From IMG/VR virus record IMGVR_UViG_3300022752_006405, positions 1-55,907 of that record: a stretch of DNA of 55,907 nucleotides; one strand, written 5' to 3'. This document shows, one piece after another, positions 1-55,907 of the stretch. The first letter of the stretch is position 1. Each line of letters starts with the position of its first letter. A program made the translations under genes and the position numbers. This stretch comes from a virus. Below the pieces are notes generated by a model that searched no databases, was not told where the DNA came from, and saw only the letters and a list, made by a program, of their open reading frames with translations.

Positions 1-1698
1 AGCAGCGACCGACCCGGCTCCGAGCGATGCGCTGGCGATGGTCGTCCCGTCGTTCGTCTGGGAGAGGCTGTTGCAGATGTTAAACTGGGGACCCCAGTGA
101 TACTTGCTCTCACCCGAAGCATTTGGGTCTGCAGCTGGCGCAAACGCGTTGATCGCGCGTCGGAAGAAGACGGGCGGCTCCTTCGCAGCGGTGGTCGGAA
201 CGTTGAGATGCGGTGAGTCGGCAGATCCCGTGGATAGGAATCCCGATCCGGATGTGACAAGGTGATAATAGCCACGGCTCGCGACGGGAAGCGTGTTCGT
301 CGGAACGATCTTGTTAATGACATCGTCCGAGAGCTCAACGCGGATACGTCGTGAAACTTTTCCGTACAAGCCCTCCTCAACTACCTTCTGCGCGTCGGCG
401 GTCCGATCGAAATCGAAGTACGTGTTGAGGTCTCCGATCTGCTTGCCTATGAAGGCCGTGCTGTCAGGATCGAGGTTACAACCTGGGTACACCTCAACCA
501 CCTGCATCGCGTCTTCCGAATCAGACCAGTTGTAAAGAGCAACGGTGAAGGTTGCATAACCGTCCGGGATTTCTGATGGCGCGATATCTCTGACCACAAC
601 CTTGTACGACGTGTTGGAGAACTCTCCGTCACCGCGGGCGTGAATCCTAAACAGGTCGTAGCGAGTTCCACCGAAATTCTGGGAAGCGATGAACGGAGTC
701 AGCGGGTGCTGGTAGCGGTCCTCAAAGTTCTCGTAGTTTGGAACAGTCTGTGATCCTGCGTTTCTTGAGAGCGATCCTGTCATGCAGAATACGATCTCCT
801 CGATCGCAGCGCTTGTGCTCACGCGGCGGACAACACCCTCATCCGCAATTCCCGACCCTGTCGGAACAGCAAAGGAAGGTAGGATATCGTAGTGGTTGTA
901 CAGAACGTACCCGTGCTCCTGGATGAGCAATGGATCGGTGTTTAGACGCTTCGCGAAGTAGTTGTCAGATACGACATCGAAGGACGCGGTCAGGACGCTG
1001 CGGTAAGCAGATGAGTCGGTGTGACCGTTTAGCAGGAGAACGAAATCCTGCTTGCCGTCGCGAAGATCTAGTGAACCTGTAAACCAGCCTCTTGCGGGTG
1101 ACGCTGTCACGGCGGTCGATGAGTAATCACTCGAATTAACACCCGGCGCTGAGCTCGATAGGGCAATTTGAACCCCAGAGGCCGCGAGGAGAACACCACG
1201 GATGATCGGTTGAGCTGCAGGTGAGGTCTGGAGTCCAGCATCTGAAAAGACCCATGATCCTGCTGACTCTGACATATAACAGCCGAGGAAGTACGTGCGT
1301 CCTAGATCGCCAGTCTCAGTAGCGTATGGGTTGTTAGCCAGCTGACCTGTCGAAGTTGAAACTTTCTGACCTCCGACTATGAATCCCGCGTTCGTCACTC
1401 GACCGGCATTCACACCGGTGGTGTTACGCTTCTTACCGTCTCCAACTCCAAGAATCCTGACGTATGTGCCCGCAGTAGCCCTGCTGAGCCACTGTGACAG
1501 CGCGATCGTTGAGGTGTAATTTACGTTCGTACCCCCGAACTCCGACCTGAACTGGGACTCATTCGCGAATGTGATCGGAACGAAAGCAGTGCCTCGCAAG
1601 GCAGTTCCGATCACGCCCGCGGATCGTCCCGTCGGCTGGATCTCGGTTACGACTCCGGTGCTGTCTCTCTCAGGTGTTTCTATGCCTGGTGCAATCAT
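1..1698 (-). CDS. Second tail sheath protein, gp18-like paralogue (C-terminus outside window)
   Basis: An open frame starts at ATG 1698 and runs off the left edge without a stop, giving 566 visible residues. AAGGAG lies 8 bases before the ATG. The N-terminus (MIAPGIETPERD, then GVIGTALRGTAFVP, then FGG and YVRILGVGDG) lines up with the neighbouring sheath protein (GIIGAAASGPAFVP, FGG, FIRVLGAGAN), so the two are paralogues. Sheath proteins polymerise around the tail tube and contract on infection. The segment RRIRVELSDDV also matches RRIRVIISQTL in the neighbour. The conserved sheath C-terminal domain is not visible here. It could be a second structural sheath subunit or a specialised sheath-derived protein. 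A TANTTAR element lies 25 bases upstream, so it may have its own promoter. Confidence 0.85.
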   Translation of the reverse strand, partial: MIAPGIETPERDSTGVVTEIQPTGRSAGVIGTALRGTAFVPITFANESQFRSEFGGTNVNYTSTIALSQWLSRATAGTYVRILGVGDGKKRNTTGVNAGRVTNAGFIVGGQKVSTSTGQLANNPYATETGDLGRTYFLGCYMSESAGSWVFSDAGLQTSPAAQPIIRGVLLAASGVQIALSSSAPGVNSSDYSSTAVTASPARGWFTGSLDLRDGKQDFVLLLNGHTDSSAYRSVLTASFDVVSDNYFAKRLNTDPLLIQEHGYVLYNHYDILPSFAVPTGSGIADEGVVRRVSTSAAIEEIVFCMTGSLSRNAGSQTVPNYENFEDRYQHPLTPFIASQNFGGTRYDLFRIHARGDGEFSNTSYKVVVRDIAPSEIPDGYATFTVALYNWSDSEDAMQVVEVYPGCNLDPDSTAFIGKQIGDLNTYFDFDRTADAQKVVEEGLYGKVSRRIRVELSDDVINKIVPTNTLPVASRGYYHLVTSGSGFLSTGSADSPHLNVPTTAAKEPPVFFRRAINAFAPAADPNASGESKYHWGPQFNICNSLSQTNDGTTIASASLGAGSVAA

Positions 1699-1722
1699 TG
1701 ATCGAACTCCTTAATCTCTCAC

Positions 1723-1730
1723 TTAACTAT
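1723..1730 (-). promoter_or_regulatory. Candidate late-promoter element (ATAGTTAA)
   Basis: ATAGTTAA on the minus strand, between the two sheath genes and 25 bases before the second sheath start. The identical octamer precedes the scaffold gene and the 96-residue head-module gene. A promoter role is inference from recurrence and position. Confidence 0.35.
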
Positions 1731-1736
1731 TGCTGA

Positions 1737-4700
1737 TCAGACGAACTCAACACCCGCGGGAGTGATGATAAAATCTACTGCGATGAATTCAACGGCGCGG
1801 GTCGGAACGACCACGATTCGACCGTTGAGTCTGCTCGCAGCGACATCAGCCTGGGTGTTATTGGTTTCATCGCAGATGATCCTGAACTGCTCAATTCCCG
1901 CCTGAGCTCTGATCAAGCTGAGAAGTGGGGTCGCTCGATCAACGAAAGCTCTTCTAGTCGTTGCATCGTTGGGCTCGAAGAGAAGTCCTCGAGCAACGCC
2001 GATGATAACGCGCTTGAGCTCCAGGAAGAGGCGTCGAACGTTAACACGATCGAACGCTGACTTTGAGGTCTGAAGTGTGCGTTGTCCGAAGATCACGAAT
2101 CCGTTTCCTGGGAATGTCGCGATCGGATTGATCAGGTTCTCGTACAGGTAGTCTCTATCCGACGTGCTGAGTCGAACCTCAACGTTTCCTACGAAGTCCA
2201 ACGCCGCGCGGTTAAAGCCCGCGGGAGCGTACCAAGGATACGAGACCCGATCACCGTAGGCCAGCGCGCCGAGCGCTGCGATCGATGCTGGTGCTTTCAC
2301 CCTGCGACCGAATGTGGAATCATTCACGAATACGTCCGGGAAGTATGCAGCGACGTAATTGTTGTTCAGGTTACGTGAGAACAGAGAGTTCGCAGTCTTA
2401 GTAACATTCGGCTTCAGCCCAGAGGAATCTTCGAAGATTCTAACATCAGAGTCGGTGTAACCAGGAATGTCAATTACGTACATTCCCAGCGCGTATGTCG
2501 AAAGACGACGTGCGATGTAATCCGTGACCAGCGGCTCACGGACGCCGGGGATCGAGATCATGTTGACGTTGACAGTGAGCTTCTCTGTCATCATCCTCGC
2601 CGCGGCGCGGTAGGAGTTGACAGCGTTGTTGCTCAGCTTCTCACCGTTTGGATCGTATCCAAGGCCAGACCTGATGACGCCCGCCGCGGTGCTCTGCGCC
2701 AAACCGCCCACCTCAGTCGAGGTTGCACGATCTCCGAGACGTGCAGCGGCTCCATCGAGAATGTTGACACCGTCGAAGCCACCGTAGAAGACGGTGGAGA
2801 ACTTAGCGTACTCTGAGAATCTGTTGAAGGTTGAAGGAGAGCTGGAGAGCAGGGACGCGAAGGTTAGACGTGGGTTGGTCGACATTGAGTCGATGATTCT
2901 GTAATCCTGCGTGTCTGGTGCACCGTTTCTGATGTACGCAGCCTCCTTCATGTGCACGTCCGATGTTCCAGTCAGGTCGCTGACCGTCTGGTTCGAGAGA
3001 GCGACACGTGAGAGCGTGAACTTGTTCGCGTTAAACACGTCGGCATCGGATCCAGTAACAAGCGCGTCAAGCTTCTGAATGCCCTGAAACCTGGAGTACG
3101 AAAGGATCAACGGATTGAACTCGGTTCCATCGTTCGAGTTCATGATGGTATCCAGCGCACGTCCGTCGGAAGTTCCAGAAGGAATGAGCTTTTCGAACTT
3201 GACTCCCCAGTAGTACCTAGAATCTGGAATCTCGAGGATACCCGGCTCTCCGATGTAAGCAGAGCCGTTAACCTCGCCCTTCGTGATCTTGAACCTGAAC
3301 GGGAGGGGTGGAACGATCGCACCGGTGAGCTGTGTGGCGACAGGACTGACACACGTCAGTCGCGGCAACTGGTCGGCACCCGCTCCGAAGATCTTACCCC
3401 CTTCTGCCAACGCGGCGTTCGTATCCGTGAGCGTCTGTGTCGTGCGGATGACCGGAAGACCCCTGAATCCGAACGGAAGGGCGCTCTTCGGTACAACCCC
3501 CGAATCGAGTGTCTGGGAGATTATTACCCTGATCCTGCGGCTTGCGTTGGGGAAACGACCGCTGATCACCAGTCGCTGCTCGGCTTCGTCCGTAGCGTCA
3601 AAGTTGAACGTTACCTTACGATCTCCGATTTTCTTCGCGATGTAATTCGGGCTGTTCGGGTTCAGGTCGCATCCGGTGTAGCTCTCGAGAACCATCGTGC
3701 TGATGTCGTTATCGTACAGATCGCGCACGAGAACGTCGAAGGTTCCGTAAGGATTGCTGGAATCCGTCGATGCCCTAACGTTCGCGATGGAGATCTTGAA
3801 AAGACTGTTGCCGGACGCACCGTCGGTGACTGTCTCGAAGTGGAAGAGATCGTGCTCGAGATTGCCGAATGGCTGCGAAATGATGGCTGGCGTGCGAGCG
3901 GTCGTGTAACGCGTATCGAAACGACCGAAGTTCCCCAGGTAGGTGGAATTGGAACCCGATGCGATGGCGATGCACTTATCGCCCGTTGTATCGAGAGGAG
4001 CGATCTCATCCTCGACGGGAAGGTCGAGGTAAAGAAGATGCTGCTCGTCCTTGAACTTCTTCGGATCCGTGTTGAGAACCTTCCCGAGATAATCCGTGGA
4101 GCTCGGGTCAAGAGAAGCCGTAAGGACGCGGAGACCCGCGTAACCGTCGGTTGTTCCGAACGATGAACCCTCGGAAGAGGAGATAACGAGCTTGAACTTC
4201 TTGTAGGTGGAAGAGGACGTGCTAAGATCAGTTGAAGCAACGTCATCGATGAATGCGCCGGTTCCTGACCACTGAGAGCTTGATCCCGTCATGTCGAGCA
4301 GCATTCCGCGAGCCCCCGTCGGGAACATCAGGACACCACGAACGATATTCAGCGTGTCCCCGAGACCCGGATTGAAGCTCGGATTATCGCTGAAGATCGG
4401 GAACCCTCTCCACTCGGACGGTGCGTCGGCAGAAGCCGGCAGCTTGTGGCGGGCGACGATGAACTGCACAGTGTTGGTCTTACGACCGTCGAAACCAGCC
4501 TCATCACCACCTGTGAAATTTGTCTTGGTGATCTCACCGGCGCCCACGTTCGTGAGTGTAACGGTCGTGTTCCCAGCTACACCAGGAACGACCTGCGTCA
4601 ACGTTAAGGCTGGACCGGCACGAACGACTGTAATTTTCGAAGATCCATGTCCATTGGCGGACGCTATAGCAGTCTTGAGCTCCTCGGCAAGAGTATGCGT

Positions 4701-5255
4701 GTCCGTTGGGCCGCCCACGTCAACGATGACGTCCGTTCCGTCTAGAGCTCCTGTGGTTCCGACCTTAAAGACGTAGGTCTTGCTGGTTCCATCAGCGCTG
4801 ATGAGCGCGACTTTCATATTTCCAGCGGTCTGAATCGCTGAAAAATCAACCATCGTTACGGTCGCTGTCGCAAAGTCGGATGTTCCGTCATTCGGAAGGC
4901 TCACGGCCTGCCCAGCGAGCTTGAAGCCCGCGTTTCTCACGATGCCCTGGGCAACCGTCGTGGACACATCACCCGCTGTCGCGTTGGCGCCAGCTCCTAG
5001 AACTCGAATGAACGTGAGGGCTCCCTTGTGCTTCAGCCACTCATTGGCAGCGTACGTTGCGGGACGATCCGGGTCGAGTCCGCCGAATCGAGCCTCAAAG
5101 TCTGCAAAAGATGCCACGGTCGTCGGCACGAACGCCGGCCCCGAGGCAGCCGCGCCGATGATTCCACCCGGGATACCGGATGGGGCCGCGCCCGGCGCTG
5201 TAAGCTCAATCTCCTGCTCGAAGAATCCAGGAGAGCGAAAGGTCTGTTCCGACAT
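1737..5255 (-). CDS. gp18: Tail sheath protein, gp18-like, greatly enlarged
   Basis: 1172 residues; T4 gp18 is 659. The N-terminus (SPGFFEQEIELT, then GGIIGAAASGPAFVP, FGGLDPDRPATYAANEWL, TFIRVLGAG at about 80-90) is the conserved sheath start. The last 100 residues (FVIFGQRTLQ, RRLFLELKR, ICDETNNTQ, and a strand-rich end after VVVPTRAVEF) match the gp18 C-terminal domain that holds sheath rings together. The extra length lies in the middle and probably forms surface domains; residues 130-260 contain a strand-rich insertion. The start ATG has AGGAG upstream. It follows gp15 and precedes a sheath paralogue. No tail tube gene (gp19) is seen before the window ends. Confidence 0.93.
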   Translation of the reverse strand: MSEQTFRSPGFFEQEIELTAPGAAPSGIPGGIIGAAASGPAFVPTTVASFADFEARFGGLDPDRPATYAANEWLKHKGALTFIRVLGAGANATAGDVSTTVAQGIVRNAGFKLAGQAVSLPNDGTSDFATATVTMVDFSAIQTAGNMKVALISADGTSKTYVFKVGTTGALDGTDVIVDVGGPTDTHTLAEELKTAIASANGHGSSKITVVRAGPALTLTQVVPGVAGNTTVTLTNVGAGEITKTNFTGGDEAGFDGRKTNTVQFIVARHKLPASADAPSEWRGFPIFSDNPSFNPGLGDTLNIVRGVLMFPTGARGMLLDMTGSSSQWSGTGAFIDDVASTDLSTSSSTYKKFKLVISSSEGSSFGTTDGYAGLRVLTASLDPSSTDYLGKVLNTDPKKFKDEQHLLYLDLPVEDEIAPLDTTGDKCIAIASGSNSTYLGNFGRFDTRYTTARTPAIISQPFGNLEHDLFHFETVTDGASGNSLFKISIANVRASTDSSNPYGTFDVLVRDLYDNDISTMVLESYTGCDLNPNSPNYIAKKIGDRKVTFNFDATDEAEQRLVISGRFPNASRRIRVIISQTLDSGVVPKSALPFGFRGLPVIRTTQTLTDTNAALAEGGKIFGAGADQLPRLTCVSPVATQLTGAIVPPLPFRFKITKGEVNGSAYIGEPGILEIPDSRYYWGVKFEKLIPSGTSDGRALDTIMNSNDGTEFNPLILSYSRFQGIQKLDALVTGSDADVFNANKFTLSRVALSNQTVSDLTGTSDVHMKEAAYIRNGAPDTQDYRIIDSMSTNPRLTFASLLSSSPSTFNRFSEYAKFSTVFYGGFDGVNILDGAAARLGDRATSTEVGGLAQSTAAGVIRSGLGYDPNGEKLSNNAVNSYRAAARMMTEKLTVNVNMISIPGVREPLVTDYIARRLSTYALGMYVIDIPGYTDSDVRIFEDSSGLKPNVTKTANSLFSRNLNNNYVAAYFPDVFVNDSTFGRRVKAPASIAALGALAYGDRVSYPWYAPAGFNRAALDFVGNVEVRLSTSDRDYLYENLINPIATFPGNGFVIFGQRTLQTSKSAFDRVNVRRLFLELKRVIIGVARGLLFEPNDATTRRAFVDRATPLLSLIRAQAGIEQFRIICDETNNTQADVAASRLNGRIVVVPTRAVEFIAVDFIITPAGVEFV

Positions 5256-5320
5256 CAGTTGCTCCTAATCTAATGGGATAATCAGATGTTAAGTATCACG
5301 TAGCGGGTGAAACTTCGACA

Positions 5321-6586
5321 TCATTTTAGATCCTTGTCGGTCTTAAATGTTTTCACCACGGTCGTGAACACTTCCTCTCCGTGGGCGCTGGATATGCGAC
5401 GTGCCTTCACGGTTACATCCATGGGTTTGCCTGTGATGGGATCCTCCTTGAGGTCCCTGGCGATGCTGGGTGTCACGAGTGATGTGGATTCCGTACCTCC
5501 TACGGCTGTCGTTAGAGGTTGATGGAATGAAGTTCCTTGGCGCTGCGATCCTGCCGCCGTCCGCTCCGATTGGGATGTGGATGACGTCCCGATGGCTCCA
5601 ACAGAATCATTATCGTCCACCGTCGCGACTGAGTCAAGAATCCTAGAGTCTATCCTCATATCCGTGACGTTACCAGTTGCTTCGGGCTTCGGCACGCCAT
5701 CAACAATACCAAATGAGAATTGGGTCGCTGAGAGAGTCCTACGGAGGCCGTTTGGAATCCCTGGGGCATCCGGAAGAACTATGAATGCAGGAACGGTGAC
5801 GGTCATCGAGTGCTTGATCGCCCTCTCGTCATCGGACATATTGTCGAATGTCGTGTCCGATGATATATCGGGTTCGAATGTCGCGTTGAACCAGTATCCG
5901 CTTGATGTCTCAATTCGATAAGATCTCGCGCGAACGTTATGATATCCACTCATGATCGTCGTCAGCAGGTTGTTGCTGTGCTGCATGAACTGGGTCCACA
6001 ACGTGATCTCATACTTCGCAGTGAAGAACTTCGGGACGGGTATTGATATCGTCTCGTAAATTCCAACTCCTAGATTAGGTTCCAGCTCCCGACCACCTGT
6101 CCTGCGCCCTGAGCTGATCTGCGGATCACGTCGTGTTCCCGTTCCCGGAGCGCTTGCATTCTTAAAATTTGTGGAGTTGACGAGACGCTGGTAGACGGCG
6201 TCGTCCTTGGAGATCCTTCTCTTTATATCAATCGTGCCGATGTCACCCATCTCGATGGACTTCGAAGCTTGCTGCTCGATACCTGTCCTCGAGATCGTGA
6301 CAAGCGGCAGGATCAGCGCTCCGTTCTTATCGCGGAGTGGTTCCTTTCTTCTGGTGATCGCGAATCGCTCACCTGTCGCGAAGATGACAGGAACCCGCTT
6401 AGTGCTTCCGTCCTTTGTTTCATAAATGAGCGGAAGATCCCGGTTGAAAAGCTCAAAGAGAGCACGATCGACGTCCTCAAGACCACAGCTAGGAACCTTG
6501 TAATCATCAGGAACATTGCTACCCTCGTACCCCAATTGTATGGCGTCACGCCCGTATCGTTTGCCTACCGAGTATCTTGTGCTCAT
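5321..6586 (-). CDS. gp15: Proximal tail sheath stabiliser, gp15-like
   Basis: 421 residues. The layout matches T4-type gp15, the ring that caps tail tube and sheath and joins tail to head. It has an N-terminal part with RVPVIFATGERFAITRR and LPLVTISRTGIE (about 65-110), then a core VPKFFTAKYEITLWTQFMQ (about 185-205), then GYWFNATFEPDIS and ERAIKHSMTVTVPAFIVLP (about 225-275). The last 130 residues are Ser/Thr-rich, predicted disordered, and not typical of the family. The ATG overlaps the stop of the gene before it (ATGA), so the two are translationally coupled. The order gp13-gp14-gp15 agrees with T4. The assignment rests on remembered family patterns, not on a search. Confidence 0.7.
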   Translation of the reverse strand: MSTRYSVGKRYGRDAIQLGYEGSNVPDDYKVPSCGLEDVDRALFELFNRDLPLIYETKDGSTKRVPVIFATGERFAITRRKEPLRDKNGALILPLVTISRTGIEQQASKSIEMGDIGTIDIKRRISKDDAVYQRLVNSTNFKNASAPGTGTRRDPQISSGRRTGGRELEPNLGVGIYETISIPVPKFFTAKYEITLWTQFMQHSNNLLTTIMSGYHNVRARSYRIETSSGYWFNATFEPDISSDTTFDNMSDDERAIKHSMTVTVPAFIVLPDAPGIPNGLRRTLSATQFSFGIVDGVPKPEATGNVTDMRIDSRILDSVATVDDNDSVGAIGTSSTSQSERTAAGSQRQGTSFHQPLTTAVGGTESTSLVTPSIARDLKEDPITGKPMDVTVKARRISSAHGEEVFTTVVKTFKTDKDLK

Positions 6587-7236
6587 TTATCACCGTAGAA
6601 CGATGAACTTATACCATCAGGTGAAACCTTGTTAGGACCTGTGAGAGGAGCGTCCAGCTTTCCATCCGCCTGCAGCTCGCGGCGATCCGCGGTCTGACCA
6701 AGCTCGTTGGTGGATGCGCCGCGCTGCTGCACGAATGTATCTTGCACCACGCGCTCCGTCTCGAGTGTCTGGGCAGCAGGGCCCTGGACCATCCGATCGA
6801 TGAGACCTTCCCGTGCCTGCTTGCCTGCCAGCTTGTATCCAGTGATATGCTCAACCTGTCCGAAGATCTTACTGATCGTGACGACCTGCGTTATCTCAAA
6901 GAATACTGAGCCATATGAGAAGAAGTCTCCCATCTTCAAATGTAGACCCTTGTCAATGAGATCCTGCGCGTGCACTCGAGCCTCGATCGAATGAAATTTC
7001 TCGCTGCTGAATTTGTTCGTTTTGATCTCACCCGCTGACCATTCAACAAGAGCGTCGACCTCCAGCGGCGGGTCGAATACCTTCTCGACAGACTCCTCGT
7101 AAACGTCATGGACTTGAGTGACATCAGTTCGTACAGCGTAATAGTAGATCTTCTGCCCGATCACGTCCTTGATGACCTCTTTGGTAAGATCACTGATCAG
7201 GTCAAGCTCTCTGGGAGTTATGAAAAGACGAGCCAT
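6583..7236 (-). CDS. gp14: Neck protein, gp14-like
   Basis: 217 residues, close to T4 gp14 (256). The head completion and neck proteins gp13 and gp14 form the collar between portal and tail. Visible features are an N-terminal helix (PRELDLISDLTKEVIKDVIG), a strand IYYYAVRTD at about 30-38, then FDPPLEVDALVEW and MGDFFSYGSVFFEITQV at about 100-118, the last resembling the gp14 pattern of a strand followed by FEI. The C-terminal 60 residues are polar and low in structure. The gene starts a few bases after the gp13 stop and its own stop overlaps the gp15 start. Sequence conservation in this family is low, so synteny carries much of the call. Confidence 0.62.
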   Translation of the reverse strand: MARLFITPRELDLISDLTKEVIKDVIGQKIYYYAVRTDVTQVHDVYEESVEKVFDPPLEVDALVEWSAGEIKTNKFSSEKFHSIEARVHAQDLIDKGLHLKMGDFFSYGSVFFEITQVVTISKIFGQVEHITGYKLAGKQAREGLIDRMVQGPAAQTLETERVVQDTFVQQRGASTNELGQTADRRELQADGKLDAPLTGPNKVSPDGISSSFYGDK

Positions 7237-7240
7237 TACA

Positions 7241-8413
7241 TCACCCTATCGTGATCACGCGTCCCATTGGGACCGGGATCGACTTCAGGATCTTCTGAAC
7301 GTTATCAATTTCCGTCGCCTTCGTCTCGATCAGCTTGTTGTAGGTCATCGAATCGAGCATTTCTTTCAGATCGGTTCGAAGTTTATCCTTCTCTTCCTTG
7401 GCAGCTGACTTGAGATCTCCTCCATCCAACTGTAGGTCACCGCCCGGAATTGGAACTGAGTTGAACTTCGATCTTATCATTCCAAGCAGCTCCTTGGAGA
7501 GAGCCAAAGTATACTGCCTGACCCACTGCCGGGCGAGGGAATTAACTTTCGAGTATATGAAATTGCCATAGGGAACGTTGGAAAGATTGGAGACACCACC
7601 GATCGAATTGTCGGTAAAAGCTGGATTCAACGGGTTCGATTCGAAACCGACCCGTATCCACAGCTTTAAAGGATTCTCTGCCGTGGGGGTCGGAAAGATC
7701 CTAAGTTTGGTTCCGGTCACACGATAGCTGTAATTCGAGCGACGGACGCGATTCGAGATGTTCATCTGCCCGCCGCGGAGAATATCCTCGAACACCGGTA
7801 GGACATAAAAGACGGTCTCAGGCGTGAATGATTCGAACGAGAACTCGTTGTTGAGGTAGTTGATTGCCGATGTCGTATCGAAGAATCGATAGGCCGCCGA
7901 TGGGTTAAAGTGCATGATCTCGAACACCCTCATCTTCCTGTGCTCAGGATTGAGGGACGAGCTCACGACGGGGGTTCCTGTCGATGGATCGAGCAGCTCA
8001 GAGTAGAGATCGTAGTCCTGCACGTTCTGTCGAAGTTGTATCGAACCTGACACGGAATTGTAAGTGCCTCCCAATCCAGCTTCGACAGCGTATGGTTCCG
8101 CGAGTCTTATGATGTAGTTGAGGGTATCACGTGGTAGCTTCTGGGTTGCCTCATTCAAGCTGCCAGTCTGCATGCCAAGAAGAGAGAGAAGCTGACTTCT
8201 CGCCTGGTACTGGTTGACGATGGATCCATACTCGAGGAATGCCTCCTCAAAGCATGCCCAGATCTGCTTTTTTGTTAATTCCACAGAGAGGACGTCATCT
8301 CCCAACTTGCGCTTCACGAATGTGATCATGGCGTCCGCCTCTGTCTGGAACTCAGAGTCAGAGTCAAAAAAGCCGAACGGCGTTGGGTTTAACGTGGTCA
8401 TGAAAGTTGACAC
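7241..8413 (-). CDS. gp13: Neck protein, gp13-like (GTG start)
   Basis: 390 residues; T4 gp13 is 309. Residues 20-60 (EADAMITFVKRKLGDDVLSVEL, then TKKQIWACFEEAFLEY) form the conserved N-terminal block of T4-type neck protein 13, which completes the filled head and accepts the tail. The middle (VFEIMHFNPSAAYRFFD, about 165-180) and a C-terminal helical part (ALSKELLGMIRSKF) are present. I chose GTG at 8413 because AGGAGG stands 6 bases before it. The first ATG in frame is at 8401, 18 bases from that site. The ribosome-binding site and the first two bases of the GTG lie inside a perfect hairpin (8412-8448), so translation may be controlled. Confidence 0.8.
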   Translation of the reverse strand: MSTFMTTLNPTPFGFFDSDSEFQTEADAMITFVKRKLGDDVLSVELTKKQIWACFEEAFLEYGSIVNQYQARSQLLSLLGMQTGSLNEATQKLPRDTLNYIIRLAEPYAVEAGLGGTYNSVSGSIQLRQNVQDYDLYSELLDPSTGTPVVSSSLNPEHRKMRVFEIMHFNPSAAYRFFDTTSAINYLNNEFSFESFTPETVFYVLPVFEDILRGGQMNISNRVRRSNYSYRVTGTKLRIFPTPTAENPLKLWIRVGFESNPLNPAFTDNSIGGVSNLSNVPYGNFIYSKVNSLARQWVRQYTLALSKELLGMIRSKFNSVPIPGGDLQLDGGDLKSAAKEEKDKLRTDLKEMLDSMTYNKLIETKATEIDNVQKILKSIPVPMGRVITIG

Positions 8414-8448
8414 GGCCGACCTCCTAATCTAAATAGGAGGTCGGCCGT
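8412..8448 (-). promoter_or_regulatory. 15-bp perfect hairpin burying the gp13 ribosome-binding site
   Basis: The arms are 8412-8426 and 8434-8448, with a 7-base loop. On the transcript the 3' arm holds AGGAGG and the first two bases of the gp13 GTG start. No U-run follows on the minus strand, so it does not look like a terminator for these genes. A translational switch, an RNase III site or a protein-binding palindrome are all possible. Confidence 0.7.
8429..8435 (-). promoter_or_regulatory. Candidate late-promoter element (TATTTAG) in hairpin loop
   Basis: TATTTAG on the minus strand, overlapping the loop and the last two bases of one arm of the gp13 hairpin, 16 bases before the GTG start. 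It fits the TANTTAR pattern seen upstream of other genes here. If it is a promoter, transcripts started from it would lack the 5' arm and leave the gp13 ribosome-binding site open. Confidence 0.25.
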
Positions 8449-8474
8449 TGTTTGCCGAGCTAGCTGATCAAGAT

Positions 8475-9620
8475 TTACAGCAGGACCCGCGCGCGATTCT
8501 CCGGTGTGACATTCTCTGATAGAAGCTTGCGAGCGTACGATATCGTGCACACCTCAAGCGCGAGCCTGTCTAGGGCGGCTCGTGCCACAGACTCGGGCAT
8601 CGCCTGCCCGGCTGCCTTAACCGCGCCGCCTGCGGCTATGAGACCGTCACCGACTGCAATAACGGCAGCCTTAATCGCAGCGCCCAGCGCCCGTATTCCA
8701 GCGAGCCCAAGCCCAAGGAGGCTCGTGATCACTGCGCCGATGAGACCCGCGACGGCTGCAATTGCTCCTCCTATAGCCGCGAGAACCGCTCCGACACCAG
8801 CAACGACGGCGCGAAGCATGTTACCGACGCTCGCGAATCCTGCTTGGATCGTTGCACCGGCAGCAGAGAAAGCATTCGTGAATGCAGCTTCAATAGCCGT
8901 AGCGAACGCACGATAGCTGCACTTATTCGGACCTTGCACGAAACCTGCTTTTGCGGCGCGGATTCCCTGCGCGAGTGTCCCAATATAGGTAAGACACGCT
9001 CCGATGAGCTCATTCGCGCCTCCAACAGCTGCATCCGCGAGACCAGCAAAGAATCCGCCGCCCTCTCCCATCGTTGCAGCTCTCTGACCTGCGGCGATGA
9101 TGTCGGCGGGCTGCACTGGAAGCGCATCCTGGATCATCAGATCTACGTAAAAAGCAGCCGCCGTCGTGTTCCTCACGACGCTTCCAAGCTTCTGCTTGAG
9201 ACCTGCACTCATCGATGCGAGATTACATCCAGGAAGCGTGCCTGCACCGCCACCGGCCGCTGCTCCACCACCACCACCACCACCGCCAGAAGTTGGAATC
9301 AGATTTCCTGACTTCGGGATAATTCTTCCGATCGACGACTCGACGGGGCCCGATATGACCTTAATCTTACCGCCGCCGACGTCCTCATATGTGAATGGAT
9401 CACCGAATCCAGTTCTGTAAGCACCGGGCCCGCGGTTCGCGTCGTCAAGCACGAAATAAGGATCATCCTTGTAACGTGCTGTGTAGTTTGCCTGTACGCC
9501 CTTCTCCTTCAACCAGTCGGATGTTTTCTTCCCGGTATTCACAGCAGCCTCGGTGAGGCGTGACGAACGACGAAGCTCCTCATTCACGATCGCGCGGAGC
9601 TGTCTCTCTGAAATTCTCAT
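8475..9620 (-). CDS. Nested in-frame product: hydrophobic C-terminal domain alone
   Basis: An internal ATG at 9620 has AAGGAG (9629-9634) 8 bases upstream, a stronger site than many true starts in this window. It would make a 381-residue protein beginning MRISERQLRAIVNEELRR, a start that resembles the 96-residue head-module protein (NLTPDILRRIINEEKKK). The product would carry the L-T-E-A site, a poly-Gly linker and the Ala/Gly hydrophobic region (MLRAVVAGVGAVLAAIGGAI and following) without the enzyme domains. Either the fusion arose by loss of a stop between two genes, or both products are made. The hydrophobic part could be a membrane-active or packaged protein; no family is recognised. Confidence 0.5.
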   Translation of the reverse strand: MRISERQLRAIVNEELRRSSRLTEAAVNTGKKTSDWLKEKGVQANYTARYKDDPYFVLDDANRGPGAYRTGFGDPFTYEDVGGGKIKVISGPVESSIGRIIPKSGNLIPTSGGGGGGGGAAAGGGAGTLPGCNLASMSAGLKQKLGSVVRNTTAAAFYVDLMIQDALPVQPADIIAAGQRAATMGEGGGFFAGLADAAVGGANELIGACLTYIGTLAQGIRAAKAGFVQGPNKCSYRAFATAIEAAFTNAFSAAGATIQAGFASVGNMLRAVVAGVGAVLAAIGGAIAAVAGLIGAVITSLLGLGLAGIRALGAAIKAAVIAVGDGLIAAGGAVKAAGQAMPESVARAALDRLALEVCTISYARKLLSENVTPENRARVLL

Positions 9621-11435
9621 ATCTGATTCTCCTTGTTTGTAATTATTCGTACGAATTGATTCTAGAAGGGCGCGAAGTGCTAATCTTCTGCCGTCTTGAA
9701 TATCTCCATGCTGGCCTTTAATTATACTCCAATACTTGTCTTTCATTTCCTGACTTAAGCTTTGCGGTACGTAGCGATCGAACGCGCCTTTATCATCGTC
9801 AGCTATGAACTGTCGCATCTTTGTTCCTGAGATGTCGACGGTCTCAGTCCTTGGAACTCCGACCTGTTGCAATTTAGCGAGGGCTTCCGGATCCCTGATT
9901 CTCTCCGCCATCTTCGCGGGAGAGTACTTGACCCTAGCGTCCTCCTCGTCGGAGTAGAATACGAATTTACTGACCACGTTCTTCAGCTCTTTCATCTTGT
10001 CTACTGCGATATCGAGCGGTGACTCCGAGGTGATGATAAGCGTTGCGTTCGGATAGTCACGATGAAATTGCGGTTCCAGTACCGCTTTCCATGCATCGAT
10101 CATGATTCCCGATGGGATCTCACCACGACCAGCAGTCGAGGTGATGATGAGCGCCTCATCGCACTCACGACGTGTTCTATCTATCATCTGCCAGTGGCCC
10201 TCGTGCACAGGCTTACCAGCGAGGACGAAGATGCCGACGCTGATACCGTTTTGAGTTCCAATTGCAAGTCTTCTCATGACCTGGGATTTGGTCGTTAGAA
10301 ACAGGTCTTCCTGACGCTGAATCAGAGATTTTGGATGTGATAGGGCCCCGAGTCGATTGGAGATAGCTGCGTCGAAGTAACACTCTTGATGGATGTCCTG
10401 TAGGATCTCGTCAAACTCCGCCTCTGGCACATTCCTTCGCTGCTGCGGTGCGAATTCCTGCGCTATTTCACCCGCGATACCGACGACGGTGTTCCAGTAC
10501 TCTTGCTCTGCCTCCTGGGTCTCAGCTCGAAACTTCTTCTTTATATTGAGGCGATGCTGCTTATCGTGTTGATCGTAGCGTAGAGCTTTATAAAGTGCAC
10601 CCGCGGCCGACGTGCTGAAAACAGCGCCTTCGGCAGCAGGGTACTCACCCTTTTTCGAGACGTCCGCATCCGTGGAGAGGGTCGTCTGAAAGTCAGAAAA
10701 CATCGAGTATATTGCGTTGACGATCTTCAATGGTCGATCAGGACCGTTATCGTCATACGCCGCTTTTAGATTATCAAAAAGGTTCACATAACGATTTTGG
10801 ATCATCCGGCTTCTGATCCCGTTCCTAAACTCTTCGAGACTTGAAAGACGACCTTCAAACAGAACGGGATAGGTGCTTACGCCCAGAGTATTCGCGTATG
10901 TTGTAAGGTTCGGTTGTCCATCCTCGGGAGTAATATCGGTGACCAGATGGGTACCAGTTGCCTTGTATCTTGATTTTCCGTACAGGGTGAGGAAAATGCC
11001 GTGCTTCTGTGGGTATTCACGGCTGATCGTAGGTTTTCTCTGCACAAACTCAAGAAAGAATTCAGTCCCGGGTGGAATCGAAGCGGTGTTCGAATGAACT
11101 CTGGCCATGTGCGAATGAACAAGGGAGTACTGAGCCGTTCCACTTGAGGAGGACCTGACCTCCTCCTCACGTGATGAGAGGCCACGTGCTTCGCCCGGGT
11201 AAATGATGTTTCCTTTGTACGCGATATACCAGTTTTTCGTGTAATCGTCGGGGTCGAAAGGATTGTTGCGACGAAGAAGGGTGAGCTTTGTTCCGTCGAT
11301 CTTTTCGACAATTTTTATATTGGGGTCGTTCAAGAATGCTTGGGCTTTTCTTCGATCATTCGCAAGAGCACGCCCTTCCACACCGTCGCGGGCCAACGCA
11401 TCCTTGAGATCTTCTATGGATATGTTTGTCGACAT
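8475..11435 (-). CDS. Fusion: ligase-like nucleotidyltransferase + NMN-adenylyltransferase-like domain + Gly/Ala hydrophobic domain
   Basis: 986 residues in three parts. (1) Residues 1-300: covalent nucleotidyltransferase fold of RNA/DNA ligases and capping enzymes. Motif I is K45-I-D-G48, motif III has E129 (FFLEF), motif IV is E269-G270 (AEGAVFS), motif V contains K283 (YKALRY). (2) Residues 395-575: cytidylyl/NMN-adenylyltransferase fold, with HxGH at H411-H414 (KPVHEGHW) and ISGTKMR at 535-541. (3) Residues 606-986: MRISERQLRAIVNEELRR, an L-T-E629-A site, a poly-Gly linker (717-732), then about 200 Gly/Ala-rich hydrophobic residues. Its ATG overlaps the stop of the Pol-beta-type nucleotidyltransferase gene (TGATG), so the two are coupled. 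The motifs are read directly from the sequence; substrates are unknown. RNA repair, RNA 5'-end modification or NAD chemistry would fit. Confidence 0.85.
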   Translation of the reverse strand: MSTNISIEDLKDALARDGVEGRALANDRRKAQAFLNDPNIKIVEKIDGTKLTLLRRNNPFDPDDYTKNWYIAYKGNIIYPGEARGLSSREEEVRSSSSGTAQYSLVHSHMARVHSNTASIPPGTEFFLEFVQRKPTISREYPQKHGIFLTLYGKSRYKATGTHLVTDITPEDGQPNLTTYANTLGVSTYPVLFEGRLSSLEEFRNGIRSRMIQNRYVNLFDNLKAAYDDNGPDRPLKIVNAIYSMFSDFQTTLSTDADVSKKGEYPAAEGAVFSTSAAGALYKALRYDQHDKQHRLNIKKKFRAETQEAEQEYWNTVVGIAGEIAQEFAPQQRRNVPEAEFDEILQDIHQECYFDAAISNRLGALSHPKSLIQRQEDLFLTTKSQVMRRLAIGTQNGISVGIFVLAGKPVHEGHWQMIDRTRRECDEALIITSTAGRGEIPSGIMIDAWKAVLEPQFHRDYPNATLIITSESPLDIAVDKMKELKNVVSKFVFYSDEEDARVKYSPAKMAERIRDPEALAKLQQVGVPRTETVDISGTKMRQFIADDDKGAFDRYVPQSLSQEMKDKYWSIIKGQHGDIQDGRRLALRALLESIRTNNYKQGESDMRISERQLRAIVNEELRRSSRLTEAAVNTGKKTSDWLKEKGVQANYTARYKDDPYFVLDDANRGPGAYRTGFGDPFTYEDVGGGKIKVISGPVESSIGRIIPKSGNLIPTSGGGGGGGGAAAGGGAGTLPGCNLASMSAGLKQKLGSVVRNTTAAAFYVDLMIQDALPVQPADIIAAGQRAATMGEGGGFFAGLADAAVGGANELIGACLTYIGTLAQGIRAAKAGFVQGPNKCSYRAFATAIEAAFTNAFSAAGATIQAGFASVGNMLRAVVAGVGAVLAAIGGAIAAVAGLIGAVITSLLGLGLAGIRALGAAIKAAVIAVGDGLIAAGGAVKAAGQAMPESVARAALDRLALEVCTISYARKLLSENVTPENRARVLL
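9629..9634 (-). promoter_or_regulatory. Internal ribosome-binding site (AAGGAG)
   Basis: AAGGAG, 8 bases before the in-frame ATG at 9620-9618, deep inside the ligase/adenylyltransferase fusion gene. It supports a separate translation start for the C-terminal domain. Confidence 0.55.
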
Positions 11436-12967
11436 CAGCTACCCCACACAGCAGCTTCGATGAGCCTGCCAATACGCCTCATCCTCGATTCATCAACTCT
11501 GGGTTGATCATCATCTTCTACGAAACCTGCCTGTCCACGAATTTTGTATCTTGAGTAGAAGTCATTCTTCATCGCCTCCACATTAATGGTGGAGGCCTCA
11601 GCTTCGGGAAGATGTTGACGAAAAACTTCAAGCACCTTGTCCTTCACACTGCGATCCTCCTCTGGATCTGTTGCTGAGAGTTGTTGCCCACGATCTCCGA
11701 AAAAGCGATCGACCATCTCCTCATATACTTTCACGATTTCCTGTGGCGTGAATCTATTTTTAAGCAACTCCAACGCACCGAGAAATGATCCGAAATTTTC
11801 GAGGTCTTCCTCGGTCGCCGGTGGATTTACACCCATCAGATTATCAAAGATAAGCTTAACATCACGTATTGCATTAGTTCTCTCAGCGCGCTTCAGATAT
11901 TTGTAAACTTCATCGCCGTTGTAAGTCCAATCGAGACGTTGATAACGATCGCCCAAACCAGTTACAAGATCAAGTGTCCGAACTGGTCTGAGGGGAGCAG
12001 GCATTTTTGATTCATGACCTATCTCAATCCTGACTCTTCTTTCTGCTTCTTCACGCGCCTTTTCAGGGTTCTTACGCTTTTGAGCAGCTAGAATCTCACT
12101 CTCACGCTGACTCACTCGCTTCTCAATTTCCTCTGGCGTCGGAGGAGCGTAGCTTGGGTTTGCCGTCATTTTTACCGCGGGTTTCTCCGCCGTCGCTGTC
12201 GGAGTAGCCTCACGAGCTCCGACTGGTGGTGGAGACCTCACGGCTGCAATCGAGAACAGCAGAACTTTATGAGCGAGACCCTTAACGCCCGCTATGACGT
12301 CCCGCCACGCCGAAGAGTATGAGAACTTTGCCCATTCAGAGGGTCGTCCGCTCTCGTACTCAGAACCTTCGAAGTCAATCTGGAAGAATGTGTCTCCCTC
12401 ACCCTCTGGGGCTTGGGAGTCCCACGTGTAGGCGAAAAGAGCGTTGATCTGGTGCGATCCTGGTGATTTTTTGTTATGACCGACATAGGCGATCTTGGGC
12501 GTGAGCTGCGCGTCTTCACGTCTGTTGAGAGTTTGAAACAATCTGTCCATTTTATCGACTGGTACCGTAAGGTCGATATCTCCTACCGCGGGTTTGTATG
12601 TCACGAATTCATCATCCGACAACGTCTCAGGAGGTGCAAAAAGATGTGAGGATGATCCGTTAAACGCGAATCCTGACCCGAGGATATCATCACGCTGCGT
12701 GCGATCCCAGATAGGCTCCCCGTGATCTCTCTCGAACTCTTCGTCAAGCTTACGAAGCATCTCGATCACGTCAGTCCTGAGCTGCTGCCTCGTGATCCTA
12801 CCGGATCTTAGATCGATCTTCTCGGCGTACGCTTCACGACCGCGGAAAGTTTTAATTTGCTCGCCTCCGACGACGAGGCCAGTGGCAGGGTCACGAACAA
12901 GAGCACGGGTGTTTCCGCCCTCGTTGATTGAACCTGAATCGAAGATAAACTTAGCGATGCTAAACAT
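11435..12967 (-). CDS. Pol-beta-superfamily nucleotidyltransferase
   Basis: 510 residues. Residues 100-200 show the minimal Pol-beta nucleotidyltransferase signature: G104-S105 (FNGSSSH), D130-x-D132 (VGDIDLTVP) and a third acidic strand with D198 (FFQIDFE). These bind the two catalytic metals in the family that includes CCA-adding enzymes and small nucleotidyltransferases. A charged, Pro-rich linker (about 245-320) leads to an all-helical C-terminal domain. The protein ends VDESRMRRIGRLIEAAV, close to VDESMLRRELRRLREA in the scaffold and matching the L-x-E-A cut rule of T4-type prohead proteases. No Shine-Dalgarno is evident at the ATG. It follows the capsid terminator and is coupled (TGATG) to the ligase fusion. 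Substrate unknown; transfer of NMP to an RNA end or to a protein are both possible. Confidence 0.75.
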   Translation of the reverse strand: MFSIAKFIFDSGSINEGGNTRALVRDPATGLVVGGEQIKTFRGREAYAEKIDLRSGRITRQQLRTDVIEMLRKLDEEFERDHGEPIWDRTQRDDILGSGFAFNGSSSHLFAPPETLSDDEFVTYKPAVGDIDLTVPVDKMDRLFQTLNRREDAQLTPKIAYVGHNKKSPGSHQINALFAYTWDSQAPEGEGDTFFQIDFEGSEYESGRPSEWAKFSYSSAWRDVIAGVKGLAHKVLLFSIAAVRSPPPVGAREATPTATAEKPAVKMTANPSYAPPTPEEIEKRVSQRESEILAAQKRKNPEKAREEAERRVRIEIGHESKMPAPLRPVRTLDLVTGLGDRYQRLDWTYNGDEVYKYLKRAERTNAIRDVKLIFDNLMGVNPPATEEDLENFGSFLGALELLKNRFTPQEIVKVYEEMVDRFFGDRGQQLSATDPEEDRSVKDKVLEVFRQHLPEAEASTINVEAMKNDFYSRYKIRGQAGFVEDDDQPRVDESRMRRIGRLIEAAVWGS

Positions 12968-12973
12968 GCAAAT

Positions 12974-12981
12974 CTAAATAT
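12974..12981 (-). promoter_or_regulatory. Candidate promoter-like element (ATATTTAG)
   Basis: ATATTTAG between the capsid terminator and the nucleotidyltransferase gene. It fits the TANTTAR pattern, but it stands only 6 bases from the ATG, so a promoter here would give an almost leaderless message. Confidence 0.2.
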
Positions 12982-12990
12982 GTCTCACAA

Positions 12991-13021
12991 ACTAAAACGG
13001 CCACCTCTTTCGAGGTGGCCG
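12991..13021 (-). terminator. Intrinsic terminator after the major capsid gene
   Basis: On the minus strand a perfect 10-bp GC-rich stem (arms 13012-13021 and 12998-13007) with a GAAA loop is followed by TTTTAGTTTG. It sits about 28 bases past the capsid stop codon and would end the head-gene transcript, allowing high capsid expression relative to the genes beyond. Confidence 0.88.
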
Positions 13022-13048
13022 CCCTAGATTGACCCCGCGGTCAGAACA

Positions 13049-14932
13049 TCAGATGATGTTCATGTCGAGGCAGGTGACCGTTCCGTAGAAGTCGGAGCGG
13101 ACCATCTTCTTGCCGTAGCGGGTCATGACACCCTTGCGTGGCGTGAAGTCCTCGGGCGCGAAGATCGTCGGAGTGACGATGAGCGGGACGTAGGGGGCGT
13201 AGACGTAGCCGGTCTCGAGGTAGCTGCCGCCCTTGAAGCCGACGAGGATCTTGTTACGGGGGAAGTAAGGATCCTTGTAGACCGTGAAGCGGTTCGAGAG
13301 AGTACCGACCTTCTCCGCGCCGATCGAGAACGGGGCGCCGACCTGGCCGGAGCCGTCGATGCTGTAGCTCGGACGGTAGTACGTGGAGGCCTCGAGGATC
13401 GTCGCGACGTCCGGGCCGACAACGATGAAGTTGGCGGAGCCGCGGAGGGTCTTGCGGTGGATCTCGTTGGCGACGTCGATGATCGTCTCGGTGAGCGTCT
13501 CGTACCACTCGCGGACCGTACCGGTGAAGTTCGGGCCGGGCTGCGTAGCGCCGCTGCGGGTGATTTCGGTGCCTGTGGTCTTATTGACGAACTTGCCAGG
13601 AGCGCGGCTCCAGAAGTAGTTCGCACCGTTCGCCTGGGTGAGGAGGTCGTTCAGGATCTCGCGGTCGAGCTCGAGAGCGATCTGCTCGGAGAGGATCTGG
13701 GTGAGCTCAACCTCAGCGTCGATGCTGTGGTAAGCGTTCAGATCCTGTGCGAGCTCCGGAGACCAACGAGCGCGGAGCTTGCGGGTCGTCGCGGTGACGG
13801 CGATCGACTCGATCTTGATGTCGATCTCGGGGATGACCGGGGAGGGGGTCGCGCCGAAGTTCGACTCGAAGACCGGAATGGTGACCGTGGAGCCGGTGGA
13901 GCTCTCAACGTCGAGCGCCGAGGCGAGCGGGTAGCTGAGCGAGCAGCTCGCCGCCATGTTCGCAGCCGCAGTACCGGTCACAACGCAGAGAAGGTGCGTA
14001 CCGGAGAGCGGGGTCGGGGTGAATGTTGATCCGTCCCAGGATCCGATCTGGTTCAGTCGACGAAGGTTGAGGACATTAGTGCCACCCTGGAAACCCTCAC
14101 CCCATGCGCGGGTGTTGAGAGGGTTGTTCACCGTGCCAGCCTTGGCGACGAGAGCAAACTCCTTCGCGAGAGTGTGATCAGCGGAGGAAGAGATGTTACC
14201 GAGCGTAACGACGGCGAACTTGAACTGGGCTGTTGCCACACCAGCAGTTCCGTTCTCGATCAGGCTTGTGAGAGCAGGATCGAAACCGAGGAGACGACCA
14301 TCCGTGCCTGTGGCGAAGATGTAGTTCGTCGCTGCGAAGGCGCCCGAGCCACCGAAGGCGCCGGAAGCAGCCACCGTGACGTCAGTGTGTCCGTGGACGC
14401 GGCTGAAGCTGACACCGGCGAGGTCGTACATACCGCCCGTCGCGAGAGAGCCTGTCTGGATGCCCTTGCCCGCTGGGTTGTTGTAGATCGACTGGCCCGC
14501 AGTGTAGGTCGAGGCCGCAGCGTTGTCGCTGAGGTTCGGACCTGCGAGGCCGCCCACGTTGCTACCGTAGGTGTAATCCAGGTAGAACAGGAGACCCGAG
14601 GGAAGGCTCATCGGCTGGATCGAGACGAGCTCGTTCGCCACGAGGCCGCCGAAGACGCGACGGACGATGGGGAACGCGATGTTCGAGAAGCCGCGGATGT
14701 CGCCGTTGCCAGCGGCGGTGGAGCCGCCACCTGACGAGAGAGCGTTCGACTCACGGAGGAGGTTAGCAGTCTGGTTCTCGAGGAGGCGAGCCATGTTCTC
14801 GCGATTGGTGCCCTCGAGGCCACGAAGCAGGCCGGTGCGGCTCCACTTCTCAACGAGGCGGCTGTTCTCCGCCCCAACGTCACGCCCGCGGATTCCCTCG
14901 GCGAGCTGATCTAGTGTGAAAGTCCTTGACAT
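13049..14932 (-). CDS. gp23: Major capsid protein, gp23-like
   Basis: 627 residues; T4 gp23 is 521. The N-terminal propeptide contains MARLLENQTANLLRESNAL. L-R-E61|S62 fits the T4-type prohead protease rule and lies close to where T4 gp23 is cut (after residue 65). The block IVRRVFGGLVANELVSIQPM (about 86-105), followed by GLLFYLDYTYGS, is the diagnostic HK97-fold gp23 segment. The C-terminal half has ELTQILSEQIALELDREIL and a strand-rich end. The extra length is in the middle (about 120-370) and probably forms an insertion domain on the capsid surface. GGAG precedes the ATG. A hairpin overlaps the stop of the scaffold gene upstream, and a strong terminator follows. The gene is much more GC-rich than the tail genes, consistent with codon selection for high expression. 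Confidence 0.95.
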   Translation of the reverse strand: MSRTFTLDQLAEGIRGRDVGAENSRLVEKWSRTGLLRGLEGTNRENMARLLENQTANLLRESNALSSGGGSTAAGNGDIRGFSNIAFPIVRRVFGGLVANELVSIQPMSLPSGLLFYLDYTYGSNVGGLAGPNLSDNAAASTYTAGQSIYNNPAGKGIQTGSLATGGMYDLAGVSFSRVHGHTDVTVAASGAFGGSGAFAATNYIFATGTDGRLLGFDPALTSLIENGTAGVATAQFKFAVVTLGNISSSADHTLAKEFALVAKAGTVNNPLNTRAWGEGFQGGTNVLNLRRLNQIGSWDGSTFTPTPLSGTHLLCVVTGTAAANMAASCSLSYPLASALDVESSTGSTVTIPVFESNFGATPSPVIPEIDIKIESIAVTATTRKLRARWSPELAQDLNAYHSIDAEVELTQILSEQIALELDREILNDLLTQANGANYFWSRAPGKFVNKTTGTEITRSGATQPGPNFTGTVREWYETLTETIIDVANEIHRKTLRGSANFIVVGPDVATILEASTYYRPSYSIDGSGQVGAPFSIGAEKVGTLSNRFTVYKDPYFPRNKILVGFKGGSYLETGYVYAPYVPLIVTPTIFAPEDFTPRKGVMTRYGKKMVRSDFYGTVTCLDMNII

Positions 14933-14971
14933 TTTATTTTCTCCAATTTAGAAAAGATTTAGAAACTGATC

Positions 14972-14997
14972 AAAACCAACGGGGCAATCACTTGCCC
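14972..14997 (-). terminator. Weak terminator or attenuator hairpin across the scaffold stop codon
   Basis: On the minus strand GGGCAA-GTGA-TTGCCC (14982-14997) is a perfect 6-bp stem with a GNRA loop that contains the scaffold TGA. It is followed by CGTTGGTTTTG. The U-tract is imperfect, so partial termination or an mRNA-stabilising processing end for the capsid message is likelier than full termination. Confidence 0.45.
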
Positions 14998-16784
14998 GAC
15001 TTGATACCTGCGAGGACAGCCCAGCGATCCACCTCGACGGATTCATTCAGGCTAGCAGCAGGGCTAGCTGACCGCGTCGATCTGGAGGACGAACCAAGGA
15101 TCCGACCCTCAGTCATCGTGCCTGACTTCGACTTGAGAGACTCAGTCAGGCTGGTGTAGAGAAGCTTTGCCTCTCGCACCGACTTCGCAGCGTCGAGCGA
15201 CTCAACGATCGCTCTCTGCTGACGTGGGGTGAGGTCCCGGTTCTGCATCAGCTTATTGACATAGAGAAGCTTCGCGTTGAACAGGTTAACCTCCTCGAGC
15301 TGCTCGCGGAGGGCAACAGCCTCCTTGGCAGCCTCAACCAGCTTGGACTTGAGAGCACGATTCATGCGTGCCTCCTCGACCCTGGCATTACGCTCTTCCT
15401 TGGCAGCCTCGGTAGCCTTCTTGGCAACCTTGAGAGCCTTCTCGGCGACCTCCTCGGCCTCCTCAAGCTCGTCCATCTCAGACTCGGAGAGATGATTCAA
15501 CTCATCCGGAAGGCTCTCGACGGAACCACCACCAAAACTCTTGGGCATCGCGTCCTTGATGCCCTTTGCATTCTTACCCTTGGAGCTCTTAGCCTCACGG
15601 AGGCGACGGAGCTCACGACGGAGCATGGACTCATCAACGTGGAAAGTCTTGCTCTCCATCATGCTGTCGTCATCCATCTCGTCAAGCTCGGGATCCATCA
15701 TCTCGTCGAGCTCGGAGTCAGCCATCTCCTCAACGTGATATCCTTCTTCCTCATCGAGGTCAGAATCCATCATCTCATCGAGGTCCATCTCGTCGTACAT
15801 CTCCTCATCGAGATCATACTCAGATGGAGCGGGGGGAGCAGCCGGTGGGGGTTCGGGTGCAACTGGAGCACCAGCTCCAGTATCAGCGACGTCGACCGGC
15901 ATCTCACCGCCGGCTCCCTCGGCACCAGCCTCCATCTCGTCACCGAGATCAACTGTGAAAGTCATTGCCTTGAGCTTCTCTTTGACAGTGTCATCGAGAC
16001 CCTCAAGATCAGCTGGCTCAAACATGAGCTTCGCTTCATTACGAAGGCGAGGCCTTCTCTCCATTTCCTCGAGCAGACGGCGGAACCGCGCGCTAGTTGA
16101 CATATCTCTTATCTCCTTTACGATGCTGTTGAATTTTTTCCTGATCTCAGGAGTGCTACCATTAGATATCATATGATTCCTGAAATCATTGACATTTTTA
16201 ACCAGAATTGCATACGCTGACCTAAAATTCACGCTCTCGGTCAACGGAAGTTTGTGTGAAACTCTCTTGAGAGATTCGAATTGGCGACGAATCTTCCCGA
16301 GCGAGACTCTTTCGCGATGACGCTCTCCTAGAACCATATCAGCCAACGCGTTCAGAGCTTCCTCATTCATCGACACATCGACGTCATCACCCTCAGCTAC
16401 GTCAGCGTCCGCAGCAGCAGATGCCTCACCGTGCTTATCAACGCGAACGTTGATCTTCACCTCTGTTCCGGAGGCAGTTTTGGTTGTCACCGTGTGAGTG
16501 ACCTCCTCATCGGGATCAGGTGCGGGCGCCCCAGGAGCAGCAGCGGCTGCAGGAGCTGGTGCGGCGACAGCAGCAGCAGGATCGTCTGGTAAGGGTTCGA
16601 GATCAAGGTTCGGAGCTTCCTCAGTAGCTTCCTCTTCCTCTCCCTGCTCAGCTAAAATCTGCCGCTCGATCATCCGACGGATCTGCGGTGAAATTGACTC
16701 GATAATCTTATTTCTTGCATTTCTCTCCGCCATCTCCTTGAGAGACTTGGCGTCTGCGATCGCTTCATCATAAAGATTCGACAT
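14988..16784 (-). CDS. gp22: Prohead core scaffolding protein, gp22-like
   Basis: 598 residues; T4 gp22 is 269. The C-terminal part (about 430-550) is a long charged coiled coil with NKLMQNRDLTPRQQ, AIVESLDAAKSVREAKLLY and SLTESLK. This is the gp22 C-terminal signature that supports capsid assembly. A highly acidic, repetitive segment (about 323-378) carries repeats of the type ELDEMMD. Pro/Ala-rich linkers surround residues 65-95 and 300-322. VDESMLRRELRRLREAKSS (383-401) contains L-R-E397|A, and other L/I-x-E sites are frequent, as expected for a scaffold degraded by the gp21-type protease before packaging. The gene lies directly before the capsid gene, as in T4. ATAGTTAA stands 20 bases before the ATG. 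Confidence 0.85.
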   Translation of the reverse strand: MSNLYDEAIADAKSLKEMAERNARNKIIESISPQIRRMIERQILAEQGEEEEATEEAPNLDLEPLPDDPAAAVAAPAPAAAAAPGAPAPDPDEEVTHTVTTKTASGTEVKINVRVDKHGEASAAADADVAEGDDVDVSMNEEALNALADMVLGERHRERVSLGKIRRQFESLKRVSHKLPLTESVNFRSAYAILVKNVNDFRNHMISNGSTPEIRKKFNSIVKEIRDMSTSARFRRLLEEMERRPRLRNEAKLMFEPADLEGLDDTVKEKLKAMTFTVDLGDEMEAGAEGAGGEMPVDVADTGAGAPVAPEPPPAAPPAPSEYDLDEEMYDEMDLDEMMDSDLDEEEGYHVEEMADSELDEMMDPELDEMDDDSMMESKTFHVDESMLRRELRRLREAKSSKGKNAKGIKDAMPKSFGGGSVESLPDELNHLSESEMDELEEAEEVAEKALKVAKKATEAAKEERNARVEEARMNRALKSKLVEAAKEAVALREQLEEVNLFNAKLLYVNKLMQNRDLTPRQQRAIVESLDAAKSVREAKLLYTSLTESLKSKSGTMTEGRILGSSSRSTRSASPAASLNESVEVDRWAVLAGIKSGK

Positions 16785-16803
16785 GTTGTATCCCTACGCT
16801 CAA

Positions 16804-16811
16804 TTAACTAT
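16804..16811 (-). promoter_or_regulatory. Candidate late-promoter element (ATAGTTAA)
   Basis: ATAGTTAA on the minus strand, 20 bases before the scaffold start. It is identical to the elements at 1723 and 18347. Confidence 0.38.
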
Positions 16812-16818
16812 ATCGCTC

Positions 16819-17391
16819 TCATTCTTTTTCGAGGTCCTGCCGCAAATGAATTGCTCTGATCAAGCGACGAAGTCTGGACATCGTCAACTCGTCAGGTCCA
16901 GGTATCTCCTCTAAAGTGTAAGCAGGTTCCATGGATCCCGCATCTCGAAGCGGTAGTGAGCTGGAATATCCAGCTTTTGATCCAGCGAGTGATATTCTGG
17001 CCGGAGCAGGTCTAATCGCCGGACCATCGGCGCCAACCCCCAGAATACCCTGCTTATTTTTGTACAGATTTGGAATCGGAGACATTCCACGACCCGTCGT
17101 CTGCTCGTGCATCCAGAAATCAGCGCCCACGAATCGACGATTATCCGCAGCACGATCGGCATACGAGTCCCAGCGAATGTGACCCTGACCCGCCTTGTTA
17201 CCTATCGCAACTTGCGTTTCTGGGTCATCAATCTCCGGCTCATCATCGACATCGTGCTCTGGCGGCTCGACATAAGGCCAAATTGCACCGCGTGAACGAG
17301 GAAGATCTCGTCTAGCGTCCGTGCCGTAACCAAGACCTGTTCTAACGTCGTAGTTCGGATTGTTAGCTTCGCTAATCTTCCTGTAAGACAT
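16819..17391 (-). CDS. Head-module protein of unknown function (190 aa)
   Basis: No family recognised. The protein is polar, with many Arg, Asp, Pro and Gly residues (GYGTDARRDLPRSRG, EPPEHDVDDEPEIDDPETQ) and little predicted fold in the first 150 residues. It ends with a basic helix (ELTMSRLRRLIRAIHLR) that resembles the Arg-rich helices in the scaffold, the nucleotidyltransferase and the ligase fusion. It lies between the protease and scaffold genes, where T4 has small core proteins, and starts just after the stop of the gene before it. An internal-core or minor head protein role is an inference from position only. Confidence 0.7.
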   Translation of the reverse strand: MSYRKISEANNPNYDVRTGLGYGTDARRDLPRSRGAIWPYVEPPEHDVDDEPEIDDPETQVAIGNKAGQGHIRWDSYADRAADNRRFVGADFWMHEQTTGRGMSPIPNLYKNKQGILGVGADGPAIRPAPARISLAGSKAGYSSSLPLRDAGSMEPAYTLEEIPGPDELTMSRLRRLIRAIHLRQDLEKE

Positions 17392-17394
17392 TTA

Positions 17395-17994
17395 TCACGA
17401 AGGTGACGGTGTTGCCGGTGTGTCGTCGCCCAAAGCTCCGTCGTTGATCGTGTGAGTGTGGACCGTCCCGCTGGATAGATTGGCTCCGCTCTTACCGAGC
17501 GGCGCGATGGGTCCGGTCGGTACGATCGTGGTTTGAGAGATGATCGCAGCTGTTGCCGATGGAAGCACAGTGTCAACCGTTGCGCCTGTTCCGAAGTTGT
17601 CATTCGGAGAACGAGGATCACCCCCGAGCTTAGTTCCTTCTCCACCTGCAGGATCGCTGTTAGCGATAAGATTCGGGTAGTAAGATGAATCGAATCCAGG
17701 TGGAGGCGTAGATAGGTCGGGAGACTCTCCGTAATTCATGTCGACAGGGTTGTCGAAGTGCGGGTAATTTAGCGTGTCGGATTGAGTGTCTGGAGATATA
17801 AGCCCTGCTGCGACAGATCGATATGCTGCGTCAGACTGTGCCGTCGTAGATAGCGCGTCGGAATAATACGTCGGAGATTTTGGAAACATCTTTTTCAATG
17901 TTGCCGTGTCAGACCTCGAAGTGCCCGTAGAGCTTGTCGTGATCGTTGATCGAGACGATTCGGGGGATGTGATTGTTGGATACCTTCCAGGCAT
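17395..17994 (-). CDS. Head-module protein of unknown function (199 aa)
   Basis: No family recognised. It is rich in Ser, Thr and Pro (MPGRYPTITSPESSRSTITT; ends DTPATPSPS), with no Cys and few hydrophobic segments, suggesting an extended or disordered protein. A possible strand region near residues 145-190 (TTIVPTGPIAPLGKSGANL, then GTVHTHTINDGAL) resembles short phage decoration or fibre-tip motifs with alternating His and Thr. AGGAGA precedes the ATG and ATAATTAG lies 20 bases upstream. It sits among protease, core and scaffold genes. A capsid accessory protein is possible. Confidence 0.7.
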   Translation of the reverse strand: MPGRYPTITSPESSRSTITTSSTGTSRSDTATLKKMFPKSPTYYSDALSTTAQSDAAYRSVAAGLISPDTQSDTLNYPHFDNPVDMNYGESPDLSTPPPGFDSSYYPNLIANSDPAGGEGTKLGGDPRSPNDNFGTGATVDTVLPSATAAIISQTTIVPTGPIAPLGKSGANLSSGTVHTHTINDGALGDDTPATPSPS

Positions 17995-18013
17995 GATGCT
18001 TATCTCCTATCCT

Positions 18014-18021
18014 CTAATTAT
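18014..18021 (-). promoter_or_regulatory. Candidate late-promoter element (ATAATTAG)
   Basis: ATAATTAG on the minus strand, 20 bases before the 199-residue gene, with AGGAG between it and the ATG. It fits the TANTTAR pattern. Confidence 0.33.
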
Positions 18022-18029
18022 TCGCTCGA

Positions 18030-18320
18030 TCAGAGCTGCTCGAGGATACGGGAACGAATTTCCTGACGAGCCTCATTAACCTCGGAGAGTTGCTGCGCAA
18101 GCTCAGCTGCTTCTTTCTGGAGGTTCTTGTAGTGCTGCACTTCCTTGGCGAGAGTGTGCGCCATATCCTTTGCCTCGACCTCTCGAGTCTGCTTCGCGAC
18201 CTTTTCAACGTCCTGCGCCTTGCCGGATGGCTTCTTGGCGCGCGACTTGAGGATCTTCTTCTTCTCCTCGTTGATAATACGACGAAGGATATCAGGCGTG
18301 AGATTTACGACTCTTGACAT
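18030..18320 (-). CDS. Small coiled-coil head-module protein (96 aa)
   Basis: Almost entirely charged helix. It begins VVNLTPDILRRIINEEKKKILKS, then a heptad-like helix EVQHYKNLQKEAAELAQQLS and EARQEIRSRIL. The N-terminal LRRIINEE resembles LRAIVNEE in the ligase fusion, and I-N-E fits the L/I-x-E cleavage rule. Its size, charge and place between protease and scaffold recall the small prohead core proteins of T4 (gp67, gp68), though I see no clear sequence match. AAGGAG is present upstream and ATAGTTAA stands 27 bases before the ATG. Confidence 0.72.
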   Translation of the reverse strand: MSRVVNLTPDILRRIINEEKKKILKSRAKKPSGKAQDVEKVAKQTREVEAKDMAHTLAKEVQHYKNLQKEAAELAQQLSEVNEARQEIRSRILEQL

Positions 18321-18346
18321 ACGGAACTCCTTATGGTGATCAACGT

Positions 18347-18354
18347 TTAACTAT
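18347..18354 (-). promoter_or_regulatory. Candidate late-promoter element (ATAGTTAA)
   Basis: ATAGTTAA on the minus strand in the roughly 50-base gap after the 155-residue gene, 27 bases before the next start. Confidence 0.38.
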
Positions 18355-18370
18355 TATCTCAAGTTGATTA

Positions 18371-18838
18371 TCACACCGCTTTTTTAGACGACGCAAAAGC
18401 GAGATCAGCCCAGTTGGATGCTCCCTCGAATATAGACATCGGGTCAACATTCGTCACACCGTTCACGTCATCAGCCCGCTGGGCCAGCGCGGATCCTGGT
18501 GAACGATCGGCGGACATCTGGGCTGGTAGAGTGTTTCTAACGGTGTCCTCGAATATCTGCTTCATGATATCGCGCTGCTCGGCCGGAAAAGCAGTGGCTA
18601 GCTCATTTACGACGGGCGGCACTGGCCTTCGACCTTGAGCCTGATTCGCGACACGTGAAGCTCCATCAGAGAAGCTGATGCTGTCCAGATGTTTTTTTCC
18701 GGACGCCGGTGGGCTAACCCGCACCGACTCTTGAACGCTCTTCGTCACAGGACGATGGGCTGGCTTGATACCATCCAGCATAACCTCGAGAATGCATTCT
18801 TTGATTATGTCCTTCAACTCAGATCTTGTCATCGCCAT
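18371..18838 (-). CDS. Head-module protein of unknown function (155 aa)
   Basis: No family recognised. The N-terminus MTRSELKDIIKECILEVMLDG is a short amphipathic helix like those opening the 96-residue protein. The middle is polar and probably disordered (residues 30-75), followed by a helical C-terminal half (EQRDIMKQIFEDTVRNTL; ASNWADLAF). It starts directly after the protease stop (TGAATG) and is probably co-translated. Position and composition suggest a prohead core or minor head component. Confidence 0.7.
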   Translation of the reverse strand: MAMTRSELKDIIKECILEVMLDGIKPAHRPVTKSVQESVRVSPPASGKKHLDSISFSDGASRVANQAQGRRPVPPVVNELATAFPAEQRDIMKQIFEDTVRNTLPAQMSADRSPGSALAQRADDVNGVTNVDPMSIFEGASNWADLAFASSKKAV

Positions 18839-19453
18839 TCATTTCTTCCATGTTAGAATATCGTTGAATATTCTATCGATGCGATCACTTCTATTAAACG
18901 TTCTCGAAAGATCTGCCTGCTTGACCTGACGACCTTCACGCATCATGAAAGCGCCCGGTGTCGAGGGCTCGGAAACGAAATCCCAGCATATGAGCTGGAA
19001 GTCGTCCTGTACTATCTGATGCTCGCCGGACTTTCGTGTGGACCCAACGCCTCGTGATGAAATTCCCAACGTGACACCAGCCTCGACCAAGCTTTGAAGG
19101 ATCTTGCCACACGGAGTATCGAGAATCTCGACCGAACCGTAGCAGACATTGCCCTCCATGTACGCTTCACGAACGATGTGGCTTACTTTCTTAAGCTCTA
19201 CCACGGAGGAATCTGGGTGATCACATTCTCCCAATGCTCGATTCTCGCGAATAAACTTCTGATAGTTGCGAACTTCACGTTCGAGGATATCGCGTGGATA
19301 CACTCGTCCATTCTGATTGAGAGTCTCAGCTTTCTGGAGGATCCCTTTCATGATAAGCTTTCCCCCGTTCGCGGCCCTGTTCTCCTTTATCGACTTCGCG
19401 TCATAGGAGAAGGGTGTCCACTCCGTTAACAGAGTCAGTGATTTGTCACTCAT
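18839..19453 (-). CDS. gp21: Prohead core protease, gp21-like
   Basis: 204 residues, close to T4 gp21 (212). The serine protease matures the prohead by cutting scaffold, core and capsid proteins after L/I-x-E. Key segments are GRVYPRDILEREV (about 49-61), GECDHPDSS with the catalytic His at about 79, and GVTLGISSRGVGS with the catalytic Ser at about 133. These are spaced as in the herpesvirus/T4 assemblin fold. The ATG lies inside the end of the preceding gene (ATGAGTGA, 8-base overlap), so it is translationally coupled. Its expected cut sites appear in the scaffold, the capsid and the two nucleotidyltransferase proteins encoded nearby. Confidence 0.92.
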   Translation of the reverse strand: MSDKSLTLLTEWTPFSYDAKSIKENRAANGGKLIMKGILQKAETLNQNGRVYPRDILEREVRNYQKFIRENRALGECDHPDSSVVELKKVSHIVREAYMEGNVCYGSVEILDTPCGKILQSLVEAGVTLGISSRGVGSTRKSGEHQIVQDDFQLICWDFVSEPSTPGAFMMREGRQVKQADLSRTFNRSDRIDRIFNDILTWKK

Positions 19454-20282
19454 CTTTACTCTCCAGTTCTTGGTAAAGCTGCGTCATCTGCATGAATTTC
19501 ACAATGCTTGAATCATCCAGCGATTTAGCGTTTGCACTCTCAACCAATGCTTTAACGTCTTCAAGTTTCTCTGAAAGAACCTGACTGTCTGTTGAATCTC
19601 TTAATCTATCGAGACCTCTCAGGGCTCTACGTTTGATGCTCTCAAGCATTCTCTCGTCCACGGACCCGTGCACGTAATCGCGAATGAGAGCGCGTTGCGT
19701 CTCATTGAGCTTATCTCCCCACTTCTTTTCGAACTTTTCATTCATCAACTTGACCGTCAAGGATGAAACTTCTTTGGTGGTAAGCTCTTCCAACCGCTCG
19801 CCCGTATCTTTTTCCGCCTTCATCCACTCCAAAAGCTTGCTCTCATAATCGATCACACGGTTTAGGTCGGCTTCTTCCTCTTTACGCCAATCGTTAAGCA
19901 GGGTTTGAACGGTTGCGTATGTGCGGTATTCCCTGACGGGCTGGTTAAAAAAATCAGGATCGTTGACAATTTTATTGATGTCACGTATTAGGGCTGACTT
20001 CTCAATATCGATCTGCTGTTGGGAGAACGAATGAACTCCCCGGCGCGCCTCCTGTATGAGACGTAGGCCGAGTGATTCCGTCTTTACCGTGGTGTTTAGA
20101 AGCGCTTGAAATAATCTAAATTCACGAAAAATCTCGGTACCAGGCTTGTAGTACTTCTTGATTATAGACGTACACTTAGCGGCTGTCGCGACGTCATTAT
20201 CAACCAAAGCAGCAGAAGCTCTACGAAGCAGCTGCTCATAGATGATTCCGACGTTTCTTTTCTTGTTGTGTTGATTACTCAT
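19446..20282 (-). CDS. Conserved head-assembly protein between portal and protease (278 aa)
   Basis: The start at ATG 20282 (MSNQHNKKRNVGIIYEQLLRRASAALVDND) overlaps the portal stop by 8 bases (ATGAGTAA). This mirrors the overlap at the gene's own end with the protease, and I prefer it to an upstream in-frame ATG at 20342 that lies well inside the portal gene. The protein is almost wholly helical and charged, with KKYYKPGTEIFREFRLFQALL near residue 45 and a long C-terminal helix. Similar 'NVGIIYEQLLR' proteins occur beside portal genes in marine T4-like phages, as I recall; their function is not known. Tight coupling with portal and protease suggests a role in prohead initiation. Confidence 0.75.
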   Translation of the reverse strand: MSNQHNKKRNVGIIYEQLLRRASAALVDNDVATAAKCTSIIKKYYKPGTEIFREFRLFQALLNTTVKTESLGLRLIQEARRGVHSFSQQQIDIEKSALIRDINKIVNDPDFFNQPVREYRTYATVQTLLNDWRKEEEADLNRVIDYESKLLEWMKAEKDTGERLEELTTKEVSSLTVKLMNEKFEKKWGDKLNETQRALIRDYVHGSVDERMLESIKRRALRGLDRLRDSTDSQVLSEKLEDVKALVESANAKSLDDSSIVKFMQMTQLYQELESKDE

Positions 20283-22194
20283 CTGCGCTTCCTGAATTGT
20301 TAAGTATCTCTGATGATTCTGACATGAGAGTACTTCTTGCATTACTTATGCTGCTGCGCATGTGCTTTAGCGCGTGTCCCATCTCAGGAGTCATCTTTGT
20401 CTTTGAGAATGGAAGGTCATCGTAGAGCTCTTGCACCAAGCTGAGACTCTTTTTTGATTCGGTGGCAACCGAGAGCAGCTCATCCTCGTCGAACACCTTA
20501 TTCGAGGTGTCCTGATCACGCGCCCAGCTTCCGACGCCTGCCATCTTGAACATGTCTGGCATTTCGATGGATGCTGCAGTGCTACGATCACGGGTGGTTT
20601 CCACCTCTTTCCCAAAGACATTTCTTATCGTTTTCTCTGCTCGAAGAGGAAGCTCTTCATTTTCTATCTCGAGAACAGGGGGTCTTGTGACCCCAGCGGA
20701 TACTATCTCACCTGATCGTTCAACTCCAGCCGTCAGCGCTCCACCAGCTGCCTCACCGCCGCCGCCGCCACCGCCGAGGCCACCCGCACCCTCAGGTCCA
20801 GGCTGCGCCTCAAGTTCAGCGTCCTCCTGCTTATCCTTCTTACGTCCTTCCTTAACGTTCTCAATGTCCTCATCAGAAAGACCCATGATATTCTTACGAA
20901 CCCACCGACGATCGACGATGCCCTCGGGAGCCTTTCCTGCAATATCGAATCTCGAAGAGATGAGCTCTAGCTTCTGCTGCTGTGCGATTGTGGAAGGATT
21001 GGAAAGCTTCAGCGTAAAATCAAGAAGATCCTCGCCCTCGTATCCATGAGAGTAAAGATGAATCATGGCAATCTTGTTGAGCTCAGAAATGATGACTTTC
21101 TGAATCCTTGTGATTGTACGCGAGAATCTTATATCCTCTTGGGCTAGCGTAGCCTTAGCTCCGATTTCCTCATCGTAACCAAGATAAGCTTTCGGAATCT
21201 TTAACGCAGCAAAGAGTTTCTTCTGGATATACTGAACGTCTTCAATTGCTGCCGCGTTGGAACCTCCCGCCAGGGAGTCGATCTTAGTTCCGGTCTCGCC
21301 GCCTCGAACTGGAATAAAGTAATCCTCGTCAACAGCAAGCGGATTGTAACGTAAATCCATCTTTCCGTTGGCTTTGTCGGTGACGCGATTGCGTTTCAGG
21401 CTTGTCTGCGCCTGCTCCATAACGTTCGCAATCTCTTCGGGTGGAACATTACCAACGTCAATATAAAAGACGCGACGTTCAGGAGCACGAACGATACGAT
21501 ACACAAGCATCGCGTCCTCCATGAGAATTAGCTGACGCCAGATGCGACGCGCCGACTCCAGCACAGATGAACCGTACGGAAGAAATGCGTCATTTCCGAG
21601 GAGCCTAAAATGGGAGATCTGCCAGTTCTCAAGAACCTGATTGCCGCGTGTGATCCAACGGAATCGAACCGCCATTGGATCCTTCGGATCGTACCCTTCC
21701 TCGCGCTCCATTTCAGAGATTGGAATAGGGTACGCGTTAACGATTCCGTAATTTGGGTGTACGTCGTTGAAAAGGAAAAAATCTCCGTACTTGCAGAGAT
21801 TTCTCGTCCACATTGGTAAGTTGAACTCAATGTTCAACGTATCGGTGAAAAGAGTCTCCAACAGCTCTTTGATTCTTCGATTTTCGGAATGAATGTGCAG
21901 AACTTGTCCTCTTTCATCCTGTGAGACCGTTTCCTCGGCGTAGATGTCGAGAGCAGACGCGATCTCAGGAGTCGCCTCCATTTCTGAGAAATCAGAATAC
22001 CTTGACATTCTGTCGAATGCGCCGTAGGCCGACACCGTGCTTGAATAGATGTCGGATTGATTTCTCCTAAACATCTCATAGGCTGACGAAGCTGTCGGCT
22101 CCGAAAAGTTCTTGACCTTTCGACGTATTACAGGTCCAGACCTGAACAGTTGGGTCAGTCTTTGAAAGAGATTTTTGTTAGTTTTTTCTGCCAT
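20275..22194 (-). CDS. gp20: Portal protein, gp20-like
   Basis: 639 residues; T4 gp20 is 524. The dodecameric portal at one capsid vertex initiates head assembly and is the channel for DNA packaging. The conserved core includes YSDFSEMEATPEIASALDIY (about 66-85), NLCKYGDFFLF (about 130), APERRVFYIDVGN (about 238) and PKAYLGYDEEIG (about 335). FSRTITRIQKVIISELN follows. The C-terminal extension contains a Gly-rich linker (about 480-505) and a polar tail that is longer than in T4. It follows the large terminase gene. A variant element ATAAATTAA lies about 18 bases upstream of the ATG. Confidence 0.94.
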   Translation of the reverse strand: MAEKTNKNLFQRLTQLFRSGPVIRRKVKNFSEPTASSAYEMFRRNQSDIYSSTVSAYGAFDRMSRYSDFSEMEATPEIASALDIYAEETVSQDERGQVLHIHSENRRIKELLETLFTDTLNIEFNLPMWTRNLCKYGDFFLFNDVHPNYGIVNAYPIPISEMEREEGYDPKDPMAVRFRWITRGNQVLENWQISHFRLLGNDAFLPYGSSVLESARRIWRQLILMEDAMLVYRIVRAPERRVFYIDVGNVPPEEIANVMEQAQTSLKRNRVTDKANGKMDLRYNPLAVDEDYFIPVRGGETGTKIDSLAGGSNAAAIEDVQYIQKKLFAALKIPKAYLGYDEEIGAKATLAQEDIRFSRTITRIQKVIISELNKIAMIHLYSHGYEGEDLLDFTLKLSNPSTIAQQQKLELISSRFDIAGKAPEGIVDRRWVRKNIMGLSDEDIENVKEGRKKDKQEDAELEAQPGPEGAGGLGGGGGGGEAAGGALTAGVERSGEIVSAGVTRPPVLEIENEELPLRAEKTIRNVFGKEVETTRDRSTAASIEMPDMFKMAGVGSWARDQDTSNKVFDEDELLSVATESKKSLSLVQELYDDLPFSKTKMTPEMGHALKHMRSSISNARSTLMSESSEILNNSGSADE

Positions 22195-22232
22195 CTTGCT
22201 CTCAATTGTACTTAATTTATCGATCCCTTAAA

Positions 22233-23828
22233 TTAACCCTTCACCACCCACCCAAAATGTGCGTAAGGATTGATTCCAGCTGTCACTTTTCCCGGGAGTG
22301 CGTCGACCATTATCGGCGATAGAGGGTTTCTTGGATGAGGAACGTTTGGGTCTTGTTCATCATTTTTCTTATTCACTGCGAACGCAGCTATCATCGCCCG
22401 CGTCACTTCCTGGCTGTGACGTGAGTAATCCGTGTCCGTGTCAAACAGCCATATCGCAATCGCCAGTGCCATGACAAGATCATCGTTGTAACCTTTCATA
22501 GCCTTCGCAGTTTGACCGATCCACGTGAACGTCTTGAGCTCCTCGGACATCCTGGTGGATCTGATTCGTATCTGCTTGTTTCGAATCACCTCTTCCAGTT
22601 TCGTTAATATCTTGGTCCGATTCGAGGGGCCTGTCGTGAAGCCTATGTTTGCAACGTCACCGGAGCCGGCGTTCGCTCCGAGGTAGGCGTATTTTCTGTC
22701 CCGATAGTACAGGTTTGGATATGCCAGCTCTTTTAGCTTCATACATACCGCGTAGCCGTAGCTGTTGTTTTCAGGACAAACAAGCGCTTTATTGTATCTC
22801 ATCCCAGCTTCATTCAGAAGAACGGCGAATTGATCAGGTGGTATCTTACCCTTGAATTCTGCAACCTGCTCACCAAGGCTGGTATCGATAACATGAAAGC
22901 TGGAGTAATCAGCACCGTCGCCTCTTGCGACGTCCGCAGCGATTATGTATTTGTGTCCTGGAAGCGCGTACCTCCAAACCCAGACCCCCATCTCGGGACC
23001 CCAGCGCTCAATAGGTGTCTGGGTACTGGCGATTATGTACTCCAAATCGTTCGCATTTAGAAACGTATCACCTGATGCAGCGAAATCGCAAAGGAGCTCC
23101 TGCGCCACCTGCTTGCGGGTCATGTTTCTAGATTCATTGTCGAACCAAGATTGATCACGCTCTGGATGCACGTCCCACGGAAGTTTTATGGCATTAAATT
23201 CGTTGAGACCAGCCTCTCCCTCAATGTAGAGCTTATGATACTGACCTCCGACGCCGTTGGGAGTCGAAAGAACGATCGCTCGACCACCCGTTGACAGCGT
23301 GGGGTACAGACCAGTCCAAAGCTCGTCGAAGTTGCCGATGAACGCAGCCTCGTCAACAATTAGAAGCGTTAGAGCTTCGGATCGACCTGCGTCCTCTGAC
23401 GTTGGAATAGCTTTGATAGAGGAGCCATTGCTGAATTCCACCACCTGCTTTGTGTCAGATCTGACGCTTGGCATCACCAACCAGGTCGGAAGGTTCTGGA
23501 GCATGACCTTCACCTTCTTGATGAAGTTCTGCGCCACTGCAAGCTTGGTCGCGATGATGAGAACCGACTTATCCTTGTAGAACAAGGCGAGCCAAAGCGC
23601 ATACGCAGCAGCAAGGGTCGAAATTCCAAGCTGCCTTGACTTCAGTATGACATTGAATCGATGCTTTTCAAATTGATCAAGACAGTCATCCTGAAACTTG
23701 TACGTGTCAAATCCGACCAGTCCACGGGTCGGATGCTGAATTTTTACGTACTTGTTTATGAAATACGACGAGTTCTTACCGCACGCGACAATCTCAGCGA
23801 CTTGCCGATCCTTGGATAGGACAGCCAC
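22233..23828 (-). CDS. gp17: Large terminase subunit, gp17-like (GTG start)
   Basis: 531 residues from GTG 23828. An in-frame ATG at 23873 lies inside the previous gene. GTG stands one base after that gene's stop, with AGGTGG upstream, so I prefer it. The ATPase part has Walker A K63-SRQLGIST, Walker B with D159-E160 (LLIVDEAAFI) and a coupling motif LSTPNG. The C-terminal RNase-H-fold nuclease has D299 (IIAADVARGDG) and a later acidic pair (NDDLVMALAIA). This motor translocates DNA into the prohead and cuts concatemers. It is followed by portal and protease genes, as in T4. Length is near T4 gp17 (610). Confidence 0.95.
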   Translation of the reverse strand: MAVLSKDRQVAEIVACGKNSSYFINKYVKIQHPTRGLVGFDTYKFQDDCLDQFEKHRFNVILKSRQLGISTLAAAYALWLALFYKDKSVLIIATKLAVAQNFIKKVKVMLQNLPTWLVMPSVRSDTKQVVEFSNGSSIKAIPTSEDAGRSEALTLLIVDEAAFIGNFDELWTGLYPTLSTGGRAIVLSTPNGVGGQYHKLYIEGEAGLNEFNAIKLPWDVHPERDQSWFDNESRNMTRKQVAQELLCDFAASGDTFLNANDLEYIIASTQTPIERWGPEMGVWVWRYALPGHKYIIAADVARGDGADYSSFHVIDTSLGEQVAEFKGKIPPDQFAVLLNEAGMRYNKALVCPENNSYGYAVCMKLKELAYPNLYYRDRKYAYLGANAGSGDVANIGFTTGPSNRTKILTKLEEVIRNKQIRIRSTRMSEELKTFTWIGQTAKAMKGYNDDLVMALAIAIWLFDTDTDYSRHSQEVTRAMIAAFAVNKKNDEQDPNVPHPRNPLSPIMVDALPGKVTAGINPYAHFGWVVKG

Positions 23829-23829
23829 T

Positions 23830-24201
23830 TCACACCACCTGTAAGACGACCTGTCTCCTGTAGTATGCAGCACGACGAGGTGACAGATTGGTCGCCGCGA
23901 TCACCTCAAGTGAATCCTTGTTTGAAATTTCCTTGAGCTTGATCGACTTACCAGTCATATCCTTAAACTGCGCTTTCAGGTCAGCGACGCATTTAGTCAG
24001 AATATCGATGGATTCATGGTTGACTCGATCGACCTGCGACCTTAGCGCCTGCTCAGCGGCAAAATGCACAACGGTCATATACTTGAGCGTTATCGTATCA
24101 CCCGCCAGCGAGCAGTTCACAGAGTTAGGCATCGATGATACGCCCCACCCTTTCATTGCTATCTGTGATAGCACATTCAATTCTTTAGTTGACAAGTGCA
24201 T
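23830..24201 (-). CDS. Small protein before the large terminase (123 aa), possible small terminase
   Basis: The stop lies one base before the terminase GTG. The sequence is mostly helical: STKELNVLSQIAMKG, FAAEQALRSQVDRV, ILTKCVADLKAQFKDMTG, and a basic end SPRRAAYYRRQVV. T4 has the small terminase gp16 (164 residues) in this position. The helical character and basic tail would allow a DNA-recognition subunit, but I cannot see a helix-turn-helix or a family signature. It may equally be an unrelated conserved phage protein. The assignment is by position only. A GGGAGAG site precedes the ATG. Confidence 0.6.
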   Translation of the reverse strand: MHLSTKELNVLSQIAMKGWGVSSMPNSVNCSLAGDTITLKYMTVVHFAAEQALRSQVDRVNHESIDILTKCVADLKAQFKDMTGKSIKLKEISNKDSLEVIAATNLSPRRAAYYRRQVVLQVV

Positions 24202-24219
24202 GTAGACATCTCTCCCAGT

Positions 24220-24227
24220 TTAAATAT
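24220..24227 (-). promoter_or_regulatory. Candidate late-promoter element (ATATTTAA)
   Basis: ATATTTAA on the minus strand, overlapping the stop of the zinc-protein gene and 19 bases before the next ATG. It fits TANTTAR and lies at the boundary between the DNA-metabolism island and the packaging genes. Confidence 0.3.
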
Positions 24228-24501
24228 GCTTTCTCGAGTGAGGCGACGAGAATCTCTTCCTTTTGATTTCTGAAATCGTGATTTCATCAGGTCTCCAGCC
24301 TTTCAACCATCTTTCTCGATTTGGGTCTGCAACTTCAACCTCACAGTCAAAGCAGCATTTCGATCTCGAAATCGATATCTCATCAATTTCATCTATGAGA
24401 ATGCATGTACACAGCGGGCAGTCCAGAGGAGAAGACTCATTTTTTACCTCTCCTCGTCTTACGATCCTGAAATTTTTTTTCTTCTCAACTACCGTCTGCA
24501 T
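24220..24501 (-). CDS. Small zinc-ribbon-like protein (93 aa)
   Basis: Two cysteine knuckles, CPLC (about 28-31) and CFDC (about 50-53), are separated by about 18 residues. This is a likely zinc-binding ribbon or treble clef. The second knuckle is followed by EVEVADPNRERWLKGWRP and a basic end (KRKRFSSPHSRKH). The ATG overlaps the stop of the Mre11-Rad50 fusion (TGATG). No family is recognised; a DNA-binding partner of the recombination proteins is possible from context. Confidence 0.68.
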   Translation of the reverse strand: MQTVVEKKKNFRIVRRGEVKNESSPLDCPLCTCILIDEIDEISISRSKCCFDCEVEVADPNRERWLKGWRPDEITISEIKRKRFSSPHSRKHI

Positions 24502-27500
24502 CAGTATCTCACCCTCGCGTCAATCCCATCATGGGAGATCTCTATGACGTTATCAACGATGTCTTTGATGCTGTCAACGTGGGAGATCACGAGCATATTC
24601 TTGAAATTTCGCTTGAGTGAGGTTAGAAGTCGAGCGCAAGCCTCGAGGTTCGTGTCATCAAGAGCGCCGAAACCTTCGTCGATGATGAACAGATCTGGCT
24701 TCGGTATCGCCGACACTTCAATCAGAGCTGTTCTAATCGCCAACGAAGAAATCATCTTCTCCATTCCAGATGAGAGCTCAATTGGTCTCTGCGAGTCACC
24801 GTAATCGATAAAGATCTCAAGATCACCATCCTCCTCGTTCGCTGCCAGCTCAACGTTGAAGTTCGCGACGCCAGTTAGAACCTTTGAAATCTCGTTATTG
24901 ATCCTGGGAAGTTGGGAAGCGATAATTTGAAGTGGAATCCCGTCCTTGCCGGTCGCGGCAAGAATCGTCTCAAAAACTTTCCAATCAGCTTGGAGCTTAT
25001 TGATCCTCTCGATGTCCTGCTTGAGCCGGGTGATCTCGGCACCGATCGCCCCGATTCGCTGGTTGTCCTTCAAGATCTTCTTAGAGATTTCCTGCGACTT
25101 CTTCTCCTGCTCATCAACCTCGAGCTGCATCTTCTTTACCTCTTCCAGAGCAGAGACTGAGATAGCAGCGCGAATCTCTTGTAACAATTTGTTCACTCGC
25201 TGATACTCTTTTTCAAGAGACTCTCCGAGAGACTCCAAGCTCTTCGCCTTACCCTCATGGGCAGCGAGTGAGGTTCGCGCTGCGGGAAGTTTCGATTCAA
25301 TCGAGACGAGCTTCTCGTAACGAGATTTCATCTCACTCAGGTCACTCGCGTCAAAACTCTGCTTCAGCTCATCGATCAACGCTGTAATCTCATCCAGCGA
25401 AGCTCGATGCTTCGGAATCAGCAGACGATCAGCATGGGAATCCTTGATGTATTTGCATGTTGGGAATTTATCACCGCATGGAACGTCAGAGAGCTTGGTA
25501 ACAGATCTTTCCAGACGTTGGAGCGTCTCACTCTCGAGCTTAAGCTTCACCTGCGCGTCATTTATCTTCGTTGAAATTCTTTCGGTGCGCTCGATATCTG
25601 CCTTGAGAGCAACGATATCAGCTGTTGCAAGCACACTCTCGGTCTTCTCAATCTTAGCTTTGAGCTCATCACGTTCAGCAATAGATCTTTCAAGCTCGTC
25701 GCGATTCTTCTTGATCTTGAGGTGGAGATCGATGATCTCCTCGTCGTACTTCTTGATGTCGTCTAAGGTGTGAGAAGATCCCGGCGACTCGCGCTCGAGG
25801 ATAGCGCGGATCTTCTTAACGTGGGACTCGATAGAGTTCTTTTCACGCTCGAGAACCGCTATTTCATCATGAAGTGTCTCCTCCTCCTTCTGCTTCGCCT
25901 CTATCGCAGCTTTAAGATCGAGAGCCGGAGTCCTACGAAGCTCTGATTTTATCGAGCTCGAGCTCTCCTTTGCGAGTGAGTTTAAGGAGTCGAACACCTG
26001 CAGGTTCAGGAACTTCGAAAGGATGTTCTTTCTTGCGGTCGCTCGCTCCTTCAGGAACGCGTTCATCTCTCCTTGCGCCGCGAAGGACGTCAGAAGGAAG
26101 TCATCAGAGGTACCGATGAGGGATCGAAGCGCCTTGTCGGAATCCTTACGCTGCTCGCCCGAGATATCCTCAACGGGATTACCGTCATGATCGAGCCTGA
26201 ATAGGTTCAGGTGGGTGACAGCGTGGTTTAGTCCCGCTTTCGTCTGATGCTTGACGGACTGACGTTCAGAGAGATAAGTTTCGGACCCCGCCTGAAACTC
26301 AACGGAAGCCTTGCAGTAATCCTTTCGGGTATTGATGATGTGAAGATTCTTGATCGGCCCACGGTCGGTCGTATTAAACAGCGAATACATGATCGTGCCC
26401 GGAATGGAAGACTTTCCCTGCGCATTTCGACCGAAGATTCCAGTGATGCCGGTGAGATTTTCGAAGTCGATCTCGTTGTCCTTACCGTATGAGTACGTGT
26501 TATCCCATCTCAACTTCTTGATGGACCACTTCACGCTTCCGAGACGCTCGTCCTCCGGCAGGGAATCAATGAGCTTCGAAACTGCTGCGTCGAGTTTCAC
26601 CAGCGAGTCACCGTCAAGGCCCTTCGACTCGGCGTAGCTCTTGAAGAGACCCTTTATCGTGGCAGGGTCACGAAGATTCTCACGTGAGAGTGTGGTCGCG
26701 CCCGCTCGCATCTCCTCCTTTAGCTGCTCACCAACGAACTTCCAGACAACTTCGGAGGCTGCCCTCTTCTTCTTGAGCTCGCCAGCGAGCTGGCGAGACT
26801 CCGAGATTGCAACGTTCTCATTGTTCAGAATCCTGAAACGGGAACCAGCTGGAAGCTTGTCGCAAACTTCCATCGTAGCCGAGACATCTCCCTGCCACTC
26901 GATAGTTTGGAAGGGACGAGGATTCTTCAACTTAATGAAGTTAACGCGGTAATCATCTCGATTCTTGATCTGCCAGAACAAGAACCCCTTTTCGACATCC
27001 TCACCATAGTTCTGTTGAACCGTGGATCCTGGATATGCAATTCGAGTATCACCGTCAAGAAACTGCTGTCGATGAATATCACCGAGAAGCGAGAAATCGT
27101 AGGGTCGAAACATGTCGACGGTTACTTCACCCTCGATCGACATACCCGTATCAAGCAGAGATCCACCGACGGCTCCATGATAAAGGGCGATGTTGATCAG
27201 ATTGGGATTAGGGCTACACTTATTCCATCCTTCCTCATCGAAGCATGAGAAATTAGCGAAGTTAACTCCGTTAATCTCGTAATTCCCTGAATCCTTTAGG
27301 AAATGAATATTGTGATGATCAAGCGCCGCGATAATTGGGGAGATCGCGTCGAGGCGCGACTTGTTATGGATGAGACCATCATGATTCCCAAGAATGACAA
27401 CCGTCGGCCAGTTCGAAAGTTTCTGAAACCACCAGCGAAGTCGATCGACAAGCTCTGGCGTGATGCCCTGGGTCTTGGAGTGAACGATGTCTCCACCCAC

Positions 27501-27623
27501 GACAATCATGTCTGGATGTAGGTCTTCGAGTTTCTTGAAAAAATCCTCGAATACCTCGGTGTACTCGTCATGACGCTGGAGGCCACGCCAGTGGATATCT
27601 GCGATATGTGCGATCTTGATCAA
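24501..27623 (-). CDS. Single-chain Mre11-Rad50 (SbcD-SbcC, gp47-gp46) fusion, TTG start
   Basis: 1040 residues carrying both halves of the double-strand-break nuclease complex. Residues 1-240: metallophosphoesterase with D9-x-H11, GGD45, GN80-H81-D, H149 and GD182-x-H184. Residues 365-560: ATPase N-lobe with Walker A GRNAQGK404-S and Q-loop Q517. A long coiled coil follows, with a hook region C716-x6-C723 in place of the usual CxxC. The C-lobe has signature SSGMEK (951-956), Walker B IID982-E983 and H-loop H1015. TTG at 27623 is the likely start because the first strand (IKIAHIADIHW) begins there; it overlaps the primase stop (TTGA). In T4 these are two separate genes, 46 and 47. Role: DNA end processing for recombination-dependent replication. 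Confidence 0.93.
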   Translation of the reverse strand: MIKIAHIADIHWRGLQRHDEYTEVFEDFFKKLEDLHPDMIVVGGDIVHSKTQGITPELVDRLRWWFQKLSNWPTVVILGNHDGLIHNKSRLDAISPIIAALDHHNIHFLKDSGNYEINGVNFANFSCFDEEGWNKCSPNPNLINIALYHGAVGGSLLDTGMSIEGEVTVDMFRPYDFSLLGDIHRQQFLDGDTRIAYPGSTVQQNYGEDVEKGFLFWQIKNRDDYRVNFIKLKNPRPFQTIEWQGDVSATMEVCDKLPAGSRFRILNNENVAISESRQLAGELKKKRAASEVVWKFVGEQLKEEMRAGATTLSRENLRDPATIKGLFKSYAESKGLDGDSLVKLDAAVSKLIDSLPEDERLGSVKWSIKKLRWDNTYSYGKDNEIDFENLTGITGIFGRNAQGKSSIPGTIMYSLFNTTDRGPIKNLHIINTRKDYCKASVEFQAGSETYLSERQSVKHQTKAGLNHAVTHLNLFRLDHDGNPVEDISGEQRKDSDKALRSLIGTSDDFLLTSFAAQGEMNAFLKERATARKNILSKFLNLQVFDSLNSLAKESSSSIKSELRRTPALDLKAAIEAKQKEEETLHDEIAVLEREKNSIESHVKKIRAILERESPGSSHTLDDIKKYDEEIIDLHLKIKKNRDELERSIAERDELKAKIEKTESVLATADIVALKADIERTERISTKINDAQVKLKLESETLQRLERSVTKLSDVPCGDKFPTCKYIKDSHADRLLIPKHRASLDEITALIDELKQSFDASDLSEMKSRYEKLVSIESKLPAARTSLAAHEGKAKSLESLGESLEKEYQRVNKLLQEIRAAISVSALEEVKKMQLEVDEQEKKSQEISKKILKDNQRIGAIGAEITRLKQDIERINKLQADWKVFETILAATGKDGIPLQIIASQLPRINNEISKVLTGVANFNVELAANEEDGDLEIFIDYGDSQRPIELSSGMEKMISSLAIRTALIEVSAIPKPDLFIIDEGFGALDDTNLEACARLLTSLKRNFKNMLVISHVDSIKDIVDNVIEISHDGIDARVRY

Positions 27624-28576
27624 AGGATGCTCCCGCTTCTCATGATTTTGGAGAGGTTAATAATACCCTGAAACTTGTCCCAAGTTCTAGCCGTGGCCTT
27701 TGCTTCCAGAAATTCCTCACGTGTCATCTCACCAACATCTTTTTTGCTGCCCAGATCCAATATCCTCACCGGCACGTCAAACTCGGAGAGTGCTTTCGCC
27801 CATTTATGCTGCTTCTCTGGCATATCACTGTCGAGCGCGAGGACGACGGGAGTTCGATTTCTCGCTATCGCTTGAAACAATGCAGACCTTCTGGACATAT
27901 TGGACCCAAGGATGGCGGTCGCGTTGCTATCACACTTCGTTAGATCGAATGGTCCTTCAACGAGCGTCATCTCATGTCTCCAATCAAGATTAAGCTCGTT
28001 GAAAATAAACTCACCACGTGGAACTGGGGGATTCACGTATTTTCCGGTAACGTTCTTGTCTATCGCGCGAGCGGTCCAGTAATTCAATTTACCGTCCGAG
28101 TCGAACGACGGCATGATTATGCGTCTTGCCAAGCGACCTCTTCGAACAAAACCAAGCCTGAAATACCACATCTCTCGAATTCCGAGCCCTCGTTGATGAA
28201 TGTAGTCGATACAGGCTCGTGTATCCGGATCACGTGCGTCCATGCACTCAGCTAGCAATCGAAATCCAGGAGGCAGTTCAACTTTCGGTGCTTCAACAAC
28301 CTCGTCCAGGAACCGACGCTGGTGTGAACCAGTAACCCCCTCCCACCTCGCAGAGACCTCGGGTGATAGCTTACGCAGCACCTTGGCGATCGAGGCTCCA
28401 CGGGCATCGCAGACCCAGCAGTGATACTGTCCCGTATCGATCCGAACGATGAACTTCTGCTTCTTCGACTCCTTACAATCCGGACATCGGAAAGCTGCAT
28501 TGATGCCCTTCCTGTCCAGGGTACACGCGCCAAGCGCGCGCGTCAGAATCTCGATTCTTTCCTTGGCGTCTATCAC
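27620..28576 (-). CDS. DnaG-type DNA primase with zinc ribbon and Toprim domain (GTG start)
   Basis: 318 residues. An N-terminal zinc ribbon has C31, C34, C53 and C56 (CPDC and CWVC). The centre has RRIIMPSFDSDGKLNYWTAR (about 151-170), typical of primase cores. The Toprim fold follows, with E207 in LVEGPFDL and the acidic pair D249-x-D251 (LALDSDMPEK). It makes RNA primers for lagging-strand synthesis, like T4 gp61. The C-terminus is short and no helicase domain is attached, so a separate helicase gene is expected elsewhere. The GTG start lacks a strong Shine-Dalgarno. Its stop overlaps the start of the Mre11-Rad50 fusion. Confidence 0.9.
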   Translation of the reverse strand: MIDAKERIEILTRALGACTLDRKGINAAFRCPDCKESKKQKFIVRIDTGQYHCWVCDARGASIAKVLRKLSPEVSARWEGVTGSHQRRFLDEVVEAPKVELPPGFRLLAECMDARDPDTRACIDYIHQRGLGIREMWYFRLGFVRRGRLARRIIMPSFDSDGKLNYWTARAIDKNVTGKYVNPPVPRGEFIFNELNLDWRHEMTLVEGPFDLTKCDSNATAILGSNMSRRSALFQAIARNRTPVVLALDSDMPEKQHKWAKALSEFDVPVRILDLGSKKDVGEMTREEFLEAKATARTWDKFQGIINLSKIMRSGSIL

Positions 28577-28593
28577 CTTGGAATAGTAAACTG

Positions 28594-29130
28594 CTATTGT
28601 GATTTTAACAAATACGCAGCCCGAGCCATCACGTACGCGTCAGCTGCGTCGTTGACACCTGCAGCGAAGAGCGTCATGCCCTTCTTTTTACCAACTGTAG
28701 CAACCCGACGTGGAAGTTGCTTTCCGGTCACGACCTCCACCCATTCCATGATCTGATCCTTTGTGTCCCTGCTCTTGTCTATCTTAATTCCCAGCCCACG
28801 ACGGGCTGATGTCGAATCGAAAAAGATCGGTTTCACGTCGAACACGTCATAGGCGAGCCAGGACACGATTCCGTTAAACCGAGCGAGCGTTAGCAAGGTA
28901 TGGGCCGAGCTCATCCCGCGACGAAATCCCTGAAGCGGCTCCTCGATGGAAATCTTGGAAACGTTGTATTGACCCTGGAGGTTTTTCAGACCGACACGAA
29001 TCGCTTGCGCTTTATCGAAGAGATTATCGTACTTAGTGATCTTAAAGCTGCCCATATCAACCAAGCTGCCATCGTCATTCAGGATCGCCCAGCCCGTTGA
29101 TGATGTTGAAACGTCGAGACCTAAAATCAT
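28594..29130 (-). CDS. RuvC-like RNase-H-fold nuclease (Holliday junction resolvase type)
   Basis: 178 residues. The first strand is ILGLDVSTSSTGWA with D6. The second acidic site is E63/E64 in ISIEEPLQG. The third is D161 and D164 in NDAADAYVMA. This is the RuvC catalytic tetrad layout. RuvC-type enzymes cut four-way junctions, which in phage resolves branched DNA before packaging; T4 uses an unrelated enzyme (gp49). I prefer ATG 29130, which overlaps the stop of the LamG protein gene (TGATG), over GTG one codon earlier. It heads the island with primase and Mre11-Rad50. Confidence 0.88.
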   Translation of the reverse strand: MILGLDVSTSSTGWAILNDDGSLVDMGSFKITKYDNLFDKAQAIRVGLKNLQGQYNVSKISIEEPLQGFRRGMSSAHTLLTLARFNGIVSWLAYDVFDVKPIFFDSTSARRGLGIKIDKSRDTKDQIMEWVEVVTGKQLPRRVATVGKKKGMTLFAAGVNDAADAYVMARAAYLLKSQ

Positions 29131-31454
29131 CACCAGTCCATCTTAATTCTAAACAGGTACTTGTCTTCGCTTCTCTTAATCACTGGTTGCGCCAGGGTAG
29201 CCCTTGCGACGACATTCAGGTTGTCATCGTGAAGGTTAATTCCAGTTATGATGACGGGACCGACAGATGTCTCGTCCGGATCGTTGCTAGCAGTTAGAGC
29301 GGTGAAGGTTGGGTTGGAACTCGAATTAATCTGGCCCGCGGGACAAGGAACGGCAATCTCCATGACGTGAACCTTCCTCTCACCGCGCATCGAAATCTCG
29401 AACTGATCCTTTCCGAAGAGAAATATCAATGGAGATTTAACGACAGCGATCCCCTCATCATAGAGGGCGGTTCCGACACCAGCCCATTTAGCGTGTGGCG
29501 TGAGAGCGTCAGCTCGGTAGATCCCGCCCCGGCCGTTATCACGTAGAGTGATACCGAACGTTCCGTTCGAACCTGTGAACGACGAGTCGACAATCTCGAG
29601 ACTAGTCGGATGGATCCTTCCGCCGTAAAAGAGATTGCTTGTGTCAAAAAACGTGACCGAGTTAGAGGAATTATCACGTTGACGCTGGAATATCGTCAGC
29701 ACGTCTCCTACCTGGTTCTCGCTGTTCAGGTTGTCAGGTCCAGCTCCCTCAACTTCGCTAGATATCGATGATGGAAGATCGTCACCCGACGCGATCAGTC
29801 CCGGGTACAGGGACGAGGTCGAGATGATGTTATTTAAGCTGACCAGCGATAGATCCAAGTTTCCGAGGTCGTTCACGAATTTTGACATCGGCGATGAGCT
29901 GTCAGGATGATTGCTGAACGTTCCCGTGATAAGCAGACTGTAGTCTGGCCTTGTTAAACCATTATCACAGGGCAGAACCGTTAAATTTCTCTTGATGAAA
30001 GACCCGGTTGCGTACAAAAGCACGTTCGCCTCTTCAAAATCAGTGATATTCCATGTTATCTCTGACCCTGTCAGGTTGTGCAACGTCGGGTAACGTCCCT
30101 GCACAAACTCACGTACAAAATTTTCAACATTTACTTCATGACCTCCGACCCCCAGCGACATGGTCACATTGTGAGCGTCTGTCGTTGAAACGTTGTCGGA
30201 AAGCTCAGTTTTTTGGAATGGAGTTTTGAATACCTCTCGAACCGGTGACTCCTTGGTGAACAGCACGGGTAGATGGAAAAGCAAGCCTTCTATACTTGAG
30301 GACCCAATACCGCTCGATCCGTATGCGAACACGCTCTCGTCATCTAAGAACTTATCCCAGATTCGCATCTCATGCATTTCAGCTCGTAATGGAAAATCAA
30401 AGCTGAAATTTGGGATGACCCCTCCCAGGTCTGGGTCAACAAAATTTGCCGTTCCATTTAAACCGTTGTTGGGGCCATCGTAATAGTTGCCCACGAATAG
30501 AACATCCTGGTCCTGCGGATTCGGACCCACAAAGACCGGCGAGATTGAGCTCGCAGACATTGCAAAATATCCACGTTCAACGCCATCGATGACGAACGAC
30601 CCGGTTCCGTTGTCATACTGCGGCGACCACCGAATGACGATGTGATGCCAGTTATTGAGACTTAAGCAGTTATCATCAGAAAAAAACGTATAATCACCCG
30701 CGACCGCAGCGTCAGGCCGAACCTCTGCGGACGCTGACGTCTGCAGAAGAAGGCGAAATTTATCGACAAGACCGTTGGCGTCCCTGGATGAACCGGAACA
30801 CAACGACAAAGCAAGCGTTGACGAGAGGTGATATATCGTTCCCGGATAGTATACCTGATTTGCGTCTAGATTCTGGTACTTCGGGTTCAGGTAGCACTCT
30901 AGCGAGAATGCTGAATCCGGTGTATACGGCCCTCGTGAACCGCCTGTTACTCCGTTGTCATAGATGATCGCGGATCCGGTAGGTACGTTCGAGGAAGTGA
31001 AGAAATTCAAGCATTGGTAGTTCGTGAATGCCCAATGCGCGTACGGATTTTTAACTCGATAGTGTGGAAACAGATTCTGGCGAACGTTAGATTTCCGCAG
31101 AAAATCTGAATTGAACGCGAATGGCGGCTCAAATCTGAGCGATTCTACTTTTTTATCCTTCGCTGCAGATCTTGAAAGGGAATTAACACCAGACAGATAA
31201 TTTTGAATCTGTGAGCTTATGTCCAGCGTCCCCGTTGTCTTGACCGCAGCGATTCGTATCGATTCAGGGTCCTCGGATTCGAATGCATCGTCAGTAAAAA
31301 CAGGTTTGTCTATATCTTTTTCTATCGTTGAAGATCTGGCGAAGACGGGCACGGAGCCCGTCACCCCTAACGAGCTCGACGAGAAAGTTCTACGCGGTCT
31401 AGCAACGACGGAAAATCTTTCGAAGCTGTCCTTACCTAACCTGACTATGGACAA
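29130..31454 (-). CDS. LamG-domain tail protein (774 aa, TTG start)
   Basis: A concanavalin-A-like/LamG jelly roll spans about 175-370. It opens FSLECYLNPKYQN, has LNNWHHIVIRWSPQYDNG in the middle (the LamG 'W-H-hydrophobic' strand), and closes EMHEMRIWDKFLDD. Such domains usually bind glycans or other ligands. The N-terminal 170 residues and the C-terminal 380 are strand-rich and unrecognised. The end (KRSEDKYLFRIKMDW) resembles the end of the preceding 435-residue protein (EKNDEKDLTVRVRLDF), suggesting a shared C-terminal domain. The start is TTG at 31454, with AGGAGG 6 bases upstream. A likely role is host-surface recognition in the tail. Confidence 0.8.
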   Translation of the reverse strand: MSIVRLGKDSFERFSVVARPRRTFSSSSLGVTGSVPVFARSSTIEKDIDKPVFTDDAFESEDPESIRIAAVKTTGTLDISSQIQNYLSGVNSLSRSAAKDKKVESLRFEPPFAFNSDFLRKSNVRQNLFPHYRVKNPYAHWAFTNYQCLNFFTSSNVPTGSAIIYDNGVTGGSRGPYTPDSAFSLECYLNPKYQNLDANQVYYPGTIYHLSSTLALSLCSGSSRDANGLVDKFRLLLQTSASAEVRPDAAVAGDYTFFSDDNCLSLNNWHHIVIRWSPQYDNGTGSFVIDGVERGYFAMSASSISPVFVGPNPQDQDVLFVGNYYDGPNNGLNGTANFVDPDLGGVIPNFSFDFPLRAEMHEMRIWDKFLDDESVFAYGSSGIGSSSIEGLLFHLPVLFTKESPVREVFKTPFQKTELSDNVSTTDAHNVTMSLGVGGHEVNVENFVREFVQGRYPTLHNLTGSEITWNITDFEEANVLLYATGSFIKRNLTVLPCDNGLTRPDYSLLITGTFSNHPDSSSPMSKFVNDLGNLDLSLVSLNNIISTSSLYPGLIASGDDLPSSISSEVEGAGPDNLNSENQVGDVLTIFQRQRDNSSNSVTFFDTSNLFYGGRIHPTSLEIVDSSFTGSNGTFGITLRDNGRGGIYRADALTPHAKWAGVGTALYDEGIAVVKSPLIFLFGKDQFEISMRGERKVHVMEIAVPCPAGQINSSSNPTFTALTASNDPDETSVGPVIITGINLHDDNLNVVARATLAQPVIKRSEDKYLFRIKMDW

Positions 31455-31465
31455 GATCCACCTCC

Positions 31466-32773
31466 TTAGAAATCGAGGCGGACTCTAACTGTCAGATCCT
31501 TCTCGTCGTTCTTCTCAATTGGTCTGGAAAGCTTTGCCACCGCGAGTAAGTTGTCATTCGCATCGTAAAGACCAACAGTCGTGATGAACGAGAAGCTACG
31601 TTGCGTGTCCTCCTGCCCTTCGTCAATAACGATAATACGACCGTCAGAGTCAACGTACGTTGGGTTCGATGAGTAGTTGAATTCATCAGCTGTCGCACGA
31701 CAAAACAGCAAGGTACTGTTGATATTCGTCACGTTCTGGAAAGTCACAGCAGTGTTTGAGCCCGAGCTAAAGCGGCATGAGGCAATGTGATCGACGATAT
31801 CGTCAATGCTTCCAGATGTCATAAAATCAGGAATGAAACGAGCGGCTGGATTGGAACCATATGCTGTCTGCATGGTACTTCCAGACCCTATGATCGTCTC
31901 ATTTGTCGCGAGGCCAGACACTGTCGGGTTTCCTACCACGGAAGAGATTGCGCCTGACACGTGCTGGTCTCCCCACATGATCTTTGATAGATCGAGGACC
32001 GCTGTACCAGCATCGTAGAACATCAAACCTACTTTACGTGAGGTGTTTGAGGCGTCGACAATCTCACCTACCTCGCCTCCGAAAGTTGTTCGCTTCGAGC
32101 TTGCTGCCCCAACATCTGTAAAAATAGAAGATCCAGAAGTTGAAGTTTTAAAGAGATTGCTACCAGTGTACGAGGTCGTGGCGCTTGATATAGCGGCTTC
32201 TTGCGTCGATCTATTCGCGTTAGGTGCACCATCGATGACTCCCGTGGCGTAGAATCTCATCGCGAACGTCTCACGCTTGATCTTGTCACGAGCAAAAAGA
32301 CGCTTGAAATTGAGGAAGAGCGCCTCATTAATACGATCGGTAGAAGTCGTTGTGGGGTCGGTTGACACCTGGAACGGTGAGTAAAAAGCCTGGTCAGCAT
32401 CTCCCAGGAGCTTTGCAGCATGCTGACGATACACATCGATCTTCTCTCTCATCTGCAGAGATGAGCTTGGGAAAAGTAACTTACCCGTTGTATCCTCACC
32501 TAATTTGATATTCTGGACCGTGCTGCCTGAGTACCACAAGCCCACAGTCATATCGAACATTGGGTTCGCTGTCTGCAGGGTGTAATCCTGATCGTACACC
32601 GTCTGAAATAAGGATGCTGTGACGGATGTCACACCTGAGCCGGTCACGAATACCTGATAGGCTCGACGCGTCGCGGATCCGGAGACGTCCTCTTGGATCA
32701 TATCGACGAGCTGGTTGAGGGCAGACTTGCTCGTCTTTACGTCTGCTGCTGAAATTTCTTTGAAGGTCGCCAT
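31466..32773 (-). CDS. Tail-region structural protein of unknown function (435 aa)
   Basis: No named family recognised. It begins with a helical segment (SAADVKTSKSALNQLVDMIQ) and continues as a Ser/Thr/Gly-rich strand protein (VFVTGSGVTSVTASLFQTVYD; GSGSTMQTAYGSN). The last 90 residues (SNPTYVDSDGRIIVIDEGQED, then FITTVGLYDANDNLLAVAKLSRPI) resemble the corresponding end of the 774-residue LamG protein (NPTFTAL, VGPVIITGINLHDDNLNVVARATLAQPV). The two therefore probably share a C-terminal module. GAGG precedes the ATG. Tail or baseplate attachment is inferred from context. Confidence 0.75.
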   Translation of the reverse strand: MATFKEISAADVKTSKSALNQLVDMIQEDVSGSATRRAYQVFVTGSGVTSVTASLFQTVYDQDYTLQTANPMFDMTVGLWYSGSTVQNIKLGEDTTGKLLFPSSSLQMREKIDVYRQHAAKLLGDADQAFYSPFQVSTDPTTTSTDRINEALFLNFKRLFARDKIKRETFAMRFYATGVIDGAPNANRSTQEAAISSATTSYTGSNLFKTSTSGSSIFTDVGAASSKRTTFGGEVGEIVDASNTSRKVGLMFYDAGTAVLDLSKIMWGDQHVSGAISSVVGNPTVSGLATNETIIGSGSTMQTAYGSNPAARFIPDFMTSGSIDDIVDHIASCRFSSGSNTAVTFQNVTNINSTLLFCRATADEFNYSSNPTYVDSDGRIIVIDEGQEDTQRSFSFITTVGLYDANDNLLAVAKLSRPIEKNDEKDLTVRVRLDF

Positions 32774-32784
32774 CTAAATCCTCG

Positions 32785-33495
32785 TTACTGTGAAATCTGA
32801 ACTTCGAATTCTTTTGTTGCGCCAGACTGCAGACCAGTTACGCTGACCACCGCAGTTATGATGGTCTTGTTACTAGAATTTCCGAAAACCGTAAACTGCG
32901 TGTCAGTCAATGACCTGACAGCAAGAGGAAGTGTGATTGTCGAACCTCCCGCCGCCGTCTCACCAGGAGCTCTCAGAAGCACGTAGGTAGCGACCCCGTC
33001 CTTGTCGATTGAGTCTGGGGTGAATCCAGTCAACGTGAGGAACTGATTGGCCATCTTTACGATGTACGCTTGATCGCGAAGCTCAGGATCTATGAGAGAC
33101 TCGCCCGTGATCGTCTGGGTTAACGTGACGCTTCTGGAAGAACCGGCTCCAGTTCTGCTCATAGTTACCAATGTTCCCGTTGAATCAAGGCCGTCGCTCG
33201 TGAAAGTCACACGTGGAATTCTAACCAAGTTCGGATTTGAAACGGAGACAGCTCGATATTTGAGAGCGAGATTCGCATTCGTTTGAGCTTCAAAGACAGG
33301 AGTGTTCTTTTCGATCTTCTCCTTCCCGACAGTTCGACCGAACTTTCGTATTGTCGTGTAATCGACCTCATCATCGCCCAATGCGAACTTAACGATTGAG
33401 AAGCTTCCATCGTTTCTTGCAAGAAACTCACGTCCGATATCGGTCAGCACCGCATCAACGATGATGTTATTGGTTGAGTGGTCAAGATATCCCAT
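32785..33495 (-). CDS. Tail-region protein with LDxxxxIxDxVLTDxGR N-terminal module (236 aa)
   Basis: Begins MGYLDHSTNNIIVDAVLTDI followed by GREFLARNDGSFSIVKFALGDDEVDY. The 304-residue protein at 41539 opens with a related segment (AGILDSKSRIMDVVITDQGR, then a similar run to LGSFYSGDED), so the two share an N-terminal module of about 50 residues. The remainder is strand-rich (RSVTLTQTITGESL; STITLPLAVRSLTDTQFTVFG). GGGAG precedes the ATG. A variant promoter-like element (ATATCTAG, 33510-33517) lies in the gap. Adaptor or fibre-attachment function is an inference. Confidence 0.78.
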   Translation of the reverse strand: MGYLDHSTNNIIVDAVLTDIGREFLARNDGSFSIVKFALGDDEVDYTTIRKFGRTVGKEKIEKNTPVFEAQTNANLALKYRAVSVSNPNLVRIPRVTFTSDGLDSTGTLVTMSRTGAGSSRSVTLTQTITGESLIDPELRDQAYIVKMANQFLTLTGFTPDSIDKDGVATYVLLRAPGETAAGGSTITLPLAVRSLTDTQFTVFGNSSNKTIITAVVSVTGLQSGATKEFEVQISQ

Positions 33496-33525
33496 GATTC
33501 TCCCTTACCCTAGATATTATTTTTT

Positions 33526-35280
33526 TCAGAACTTTGTTAAACTTTTTGGCTTATCGTTCAAAGAGCCATCCAATCTTAAATCTCGAAGATCATCTATTTT
33601 AATGTCAACGTTCGCTTGGGCTTGTCGATCAGTGTTCAAAAACATCAGCCTATAAAGACCGTTTCTGTCCCCCGTCTTAAGAAGCTTCATATCTCTTCCT
33701 GCGCTGTCAGTAACCTGTAAGTATTCAGGATCAAAATATACTCTTACCCGTTGTGATCCGGATGACTTCACACTATCAAGACTTAGTTCAGCTTTCAGGA
33801 ACGTATTCGGGTACTGCTTGGGTGCTCCCGCGCTTGAAATAAGAGATTTGATAAGACGATTCTTCACACGATCAAACGTTACCCTAAACTGTGAACTATA
33901 ATTGGACGTCATTCCGTGAGCATCTACCGAGCAGACAGCGTATATGTAATTTGAATCTTTGTTGAATTCACTCTCAATGTAGAATGTTGTAGATGACTTA
34001 AATTTCGTTATGAGGCTCGCGTCCATCGTTTCTGTTGGGGGGGTTCTTATCACTGAATCATCAAAATCGAGATATGCAATTAAAGAAAATGGCTCATCGA
34101 TCGATGATCTTCTGAAGATTTGCCATCCCTTGATATCGAGTTGCGGATTCGTCGGAAATGACCAGTTTATCTGCAGAGAAGCTTGCTGAAAATCCCAGTA
34201 AAAATTTAGATCGGCGGGTGGCGCGGGCGGAATGTACTCCTCAGTTCTCGCAGCTGAGAATGTTGAAGGTCTTGATGAAACAAGAAATCTGGATCTTTGA
34301 AGACCACCGCTGTCACTTGCAGTGATTACGTAGAAAGATGCTAGCGTTCTTATGCTATAAACATATTGCGTTCCATACTTGATTTCTGGATCAAGATAGC
34401 TATTCACCCTGGGAGACCTTATGAAGATCGTCTTCTTGTTACCTATTACGTCCCCCGGCAGCATCTCATATCTTTCGACGATGTAGCCTAGATGCTCTAT
34501 TTTCGACACCGAGCCTGGCGAATTCACGATTTGATCGCTAATCGATGCTAATTCTAGTTCGAGCTCTTCGTCAATGGGAAATTTGGATTTACGAGAATTA
34601 AGACGTCTGCTTATTGATCGTGAATTTCTACGAACTGCTGTTGCCGCTGAACCGACTGGTGATATGTAAGCTTCGCGTGAGTTACTCACGATGTAATCAT
34701 TATCGATTATAATAGCAAGCTGCTCTGAAGCTGATGCATCGACAGGTTCGACGAGATTGTCTCCCTGGATGAACACGGCTCGTGACTGCGACGCGATGCT
34801 CAAGTACCTCTGTATGATGTCACCATCAGAGCTATCCGAGGTAACAGAGTTCAGGCGAGCAGCGATGTCAGTGCTAGACCCGGACAGGATCCCACGCATT
34901 CGGGCTGAGGCTTCAAAACGCTCTCCTATCCTATTAAGGTGGTCAAAATCTTGAAAGTATAAGAGAGTAGAATCGTTAAGTATTGAAGACTCATCAGCAA
35001 TATCATCAGAATTTTTTCTAATAAATTCTGGTGGTATGTCAACTTCGATGGAGCGCTTCGGATCAAAGCTCACTTTCGGCCACGAGACATACATTAAACG
35101 TGGTATCTTGATTGCAATCTCTCGTGGGCTCAAGCTGGTGATGGAACGACTCAGGCGCGGTGGTATCTCGCTGACTCTTTCATTAGCTTCAAAAAAATTG
35201 TATTGAAACTTCAAGTTAGGCTTCGATGGAGTCGGAACATCCAAAAGGTGGATCGGACGACTGATGTATGTTGGTTTCAT
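33526..35280 (-). CDS. Tail protein with FN3-like segments (584 aa)
   Basis: Residues about 345-460 resemble a fibronectin type III fold: a Pro-rich lead (EEYIPPAPPADLNFYW), LQINWSFPTNPQLDIKGWQI, FRRSSIDEPFSLIAYLDF and a closing YIYAVCSVDAHGMTSNYS. The earlier part includes a similar closing strand (GTQYVYSIRTLASFYVI). The first 100 residues are Pro/Arg-rich. FN3 domains are common spacers in tail and fibre proteins. The ATG follows the stop of the 1287-residue gene by a few bases. It shares style with the 795-residue protein upstream, so the two may be partners or paralogues. Confidence 0.75.
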   Translation of the reverse strand: MKPTYISRPIHLLDVPTPSKPNLKFQYNFFEANERVSEIPPRLSRSITSLSPREIAIKIPRLMYVSWPKVSFDPKRSIEVDIPPEFIRKNSDDIADESSILNDSTLLYFQDFDHLNRIGERFEASARMRGILSGSSTDIAARLNSVTSDSSDGDIIQRYLSIASQSRAVFIQGDNLVEPVDASASEQLAIIIDNDYIVSNSREAYISPVGSAATAVRRNSRSISRRLNSRKSKFPIDEELELELASISDQIVNSPGSVSKIEHLGYIVERYEMLPGDVIGNKKTIFIRSPRVNSYLDPEIKYGTQYVYSIRTLASFYVITASDSGGLQRSRFLVSSRPSTFSAARTEEYIPPAPPADLNFYWDFQQASLQINWSFPTNPQLDIKGWQIFRRSSIDEPFSLIAYLDFDDSVIRTPPTETMDASLITKFKSSTTFYIESEFNKDSNYIYAVCSVDAHGMTSNYSSQFRVTFDRVKNRLIKSLISSAGAPKQYPNTFLKAELSLDSVKSSGSQRVRVYFDPEYLQVTDSAGRDMKLLKTGDRNGLYRLMFLNTDRQAQANVDIKIDDLRDLRLDGSLNDKPKSLTKF

Positions 35281-35283
35281 CGA

Positions 35284-38200
35284 TTACCTTGATATTTTCT
35301 TCAGCTTGCTTGATTTAGTTATGGACTTCGTAGATTTTCCTGTGAGTTTGGAAGATTTTGAACTTTTAGCCGTCAGCCCAACAGATGGTAATGAAACAAG
35401 CCGAGAAGATAGATTTTGACGAGAAATACGAAGCAGAGATCCGCTCTCACTACTTGCGATATGGGGTATGAACTGGCAGTACAGGCTTCCCACAGAGAAT
35501 CCTCCGGAAAGAGGATCTCGTGGCATGACTTTTATCTTCTCCCCGTCCTGAATTAGTAAGCCTTGCTTCCTTAAAGAGCTAAGCATCATTCGGGCCGCAG
35601 ATCCGTTTTGCTTGATCGATGCTGCACGATCAATTTCAAAGTCATCTGGATCAACGACAACGGACAGCACACGATCAAACTTTGAACTTGCAAAAATACG
35701 ATCCGTTAGCTTGTCACTCCTAAGCATAAGCGATGACATCAAATTTCCAATAAGCTCTTTGTCTCCCGTAGTCAAAACTCCAGAAGATCCATCAATCAAA
35801 ATCTCCCCAGAATCATCTATTAATGAATTTATCTGATCTGCATTCGGAAGGGTGACCCCTTGTAAATTGAGACCAGCCAAAGATACAACGGCAGAGATTC
35901 CAGCAGCTGATGGTGCTGAGTTTATGTTAAGCGATACGCATTCATCGAATAGTGATCCGCAAAGTTTGAAAAGGTAGCTTTCCATCAAGTAAGAAATAAC
36001 AGTGTTTCTAACGATCTCATCTATCTGCTTTTCAGTTAATCCTGAGTATCGAGGATTCGATCTTAAGCTAGAGTAAGTCAATGAAAAACTTTCTGTTCGA
36101 TCATGAAGTGAAAACTTCGTGCGCTTGGCGATCGATAAAGCTGAATCTCTATTCAAAGTTGAGCGTTGGGATGTCAAATCATCGAAACTTTCAGGCGAAA
36201 CGAACAGTTGGGGATCAAACAGAAAAACTTTCTCTTTAAAAATTAAATCATCGAGCTCATGGTCTTTTCTACCCACGATCACCTCGATCATTCCCGAGCG
36301 ATTGACATGACCGATATCTTTTTCAACATATCTTTTCTCATTATTGATTACGCCCGAGGGAATCGCCAAGGTAACGATTCGATTATTCTCGGATGATCTT
36401 CTCGAAAAATCAGGAGATGCAAGAAGCTCATTGAGAGCAGCATCTTCAAATTGAGAGTACGCCACACGAGCTGGGATGTACCCTGCGTTGGTTTTTGCAG
36501 AGTATCTCTCAATCAATGATTTACGATATACGATCTGTTGCGTTGTAAGTGACGAGATTAGCTTTCGACCTTCCGCGTTGTCTATCAACTGCCTGCGATT
36601 TGCATCAGCCAGCAAGTCGGAGCTTTTAGATATAAGCTCACTTGTAGATTCTTTTAGAACCTCAGAAAATGCAGAAAAATATGCGAAGATATTTTGGACT
36701 CGCTGCTGCTTGGACAGTAAGTTCAAAATCGCTGTTCTTGCTGGCTCTCCAACATCGCACTCTATGTCTCCTAGCTCAGTTTCATCATCGGTAGACACCA
36801 ACGTCATAAGATCACTTTTAAGAGACTTAACCGCTCCCTTACTAGGGACGTTCGGGTTTATATTTTCTCTTGAATCAACCTCGGACGATATCTGCGCAAG
36901 CGACGCGAGACGTACAAAGCACTCTACAACCAGAGACATTAATCCGAACTCGTCCAACTTACCATACTTGGTTAACCCACGATCATCGGTCATAAGTTCG
37001 TCGGTCGGGAGTCGAGCTTCAGCAGCTTCTAAAATTTCATTGTAGGACTTAACGATCTGAGAAAAAAAGTTTTCTGATGTTTTTTTCTGTGCCTCTTCTA
37101 GTGACGTTTTCGCAGCGTTGACGGGCAAAAAAGTAACAGAGTCACGTAATAGCTGACGAAGATCATCGATTTCTTCATTTATAGATTCAACCTTGTCAGT
37201 ATAAAACTTCAAAGTTTTTATCGCGCTGTTGATTGCAGCGCTACCACCTGCAACTGCTGCAAGACCTGCTGTCAGAAGAGACGCATACACGGTGATACCG
37301 ATGGAAGCGATGAGCGCCGCTTCGGCAGCGTCTTTCTTAGCTTTAAAGTTGTTGAGCTCTTTCGTCTTACTGGAAATTTTATTGTTGATGTCTTGCCGCG
37401 ACATCGCGCCTCTTTTCGACGCCGATACAATACTGTCATAGATTGATCCAGCAAGCTCAGCAGCAGAAGGAGAATCACCCGCCAGTCGCGCGATCACTCT
37501 TTGTCCTAAAGCTCTACGTGAATCGACGCTTGACGTCACTGACAAACTCTTAGTCTGCGATGTTGTCACTTCTGCATCGCTTTTCAATGATGAGCTGTCT
37601 TTCGACGTACGCGTGGTCGAGAGAGACTGACTAGCTGTTCCTTCATTTAAGTCGACCGATGTAAGATCAACGCTCTTAAGCTGATAGTATTTTATTCTAG
37701 CTGCCGAGCGTAGAATATGCTGGCGCGGATTGACGTTAAATCCTCCAGCGCGGCTCCATGATATGCCGCTCACGTCATTTGGAGAGAATTTTGCCGCAAG
37801 CAATTGCAGCATTGAATCAAAGCTTTTCGTCGAGTAATCAAGGCCATCAACAAAATTTCTGATTATGATCCTGAGAACTTCTACGGGTGTTAACTCATTG
37901 GAAGGATCAGCCTGTCCTATCATCAGATTGAGATAACTTTCGATGTCGCTTCTACTTTCTTCAAATTTATCTGAAAAGCTTTGCAAGTCTGGAAAGTTGA
38001 ACTCTCCGTCAAGTATTGGATTGCGAATTAGAGCAGTTGGACCCGAGATGTATGATGATTTTTTTGCAGGATCATCAACTTCGACAGGAATTACCGGCGT
38101 TCCATTTTTCCCGTCAAACTGAAGAAGTGATAGAGAGATTGTCGAAGAAGGAGGTCCAATTTTGCTGAGGCTCTTCCTGAACGGGAGAGGAGACGGACCT

Positions 38201-39147
38201 ATCGTCTTCCCTGGGATTTTTTTATCTTCGGTGCCTTCGAAAATTGATGTTAACCTAGTGGGTTTGAAAGAAATTTTCTCTGACAATGGATCATTTTGGA
38301 CTCGAACGATACCCGTCGAGATAGACAGAATATGCGAAATAAGCTCCGCACAAGCGACTAGCCTGTCCGATGTCGAGTCTGGCAGATTATCGATGTATTC
38401 CCAGGCGAACGTCGAGTCCGGAGCGTTGAGATCATTTTCTCTTTTTTGACTAACCCCATTTATAACGTCGGAATAGGATTTCTCGCTTTCAAATGTTAGA
38501 GCCTCTCTAAGAGCTCCTATCATTTTTTTTAGTATTTCAGAGTTCGTATCATTCTCGAGCTCATCAACCAGAGTTGTTAGAACACTTTTCGGATCAAAGT
38601 TTCTATTCTCAGGACTTTTCTCGTATTTTTTCAATCTATTCGAGAGATATTCCCTCGCGATAGTCGACGTTCTCTCATCTATTTTACGACCAAAATCAAG
38701 CGAGCTCTCTGCTCTCTCGATACTATCAAGAAATTGTGACAAGTCGTTAACGAGATCTATTGCCTCTGCCTGATCACGCTCTAATGCATCTCGCAAGGTT
38801 TGCCATTGACTTGCAACATCACTTTCGAGAGCTTTCTCTACGATATATTTCACGTCCTCCGTCGAAAGAGAGTGAACCGATCGAAGAACATCGTAATACA
38901 AGCCATAAGGAGTTTTACCAGTTTTTCCAATAGCGGCGCCCGACTCATAAACTCTATTGAAGTCAGATATCGCTATAATTTCTGCTGGTGGAGCGTTGTC
39001 GATTCGATCAACGCTGTCATTATTAGACTTTGACTGCTTAGAAGTGACGACGCCAACTTTGCTTGTTGCTGGCGAAATGTTCTTGAGTGTGCCAGCAGCT
39101 GGCTTAGAAACTGTTGTCTTTCTTCCAATCGCCGTTTTAAAAGCCAT
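35284..39147 (-). CDS. Very large coiled-coil tail-region protein (1287 aa)
   Basis: The longest gene in the window. It is largely helical and Ser/Lys/Asp-rich, with predicted coiled coils near residues 110-230, 585-720 and 760-900. A single strongly hydrophobic stretch at about 608-637 (ALIASIGITVYASLLTAGLA, then AVAGGSAA) is flanked by charged helices. The C-terminal 50 residues are Ser/Lys repeats (KSSKSSKLTGKSTKSITKSS). The position in the tail block, the length and the helical content with one hydrophobic patch recall a tape-measure protein or a membrane-perforating tail protein, but no family signature is seen and other tail genes of this block are adhesin-like. Treat the function as unknown. 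Confidence 0.75.
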   Translation of the reverse strand: MAFKTAIGRKTTVSKPAAGTLKNISPATSKVGVVTSKQSKSNNDSVDRIDNAPPAEIIAISDFNRVYESGAAIGKTGKTPYGLYYDVLRSVHSLSTEDVKYIVEKALESDVASQWQTLRDALERDQAEAIDLVNDLSQFLDSIERAESSLDFGRKIDERTSTIAREYLSNRLKKYEKSPENRNFDPKSVLTTLVDELENDTNSEILKKMIGALREALTFESEKSYSDVINGVSQKRENDLNAPDSTFAWEYIDNLPDSTSDRLVACAELISHILSISTGIVRVQNDPLSEKISFKPTRLTSIFEGTEDKKIPGKTIGPSPLPFRKSLSKIGPPSSTISLSLLQFDGKNGTPVIPVEVDDPAKKSSYISGPTALIRNPILDGEFNFPDLQSFSDKFEESRSDIESYLNLMIGQADPSNELTPVEVLRIIIRNFVDGLDYSTKSFDSMLQLLAAKFSPNDVSGISWSRAGGFNVNPRQHILRSAARIKYYQLKSVDLTSVDLNEGTASQSLSTTRTSKDSSSLKSDAEVTTSQTKSLSVTSSVDSRRALGQRVIARLAGDSPSAAELAGSIYDSIVSASKRGAMSRQDINNKISSKTKELNNFKAKKDAAEAALIASIGITVYASLLTAGLAAVAGGSAAINSAIKTLKFYTDKVESINEEIDDLRQLLRDSVTFLPVNAAKTSLEEAQKKTSENFFSQIVKSYNEILEAAEARLPTDELMTDDRGLTKYGKLDEFGLMSLVVECFVRLASLAQISSEVDSRENINPNVPSKGAVKSLKSDLMTLVSTDDETELGDIECDVGEPARTAILNLLSKQQRVQNIFAYFSAFSEVLKESTSELISKSSDLLADANRRQLIDNAEGRKLISSLTTQQIVYRKSLIERYSAKTNAGYIPARVAYSQFEDAALNELLASPDFSRRSSENNRIVTLAIPSGVINNEKRYVEKDIGHVNRSGMIEVIVGRKDHELDDLIFKEKVFLFDPQLFVSPESFDDLTSQRSTLNRDSALSIAKRTKFSLHDRTESFSLTYSSLRSNPRYSGLTEKQIDEIVRNTVISYLMESYLFKLCGSLFDECVSLNINSAPSAAGISAVVSLAGLNLQGVTLPNADQINSLIDDSGEILIDGSSGVLTTGDKELIGNLMSSLMLRSDKLTDRIFASSKFDRVLSVVVDPDDFEIDRAASIKQNGSAARMMLSSLRKQGLLIQDGEKIKVMPRDPLSGGFSVGSLYCQFIPHIASSESGSLLRISRQNLSSRLVSLPSVGLTAKSSKSSKLTGKSTKSITKSSKLKKISR

Positions 39148-39149
39148 AA

Positions 39150-41537
39150 TTAGAACTCCGCTGGCCCGACCATCGAGCCCTCACTGAGATTTACGAACAC
39201 GGGTTGTGCATAGTACCTGATGCTCTCGAGAGGAGCTGCGATTCTCTCGTCTAGATACATCATACTGGTTTGTCCTGAAAAATGAATCGCTCTTAAAGGA
39301 GCAAGTGTTCCATTGTAATCGGCGAACAATACGATGTGATCTATAATCTGCAATCCTTGATTCACTCTCCATCTGACAAAATTTCCTCTTGGGCCAGATT
39401 CAACTTGTAAGTTTTCGATGGCGGTATCACGAGAAGGTATTGTGACTTGAACCTCTCCCGTAAGAGAAGTTATTCCCTCAAACATTTCACCGTTGCTGCT
39501 TCTGTCAAGTGCAAGCTTCAAACCAGTTTTTGAGCCGATACCTAGTTGAGAAGCATTTGAAGACAAAGTTCCGCGACTAATTGTCTTAGGAGAAATAAAT
39601 TTTCTCATTTGGGTGCTGTACTGACGACCCGTTTCTAGATCCGTACTCGTGACTTGTGCGCTGTCGAATAAAGTGCTTGATGCTCGCAGCAAAAGCCTGA
39701 ACTGGTATATGTACGTTCTTCCTTGCACAAGGGCTGACACGTTTTTTGAATCGCGGGAACGAGTGCTATCTTCAAAAACGCCAGGGTTTATGATTCCGAA
39801 CGATTCATTTAGACCTGTAGTGGTGTCGAACCTCAACATTTCTAGCGCAGCTATTTTCCCGAGAAGTTCTCGATTTTGCTTTATTTCATCAACGTACTGC
39901 GTATCCAGTCCAGATGCTATCAGAGTCTCGTATATGAAATTAAGGTTAGACTCATCATTCGGAGTTTCAACCTGAAATGATATTTTAGGGTTAGGATCCA
40001 AAGCTACCGTCTGAGATCTTGATACGAGCTTATAGGTTGGGCTTTTTCCGCTATCTCCAACGTACTTGACTAGAGAAACTTTAGAAGAGCGATGAGTACC
40101 GCCTTTTATGTCGATAAGTTCCACAGCGTATTCATAACTTACACCCGGTCGACTTGGTCTATCCCTGAATTCTACAACCTCGCTTTCTCGATTAAGCTGC
40201 TGTATAATTTTTGTCTGCGCGACCTGTACGGTGTCGGGAGTTCTAAAAGTTGTCTCATACAGAGTGGGAGACCTTCTCAGAATCCTTACAGCGATTATAT
40301 CATTGGGAATATTAAAAACTCTGATTCTGATTCCTCTCTCATCCTCTGTCGCTAAGATAGAAGAAGTATCGGGATGGGAGCTTCTTTTTATTTCTCGTGC
40401 TCCGATCGTCACCGCGCTTGTGAACTCACCGGATGTTAATGAGAGTTCGTTGAATGGTACAACACGATAAATACACTTTCCAGCAGATGTGGGTCGATCG
40501 ACAAATTGAATTGTATCTCCCACAGAGGCTGGTATGTCAGCTATTGTAGAAAATGGCTCTGGGTTTGATTCGCTTGTTTCAATAACTCGACGATAAACTC
40601 GTAGACTTGCTCCATTTTTGTCACGTTGTCTAGCCCTAATGAAACGTGAAGATCCGACGACAGTAACGTCTAGGGTCGGTGGGATTGTTGGGACGATAAA
40701 TTCCTCAAAAGCCTCTCGAAGATTAACGTTGAAGCTTATCGTTTGCAGGATTGATCTCACAAAGTTAGCGCTAGTAACAGCGTCAATTTCAAATGTATAA
40801 GTTTTAAGAAGAGATTTATCAAGCTTGAAGATGCAAGCAATTTCGATCGATCTTTCCTCTTCATCTTCAATTTTTAACCTGCGATTTGTTCCCGTTCGTG
40901 ATGAGATGCTCTTACGAAAAAGCCTTTGCTTCACCGTCAACTTTGAGATATTGTCGACAGACCGCAAACCTCTAACTGCTGTCTGTACCGGGCTTTGAAA
41001 ATTGGCAACGTTAACCTCTGAGGCCGGATCTTTGGAATCGAGATGCAGCAGATCAGTTCTAAACGGACGTAAAGAATTACTATTTTTCACGATTTGAGAA
41101 TCTACCGAGGGTTCGATATCTTTGATTTCGATTGAATCATCTTCTCCAGGATCTGCTAGCTTTACAATCTTACGAGTTCGAACAGGAGCACCAGCTATGA
41201 TACTACGAGTTTTATCGTTCGGAAAGCTTTTCGTTAAATCAACCTCACCGCGTACAACGACGGTTGACTGCTTGCTTTGGGCATTCAACTTTCTCGTAGT
41301 TGGAGAGCTCAAAGCTACGGATGAATCAAGAGCTCCAAGTTTTTGTTTAGATTTTAAAATGCTTTGATTAGTAAGAACCCTAAAGCTGCAGAGATTAACG
41401 TTGTGTTCGATCGCAGCGAGAGCGTCGATCATAAAAAAAACTTTAACGGTAGCCTTTGTGCCGTCAATACGCAGAACCTCTGGTTCACGATCAGATGCGG
41501 ACACGATCTGCAGCTGCTTTTTCTGCTTGACTCGCAT
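39150..41537 (-). CDS. Tail protein with repeated FN3-like segments (795 aa)
   Basis: I place the start at ATG 41537, one base after the stop of the 304-residue gene and with GGAG upstream. The longer frame to 41669 would overlap that gene by 131 bases. Residues from about 280 to 520 contain at least two FN3-like units: LRVYRRVIETSESNPEPFST with KCIYRVVPFNELSLTSGEF, and IRIRVFNIPNDIIAVRILRR with GVSYEYAVELIDIKGGTHRS. The remainder is strand-rich. It neighbours another FN3-type protein across the 1287-residue gene. Probably a tail or baseplate component; no named family recognised. Confidence 0.72.
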   Translation of the reverse strand: MRVKQKKQLQIVSASDREPEVLRIDGTKATVKVFFMIDALAAIEHNVNLCSFRVLTNQSILKSKQKLGALDSSVALSSPTTRKLNAQSKQSTVVVRGEVDLTKSFPNDKTRSIIAGAPVRTRKIVKLADPGEDDSIEIKDIEPSVDSQIVKNSNSLRPFRTDLLHLDSKDPASEVNVANFQSPVQTAVRGLRSVDNISKLTVKQRLFRKSISSRTGTNRRLKIEDEEERSIEIACIFKLDKSLLKTYTFEIDAVTSANFVRSILQTISFNVNLREAFEEFIVPTIPPTLDVTVVGSSRFIRARQRDKNGASLRVYRRVIETSESNPEPFSTIADIPASVGDTIQFVDRPTSAGKCIYRVVPFNELSLTSGEFTSAVTIGAREIKRSSHPDTSSILATEDERGIRIRVFNIPNDIIAVRILRRSPTLYETTFRTPDTVQVAQTKIIQQLNRESEVVEFRDRPSRPGVSYEYAVELIDIKGGTHRSSKVSLVKYVGDSGKSPTYKLVSRSQTVALDPNPKISFQVETPNDESNLNFIYETLIASGLDTQYVDEIKQNRELLGKIAALEMLRFDTTTGLNESFGIINPGVFEDSTRSRDSKNVSALVQGRTYIYQFRLLLRASSTLFDSAQVTSTDLETGRQYSTQMRKFISPKTISRGTLSSNASQLGIGSKTGLKLALDRSSNGEMFEGITSLTGEVQVTIPSRDTAIENLQVESGPRGNFVRWRVNQGLQIIDHIVLFADYNGTLAPLRAIHFSGQTSMMYLDERIAAPLESIRYYAQPVFVNLSEGSMVGPAEF

Positions 41538-41538
41538 C

Positions 41539-42453
41539 TCAGTCGATCTCCATCGTGAAAATGTTAACAAACGTTGGATTTCCGAACCCGTCCTGCATGA
41601 TCTTACCTGCGAATAAAGTTCTAATGTTTCTTGATGGATCCTGCCTTGATGGTCTCTCACCGTAGTCAATCACATCGAGCTTTGTGATGCTCGCGTCGTC
41701 TGATAGTTCGAATGCCTGCATTACCCAGTTGTTCTCGATTGATGTTGCCACAAATTCGATATCAGCGAATTCAAGATTTGACAGCCTTAATTCGAACGTC
41801 TGCTTATCTTTGTCGATGCTTTCATTGTCATCAGGAAAGCTGCCGATGGGCTGTCCAGACAAAGCTCCACGAGAATTTATCGGTGGAAGGTACTTAAAAT
41901 TCTGAAGCTTTGAGAGCCTAAAATCGTGGTTTAGACTTTCAATATCATCCACCACTGCAGATTTCACGTCTCCTGAGCTAAATGGAAAGTCGTCCCTAAT
42001 TGAAAAGTTTATTCTGCTTCTAGACAGCTGAAATCCTTGCACATCGTCGAGCGGATCTTCCGTGCCGATCACTTGCAGATTTTGCCAGCTCTCTAAAATA
42101 GCTCTTGAAATCGCTGCTGATGAATCAGAGAACGATCCAGTTCCAACAAGCGTACCTGATACCACAAGGTTATTTCCGTTCGCGCCGAAGGAATCGGCGC
42201 GATATGGAATGAGAAACCCAGAGTCGTCCGTTTCAAAAGTGATCAGATCGGAAGGAAGATCGCTTGCCGCCTCAAAATACAATCGATTTGTCGGATCTTC
42301 AATCACTCCATCCTCGTCACCCGAGTAGAAAGATCCCAAGTCCGTGAATGTCGCGTACTCGACGCGCATCTGACCTGAGGCGATCTGACGACGCCCTTGA
42401 TCGGTGATCACGACGTCCATGATCCTTGATTTTGAATCTAGAATTCCAGCCAT
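41539..42453 (-). CDS. Tail-region protein with LDxxxxIxDxVITDxGR N-terminal module (304 aa)
   Basis: The N-terminus AGILDSKSRIMDVVITDQGR matches the module opening the 236-residue protein at 32785. The rest is strand-rich with acidic loops (FETDDSGFLIPYRADSFGAN; DKQTFELRLSNLEFADIEFV) and ends FGNPTFVNIFTMEID. No named family recognised. It lies between the 1010-residue protein and the FN3-type protein. ATACTTAG stands 6 bases before the ATG. Confidence 0.76.
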   Translation of the reverse strand: MAGILDSKSRIMDVVITDQGRRQIASGQMRVEYATFTDLGSFYSGDEDGVIEDPTNRLYFEAASDLPSDLITFETDDSGFLIPYRADSFGANGNNLVVSGTLVGTGSFSDSSAAISRAILESWQNLQVIGTEDPLDDVQGFQLSRSRINFSIRDDFPFSSGDVKSAVVDDIESLNHDFRLSKLQNFKYLPPINSRGALSGQPIGSFPDDNESIDKDKQTFELRLSNLEFADIEFVATSIENNWVMQAFELSDDASITKLDVIDYGERPSRQDPSRNIRTLFAGKIMQDGFGNPTFVNIFTMEID

Positions 42454-42459
42454 GCTACT

Positions 42460-42467
42460 CTAAGTAT
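42460..42467 (-). promoter_or_regulatory. Candidate promoter-like element (ATACTTAG)
   Basis: ATACTTAG on the minus strand in the short gap before the 304-residue gene. It fits TANTTAR but lies only 6 bases from the ATG, so the evidence is weak. Confidence 0.18.
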
Positions 42468-42474
42468 AATAACG

Positions 42475-45400
42475 TCAAACACTCAGAAGTGTCTCATCTG
42501 GATTATCGCTTCTATTTCTAGCGATGCCATCATCAAAAAATGGCATGGATGATGTCGCGAATGTACTAAGGTTCTGTGTGTGGGTATCTGTTGGATTGTA
42601 AATAACGTTGGACCCTGACACAAATCTTATTTTTATTGGCTTGGCTCCACCAACTGTTACGACGTGTTGCCGAGGTTCTAGCATGTCGCGAAAATATCCA
42701 TAGTGATCAGGGCGCCATCGAGCTGAGGTGAACTCAGGCTCAATATTTGAGATTCCGTATCGATACGTCCCTGCTTTTTCATTTCTTGGTAGAGGGTCTG
42801 CCGGAGTGCTGACTGTTGCATTGCTTCCACTTCCAATTTTGTGACCGAAATTGTAAAAACCATCCGGGTCTACATTTAACCAGAACTCACGATACAGGTA
42901 TCTCGTTCGAAATATCAAGTCTCTGGTTATTAGGAGACCAAATCTCTCGGCAGTTCTATCATCGTCCGTCGCGTATATTCTACTATTCGTCTCCTCGGGC
43001 CCACCGTACCGATCGATTTGGATAAACCCTCTCGGAATATTAACATTTCTCTCTGGATCAAATTGGAACGGGAACTGATTGGCTAGAAACCCACCCCTTT
43101 CTAGAAGATCTCTTTCAAAGTCTAGCCAATCTATAGAAATTTTTTCAAAATTAGATATGTTGAAAACTTGATTGTTATACAGCTGAACATCTATGTTGGT
43201 GCTTCCGTTAAGAAAATCGGCGTAGCTTGGTAAACAGCTGTCATACGTTCTTTCCTTAGCGTCGGATAGCTTCAAAAATCTCTGCAAAGAACCTGTTATT
43301 CCTGCCTGCCCTAACGAAACTCTCGATATAACACGTCGTGACTGATCCTGGTTGGTTGTTGAGAAAGTGACTCCATCTGATAACGGGGTCGCCATACTTC
43401 CTGTAACGATGTCATCGAGATATGATCCGTAATACGAAGAAACCGGACTAATTTGGAATTGATCGAATTGAGGTTCAGCACCTATGATCTCATGAATAGA
43501 GTTTGATGATAGATCCTGGTTTAAGGTGGACTCTACATATTTTCCATCTTTTATTAAGGATCCGTACATGTTGATGTTTATGTCACCCGGTGGGAGTAGC
43601 ATGTACGAAGCAGGAGATTCGAACGCCGATGTTTCATTTCCTTCATAGTACTTGTCTGCAGGAATTCCTGCATCGATGCCTAAAACTAGTTCGTCGCCCG
43701 GGAGTAAAAGGTACGGAGATTCGTAGACAGTGGATTCGTCTATCGATGATGGTATGTAACGATACGCCGATGGTGGAAAAGCTCTATCTACCTGATCGTA
43801 GTCTAAGAGAGTTTTTGTCAGAGATCCTGATACGGTCGGATCAAAATCATCGTCAAAGCTCAGTCCCGCTCCTGTCAAATTTCTTGCGTCACGCTCATCA
43901 TTCGTGAAAATGAAATTCTCGCGTCTACGATCTAAGTTTGAAATTCCGAGCGGGGTAACTGCTGCGTTCAGCCCAGTGTGAGTTGTGTATGTGGGCGGAA
44001 GCAAAGTCCCACTCAAACCGTATGCACCTTGAAAATATTGATAAGATCCATGCGTGTTTCTCGAGCTGTAAGTTCGTCCGCCCGCCCAGAAATTCTGCAG
44101 AAGCACCGGCGCTGGACCTGGGTTACTGGGATCATTGAAGCCAGTTCCGGGCGCGCCGGGCAGAGGAAGCTTGTATGGCCAACCCCCCAGATTAAATAAA
44201 CTCGAGCCAACAGGATAAGCGGCGCCCCCTCCGTTGTAGAATGAGCATGATCCGATGAGACGTGACGTTGCTTTCAAACCCGGAGAAACAACAGAGGGAG
44301 TCATCTCAAGTCTTACTTCCCTCGTGGTGCTTCCATTGACGGGTAGTCTCACGCTAAAATTTGGTGAGTGTAACGGGAGAGCGCTGCAGGCTGCTGTATC
44401 AATCACACAGACGGATGCCGAGGCAATCAAATACCTTTTTGACGTTGAGATGTCGGTTGTACCATCGACCTCGGTAGATCCTCGTCTAGATTGCCTGTAG
44501 AGGAATACGGTGTAATTTTCCATGTCCCGTAAGTTTGGGCTACCGCCGTGAAACAGACCAACTTTCATAGAAACTGTTAGCTTCTCGAGTAAAAACGGTG
44601 ACGAGATCTTATCGCTAATTGAGAAAACTTGGGATGCTGTCGCGTGGTAAACAGACCCGTAGTGTGGTGCCTCGCCGAGTATAGTCGGGTGACCAACGCT
44701 TTCATACCCCAACGTTCCGTATGTTGCAGACGGAATTGTTGAACCAGCGATATAAACGTTGGGAGACCACGAAAACTGAAATGGAGCGTTGTAGCTCGTG
44801 TTTCCTATTGATCCTGCTATCTTTTCATAGCTAACGCACGTTGAAAAATCTCGAGAAATTCCAGTTGCAACGTCGACTGAGCCCTTGTCCTCCCACGAAC
44901 CACGCGAAGGATTGAAATAGCAGAACCCTGTGACATCTCTGCCAGCAAAAAGTCCGGTAGGATCTAGGGCGTCTCCTTTCAACGATGAGTATCTTGTTAC
45001 GTAATGGTTCTCATTATTGCTAAATCTAAAATTGACGATTGTTTTTGAGGCAATCTTTCCAGAAAGTCCTGGTACAGTTGATTCACTCGTACCAGTTAGA
45101 TAGAAACTTGAAAGATCCAAATCTTTCGAATCTTCGTTAAACGGACCGATAGTCTCAGTCGGTGAATAATGCAGATGATTAGGCTGCTGGTACGATTTTA
45201 TTGGTAGTGAGGCGCTGATATCAGACTCCTGTCCTACGATATCAACAGCCTGTGAGATGAATGAGCTTCCCCTTGGTAACATCGCAGGAAAGACTACGTT
45301 TCCAGACTCTGAGAAGATTATTGTTGTTTTATCGCTGAAGCTTGACGTCAATACGCCCGTCCGAGTGGTATCACCCGTGCGACGCGTGGTGGAGTAAGAG

Positions 45401-45507
45401 CCGGGTAGGTCATCGAGCTCACGGATCATAAGACGCGGAGAGCGTGAGATGAATCCAGACCCCGTGATGTAATTTGTTCCCGTTACTTCCTGTCTAATTC
45501 TAGGCAT
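42475..45507 (-). CDS. Large tail/baseplate-region protein of unknown function (1010 aa)
   Basis: No family recognised. The composition is typical of a beta-rich virion protein: high Ser, Thr, Tyr, Asn and Gly, few Lys, no coiled coil. Notable segments are TSGFISRSPRLMIRELDDL-like Arg-rich text near the start, NYTVFLYRQSRRGS (about 330), and LLLPGDELVLGIDAGIPADK (about 600-620), which resembles capping strands in receptor-binding domains. The C-terminal 120 residues (FRTRYLYREFWLNVDPDGFY; EFTSARWRPDHYGYFRDML) are rich in aromatics. It starts one base after the stop of the LamG protein gene. A baseplate or fibre role is inferred from its neighbours. Confidence 0.72.
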   Translation of the reverse strand: MPRIRQEVTGTNYITGSGFISRSPRLMIRELDDLPGSYSTTRRTGDTTRTGVLTSSFSDKTTIIFSESGNVVFPAMLPRGSSFISQAVDIVGQESDISASLPIKSYQQPNHLHYSPTETIGPFNEDSKDLDLSSFYLTGTSESTVPGLSGKIASKTIVNFRFSNNENHYVTRYSSLKGDALDPTGLFAGRDVTGFCYFNPSRGSWEDKGSVDVATGISRDFSTCVSYEKIAGSIGNTSYNAPFQFSWSPNVYIAGSTIPSATYGTLGYESVGHPTILGEAPHYGSVYHATASQVFSISDKISSPFLLEKLTVSMKVGLFHGGSPNLRDMENYTVFLYRQSRRGSTEVDGTTDISTSKRYLIASASVCVIDTAACSALPLHSPNFSVRLPVNGSTTREVRLEMTPSVVSPGLKATSRLIGSCSFYNGGGAAYPVGSSLFNLGGWPYKLPLPGAPGTGFNDPSNPGPAPVLLQNFWAGGRTYSSRNTHGSYQYFQGAYGLSGTLLPPTYTTHTGLNAAVTPLGISNLDRRRENFIFTNDERDARNLTGAGLSFDDDFDPTVSGSLTKTLLDYDQVDRAFPPSAYRYIPSSIDESTVYESPYLLLPGDELVLGIDAGIPADKYYEGNETSAFESPASYMLLPPGDININMYGSLIKDGKYVESTLNQDLSSNSIHEIIGAEPQFDQFQISPVSSYYGSYLDDIVTGSMATPLSDGVTFSTTNQDQSRRVISRVSLGQAGITGSLQRFLKLSDAKERTYDSCLPSYADFLNGSTNIDVQLYNNQVFNISNFEKISIDWLDFERDLLERGGFLANQFPFQFDPERNVNIPRGFIQIDRYGGPEETNSRIYATDDDRTAERFGLLITRDLIFRTRYLYREFWLNVDPDGFYNFGHKIGSGSNATVSTPADPLPRNEKAGTYRYGISNIEPEFTSARWRPDHYGYFRDMLEPRQHVVTVGGAKPIKIRFVSGSNVIYNPTDTHTQNLSTFATSSMPFFDDGIARNRSDNPDETLLSV

Positions 45508-45508
45508 C

Positions 45509-47191
45509 TTACCTCTTCATCCCTGCGTATGCAATTGAATCTGTACCCGGAGAATCCTCCAAGTTAACGAATTGACCACTGCGAGCTGATATTGATCCGC
45601 GCGGAAAAAACTGCTCCGCGGAGACCCGACCTAGAGTTGCAGGATAATTCTCAAAGTATGTGGTGCTCTGATCTGAATTCTGCAGCAGATATAACGCGTT
45701 AGCTTGATCTGAGTCTAATTCTACATTGTAAAACTCGAACGAAGCTACTTTTCCTTGAAGATCGATTGTACTGGTAGAATAAAGACTTCCGATGTACATA
45801 TCGAATGATGAATTTTTAGGTGATGTGAAAGTACCGTCAGTTGCTGTCCCGCCCGCGTCTAGATTTCCATTTACGTATACCTTCAATGCTGTGGCTGGGT
45901 CTGTCCCGCCATTGTAGGTGAGAGTAATGTGATACCAAATTCCTGTCGATAGGATGGAAGATTGAGATTGAATATATCTGTTTCCCAGAACCGTGCTGCT
46001 TGTATCATTCACTCTAAATTGCACACGTCCCGTGTTGCTTGCAATCGCGCAATACTCAGCTACTTCACCGCTACCAATTTTTGCAAATATTATCTGATTT
46101 CCAGATATCACGTTGAGTTTAAGCCAAAAGCTAATGCTAATTCCTGATCCAAGCGACGCAATTAAAGCGTTGTCATGATATATCTTAACGCGATCTAATG
46201 CTCCTACCCCAGCGTCCGTTGTCAGGTCTATACTGCCACGATTTGTGATGTATCCCGGGTAATCTCCTAGATCTACAACTGCTGCATTTTCTAATGTTCC
46301 ATCGTTTCCATTTCCCGTCTTATCGACTATCGTATCACCAGATGAAGCAGCTTCCTCAAAGTTTAGGTGCATAACGATTAAGTTTCTAAAATCATGTTCG
46401 ATCAGTGACCCATTCAAGATCGTGTAGTAAACGACGTTTGCTGGATCCCAATCTGTCAAAGTTTGATTAAACGAATAACTCTCTGTGTATGTCCCGACGT
46501 TGTAATTCTCTTGGTCTTCCCAATCTGTTCCATCCTCGAAAGGTGGAGCGAGGTCCGAAGGGTCAGAAAAAAATCCAGGTTGCGGCAGGCCCAACGTGTC
46601 CTGCTCAAAGCACTCATCTAGGTAAGGCTCCGCAGATCGATCTACGGGATAGACATAATCAACGATCAGGTTACCACGCCGACGTACGTCCTCGGCTGCA
46701 TTTGAGAGAGCAGCGCGAACGCCATGCGGTTCGTAAGGCCAGTCTATGGAGTTTCTGGATGCACGAGCACGAATTGTCAACGGCTCGATAACTCCGTCAT
46801 ATCCGTCCAAGTCCTTAGCTGATAGATTCCACAGGACCTGTGGGTAAATCAACGTTGAGCCAGCATCCTGTATGAATGAGACAGGATCGAATTTCGCCAT
46901 ATCCTCAAAAATTGTATCGTCTTTAAACTCTTTTGGAGCTCCAAAGGACAGCTCCTCACGTTCAAAGTTAGGAAACTCCTCCACCTTACCAGTACCGACG
47001 GCGGTTGTCAGATTCTCATCGTAAATCCTAACATTATCTATGCGCTGCCCATCTACAACAAGAATATTGGAGTTCAGCGGTCTGATTTTAGGCATCATCC
47101 CCTGGTATACCTGTCCGAACGTGCGTAGCTCAACGCCTTGCAGGCTACCTGATATCGATTCGTTTCCGATCGTTATCGCTTGTGATGCCAT
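45509..47191 (-). CDS. LamG-domain tail protein (560 aa)
   Basis: A clear LamG/concanavalin-A-like domain covers about 268-490. It opens VMHLNFEEAASSGDTIVDKT, then NGNDGTLENA, GISISFWLKLNVISGNQ, TGIWYHITLTYNGG and VYVNGNLDAGG, and closes GKVASFEFYNVELDSDQANA. The first 265 residues are acidic and unrecognised (LEFPNFE-like segments, NLSAKDLDGYDGVIEPLTIR). The start is ATG 47191, overlapping the stop of the preceding gene (TGATG), with AGGAGG 5 bases upstream; a TTG one codon earlier is less likely. LamG domains bind glycans or other surface ligands, so a role in host attachment is probable. Confidence 0.82.
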   Translation of the reverse strand: MASQAITIGNESISGSLQGVELRTFGQVYQGMMPKIRPLNSNILVVDGQRIDNVRIYDENLTTAVGTGKVEEFPNFEREELSFGAPKEFKDDTIFEDMAKFDPVSFIQDAGSTLIYPQVLWNLSAKDLDGYDGVIEPLTIRARASRNSIDWPYEPHGVRAALSNAAEDVRRRGNLIVDYVYPVDRSAEPYLDECFEQDTLGLPQPGFFSDPSDLAPPFEDGTDWEDQENYNVGTYTESYSFNQTLTDWDPANVVYYTILNGSLIEHDFRNLIVMHLNFEEAASSGDTIVDKTGNGNDGTLENAAVVDLGDYPGYITNRGSIDLTTDAGVGALDRVKIYHDNALIASLGSGISISFWLKLNVISGNQIIFAKIGSGEVAEYCAIASNTGRVQFRVNDTSSTVLGNRYIQSQSSILSTGIWYHITLTYNGGTDPATALKVYVNGNLDAGGTATDGTFTSPKNSSFDMYIGSLYSTSTIDLQGKVASFEFYNVELDSDQANALYLLQNSDQSTTYFENYPATLGRVSAEQFFPRGSISARSGQFVNLEDSPGTDSIAYAGMKR

Positions 47192-50100
47192 CAAAACCTC
47201 CTAATTGTACCTACAACCTGACCTAACTTTATCGTTCCGCGGAGACCTCTCCGATTATTTTCGCCGATGTAAATCCCGCTCTGTAAGTAGTTGAATTTTG
47301 ATCTTTCTAACGAGTGAGGTTCAATGACGTAATTAGAGCCTAAGAATCTCGTGTTACCTGGCATAAACTTTTCAATTAAAGCCCCCATCGATGAATCAAA
47401 CCACCTAAAGAATTCATACAGCTGCTTTAGCTTAATTTTCTCAGTTAGTCTGTTGAAGTAAACGTCTCTTAGCACGTCCAATCGCGGGTAGTCGGGTGAG
47501 AACTGAAGTTCTGGAGATCCGATTGCATCGTCAATTTCGTCCAGCGTGGCAAAGATTTTTGCGATGTCTTCATCTAAAACTCTGGTAGCAGACACTTCGA
47601 TTGAGAATCTCAGATCGTCCAGTGGAACTTCTGATCTTATCGTTTCATACGCAGGTGCCACCATGACTCCCTCACGAGCAACTTGATCGAAATCTTGAAA
47701 ACTTCTGATTCTTATCTTGTTATCCGTTTGAGCTTCATCGAACTGCATCGATATAACAGAGGACGTCAGCCTTTCATTCTGAATCACCTGTGATCCTGAT
47801 CCGAAGCCAGATCCTGTGAGATGGTATTCATTCTGAGAGTAATCGAATATTCTGATACCACCGCTCGAAGCCGACGATGTCACCTCCTGGCTGCATGCAG
47901 CATCGATTCGTAATCTCTCCCAAGAACCCGACTGATTCAATACGAAGTTGTAGTTTTTCGAAGGAGTTTCCACACCCACAGACTCAACGTTTCTAGCATG
48001 CTCTAGAAGCTCAACATCACTTAGTAATTTGGTCCAGAACCTCAGACGACCTATTTTTCCGCTAAACATGGATTCCTGGGCGTCTGCTGGAGCTGCTGTG
48101 GAATTTAGAAAATCATTTCCCGCTACATAGATTGATTGTGGACCTACGCATATGAAAGATCCGGATGTGTTGTAAGTTGAAATAGTGTCGATGACAGTCC
48201 CTTCATCGAAATATGATCCCGTAGCTTTGAAATAGTCAGATGACTCAGAGTTCTGACGTGCTGCCCAAATATAATACGACGAGCTGGGTTCATTCTCAGT
48301 TACGTTTCTTCCGAATGACACGTGCCAGATCGATCCGTCAAATATGCTGCTGCCGGTTAGCGTCAGCTGCATATGTGGAGCTGATAATGATGATGTGGTT
48401 GACACGTACAAATCTAACGATGACGTTGCGGCTCCCGCAGTAGCAACGAGATTCGCGATAACGCCTTGATTAATGCTCGGCGATGATGTTCCTGTCACGT
48501 GAAGACGTGCAAGACTCTGCACGTTTGGATGCGATACGCCCGGCTCAAATTTATAAAATGCTTCATATGACCATGAACCTGATGTGAATAATCCATCTGA
48601 AACAGTGTTTGACAAGCTTGGAAGTCCAGGCTCAACTCGAGAGGCGCTCAAATACGAGCTCGAGATGAAAGGCAGCGCATCAGGAACTCCAGTGGTAGCA
48701 TCGTAGTTAACAGTCCCCGTGAACAACGATCCGCTGAAGTTCAACATACCTTGGACGACAGATCTCTTAGTTCTGTTCGGCAATATGTAACCGTCTTTTG
48801 TGCCGCCGTATTCTTTAAACTTTAGTATGCTATCAGGCTCGATTCCTGCAGCTCTGATCAAGCTCTTGACGGCATGCAACGTTCCCTTTGACTTTAGAAC
48901 GTTTGGAAGCTCATGCAGTATCCTTCTCCAGATCGTGTTTTGAACAGTCTGATATGACACAGCGAGCTGCTCTGTCTCTGGATCAGATGATTCTCCTGTT
49001 ATGAAGCGCTCGGCGGAGACGCTTCTAAACATGTTTGGGAGCTGAATTCCATAGTAATTTGCAAGGTCGGGGAGCATCTGATCTGATACGGTACCTGAGT
49101 CTGTGTAATCCGTTGCTCTTAGCTTTGACATATGATCGATAAAGCATTTCGTCTCATCAAATTGCTTCGCCCATGTGTACAGAAGCGAGCTGATCAACTG
49201 TATGGATCCTAGCTGCGTATTTCTAGGTATAGTGTTGCCAGAACCTATTGAGCTGCCCGCTTCTCCATCTATGCTATCTAATACGTAAAACTCTTGCTCA
49301 GCCTTCAGATAATGTTGAGGTATTAGTTTCGTAATTAAGTTAGGGTTATTGGCATCGTATTGAGATGCCGATGCTAGCAATGACGAGTTAAGCGTAACAA
49401 CGTCAGGGTGATCAGGGAACAGCACGGGTGATAGATTCAGCTTCTCATACGTTAGAGGATTCTGCTCATGAGCGACTCTCTGCGATGCAGAAAAGTTTGT
49501 GATGCTGGCATGTAATCCATTCCCAGAGTGATCGATCACTGTCGAACTGTTTGTATAAGATCCTGTTGGTTCATTGAATCGATAGTGAAGCTTTAACTTC
49601 GGCTCTGGATAAACTGTGTTTCTCATGCTAGAGCTAATTTCAGATATCGATCTGTTGCGATGATAAATTCGTAAATCATCGATTGATCCTGAGAATTTTG
49701 ACGATGGTAAGAACGTGTATGTACCTGCAACGTGAGAAGATCCAGTTGCAATAGTTAATGGGCTACTTTTAAAGTCTATCTGCCCGATGTAATTCGACAC
49801 GCTGGATGATGATACAAGTTCGCCATCGACGTACAAATAAAGTCGATCGACCCCTGAATTTCTGTTGAACTGAGCTCCTAGCGAGAAAAATTGACCCTTA
49901 CTAATTTGAGTTGAAGCTGTCATGTAGGTAGAACCTGACGTGACATAAAAATCTAAATTACAAGAGCTAAGAGATACGCTTTCTGACAATGCTAGAGTGA
50001 AACCTTTATCAGAGCCGCTAATCTTTTGCAGTATGACTTGGTTGGAATTTGCAACGTCAGATACAAAAAGTTGCATTTCCAAAGTCATAGATGAGTAACC

Positions 50101-50580
50101 CGGATCTAGCTTTGGATCTCCGGATGCATCTTTTGACATTTCGGATATCTCAGCTCCCGCTGCGTCAGTTACTCTAATATGATTTGATCCATCAAAATTT
50201 AAATAACCTACACTTTTCGGTGAATTATCGTAGATGTATTTTTCAAAGCCAGTTAAAGAATCAAAAAATTCTTCCATCTCCAATCGAGTTCCGTCAAATG
50301 GAAATCTATTGAATATCGTTTCAAAAGCAACGTTAGTTTTGACCTGCGCAGAGTTAAAGAATGTGTGATTTTCAAACAATGACCAGTCGATCGGAAGCTG
50401 CTGAGTTGACTTCAGACCAGTTCCGGGAGGATCAAGTCTAAATGACGATGTCGGACTTACGCTTAAGTTTGAGATGTCGGCAGACGTAACGTCTCGTATG
50501 ACCGAGCTATTTCCATTTAGCTCTTTCATAAGTTGATCGACTGAGAATCCCCCTGCAAATAACGAGTTTGACACGATCAC
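47191..50580 (-). CDS. Large baseplate protein with two LamG domains and a tail-protein-I-like segment (1129 aa, GTG start)
   Basis: LamG 1 (about 120-310): VGYLNFDGSNHIRV, MTLEMQLFVSD, SLGAQFNRNSGVDRLYLYVD, SGSIDDLRIYHRNR. The middle (about 370-610) includes LLYTWAKQFDETKCFIDHMS and WRRILHELPNVLKSKGTLHA followed by VKSLIRAAGIEPDSILKFKEYGG. This matches the 'LKSKGT...IRALI...GI...EYGG' pattern of phage tail proteins that join the wedge to fibres. LamG 2 (about 660-850): WSYEAFYKFEPG, IWHVSFGRNVT, GKIGRLRFWTKLLSD. The C-terminal 230 residues are helical. The GTG start overlaps the previous stop (GTGA). It probably occupies the place of a large T4 wedge protein and displays ligand-binding domains. 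Confidence 0.82.
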   Translation of the reverse strand: MIVSNSLFAGGFSVDQLMKELNGNSSVIRDVTSADISNLSVSPTSSFRLDPPGTGLKSTQQLPIDWSLFENHTFFNSAQVKTNVAFETIFNRFPFDGTRLEMEEFFDSLTGFEKYIYDNSPKSVGYLNFDGSNHIRVTDAAGAEISEMSKDASGDPKLDPGYSSMTLEMQLFVSDVANSNQVILQKISGSDKGFTLALSESVSLSSCNLDFYVTSGSTYMTASTQISKGQFFSLGAQFNRNSGVDRLYLYVDGELVSSSSVSNYIGQIDFKSSPLTIATGSSHVAGTYTFLPSSKFSGSIDDLRIYHRNRSISEISSSMRNTVYPEPKLKLHYRFNEPTGSYTNSSTVIDHSGNGLHASITNFSASQRVAHEQNPLTYEKLNLSPVLFPDHPDVVTLNSSLLASASQYDANNPNLITKLIPQHYLKAEQEFYVLDSIDGEAGSSIGSGNTIPRNTQLGSIQLISSLLYTWAKQFDETKCFIDHMSKLRATDYTDSGTVSDQMLPDLANYYGIQLPNMFRSVSAERFITGESSDPETEQLAVSYQTVQNTIWRRILHELPNVLKSKGTLHAVKSLIRAAGIEPDSILKFKEYGGTKDGYILPNRTKRSVVQGMLNFSGSLFTGTVNYDATTGVPDALPFISSSYLSASRVEPGLPSLSNTVSDGLFTSGSWSYEAFYKFEPGVSHPNVQSLARLHVTGTSSPSINQGVIANLVATAGAATSSLDLYVSTTSSLSAPHMQLTLTGSSIFDGSIWHVSFGRNVTENEPSSSYYIWAARQNSESSDYFKATGSYFDEGTVIDTISTYNTSGSFICVGPQSIYVAGNDFLNSTAAPADAQESMFSGKIGRLRFWTKLLSDVELLEHARNVESVGVETPSKNYNFVLNQSGSWERLRIDAACSQEVTSSASSGGIRIFDYSQNEYHLTGSGFGSGSQVIQNERLTSSVISMQFDEAQTDNKIRIRSFQDFDQVAREGVMVAPAYETIRSEVPLDDLRFSIEVSATRVLDEDIAKIFATLDEIDDAIGSPELQFSPDYPRLDVLRDVYFNRLTEKIKLKQLYEFFRWFDSSMGALIEKFMPGNTRFLGSNYVIEPHSLERSKFNYLQSGIYIGENNRRGLRGTIKLGQVVGTIRRF

Positions 50581-52085
50581 TCCACCGTAAATCTAACGTT
50601 TTTGTCTTCAACAATATACTCAGACCCCCTATCGATGACCAGATAGTCGATCGTAAGCAGTCTACCTTTCGGAAGTCCGTCGGTATGTAAATCAAAGAAT
50701 AATCCGCTAGAATCGGAAGAGAGTCTCGTACCGTTGTGCTGCCGCTCAAACGGAACGTACACGTTTCCTTCTATATCCTTCACGCGGAAGTAAGTCTCTG
50801 GCGTTGAACTTACGGTGGGTTTTGGAATTCTTGATGACGATGGTTCGTAATTCGAATCGTACGAGAACAATCTAACTCGATGTAAGCTGTTCACATTGTA
50901 CTTGCTCTTCACATTCGTTGAATACATCCTAAGTTGCCGTGGAACAGCATCGAAAGTTGTTCTGGTAGGAAGAGAGCAAGTAAGAAATGTTGAGACAAAA
51001 GTTACGCTGTTGTCGAGTGATTTCCACTTTTCGCTAAATACAATCGATCCAGACGCTGTGATATGATCAGCAAGTGTTAACGAGCCGCTGACCACAGATG
51101 AGTTCTGCGCTGAAATATAGAATGATCCGCTGTAAGAGCCTGTTACAAAATTTGATCCCACCATCTGCTGCGAAGCTGTGACAGTGGTGCTGAACGATCC
51201 GGTGGATAGAACTATGTGCAGGCACTGATTCCCAACGATCGGCGCTGACGCTGACAGAAGGTTGGCTTGACTAGAACCTACAAAATTTCTAAGGTACAGC
51301 GTTCCTGTTGCATCGAACGTTGCGCCAGCGTGAGCATCGAAAATTGAGCTATCACTGTGAACTTCTAAGCGCGGACGCAGATGTTGCTGCGTAACGTGAC
51401 GAGATGCAAATCTCTTTACGAATCGAGTTGTAGTGTCAGATTCCTGGCTCGAAGTGAACGATAAGATGAAACCATTATCTGGTATGATACCAGAGATCGT
51501 GGCTGATAACACGTCGCTAACGTCAACGAAAAGTTCCTCGTTTCCATCGATAAATACTTGCTTACTCTCAAGCGATCTCAGCCCTTGGCCATCGAATAGA
51601 TTACCGGACGCGTAATAGTCTATGCCTGCATCGCCAACAGTGCCCGAGGAGTATGCGCCTGATATCGTCCACGTTGATCCAATTGAGGAACTCAGGTAAT
51701 TAGCAGCTCCGACATCAGAAAACGCTGATACGTCTCTGCCTTCTCCCTCTTCGAAAGATTTTGCAAGCGGAAAAATTGAAATGGTAAAATCGCGCGGAAC
51801 TGGTAAATTCGACTCTATCGGCAGCAGTCTGATTTTAGCTCGAAAATTTGATGAATTCAAATCAAGAGAGCTTGACGCCAGTTCTTTTACTCTTTCTAAG
51901 TCGAATTTTAATAAAATTCGAGAAAGCTCAACATGATATCCAGTCGATCCGGACAGCGTTTCATCGTAGAGCTTAAATAAGTCAAGAGTGCCAGCTCGGC
52001 CGACGTTCGCATCCTCAACTCGGGATCCGTCAACTATCTTATTGGTAATGTATGTATCAGCGGATGCTGTAGCGATGATGTACAT
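50577..52085 (-). CDS. CBM96/DNRLRE-like baseplate-region protein (502 aa)
   Basis: Residues about 1-245 follow the pattern of the beta-sandwich carbohydrate-binding CBM96/DNRLRE type: ATASADTYITNKIVDG, N-x-G-x-A-G-TLDLFKLYDE, HVELSRILLKFDLERV, FRAKIRLLPIES, and a later FILSFTSSQESD with RPRLEVH. The middle is Ser/Thr-rich strand repeats (LSTGSFSTTVTASQQM, then FVTGSYSGSFYISAQNSSVV). The C-terminal part has FFDLHTDGLPKGRLLTIDYL. The ATG shares a base with the gp6 stop (TAATG). Family assignment is by pattern and uncertain. It follows gp6, where T4 has gp7/gp8, but is not similar to either as far as I can see. Confidence 0.6.
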   Translation of the reverse strand: MYIIATASADTYITNKIVDGSRVEDANVGRAGTLDLFKLYDETLSGSTGYHVELSRILLKFDLERVKELASSSLDLNSSNFRAKIRLLPIESNLPVPRDFTISIFPLAKSFEEGEGRDVSAFSDVGAANYLSSSIGSTWTISGAYSSGTVGDAGIDYYASGNLFDGQGLRSLESKQVFIDGNEELFVDVSDVLSATISGIIPDNGFILSFTSSQESDTTTRFVKRFASRHVTQQHLRPRLEVHSDSSIFDAHAGATFDATGTLYLRNFVGSSQANLLSASAPIVGNQCLHIVLSTGSFSTTVTASQQMVGSNFVTGSYSGSFYISAQNSSVVSGSLTLADHITASGSIVFSEKWKSLDNSVTFVSTFLTCSLPTRTTFDAVPRQLRMYSTNVKSKYNVNSLHRVRLFSYDSNYEPSSSRIPKPTVSSTPETYFRVKDIEGNVYVPFERQHNGTRLSSDSSGLFFDLHTDGLPKGRLLTIDYLVIDRGSEYIVEDKNVRFTVE

Positions 52086-53923
52086 TAGAGTGCCGTCCCT
52101 ATGATGTCCTGTTGGGGGTAGCGAAGCTCGAATATGCTACCAGGTGGTCCGTATAGAATTCCACGACGTGTGTACTGCTTAATGTTCAGCGAAACATTTG
52201 AGTACGTGCGATCTTGAATTACACCTGATAAGTTCTCAATCTTGAGATCTACAAGGGTCAAAACCCCAGGTGTGTTTATGATAATATTCTGCAGGTCTGA
52301 TAGAAGTATTGGCTGATCAATTTGAAACCTACTGACATTTAGAACCTCAGACAATCTTGAGATCACCGTTTGCAAAGTTGCAGATTTGTTAGAGTTAGGA
52401 TTCACGAACACGGTGAATTTGACTCTAAAGTTGATTACCCTAGCGTCAAGCACATCAATTGCGTCGCTTATTAGACGAAACTCATTTAGATAAATTCTTA
52501 GATTCTTTTTCAAAGTGTCAGGCGAAATCGTTAGAAATCCGTTGATGTCTTTGGAGCAAATGAAAAGTTGGCTTGCAAGTGGGTTATCTGGACTCGGTCT
52601 AACTGCAGCTCTGTAGACACGACCTAACTTAGATGGAAGCGTGTACACTCTAGAAATTAGATCTTCTTTTGTGACAATTCTATCCTGCTGCGATCTAGCA
52701 GCTGGAATCTGCGCTCTAAAATCCTCTATTGTTGGTGCTGAGTCTCCGCCTGATGCCGCCTGATCATTTCGAACGTCAAATGATGTTCTTACGGAGTTTG
52801 CAACGGCAGCAGAACACTCATCCGGGAATTCCATATTAAGAACCGACACTCCTCTAATTGTTCTCGATGCAACGTTATGTGATATTCCTCCTCCGTAACG
52901 ATAGACAACATTTATCGTTGTGTTGTTCGGAAGAATTCCCAATGTCTTACTTTGAAGCAACGAATTTGGATCTATAGAGAATCGACTCAATGTTGTCGTT
53001 CCATAGAGAGGAAGCGCCAGAGTCTCAGGGTCTGGTATCGCGTCATCCTGTGTAGTTAATGAATTTCCACCTCCGAACTGGATCGTTGAATTCTTGCTCA
53101 CAGGATCTATCGTGTGTACGAATCTTCTCGGAGCTGGTATGACCTCGATTGAGCGTGGTACTTCCTCCGCATCACTTGACATGTTAGGAAATGTTCGAAA
53201 CACCGTGTCCTGACTCAGGCTTTGAACCTCAAAGTACTCGTTTCCTTCTGCGTCTTTCACGCTCAATACTTCGCTCACGTTTGAGTTTGAGAGAGTTATC
53301 GTAAAAAATGGAACAGGATTCGCTGTTATATTGAAGTTTTCGGACGCAATATCACCTGAGACGCATGTCACGCTTCTCTTTATCACAAAAGTAGTAGGAT
53401 TTCCTGACGCGTCCGTATCACCGATTGTATAATTTGCTCTCAGATTTCCGAGCCTATCTTTTTCTGCAAAATCGACGTCTTCAGCCGTCGTAAATACGAT
53501 GTTGTTAGTCGAGATCAGACGAGTGTTCTGCAAAATTCTAGGAAGCGCGACCTCATCAGGAACGTATTGACCTGCAACAATCTTAGAAGGCACTTCGATA
53601 AACATCGAAACAGAAACTGTTGCGGGTGATGCTCCGCGAGCTTTTATTCCAGCTTCCCGTATCATCCTGGTTAAATTTGAGTTTTCAACAGCTGTTGACC
53701 ACGAAAGTTCTCGAAATTGATGATCCATGTAAAATGACATGCTGTCAGATACTGACGCAGCCAAATCAAGAAGTAATCCGCCCAAGCTTGCTTCTGAAAA
53801 ATCCTGAATCTTGTCGCCGAAATAAGCTCTAGCATAACGAAGCAATTCATTTCGATACGAGTCGAAATCTTTGGCTACGTATGTTCTATTTCTAGCTACT
53901 TTGAGCTGCTGATCGCCTGCCAT
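52085..53923 (-). CDS. gp6: Baseplate wedge protein, gp6-like (baseplate J family)
   Basis: 612 residues, close to T4 gp6 (660). The N-terminus YVAKDFDSYRNELLRYARAY, then FGDKIQDFSEASLGGLLLDL and MSFYMDHQFREL, is the diagnostic gp6/baseplate J opening. The middle has the FGGGN turn (STIQFGGGNSL, about 270). The C-terminal part has PAARSQQDRIVTKEDLISRV (about 400-420), VYRAAVRPSPDNP, and LNVSRFQIDQPILLSDLQNI near the end, all typical of the family. gp6 forms the inner wedge ring around the hub. It lies directly after gp25, as expected for interacting wedge subunits. Confidence 0.92.
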   Translation of the reverse strand: MAGDQQLKVARNRTYVAKDFDSYRNELLRYARAYFGDKIQDFSEASLGGLLLDLAASVSDSMSFYMDHQFRELSWSTAVENSNLTRMIREAGIKARGASPATVSVSMFIEVPSKIVAGQYVPDEVALPRILQNTRLISTNNIVFTTAEDVDFAEKDRLGNLRANYTIGDTDASGNPTTFVIKRSVTCVSGDIASENFNITANPVPFFTITLSNSNVSEVLSVKDAEGNEYFEVQSLSQDTVFRTFPNMSSDAEEVPRSIEVIPAPRRFVHTIDPVSKNSTIQFGGGNSLTTQDDAIPDPETLALPLYGTTTLSRFSIDPNSLLQSKTLGILPNNTTINVVYRYGGGISHNVASRTIRGVSVLNMEFPDECSAAVANSVRTSFDVRNDQAASGGDSAPTIEDFRAQIPAARSQQDRIVTKEDLISRVYTLPSKLGRVYRAAVRPSPDNPLASQLFICSKDINGFLTISPDTLKKNLRIYLNEFRLISDAIDVLDARVINFRVKFTVFVNPNSNKSATLQTVISRLSEVLNVSRFQIDQPILLSDLQNIIINTPGVLTLVDLKIENLSGVIQDRTYSNVSLNIKQYTRRGILYGPPGSIFELRYPQQDIIGTAL

Positions 53924-53927
53924 TCAT

Positions 53928-54410
53928 TCACCCGCTAAAGTTAAAGATGATGCTAATAGACTGTTCCGTAATCTGAGCACGAGGTACTGAATACGTTATT
54001 ACCATTTTTAGACGTGCAACAGATCCGTCCGTTGTCTCAACCGGAGCTGTCAAAAAGTTCTCAAGGGAGACAAACGGCATGTATTTTGATACGGCTCTCT
54101 GTATTCTAGCCATAGCCTCTTCATCTCCATCGCTTGAGCCAAGCTCGTGAGTGAGAGATTTTAAATTAGCTCCGAAATCTGGAAAATTCAACCTCTCATA
54201 CTGATTTGTCATCAGGAGATTGATGAGATTATCTCGAATTTGATCGGCAAGTGATCTGTGCATTTTGAAAATGCCATCAGTTCCCTCACCTAACTCGAGA
54301 GGTGTCTTAATTCCGATCGGTGGTTCTACAACAGCAGCAGCATTGACGCTATCAAACTGATTTTTTTTAACGCCAACGCTGCTGAAGCTGTAAGATCTTG
54401 AGGATGCCAT
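53928..54410 (-). CDS. gp25: Baseplate wedge protein, gp25-like
   Basis: 160 residues; T4 gp25 is 132. The family core is visible: VEPPIGIKTPLELGEGTDGI, SLADQIRDNLINLLMTNQYE, then RLNFPDFGANLKSLTHEL (the gp25 'E/R-R-x-x-P-x-F-G' motif) and a C-terminal strand pair ending QSISIIFNFSG. gp25 begins sheath polymerisation from the baseplate and binds gp6. The N-terminal 30 residues are a small extension. The gene ends just before the gp6 start. A roughly 70-base gap upstream contains a GTAAGGG site but no TANTTAR match. Confidence 0.93.
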   Translation of the reverse strand: MASSRSYSFSSVGVKKNQFDSVNAAAVVEPPIGIKTPLELGEGTDGIFKMHRSLADQIRDNLINLLMTNQYERLNFPDFGANLKSLTHELGSSDGDEEAMARIQRAVSKYMPFVSLENFLTAPVETTDGSVARLKMVITYSVPRAQITEQSISIIFNFSG

Positions 54411-54479
54411 GCTGTCCCTTACACCATAAATAATCCGGTAACAGCTTTCTGACCTACTACTAGCATCAATGAACTGAGA

Positions 54480-55907
54480 TCATTCACCGTAAATAGTTGT
54501 TGATCCCAGCGGGTTCACGCCGTCAGCCGTGTTTAATTTGAGAAATGCAATTTTTGCAGTTAGAGTGGCTAACGTCTTTGATGCAGCCAGCGTCAGAGTT
54601 GTGCCAGCAGCAACTGCTCCAGCAACTGGGCCGCCTGCGTTTGTAGAAGTTGAGAGAGATCCGGCAGCCGTTACAATCTCCGAGCATAGAGTACTGAGAT
54701 CAGTCAAAACACCGGTCAGGAAAGAAACAACCGCGCTTTGCTTGAGATACGGTTCTGTCGCCCCTGAAGTATTATAGCTTGATAGTATAATCTGACGAGC
54801 AGCAATTTGCAGCTGACCATCACTGTACATCATGATTGCAGAACCATCATTCTTTCCTTCTGATGGTTCTTTCACGATTCTAATTGATCCTACGTTACGA
54901 GACACCAGTCTCAAGTTGTCGGACTTTATCACAGCGAATGCACCGCGCTCGTTAGGGGGAGAATCGTTACGTTTAGTAGCTTCGGGCAGCACAGAACCAA
55001 GCAAAACATCTGGATGATAGGATGAACTTGTCTTAGACGAGTTTGAAGTTAGATAAATTCTCGTTGCATCTGATATGAAGTGCGCGTCACCCTCAACGAT
55101 AGACTTTTCGCGTTTATCAATTTCCTCTAACCCAAATTCATTCTTTATGCTTTTTCCGCTGGTAGCCTTGTAGTCGGTCTTCGTTTTTTTAAACCCACGA
55201 CCGACAACAATGTCGATCGCAGGATGACCTGCTTCAATTCCCTCTGGTGGATTATTGGCGTTGTCTATCAAATACTTGTCCGAAGCCCAATGCCCGCGCT
55301 CTTCTCCTAACATTATCAATGAATTGTTAGATCCCTGTAATACCAGATCTCCGGGTCTCTTAGTATATCTTGGAACAGGTTCAAATCTATGAACTTGATT
55401 CGCCAGATTCACAAGCTCTATCATTTCCTGCGGATTTGCAGTTGGACTTTGCCATGAGAATGTTTGAAGCTCATCCGGCTCGACGGTCGGACCATCAAAT
55501 TTTTCGCTAGCTTTTGGTTTTTCTTTCTCAGGTACCTGCGTGAAAGTGCGAGTGGAGAATGTGTAATTCACGTCCTCAACATGATTTGGCTCACTCACTC
55601 TCGAGATCCAATACGCGATCGACCCCTTGTTTTCTGGATCTTCGTATATGAACCAGACGTATTCTCCTGGCTTCACAGGCATACAAAAATGAGATGAAAA
55701 CATCGGATAGCAGACAACGGATGTTCCCGACTTCTTAGCTTGTCCTTCCGACACCGTTTTTACGATAACAGTGTTTCGTGGAAAGTTTTTCATCGCGTCC
55801 GATGTAACGTTATCCTTATTTTCATCAATAGATCTGTTAGTAATCGATGCTTTGGACGTTGAGCTTAAAACATCTACAACCAAACCCTTGAAGAATGTCG
55901 TTGCCAT
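54480..55907 (-). CDS. Baseplate hub/spike protein with OB-fold-like N-terminus (gp5-like), start at window edge
   Basis: 475 residues from an ATG that occupies the last three bases of the window, so a longer true N-terminus cannot be excluded and no upstream signal can be checked. Residues 1-115 (FFKGLVVDVLSSTSKASITN; VVCYPMFSSHFCMPVKPGEY; VWFIYEDPENKGSIAYWISR) follow the OB-fold of T4-type hub protein gp5. GQLQIAARQIILSS (about 375-388) resembles the short strands leading into a spike needle. No lysozyme signature is visible, unlike T4 gp5. The Ala/Gly/Thr-rich C-terminus (about 400-475) is unusual. Location next to gp25 and gp6 supports a baseplate hub role. Confidence 0.65.
   Translation of the reverse strand: MATTFFKGLVVDVLSSTSKASITNRSIDENKDNVTSDAMKNFPRNTVIVKTVSEGQAKKSGTSVVCYPMFSSHFCMPVKPGEYVWFIYEDPENKGSIAYWISRVSEPNHVEDVNYTFSTRTFTQVPEKEKPKASEKFDGPTVEPDELQTFSWQSPTANPQEMIELVNLANQVHRFEPVPRYTKRPGDLVLQGSNNSLIMLGEERGHWASDKYLIDNANNPPEGIEAGHPAIDIVVGRGFKKTKTDYKATSGKSIKNEFGLEEIDKREKSIVEGDAHFISDATRIYLTSNSSKTSSSYHPDVLLGSVLPEATKRNDSPPNERGAFAVIKSDNLRLVSRNVGSIRIVKEPSEGKNDGSAIMMYSDGQLQIAARQIILSSYNTSGATEPYLKQSAVVSFLTGVLTDLSTLCSEIVTAAGSLSTSTNAGGPVAGAVAAGTTLTLAASKTLATLTAKIAFLKLNTADGVNPLGSTTIYGE

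Follow-up and report, generated by a model that had tools for sequence, protein, structure and literature searches.

A Pol-beta-fold nucleotidyltransferase and an RNA-ligase-type protein fused to a HIGH-superfamily nucleotidyltransferase domain are encoded side by side between the major capsid and neck genes of a complete 55.9-kb viral fragment (all 55,907 nucleotides of which are called the window here). We consider it marginally more probable than the opposite that the two genes represent an RNA end-repair set which, in the clade of the window, is packaged in the phage head and ejected together with the DNA onto RNA cut by host defences.

Table 1. Features of the locus and of the surrounding head operon. 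A slash within a sequence motif marks a predicted or candidate cleavage site.
Feature	Position	Strand	Basis
gp13-like neck / head-tail adaptor	7241-8413	-	phrog_211, E 1e-12
Ligase/HIGH ORF	8475-11435	-	986 aa; enzyme corresponds to the N-terminal ~605 aa
Variable cargo-slot gene, in-frame fusion	8475-9620	-	starts MRISERQLRAIVNEE; Gly/Ala-rich, hydrophobic
Ligase C-terminal tail, motif LLE592/SIR	9618-9662	-	[LV]xE site in the tails of relatives
HIGH-superfamily nucleotidyltransferase domain (NMNAT/PPAT-like), residues 397-575	9711-10247	-	VIA; hmmsearch
RNA-ligase-type domain, residues 1-390	10266-11435	-	phrog_27149, E 1e-18; Foldseek; motifs
Pol-beta-fold nucleotidyltransferase gene	11435-12967	-	510-aa ORF; phrog_19290 (unknown function), E 1e-25
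Pol-beta C-terminal tail RMRRIGRLIE/AAVWGS	11435-11500	-	mostly, not fully, conserved in the clade; low model confidence
Predicted mature N-terminus G17-G18-N19	12911-12919	-	invariant in alignment A1, at least 90% in A3
Capsid-targeting propeptide (predicted), MFSIAKFIFDSGSINE, residues 1-16 with cleavage after E16	12920-12967	-	homologue pattern; pLDDT < 50
Major capsid protein, gp23 homologue	13049-14932	-	phrog_138, E 7e-71
gp22-like scaffold	14988-16784	-	position and composition; many [LIVMF]xE sites
gp21-type prohead protease	18839-19453	-	phrog_207, E 5e-50

The minus strand of the window carries a T4-like head-to-tail operon, in the order protease, scaffold, major capsid protein, Pol-beta and ligase/HIGH pair, and neck gene. 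An initial annotation made from the sequence had already described the TGATG overlap joining the two ORFs of the pair as well as their placement between capsid and neck genes, and both are borne out by the ORFs and by the PHROG matches on either side. The major capsid protein has a candidate propeptide site, LRE61/S, and the ORF inferred from its position to be gp22-like contains 15 [LIVMF]xE sites in 598 aa. A search with a defence-system library matched nothing relevant. At a distance from the pair (24501-27623), a 1040-aa ORF with a phosphoesterase-like N-terminal start and an SMC-like remainder looks like a gp47-gp46 (SbcD-SbcC) fusion.

Neither gene of the pair scores above cut-off with Pfam, and PHROGs assigns them to families 19290 and 27149, both without a known function. 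Since a profile of the Pol-beta protein gave no credible match among PDB sequences, a fold model was needed for its classification. AlphaFold (AF2) models were built from alignments of 47 (Pol-beta) and 34 (ligase/HIGH) homologues. The Pol-beta model has a mean pLDDT of 88.7, with residues 1-18 below 50. Its VIA matches are dominated by polymerases mu, lambda and beta with Z up to 7.8, and no single Pol-beta family is picked out among the rows. Foldseek returned small alarmone synthetases and TdT at a best E of 0.1, with unrelated phosphatases also listed; the PDB matches as a whole belong mostly to the Pol-beta superfamily, at modest scores. Taken together with G104, S105, D130, D132 and D198, the signature residues on which the initial annotation had been based and which are invariant across 47 diverse homologues with identity down to ~22%, these matches, modest in themselves, argue for membership in the Pol-beta superfamily. 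RlaP was absent from the Pfam matches at E <= 1 of the window, Vibrio, Campylobacter and Xanthomonas proteins, on the assumption that the library includes the RlaP model. At the C-terminus, a second cleavage site is possible after E504.

The ligase/HIGH model reached a mean pLDDT of 89.5. T4 RNA ligase 2 is the best Foldseek match of the ligase domain (2hvr, E 2.6e-7, prob 1.00, with a low TM across the whole multi-domain model), and an archaeal RNA ligase is listed as well. K45, D47 and G48 of motif I (KxDG) as well as E129, E269, G270 and K283 of motifs III, IV and V are present as originally described and invariant in 34 sequences. The domain thus combines the nucleotidyltransferase motifs of the Rnl2 type with a predicted Rnl2 fold. 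For the HIGH domain, VIA-align gave Z up to 12.8 against PPAT and NadD, and hmmsearch against NMNAT/PPAT sequences an E of 1e-5. HEGH (411-414) and ISGTKMR (535-541), the two motifs that had suggested an NMN adenylyltransferase, are present and place the domain in the HIGH superfamily. H414 of HxGH is invariant in the 34 sequences; H411 varies, the first His being lost in the Vibrio and Campylobacter homologues. Pfam RNA_ligase (PF09414, cut-off 27) reaches only 15.0-15.3 bits in CP220 and L105 and does not match the window, CTP_transf_like scores over cut-off in X1, Va1 and CP220, and the NCBIfam NMNAT models stay below their cut-offs in the window (13.5-13.6 bits versus 127 and 341) and in X1 (33.9 versus 127). 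Overall, structure prediction and sequence conservation of the two proteins support all three folds of the initial annotation.

The fusion of a ligase-type with a HIGH domain is confirmed. The Gly/Ala-rich C-terminal ~380 aa of the ORF (residues ~606-986), which had been counted as part of the enzyme, were rejected as an enzyme domain, as they form a separate, variable gene in relatives. In all close relatives with the gene end present, the ligase ORF reaches a length of ~590-601 aa, and the slot behind it is occupied by a separate gene that differs among relatives or is missing. In the window there is no stop in frame at the ligase end, and AAGGAG (9629-9634) and ATG (9618-9620) are retained; the in-frame join is either a real fusion or a one-base sequencing slip, which look alike here. 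Every close relative whose ligase C-terminus is present has an [LV]xE site in the tail (LLE, LFE, LYE, LWE or VLE), and LLE592/SIR is a possible C-terminal processing site of the ligase. The gene in the slot often begins with an ISESxLRxIIREE-like stretch in relatives, and in the window, too, a short helix-like tag of the type M-x-ISESxLRxIIREE opens the variable gene that separates ligase and neck. Three small ORFs beside the scaffold and protease genes (16819-17391, 18030-18320 and 18371-18838) contain less pronounced versions of it, with a shuffle p of about 0.01-0.02 for each, uncorrected for many tests. The tag may be a second head-targeting signal.

Furthermore, the distribution of the set among other phages was analyzed. 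In ~20 close relatives the pair is adjacent, and it lies beside the major capsid and/or gp13 gene wherever the contig extends that far. Phages of Vibrio, Campylobacter, Xanthomonas and Stenotrophomonas carry more distant homologues. One of these is encoded at 39251-40375 of HM246720 in Campylobacter phage vB_CcoM-IBB_35, for which virion mass spectrometry has identified 38 proteins, 25 of them lacking homologues (PMC3322345). The homologous genes are unlinked in Campylobacter CP220, X1 and Mendera have the modules as individual genes next to each other, and pairs occur in other phages as well. Single chains also exist, namely ligase-HIGH-Pol-beta in L105 (958 aa) and Pol-beta-ligase-like-HIGH in L070, L073, L065 and others (~1000-1400 aa). 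The ligase-like regions of the L070 class and of X1 and Mendera align with each other; profile comparison of these regions with the window ligase detected no link, and they are termed ligase-like from their motif order only. With the fold predictions, the adjacency in close relatives and the one-polypeptide versions, the proposal of the initial annotation that three nucleotidyltransferase folds act together is well supported.

Two further arrangements were observed. A 1919-aa ORF in L080 (1808-7567; also in L085) contains Pol-beta, ligase-like and HIGH parts and, after them, an HD-type metal-dependent phosphohydrolase domain (phrog_990) and repeated VAE/G-like stretches, which suggests a processed polyprotein. 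Xanthomonas X1 (L026:10885-11889) and Stenotrophomonas Mendera (L027:12911-13855) have an extra gene of an unknown family, with 26% mutual identity, between the Pol-beta and the ligase-like gene.

Outside the window clade, a P-loop kinase and a calcineurin-like phosphoesterase (metallophosphoesterase), both above the Pfam cut-off, adjoin the set. The phosphoesterase is present in the cluster in many phages and the ~175-aa kinase in several, in orders such as polb-ligase-kinase-phosphoesterase (L055) or phosphoesterase-polb-kinase-ligase (L109 and L112), or with the phosphoesterase immediately after the ligase (L050, L052, L054 and L104). A complete RNA end-repair sequence, as in Pnkp-type systems, is obtained when kinase and phosphoesterase are combined with nucleotide addition and sealing. 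In the window clade, dedicated kinase or phosphoesterase neighbours of the pair are absent, and the PF00149 match of the larger relatives is a ~1050-aa ORF that we take as gp47/46-like. Of the three pathways initially suggested, RNA repair is favoured by the presence of these healing genes in other phages, and an NAD-linked or a 5'-end reaction is less probable.

The start of the Pol-beta protein follows a simple rule. When the N-termini were sorted by looking for GG[NQ] close to the beginning of the domain, with truncated or motif-less ORFs dropped, 18 of 60 usable homologues begin Met/GGN, 42 of 60 have an extension ending in Glu before GGN or GGQ, and none (0/60) has another arrangement; L026 and L119 have in-frame sequence upstream of the Met, and in L105 (with GGQ) and L057 the Glu site is internal. 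The extended sequences, which are not independent of each other, have Glu at P1 in 42/42 and L, I or V at P3 in 39/42 cases, mostly as [LIV]xE/GGN, with Glu making up 7.5% of the residues of the Pol-beta core. A tree of this core requires nine switches between the Met and Glu states, and well-supported branches force at least five of these. The T4 prohead protease recognises a short motif and cleaves behind its Glu, and T4 internal proteins carry targeting peptides of 10-20 residues (PMC5694885, PMC9026906; for the biology of capsid-targeting sequences see also PMC3012670 and PMC12373910). Judged by sequence, [LIV]xE/GGN corresponds to this cleavage pattern, so that the Pol-beta leader appears to be a T4-type propeptide, and a gp21-type protease is encoded in the same genome.

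Comparable leaders are found on other members of the set. [ILVF]xE/[AST] sites are present in 11 divergent N-terminally extended ligases (the extended ligase L078 has none), against a background of 8.4% of 724 ORFs with a comparable site. Kinases in other phages also bear T4-like capsid-targeting peptides, and in clusters such as L058 and L116 several genes have such leaders; the leader MKTYVEFITE/A of a neighbouring gene closely resembles that of T4 IPIII. In the window, the ligase lacks a targeting peptide at its N-terminus and has its [LV]xE site in the C-terminal tail instead. Separately, L057 (5675-8215) encodes a ~440-aa domain of unknown type in front of Pol-beta, with its own leader MKKISEFLCE/G and an internal INE/GGN junction ahead of Pol-beta.

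Peptidase_S77 was detected in 15/34 other records holding the system. Several phages with the Glu-type leader have no Peptidase_S77 or S78 match in their available fragments, and neither an S78 protease nor gp23 was found in L070-type records. A clear association of the Glu-type leader with head-gene neighbours is seen in the window clade and in L114; in the other lineages with such leaders, head genes were undetected nearby. The internal-protein genes of T4 do not all adjoin head genes either. For the window, a cleavable capsid-targeting propeptide, which the initial annotation had overlooked, is the likely cause of the position of the pair in the virion operon.

From the computed folds, invariant catalytic residues, co-occurrence, fusions, N-terminal pattern and gp21-type protease gene we infer packaging, cleavage, ejection, an RNA substrate and a role of the HIGH domain as follows. 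In the window clade the pair would be made late, alongside the head proteins, and the 16-residue N-terminal peptide would bring the Pol-beta enzyme into the prohead core, with the ligase, bearing its own C-terminal LxE site, alongside. The gp21-type protease would then cut after E16 and expose the GGN N-terminus. Ejected with the DNA, the enzymes would act at once on host-cut RNA, most likely tRNA, the Pol-beta enzyme adding one or more nucleotides at the broken RNA 3' end and the Rnl2-type ligase joining 5'-phosphate to 3'-OH. The fused HIGH domain would process an adenylate or nucleotide intermediate; this is the weakest part of the proposal, and the domain might adenylylate the 5'-phosphate or act on a modified nucleotide. 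The simplest account of the two N-terminal states is that some phages make the set in the cell, while others also, or instead, load it into the head, the leader and the operon position suggesting that the window clade is among the latter. The fuller version, a virion-borne kit for nucleotide addition and ligation, in some phages with kinase and phosphoesterase, that is packaged by its leaders, released by the protease with a required GGN, sometimes made as a polyprotein, and mends RNA before phage gene expression, is put forward tentatively, at somewhat less than an even chance.

That the enzymes act only in the infected cell, with the leader and Glu/GGN serving auto-inhibition or another protease and the operon position reflecting late expression, appears unlikely to us. 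RNA repair genes of T4 do work intracellularly, and the Met/GGN forms, which lie mostly away from detected head genes, point to function without packaging. The residues in front of GGN in the extended forms are, however, those that a prohead protease would require, without exception at P1 and in 39/42 cases at P3, and the leaders resemble T4 capsid-targeting sequences and are shared by ligases and kinases of other phages.

We regard it as rather improbable that the HIGH domain makes an NAD- or CoA-like dinucleotide which the ligase domain moves to RNA or protein, resulting in a modification such as NAD capping. The NMNAT/PPAT-like nature of the domain would fit such a reaction, and T4 Alt is a precedent for a packaged NAD-using enzyme (PMC9026906). 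Yet the closest structure of the ligase domain is Rnl2, the kinase and phosphoesterase partners suit end healing better, and the partial loss of HxGH in the Vibrio and Campylobacter homologues indicates that small-molecule synthesis may lack conservation. Lower still we place repair or processing of DNA, i.e. of broken or nicked genome ends at packaging or entry. The prevalence of DNA polymerases mu, lambda and beta among the VIA matches, the late-gene position and the DNA content of the head speak for it; the proximity of the ligase to T4 RNA ligase 2 and an archaeal RNA ligase, and the separate annotated possible DNA ligase of Campylobacter CP220, speak against it.

Returning to the packaged RNA end-repair set, several known systems can be compared. 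The initial statement that no system of this architecture had been described was too strong, as in jumbo phages the Pol-beta nucleotidyltransferase RlaP is paired with ATP-grasp RNA ligases and predicted to replace lost nucleotides ahead of sealing (PMC7824862). The window pair likewise places a Pol-beta nucleotidyltransferase alongside an RNA ligase, but differs in having no Pfam RlaP match, a fused HIGH domain, a predicted capsid-targeting leader and a position in the head operon. T4 RNA ligase 2 (Rnl2, gp24.1), the nearest solved structure, shares the KxDG, E, EG and K motifs, whereas the window ligase domain is fused to HIGH and paired with Pol-beta. NMNAT and phosphopantetheine adenylyltransferase have the fold and the ISGTxMR and HxGH motifs of the HIGH domain; the latter is, in contrast, fused to an RNA-ligase domain and lacks the first His in some homologues. 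Multi-enzyme RNA end repair is also carried out by bacterial Pnkp1-Rnl-Hen1 (PMC4411300), to which the phage set is similar in adding a kinase and a calcineurin-like phosphoesterase in other phages and from which it differs in using Pol-beta and HIGH nucleotidyltransferases.

With T4 IPI-III and Alt the window Pol-beta protein has in common a short N-terminal peptide ending in hydrophobic-x-Glu and a co-encoded gp21-type protease. Alt is likewise an enzyme, and its C-terminus is processed too (PMC9026906); injected T4 proteins are known as anti-restriction factors (PMC12373910). The characterised T4 internal proteins are restriction inhibitors and Alt is an ADP-ribosyltransferase, whereas the window encodes a set of predicted nucleotidyltransferases. 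In the limited open-access literature covered, we found no paper on packaged RNA repair and none that joins RlaP-type repair with injected proteins.

So far, phage RNA repair has been known as a response after infection, and the injected head proteins of T4 are mainly restriction inhibitors and Alt. If our reading is true, phages can counter RNA-cleaving defences before any protein synthesis. The PHROG families 19290 and 27149 would thereby gain a testable function, and the Glu/GGN rule would offer a simple way of seeking head-packaged enzymes.
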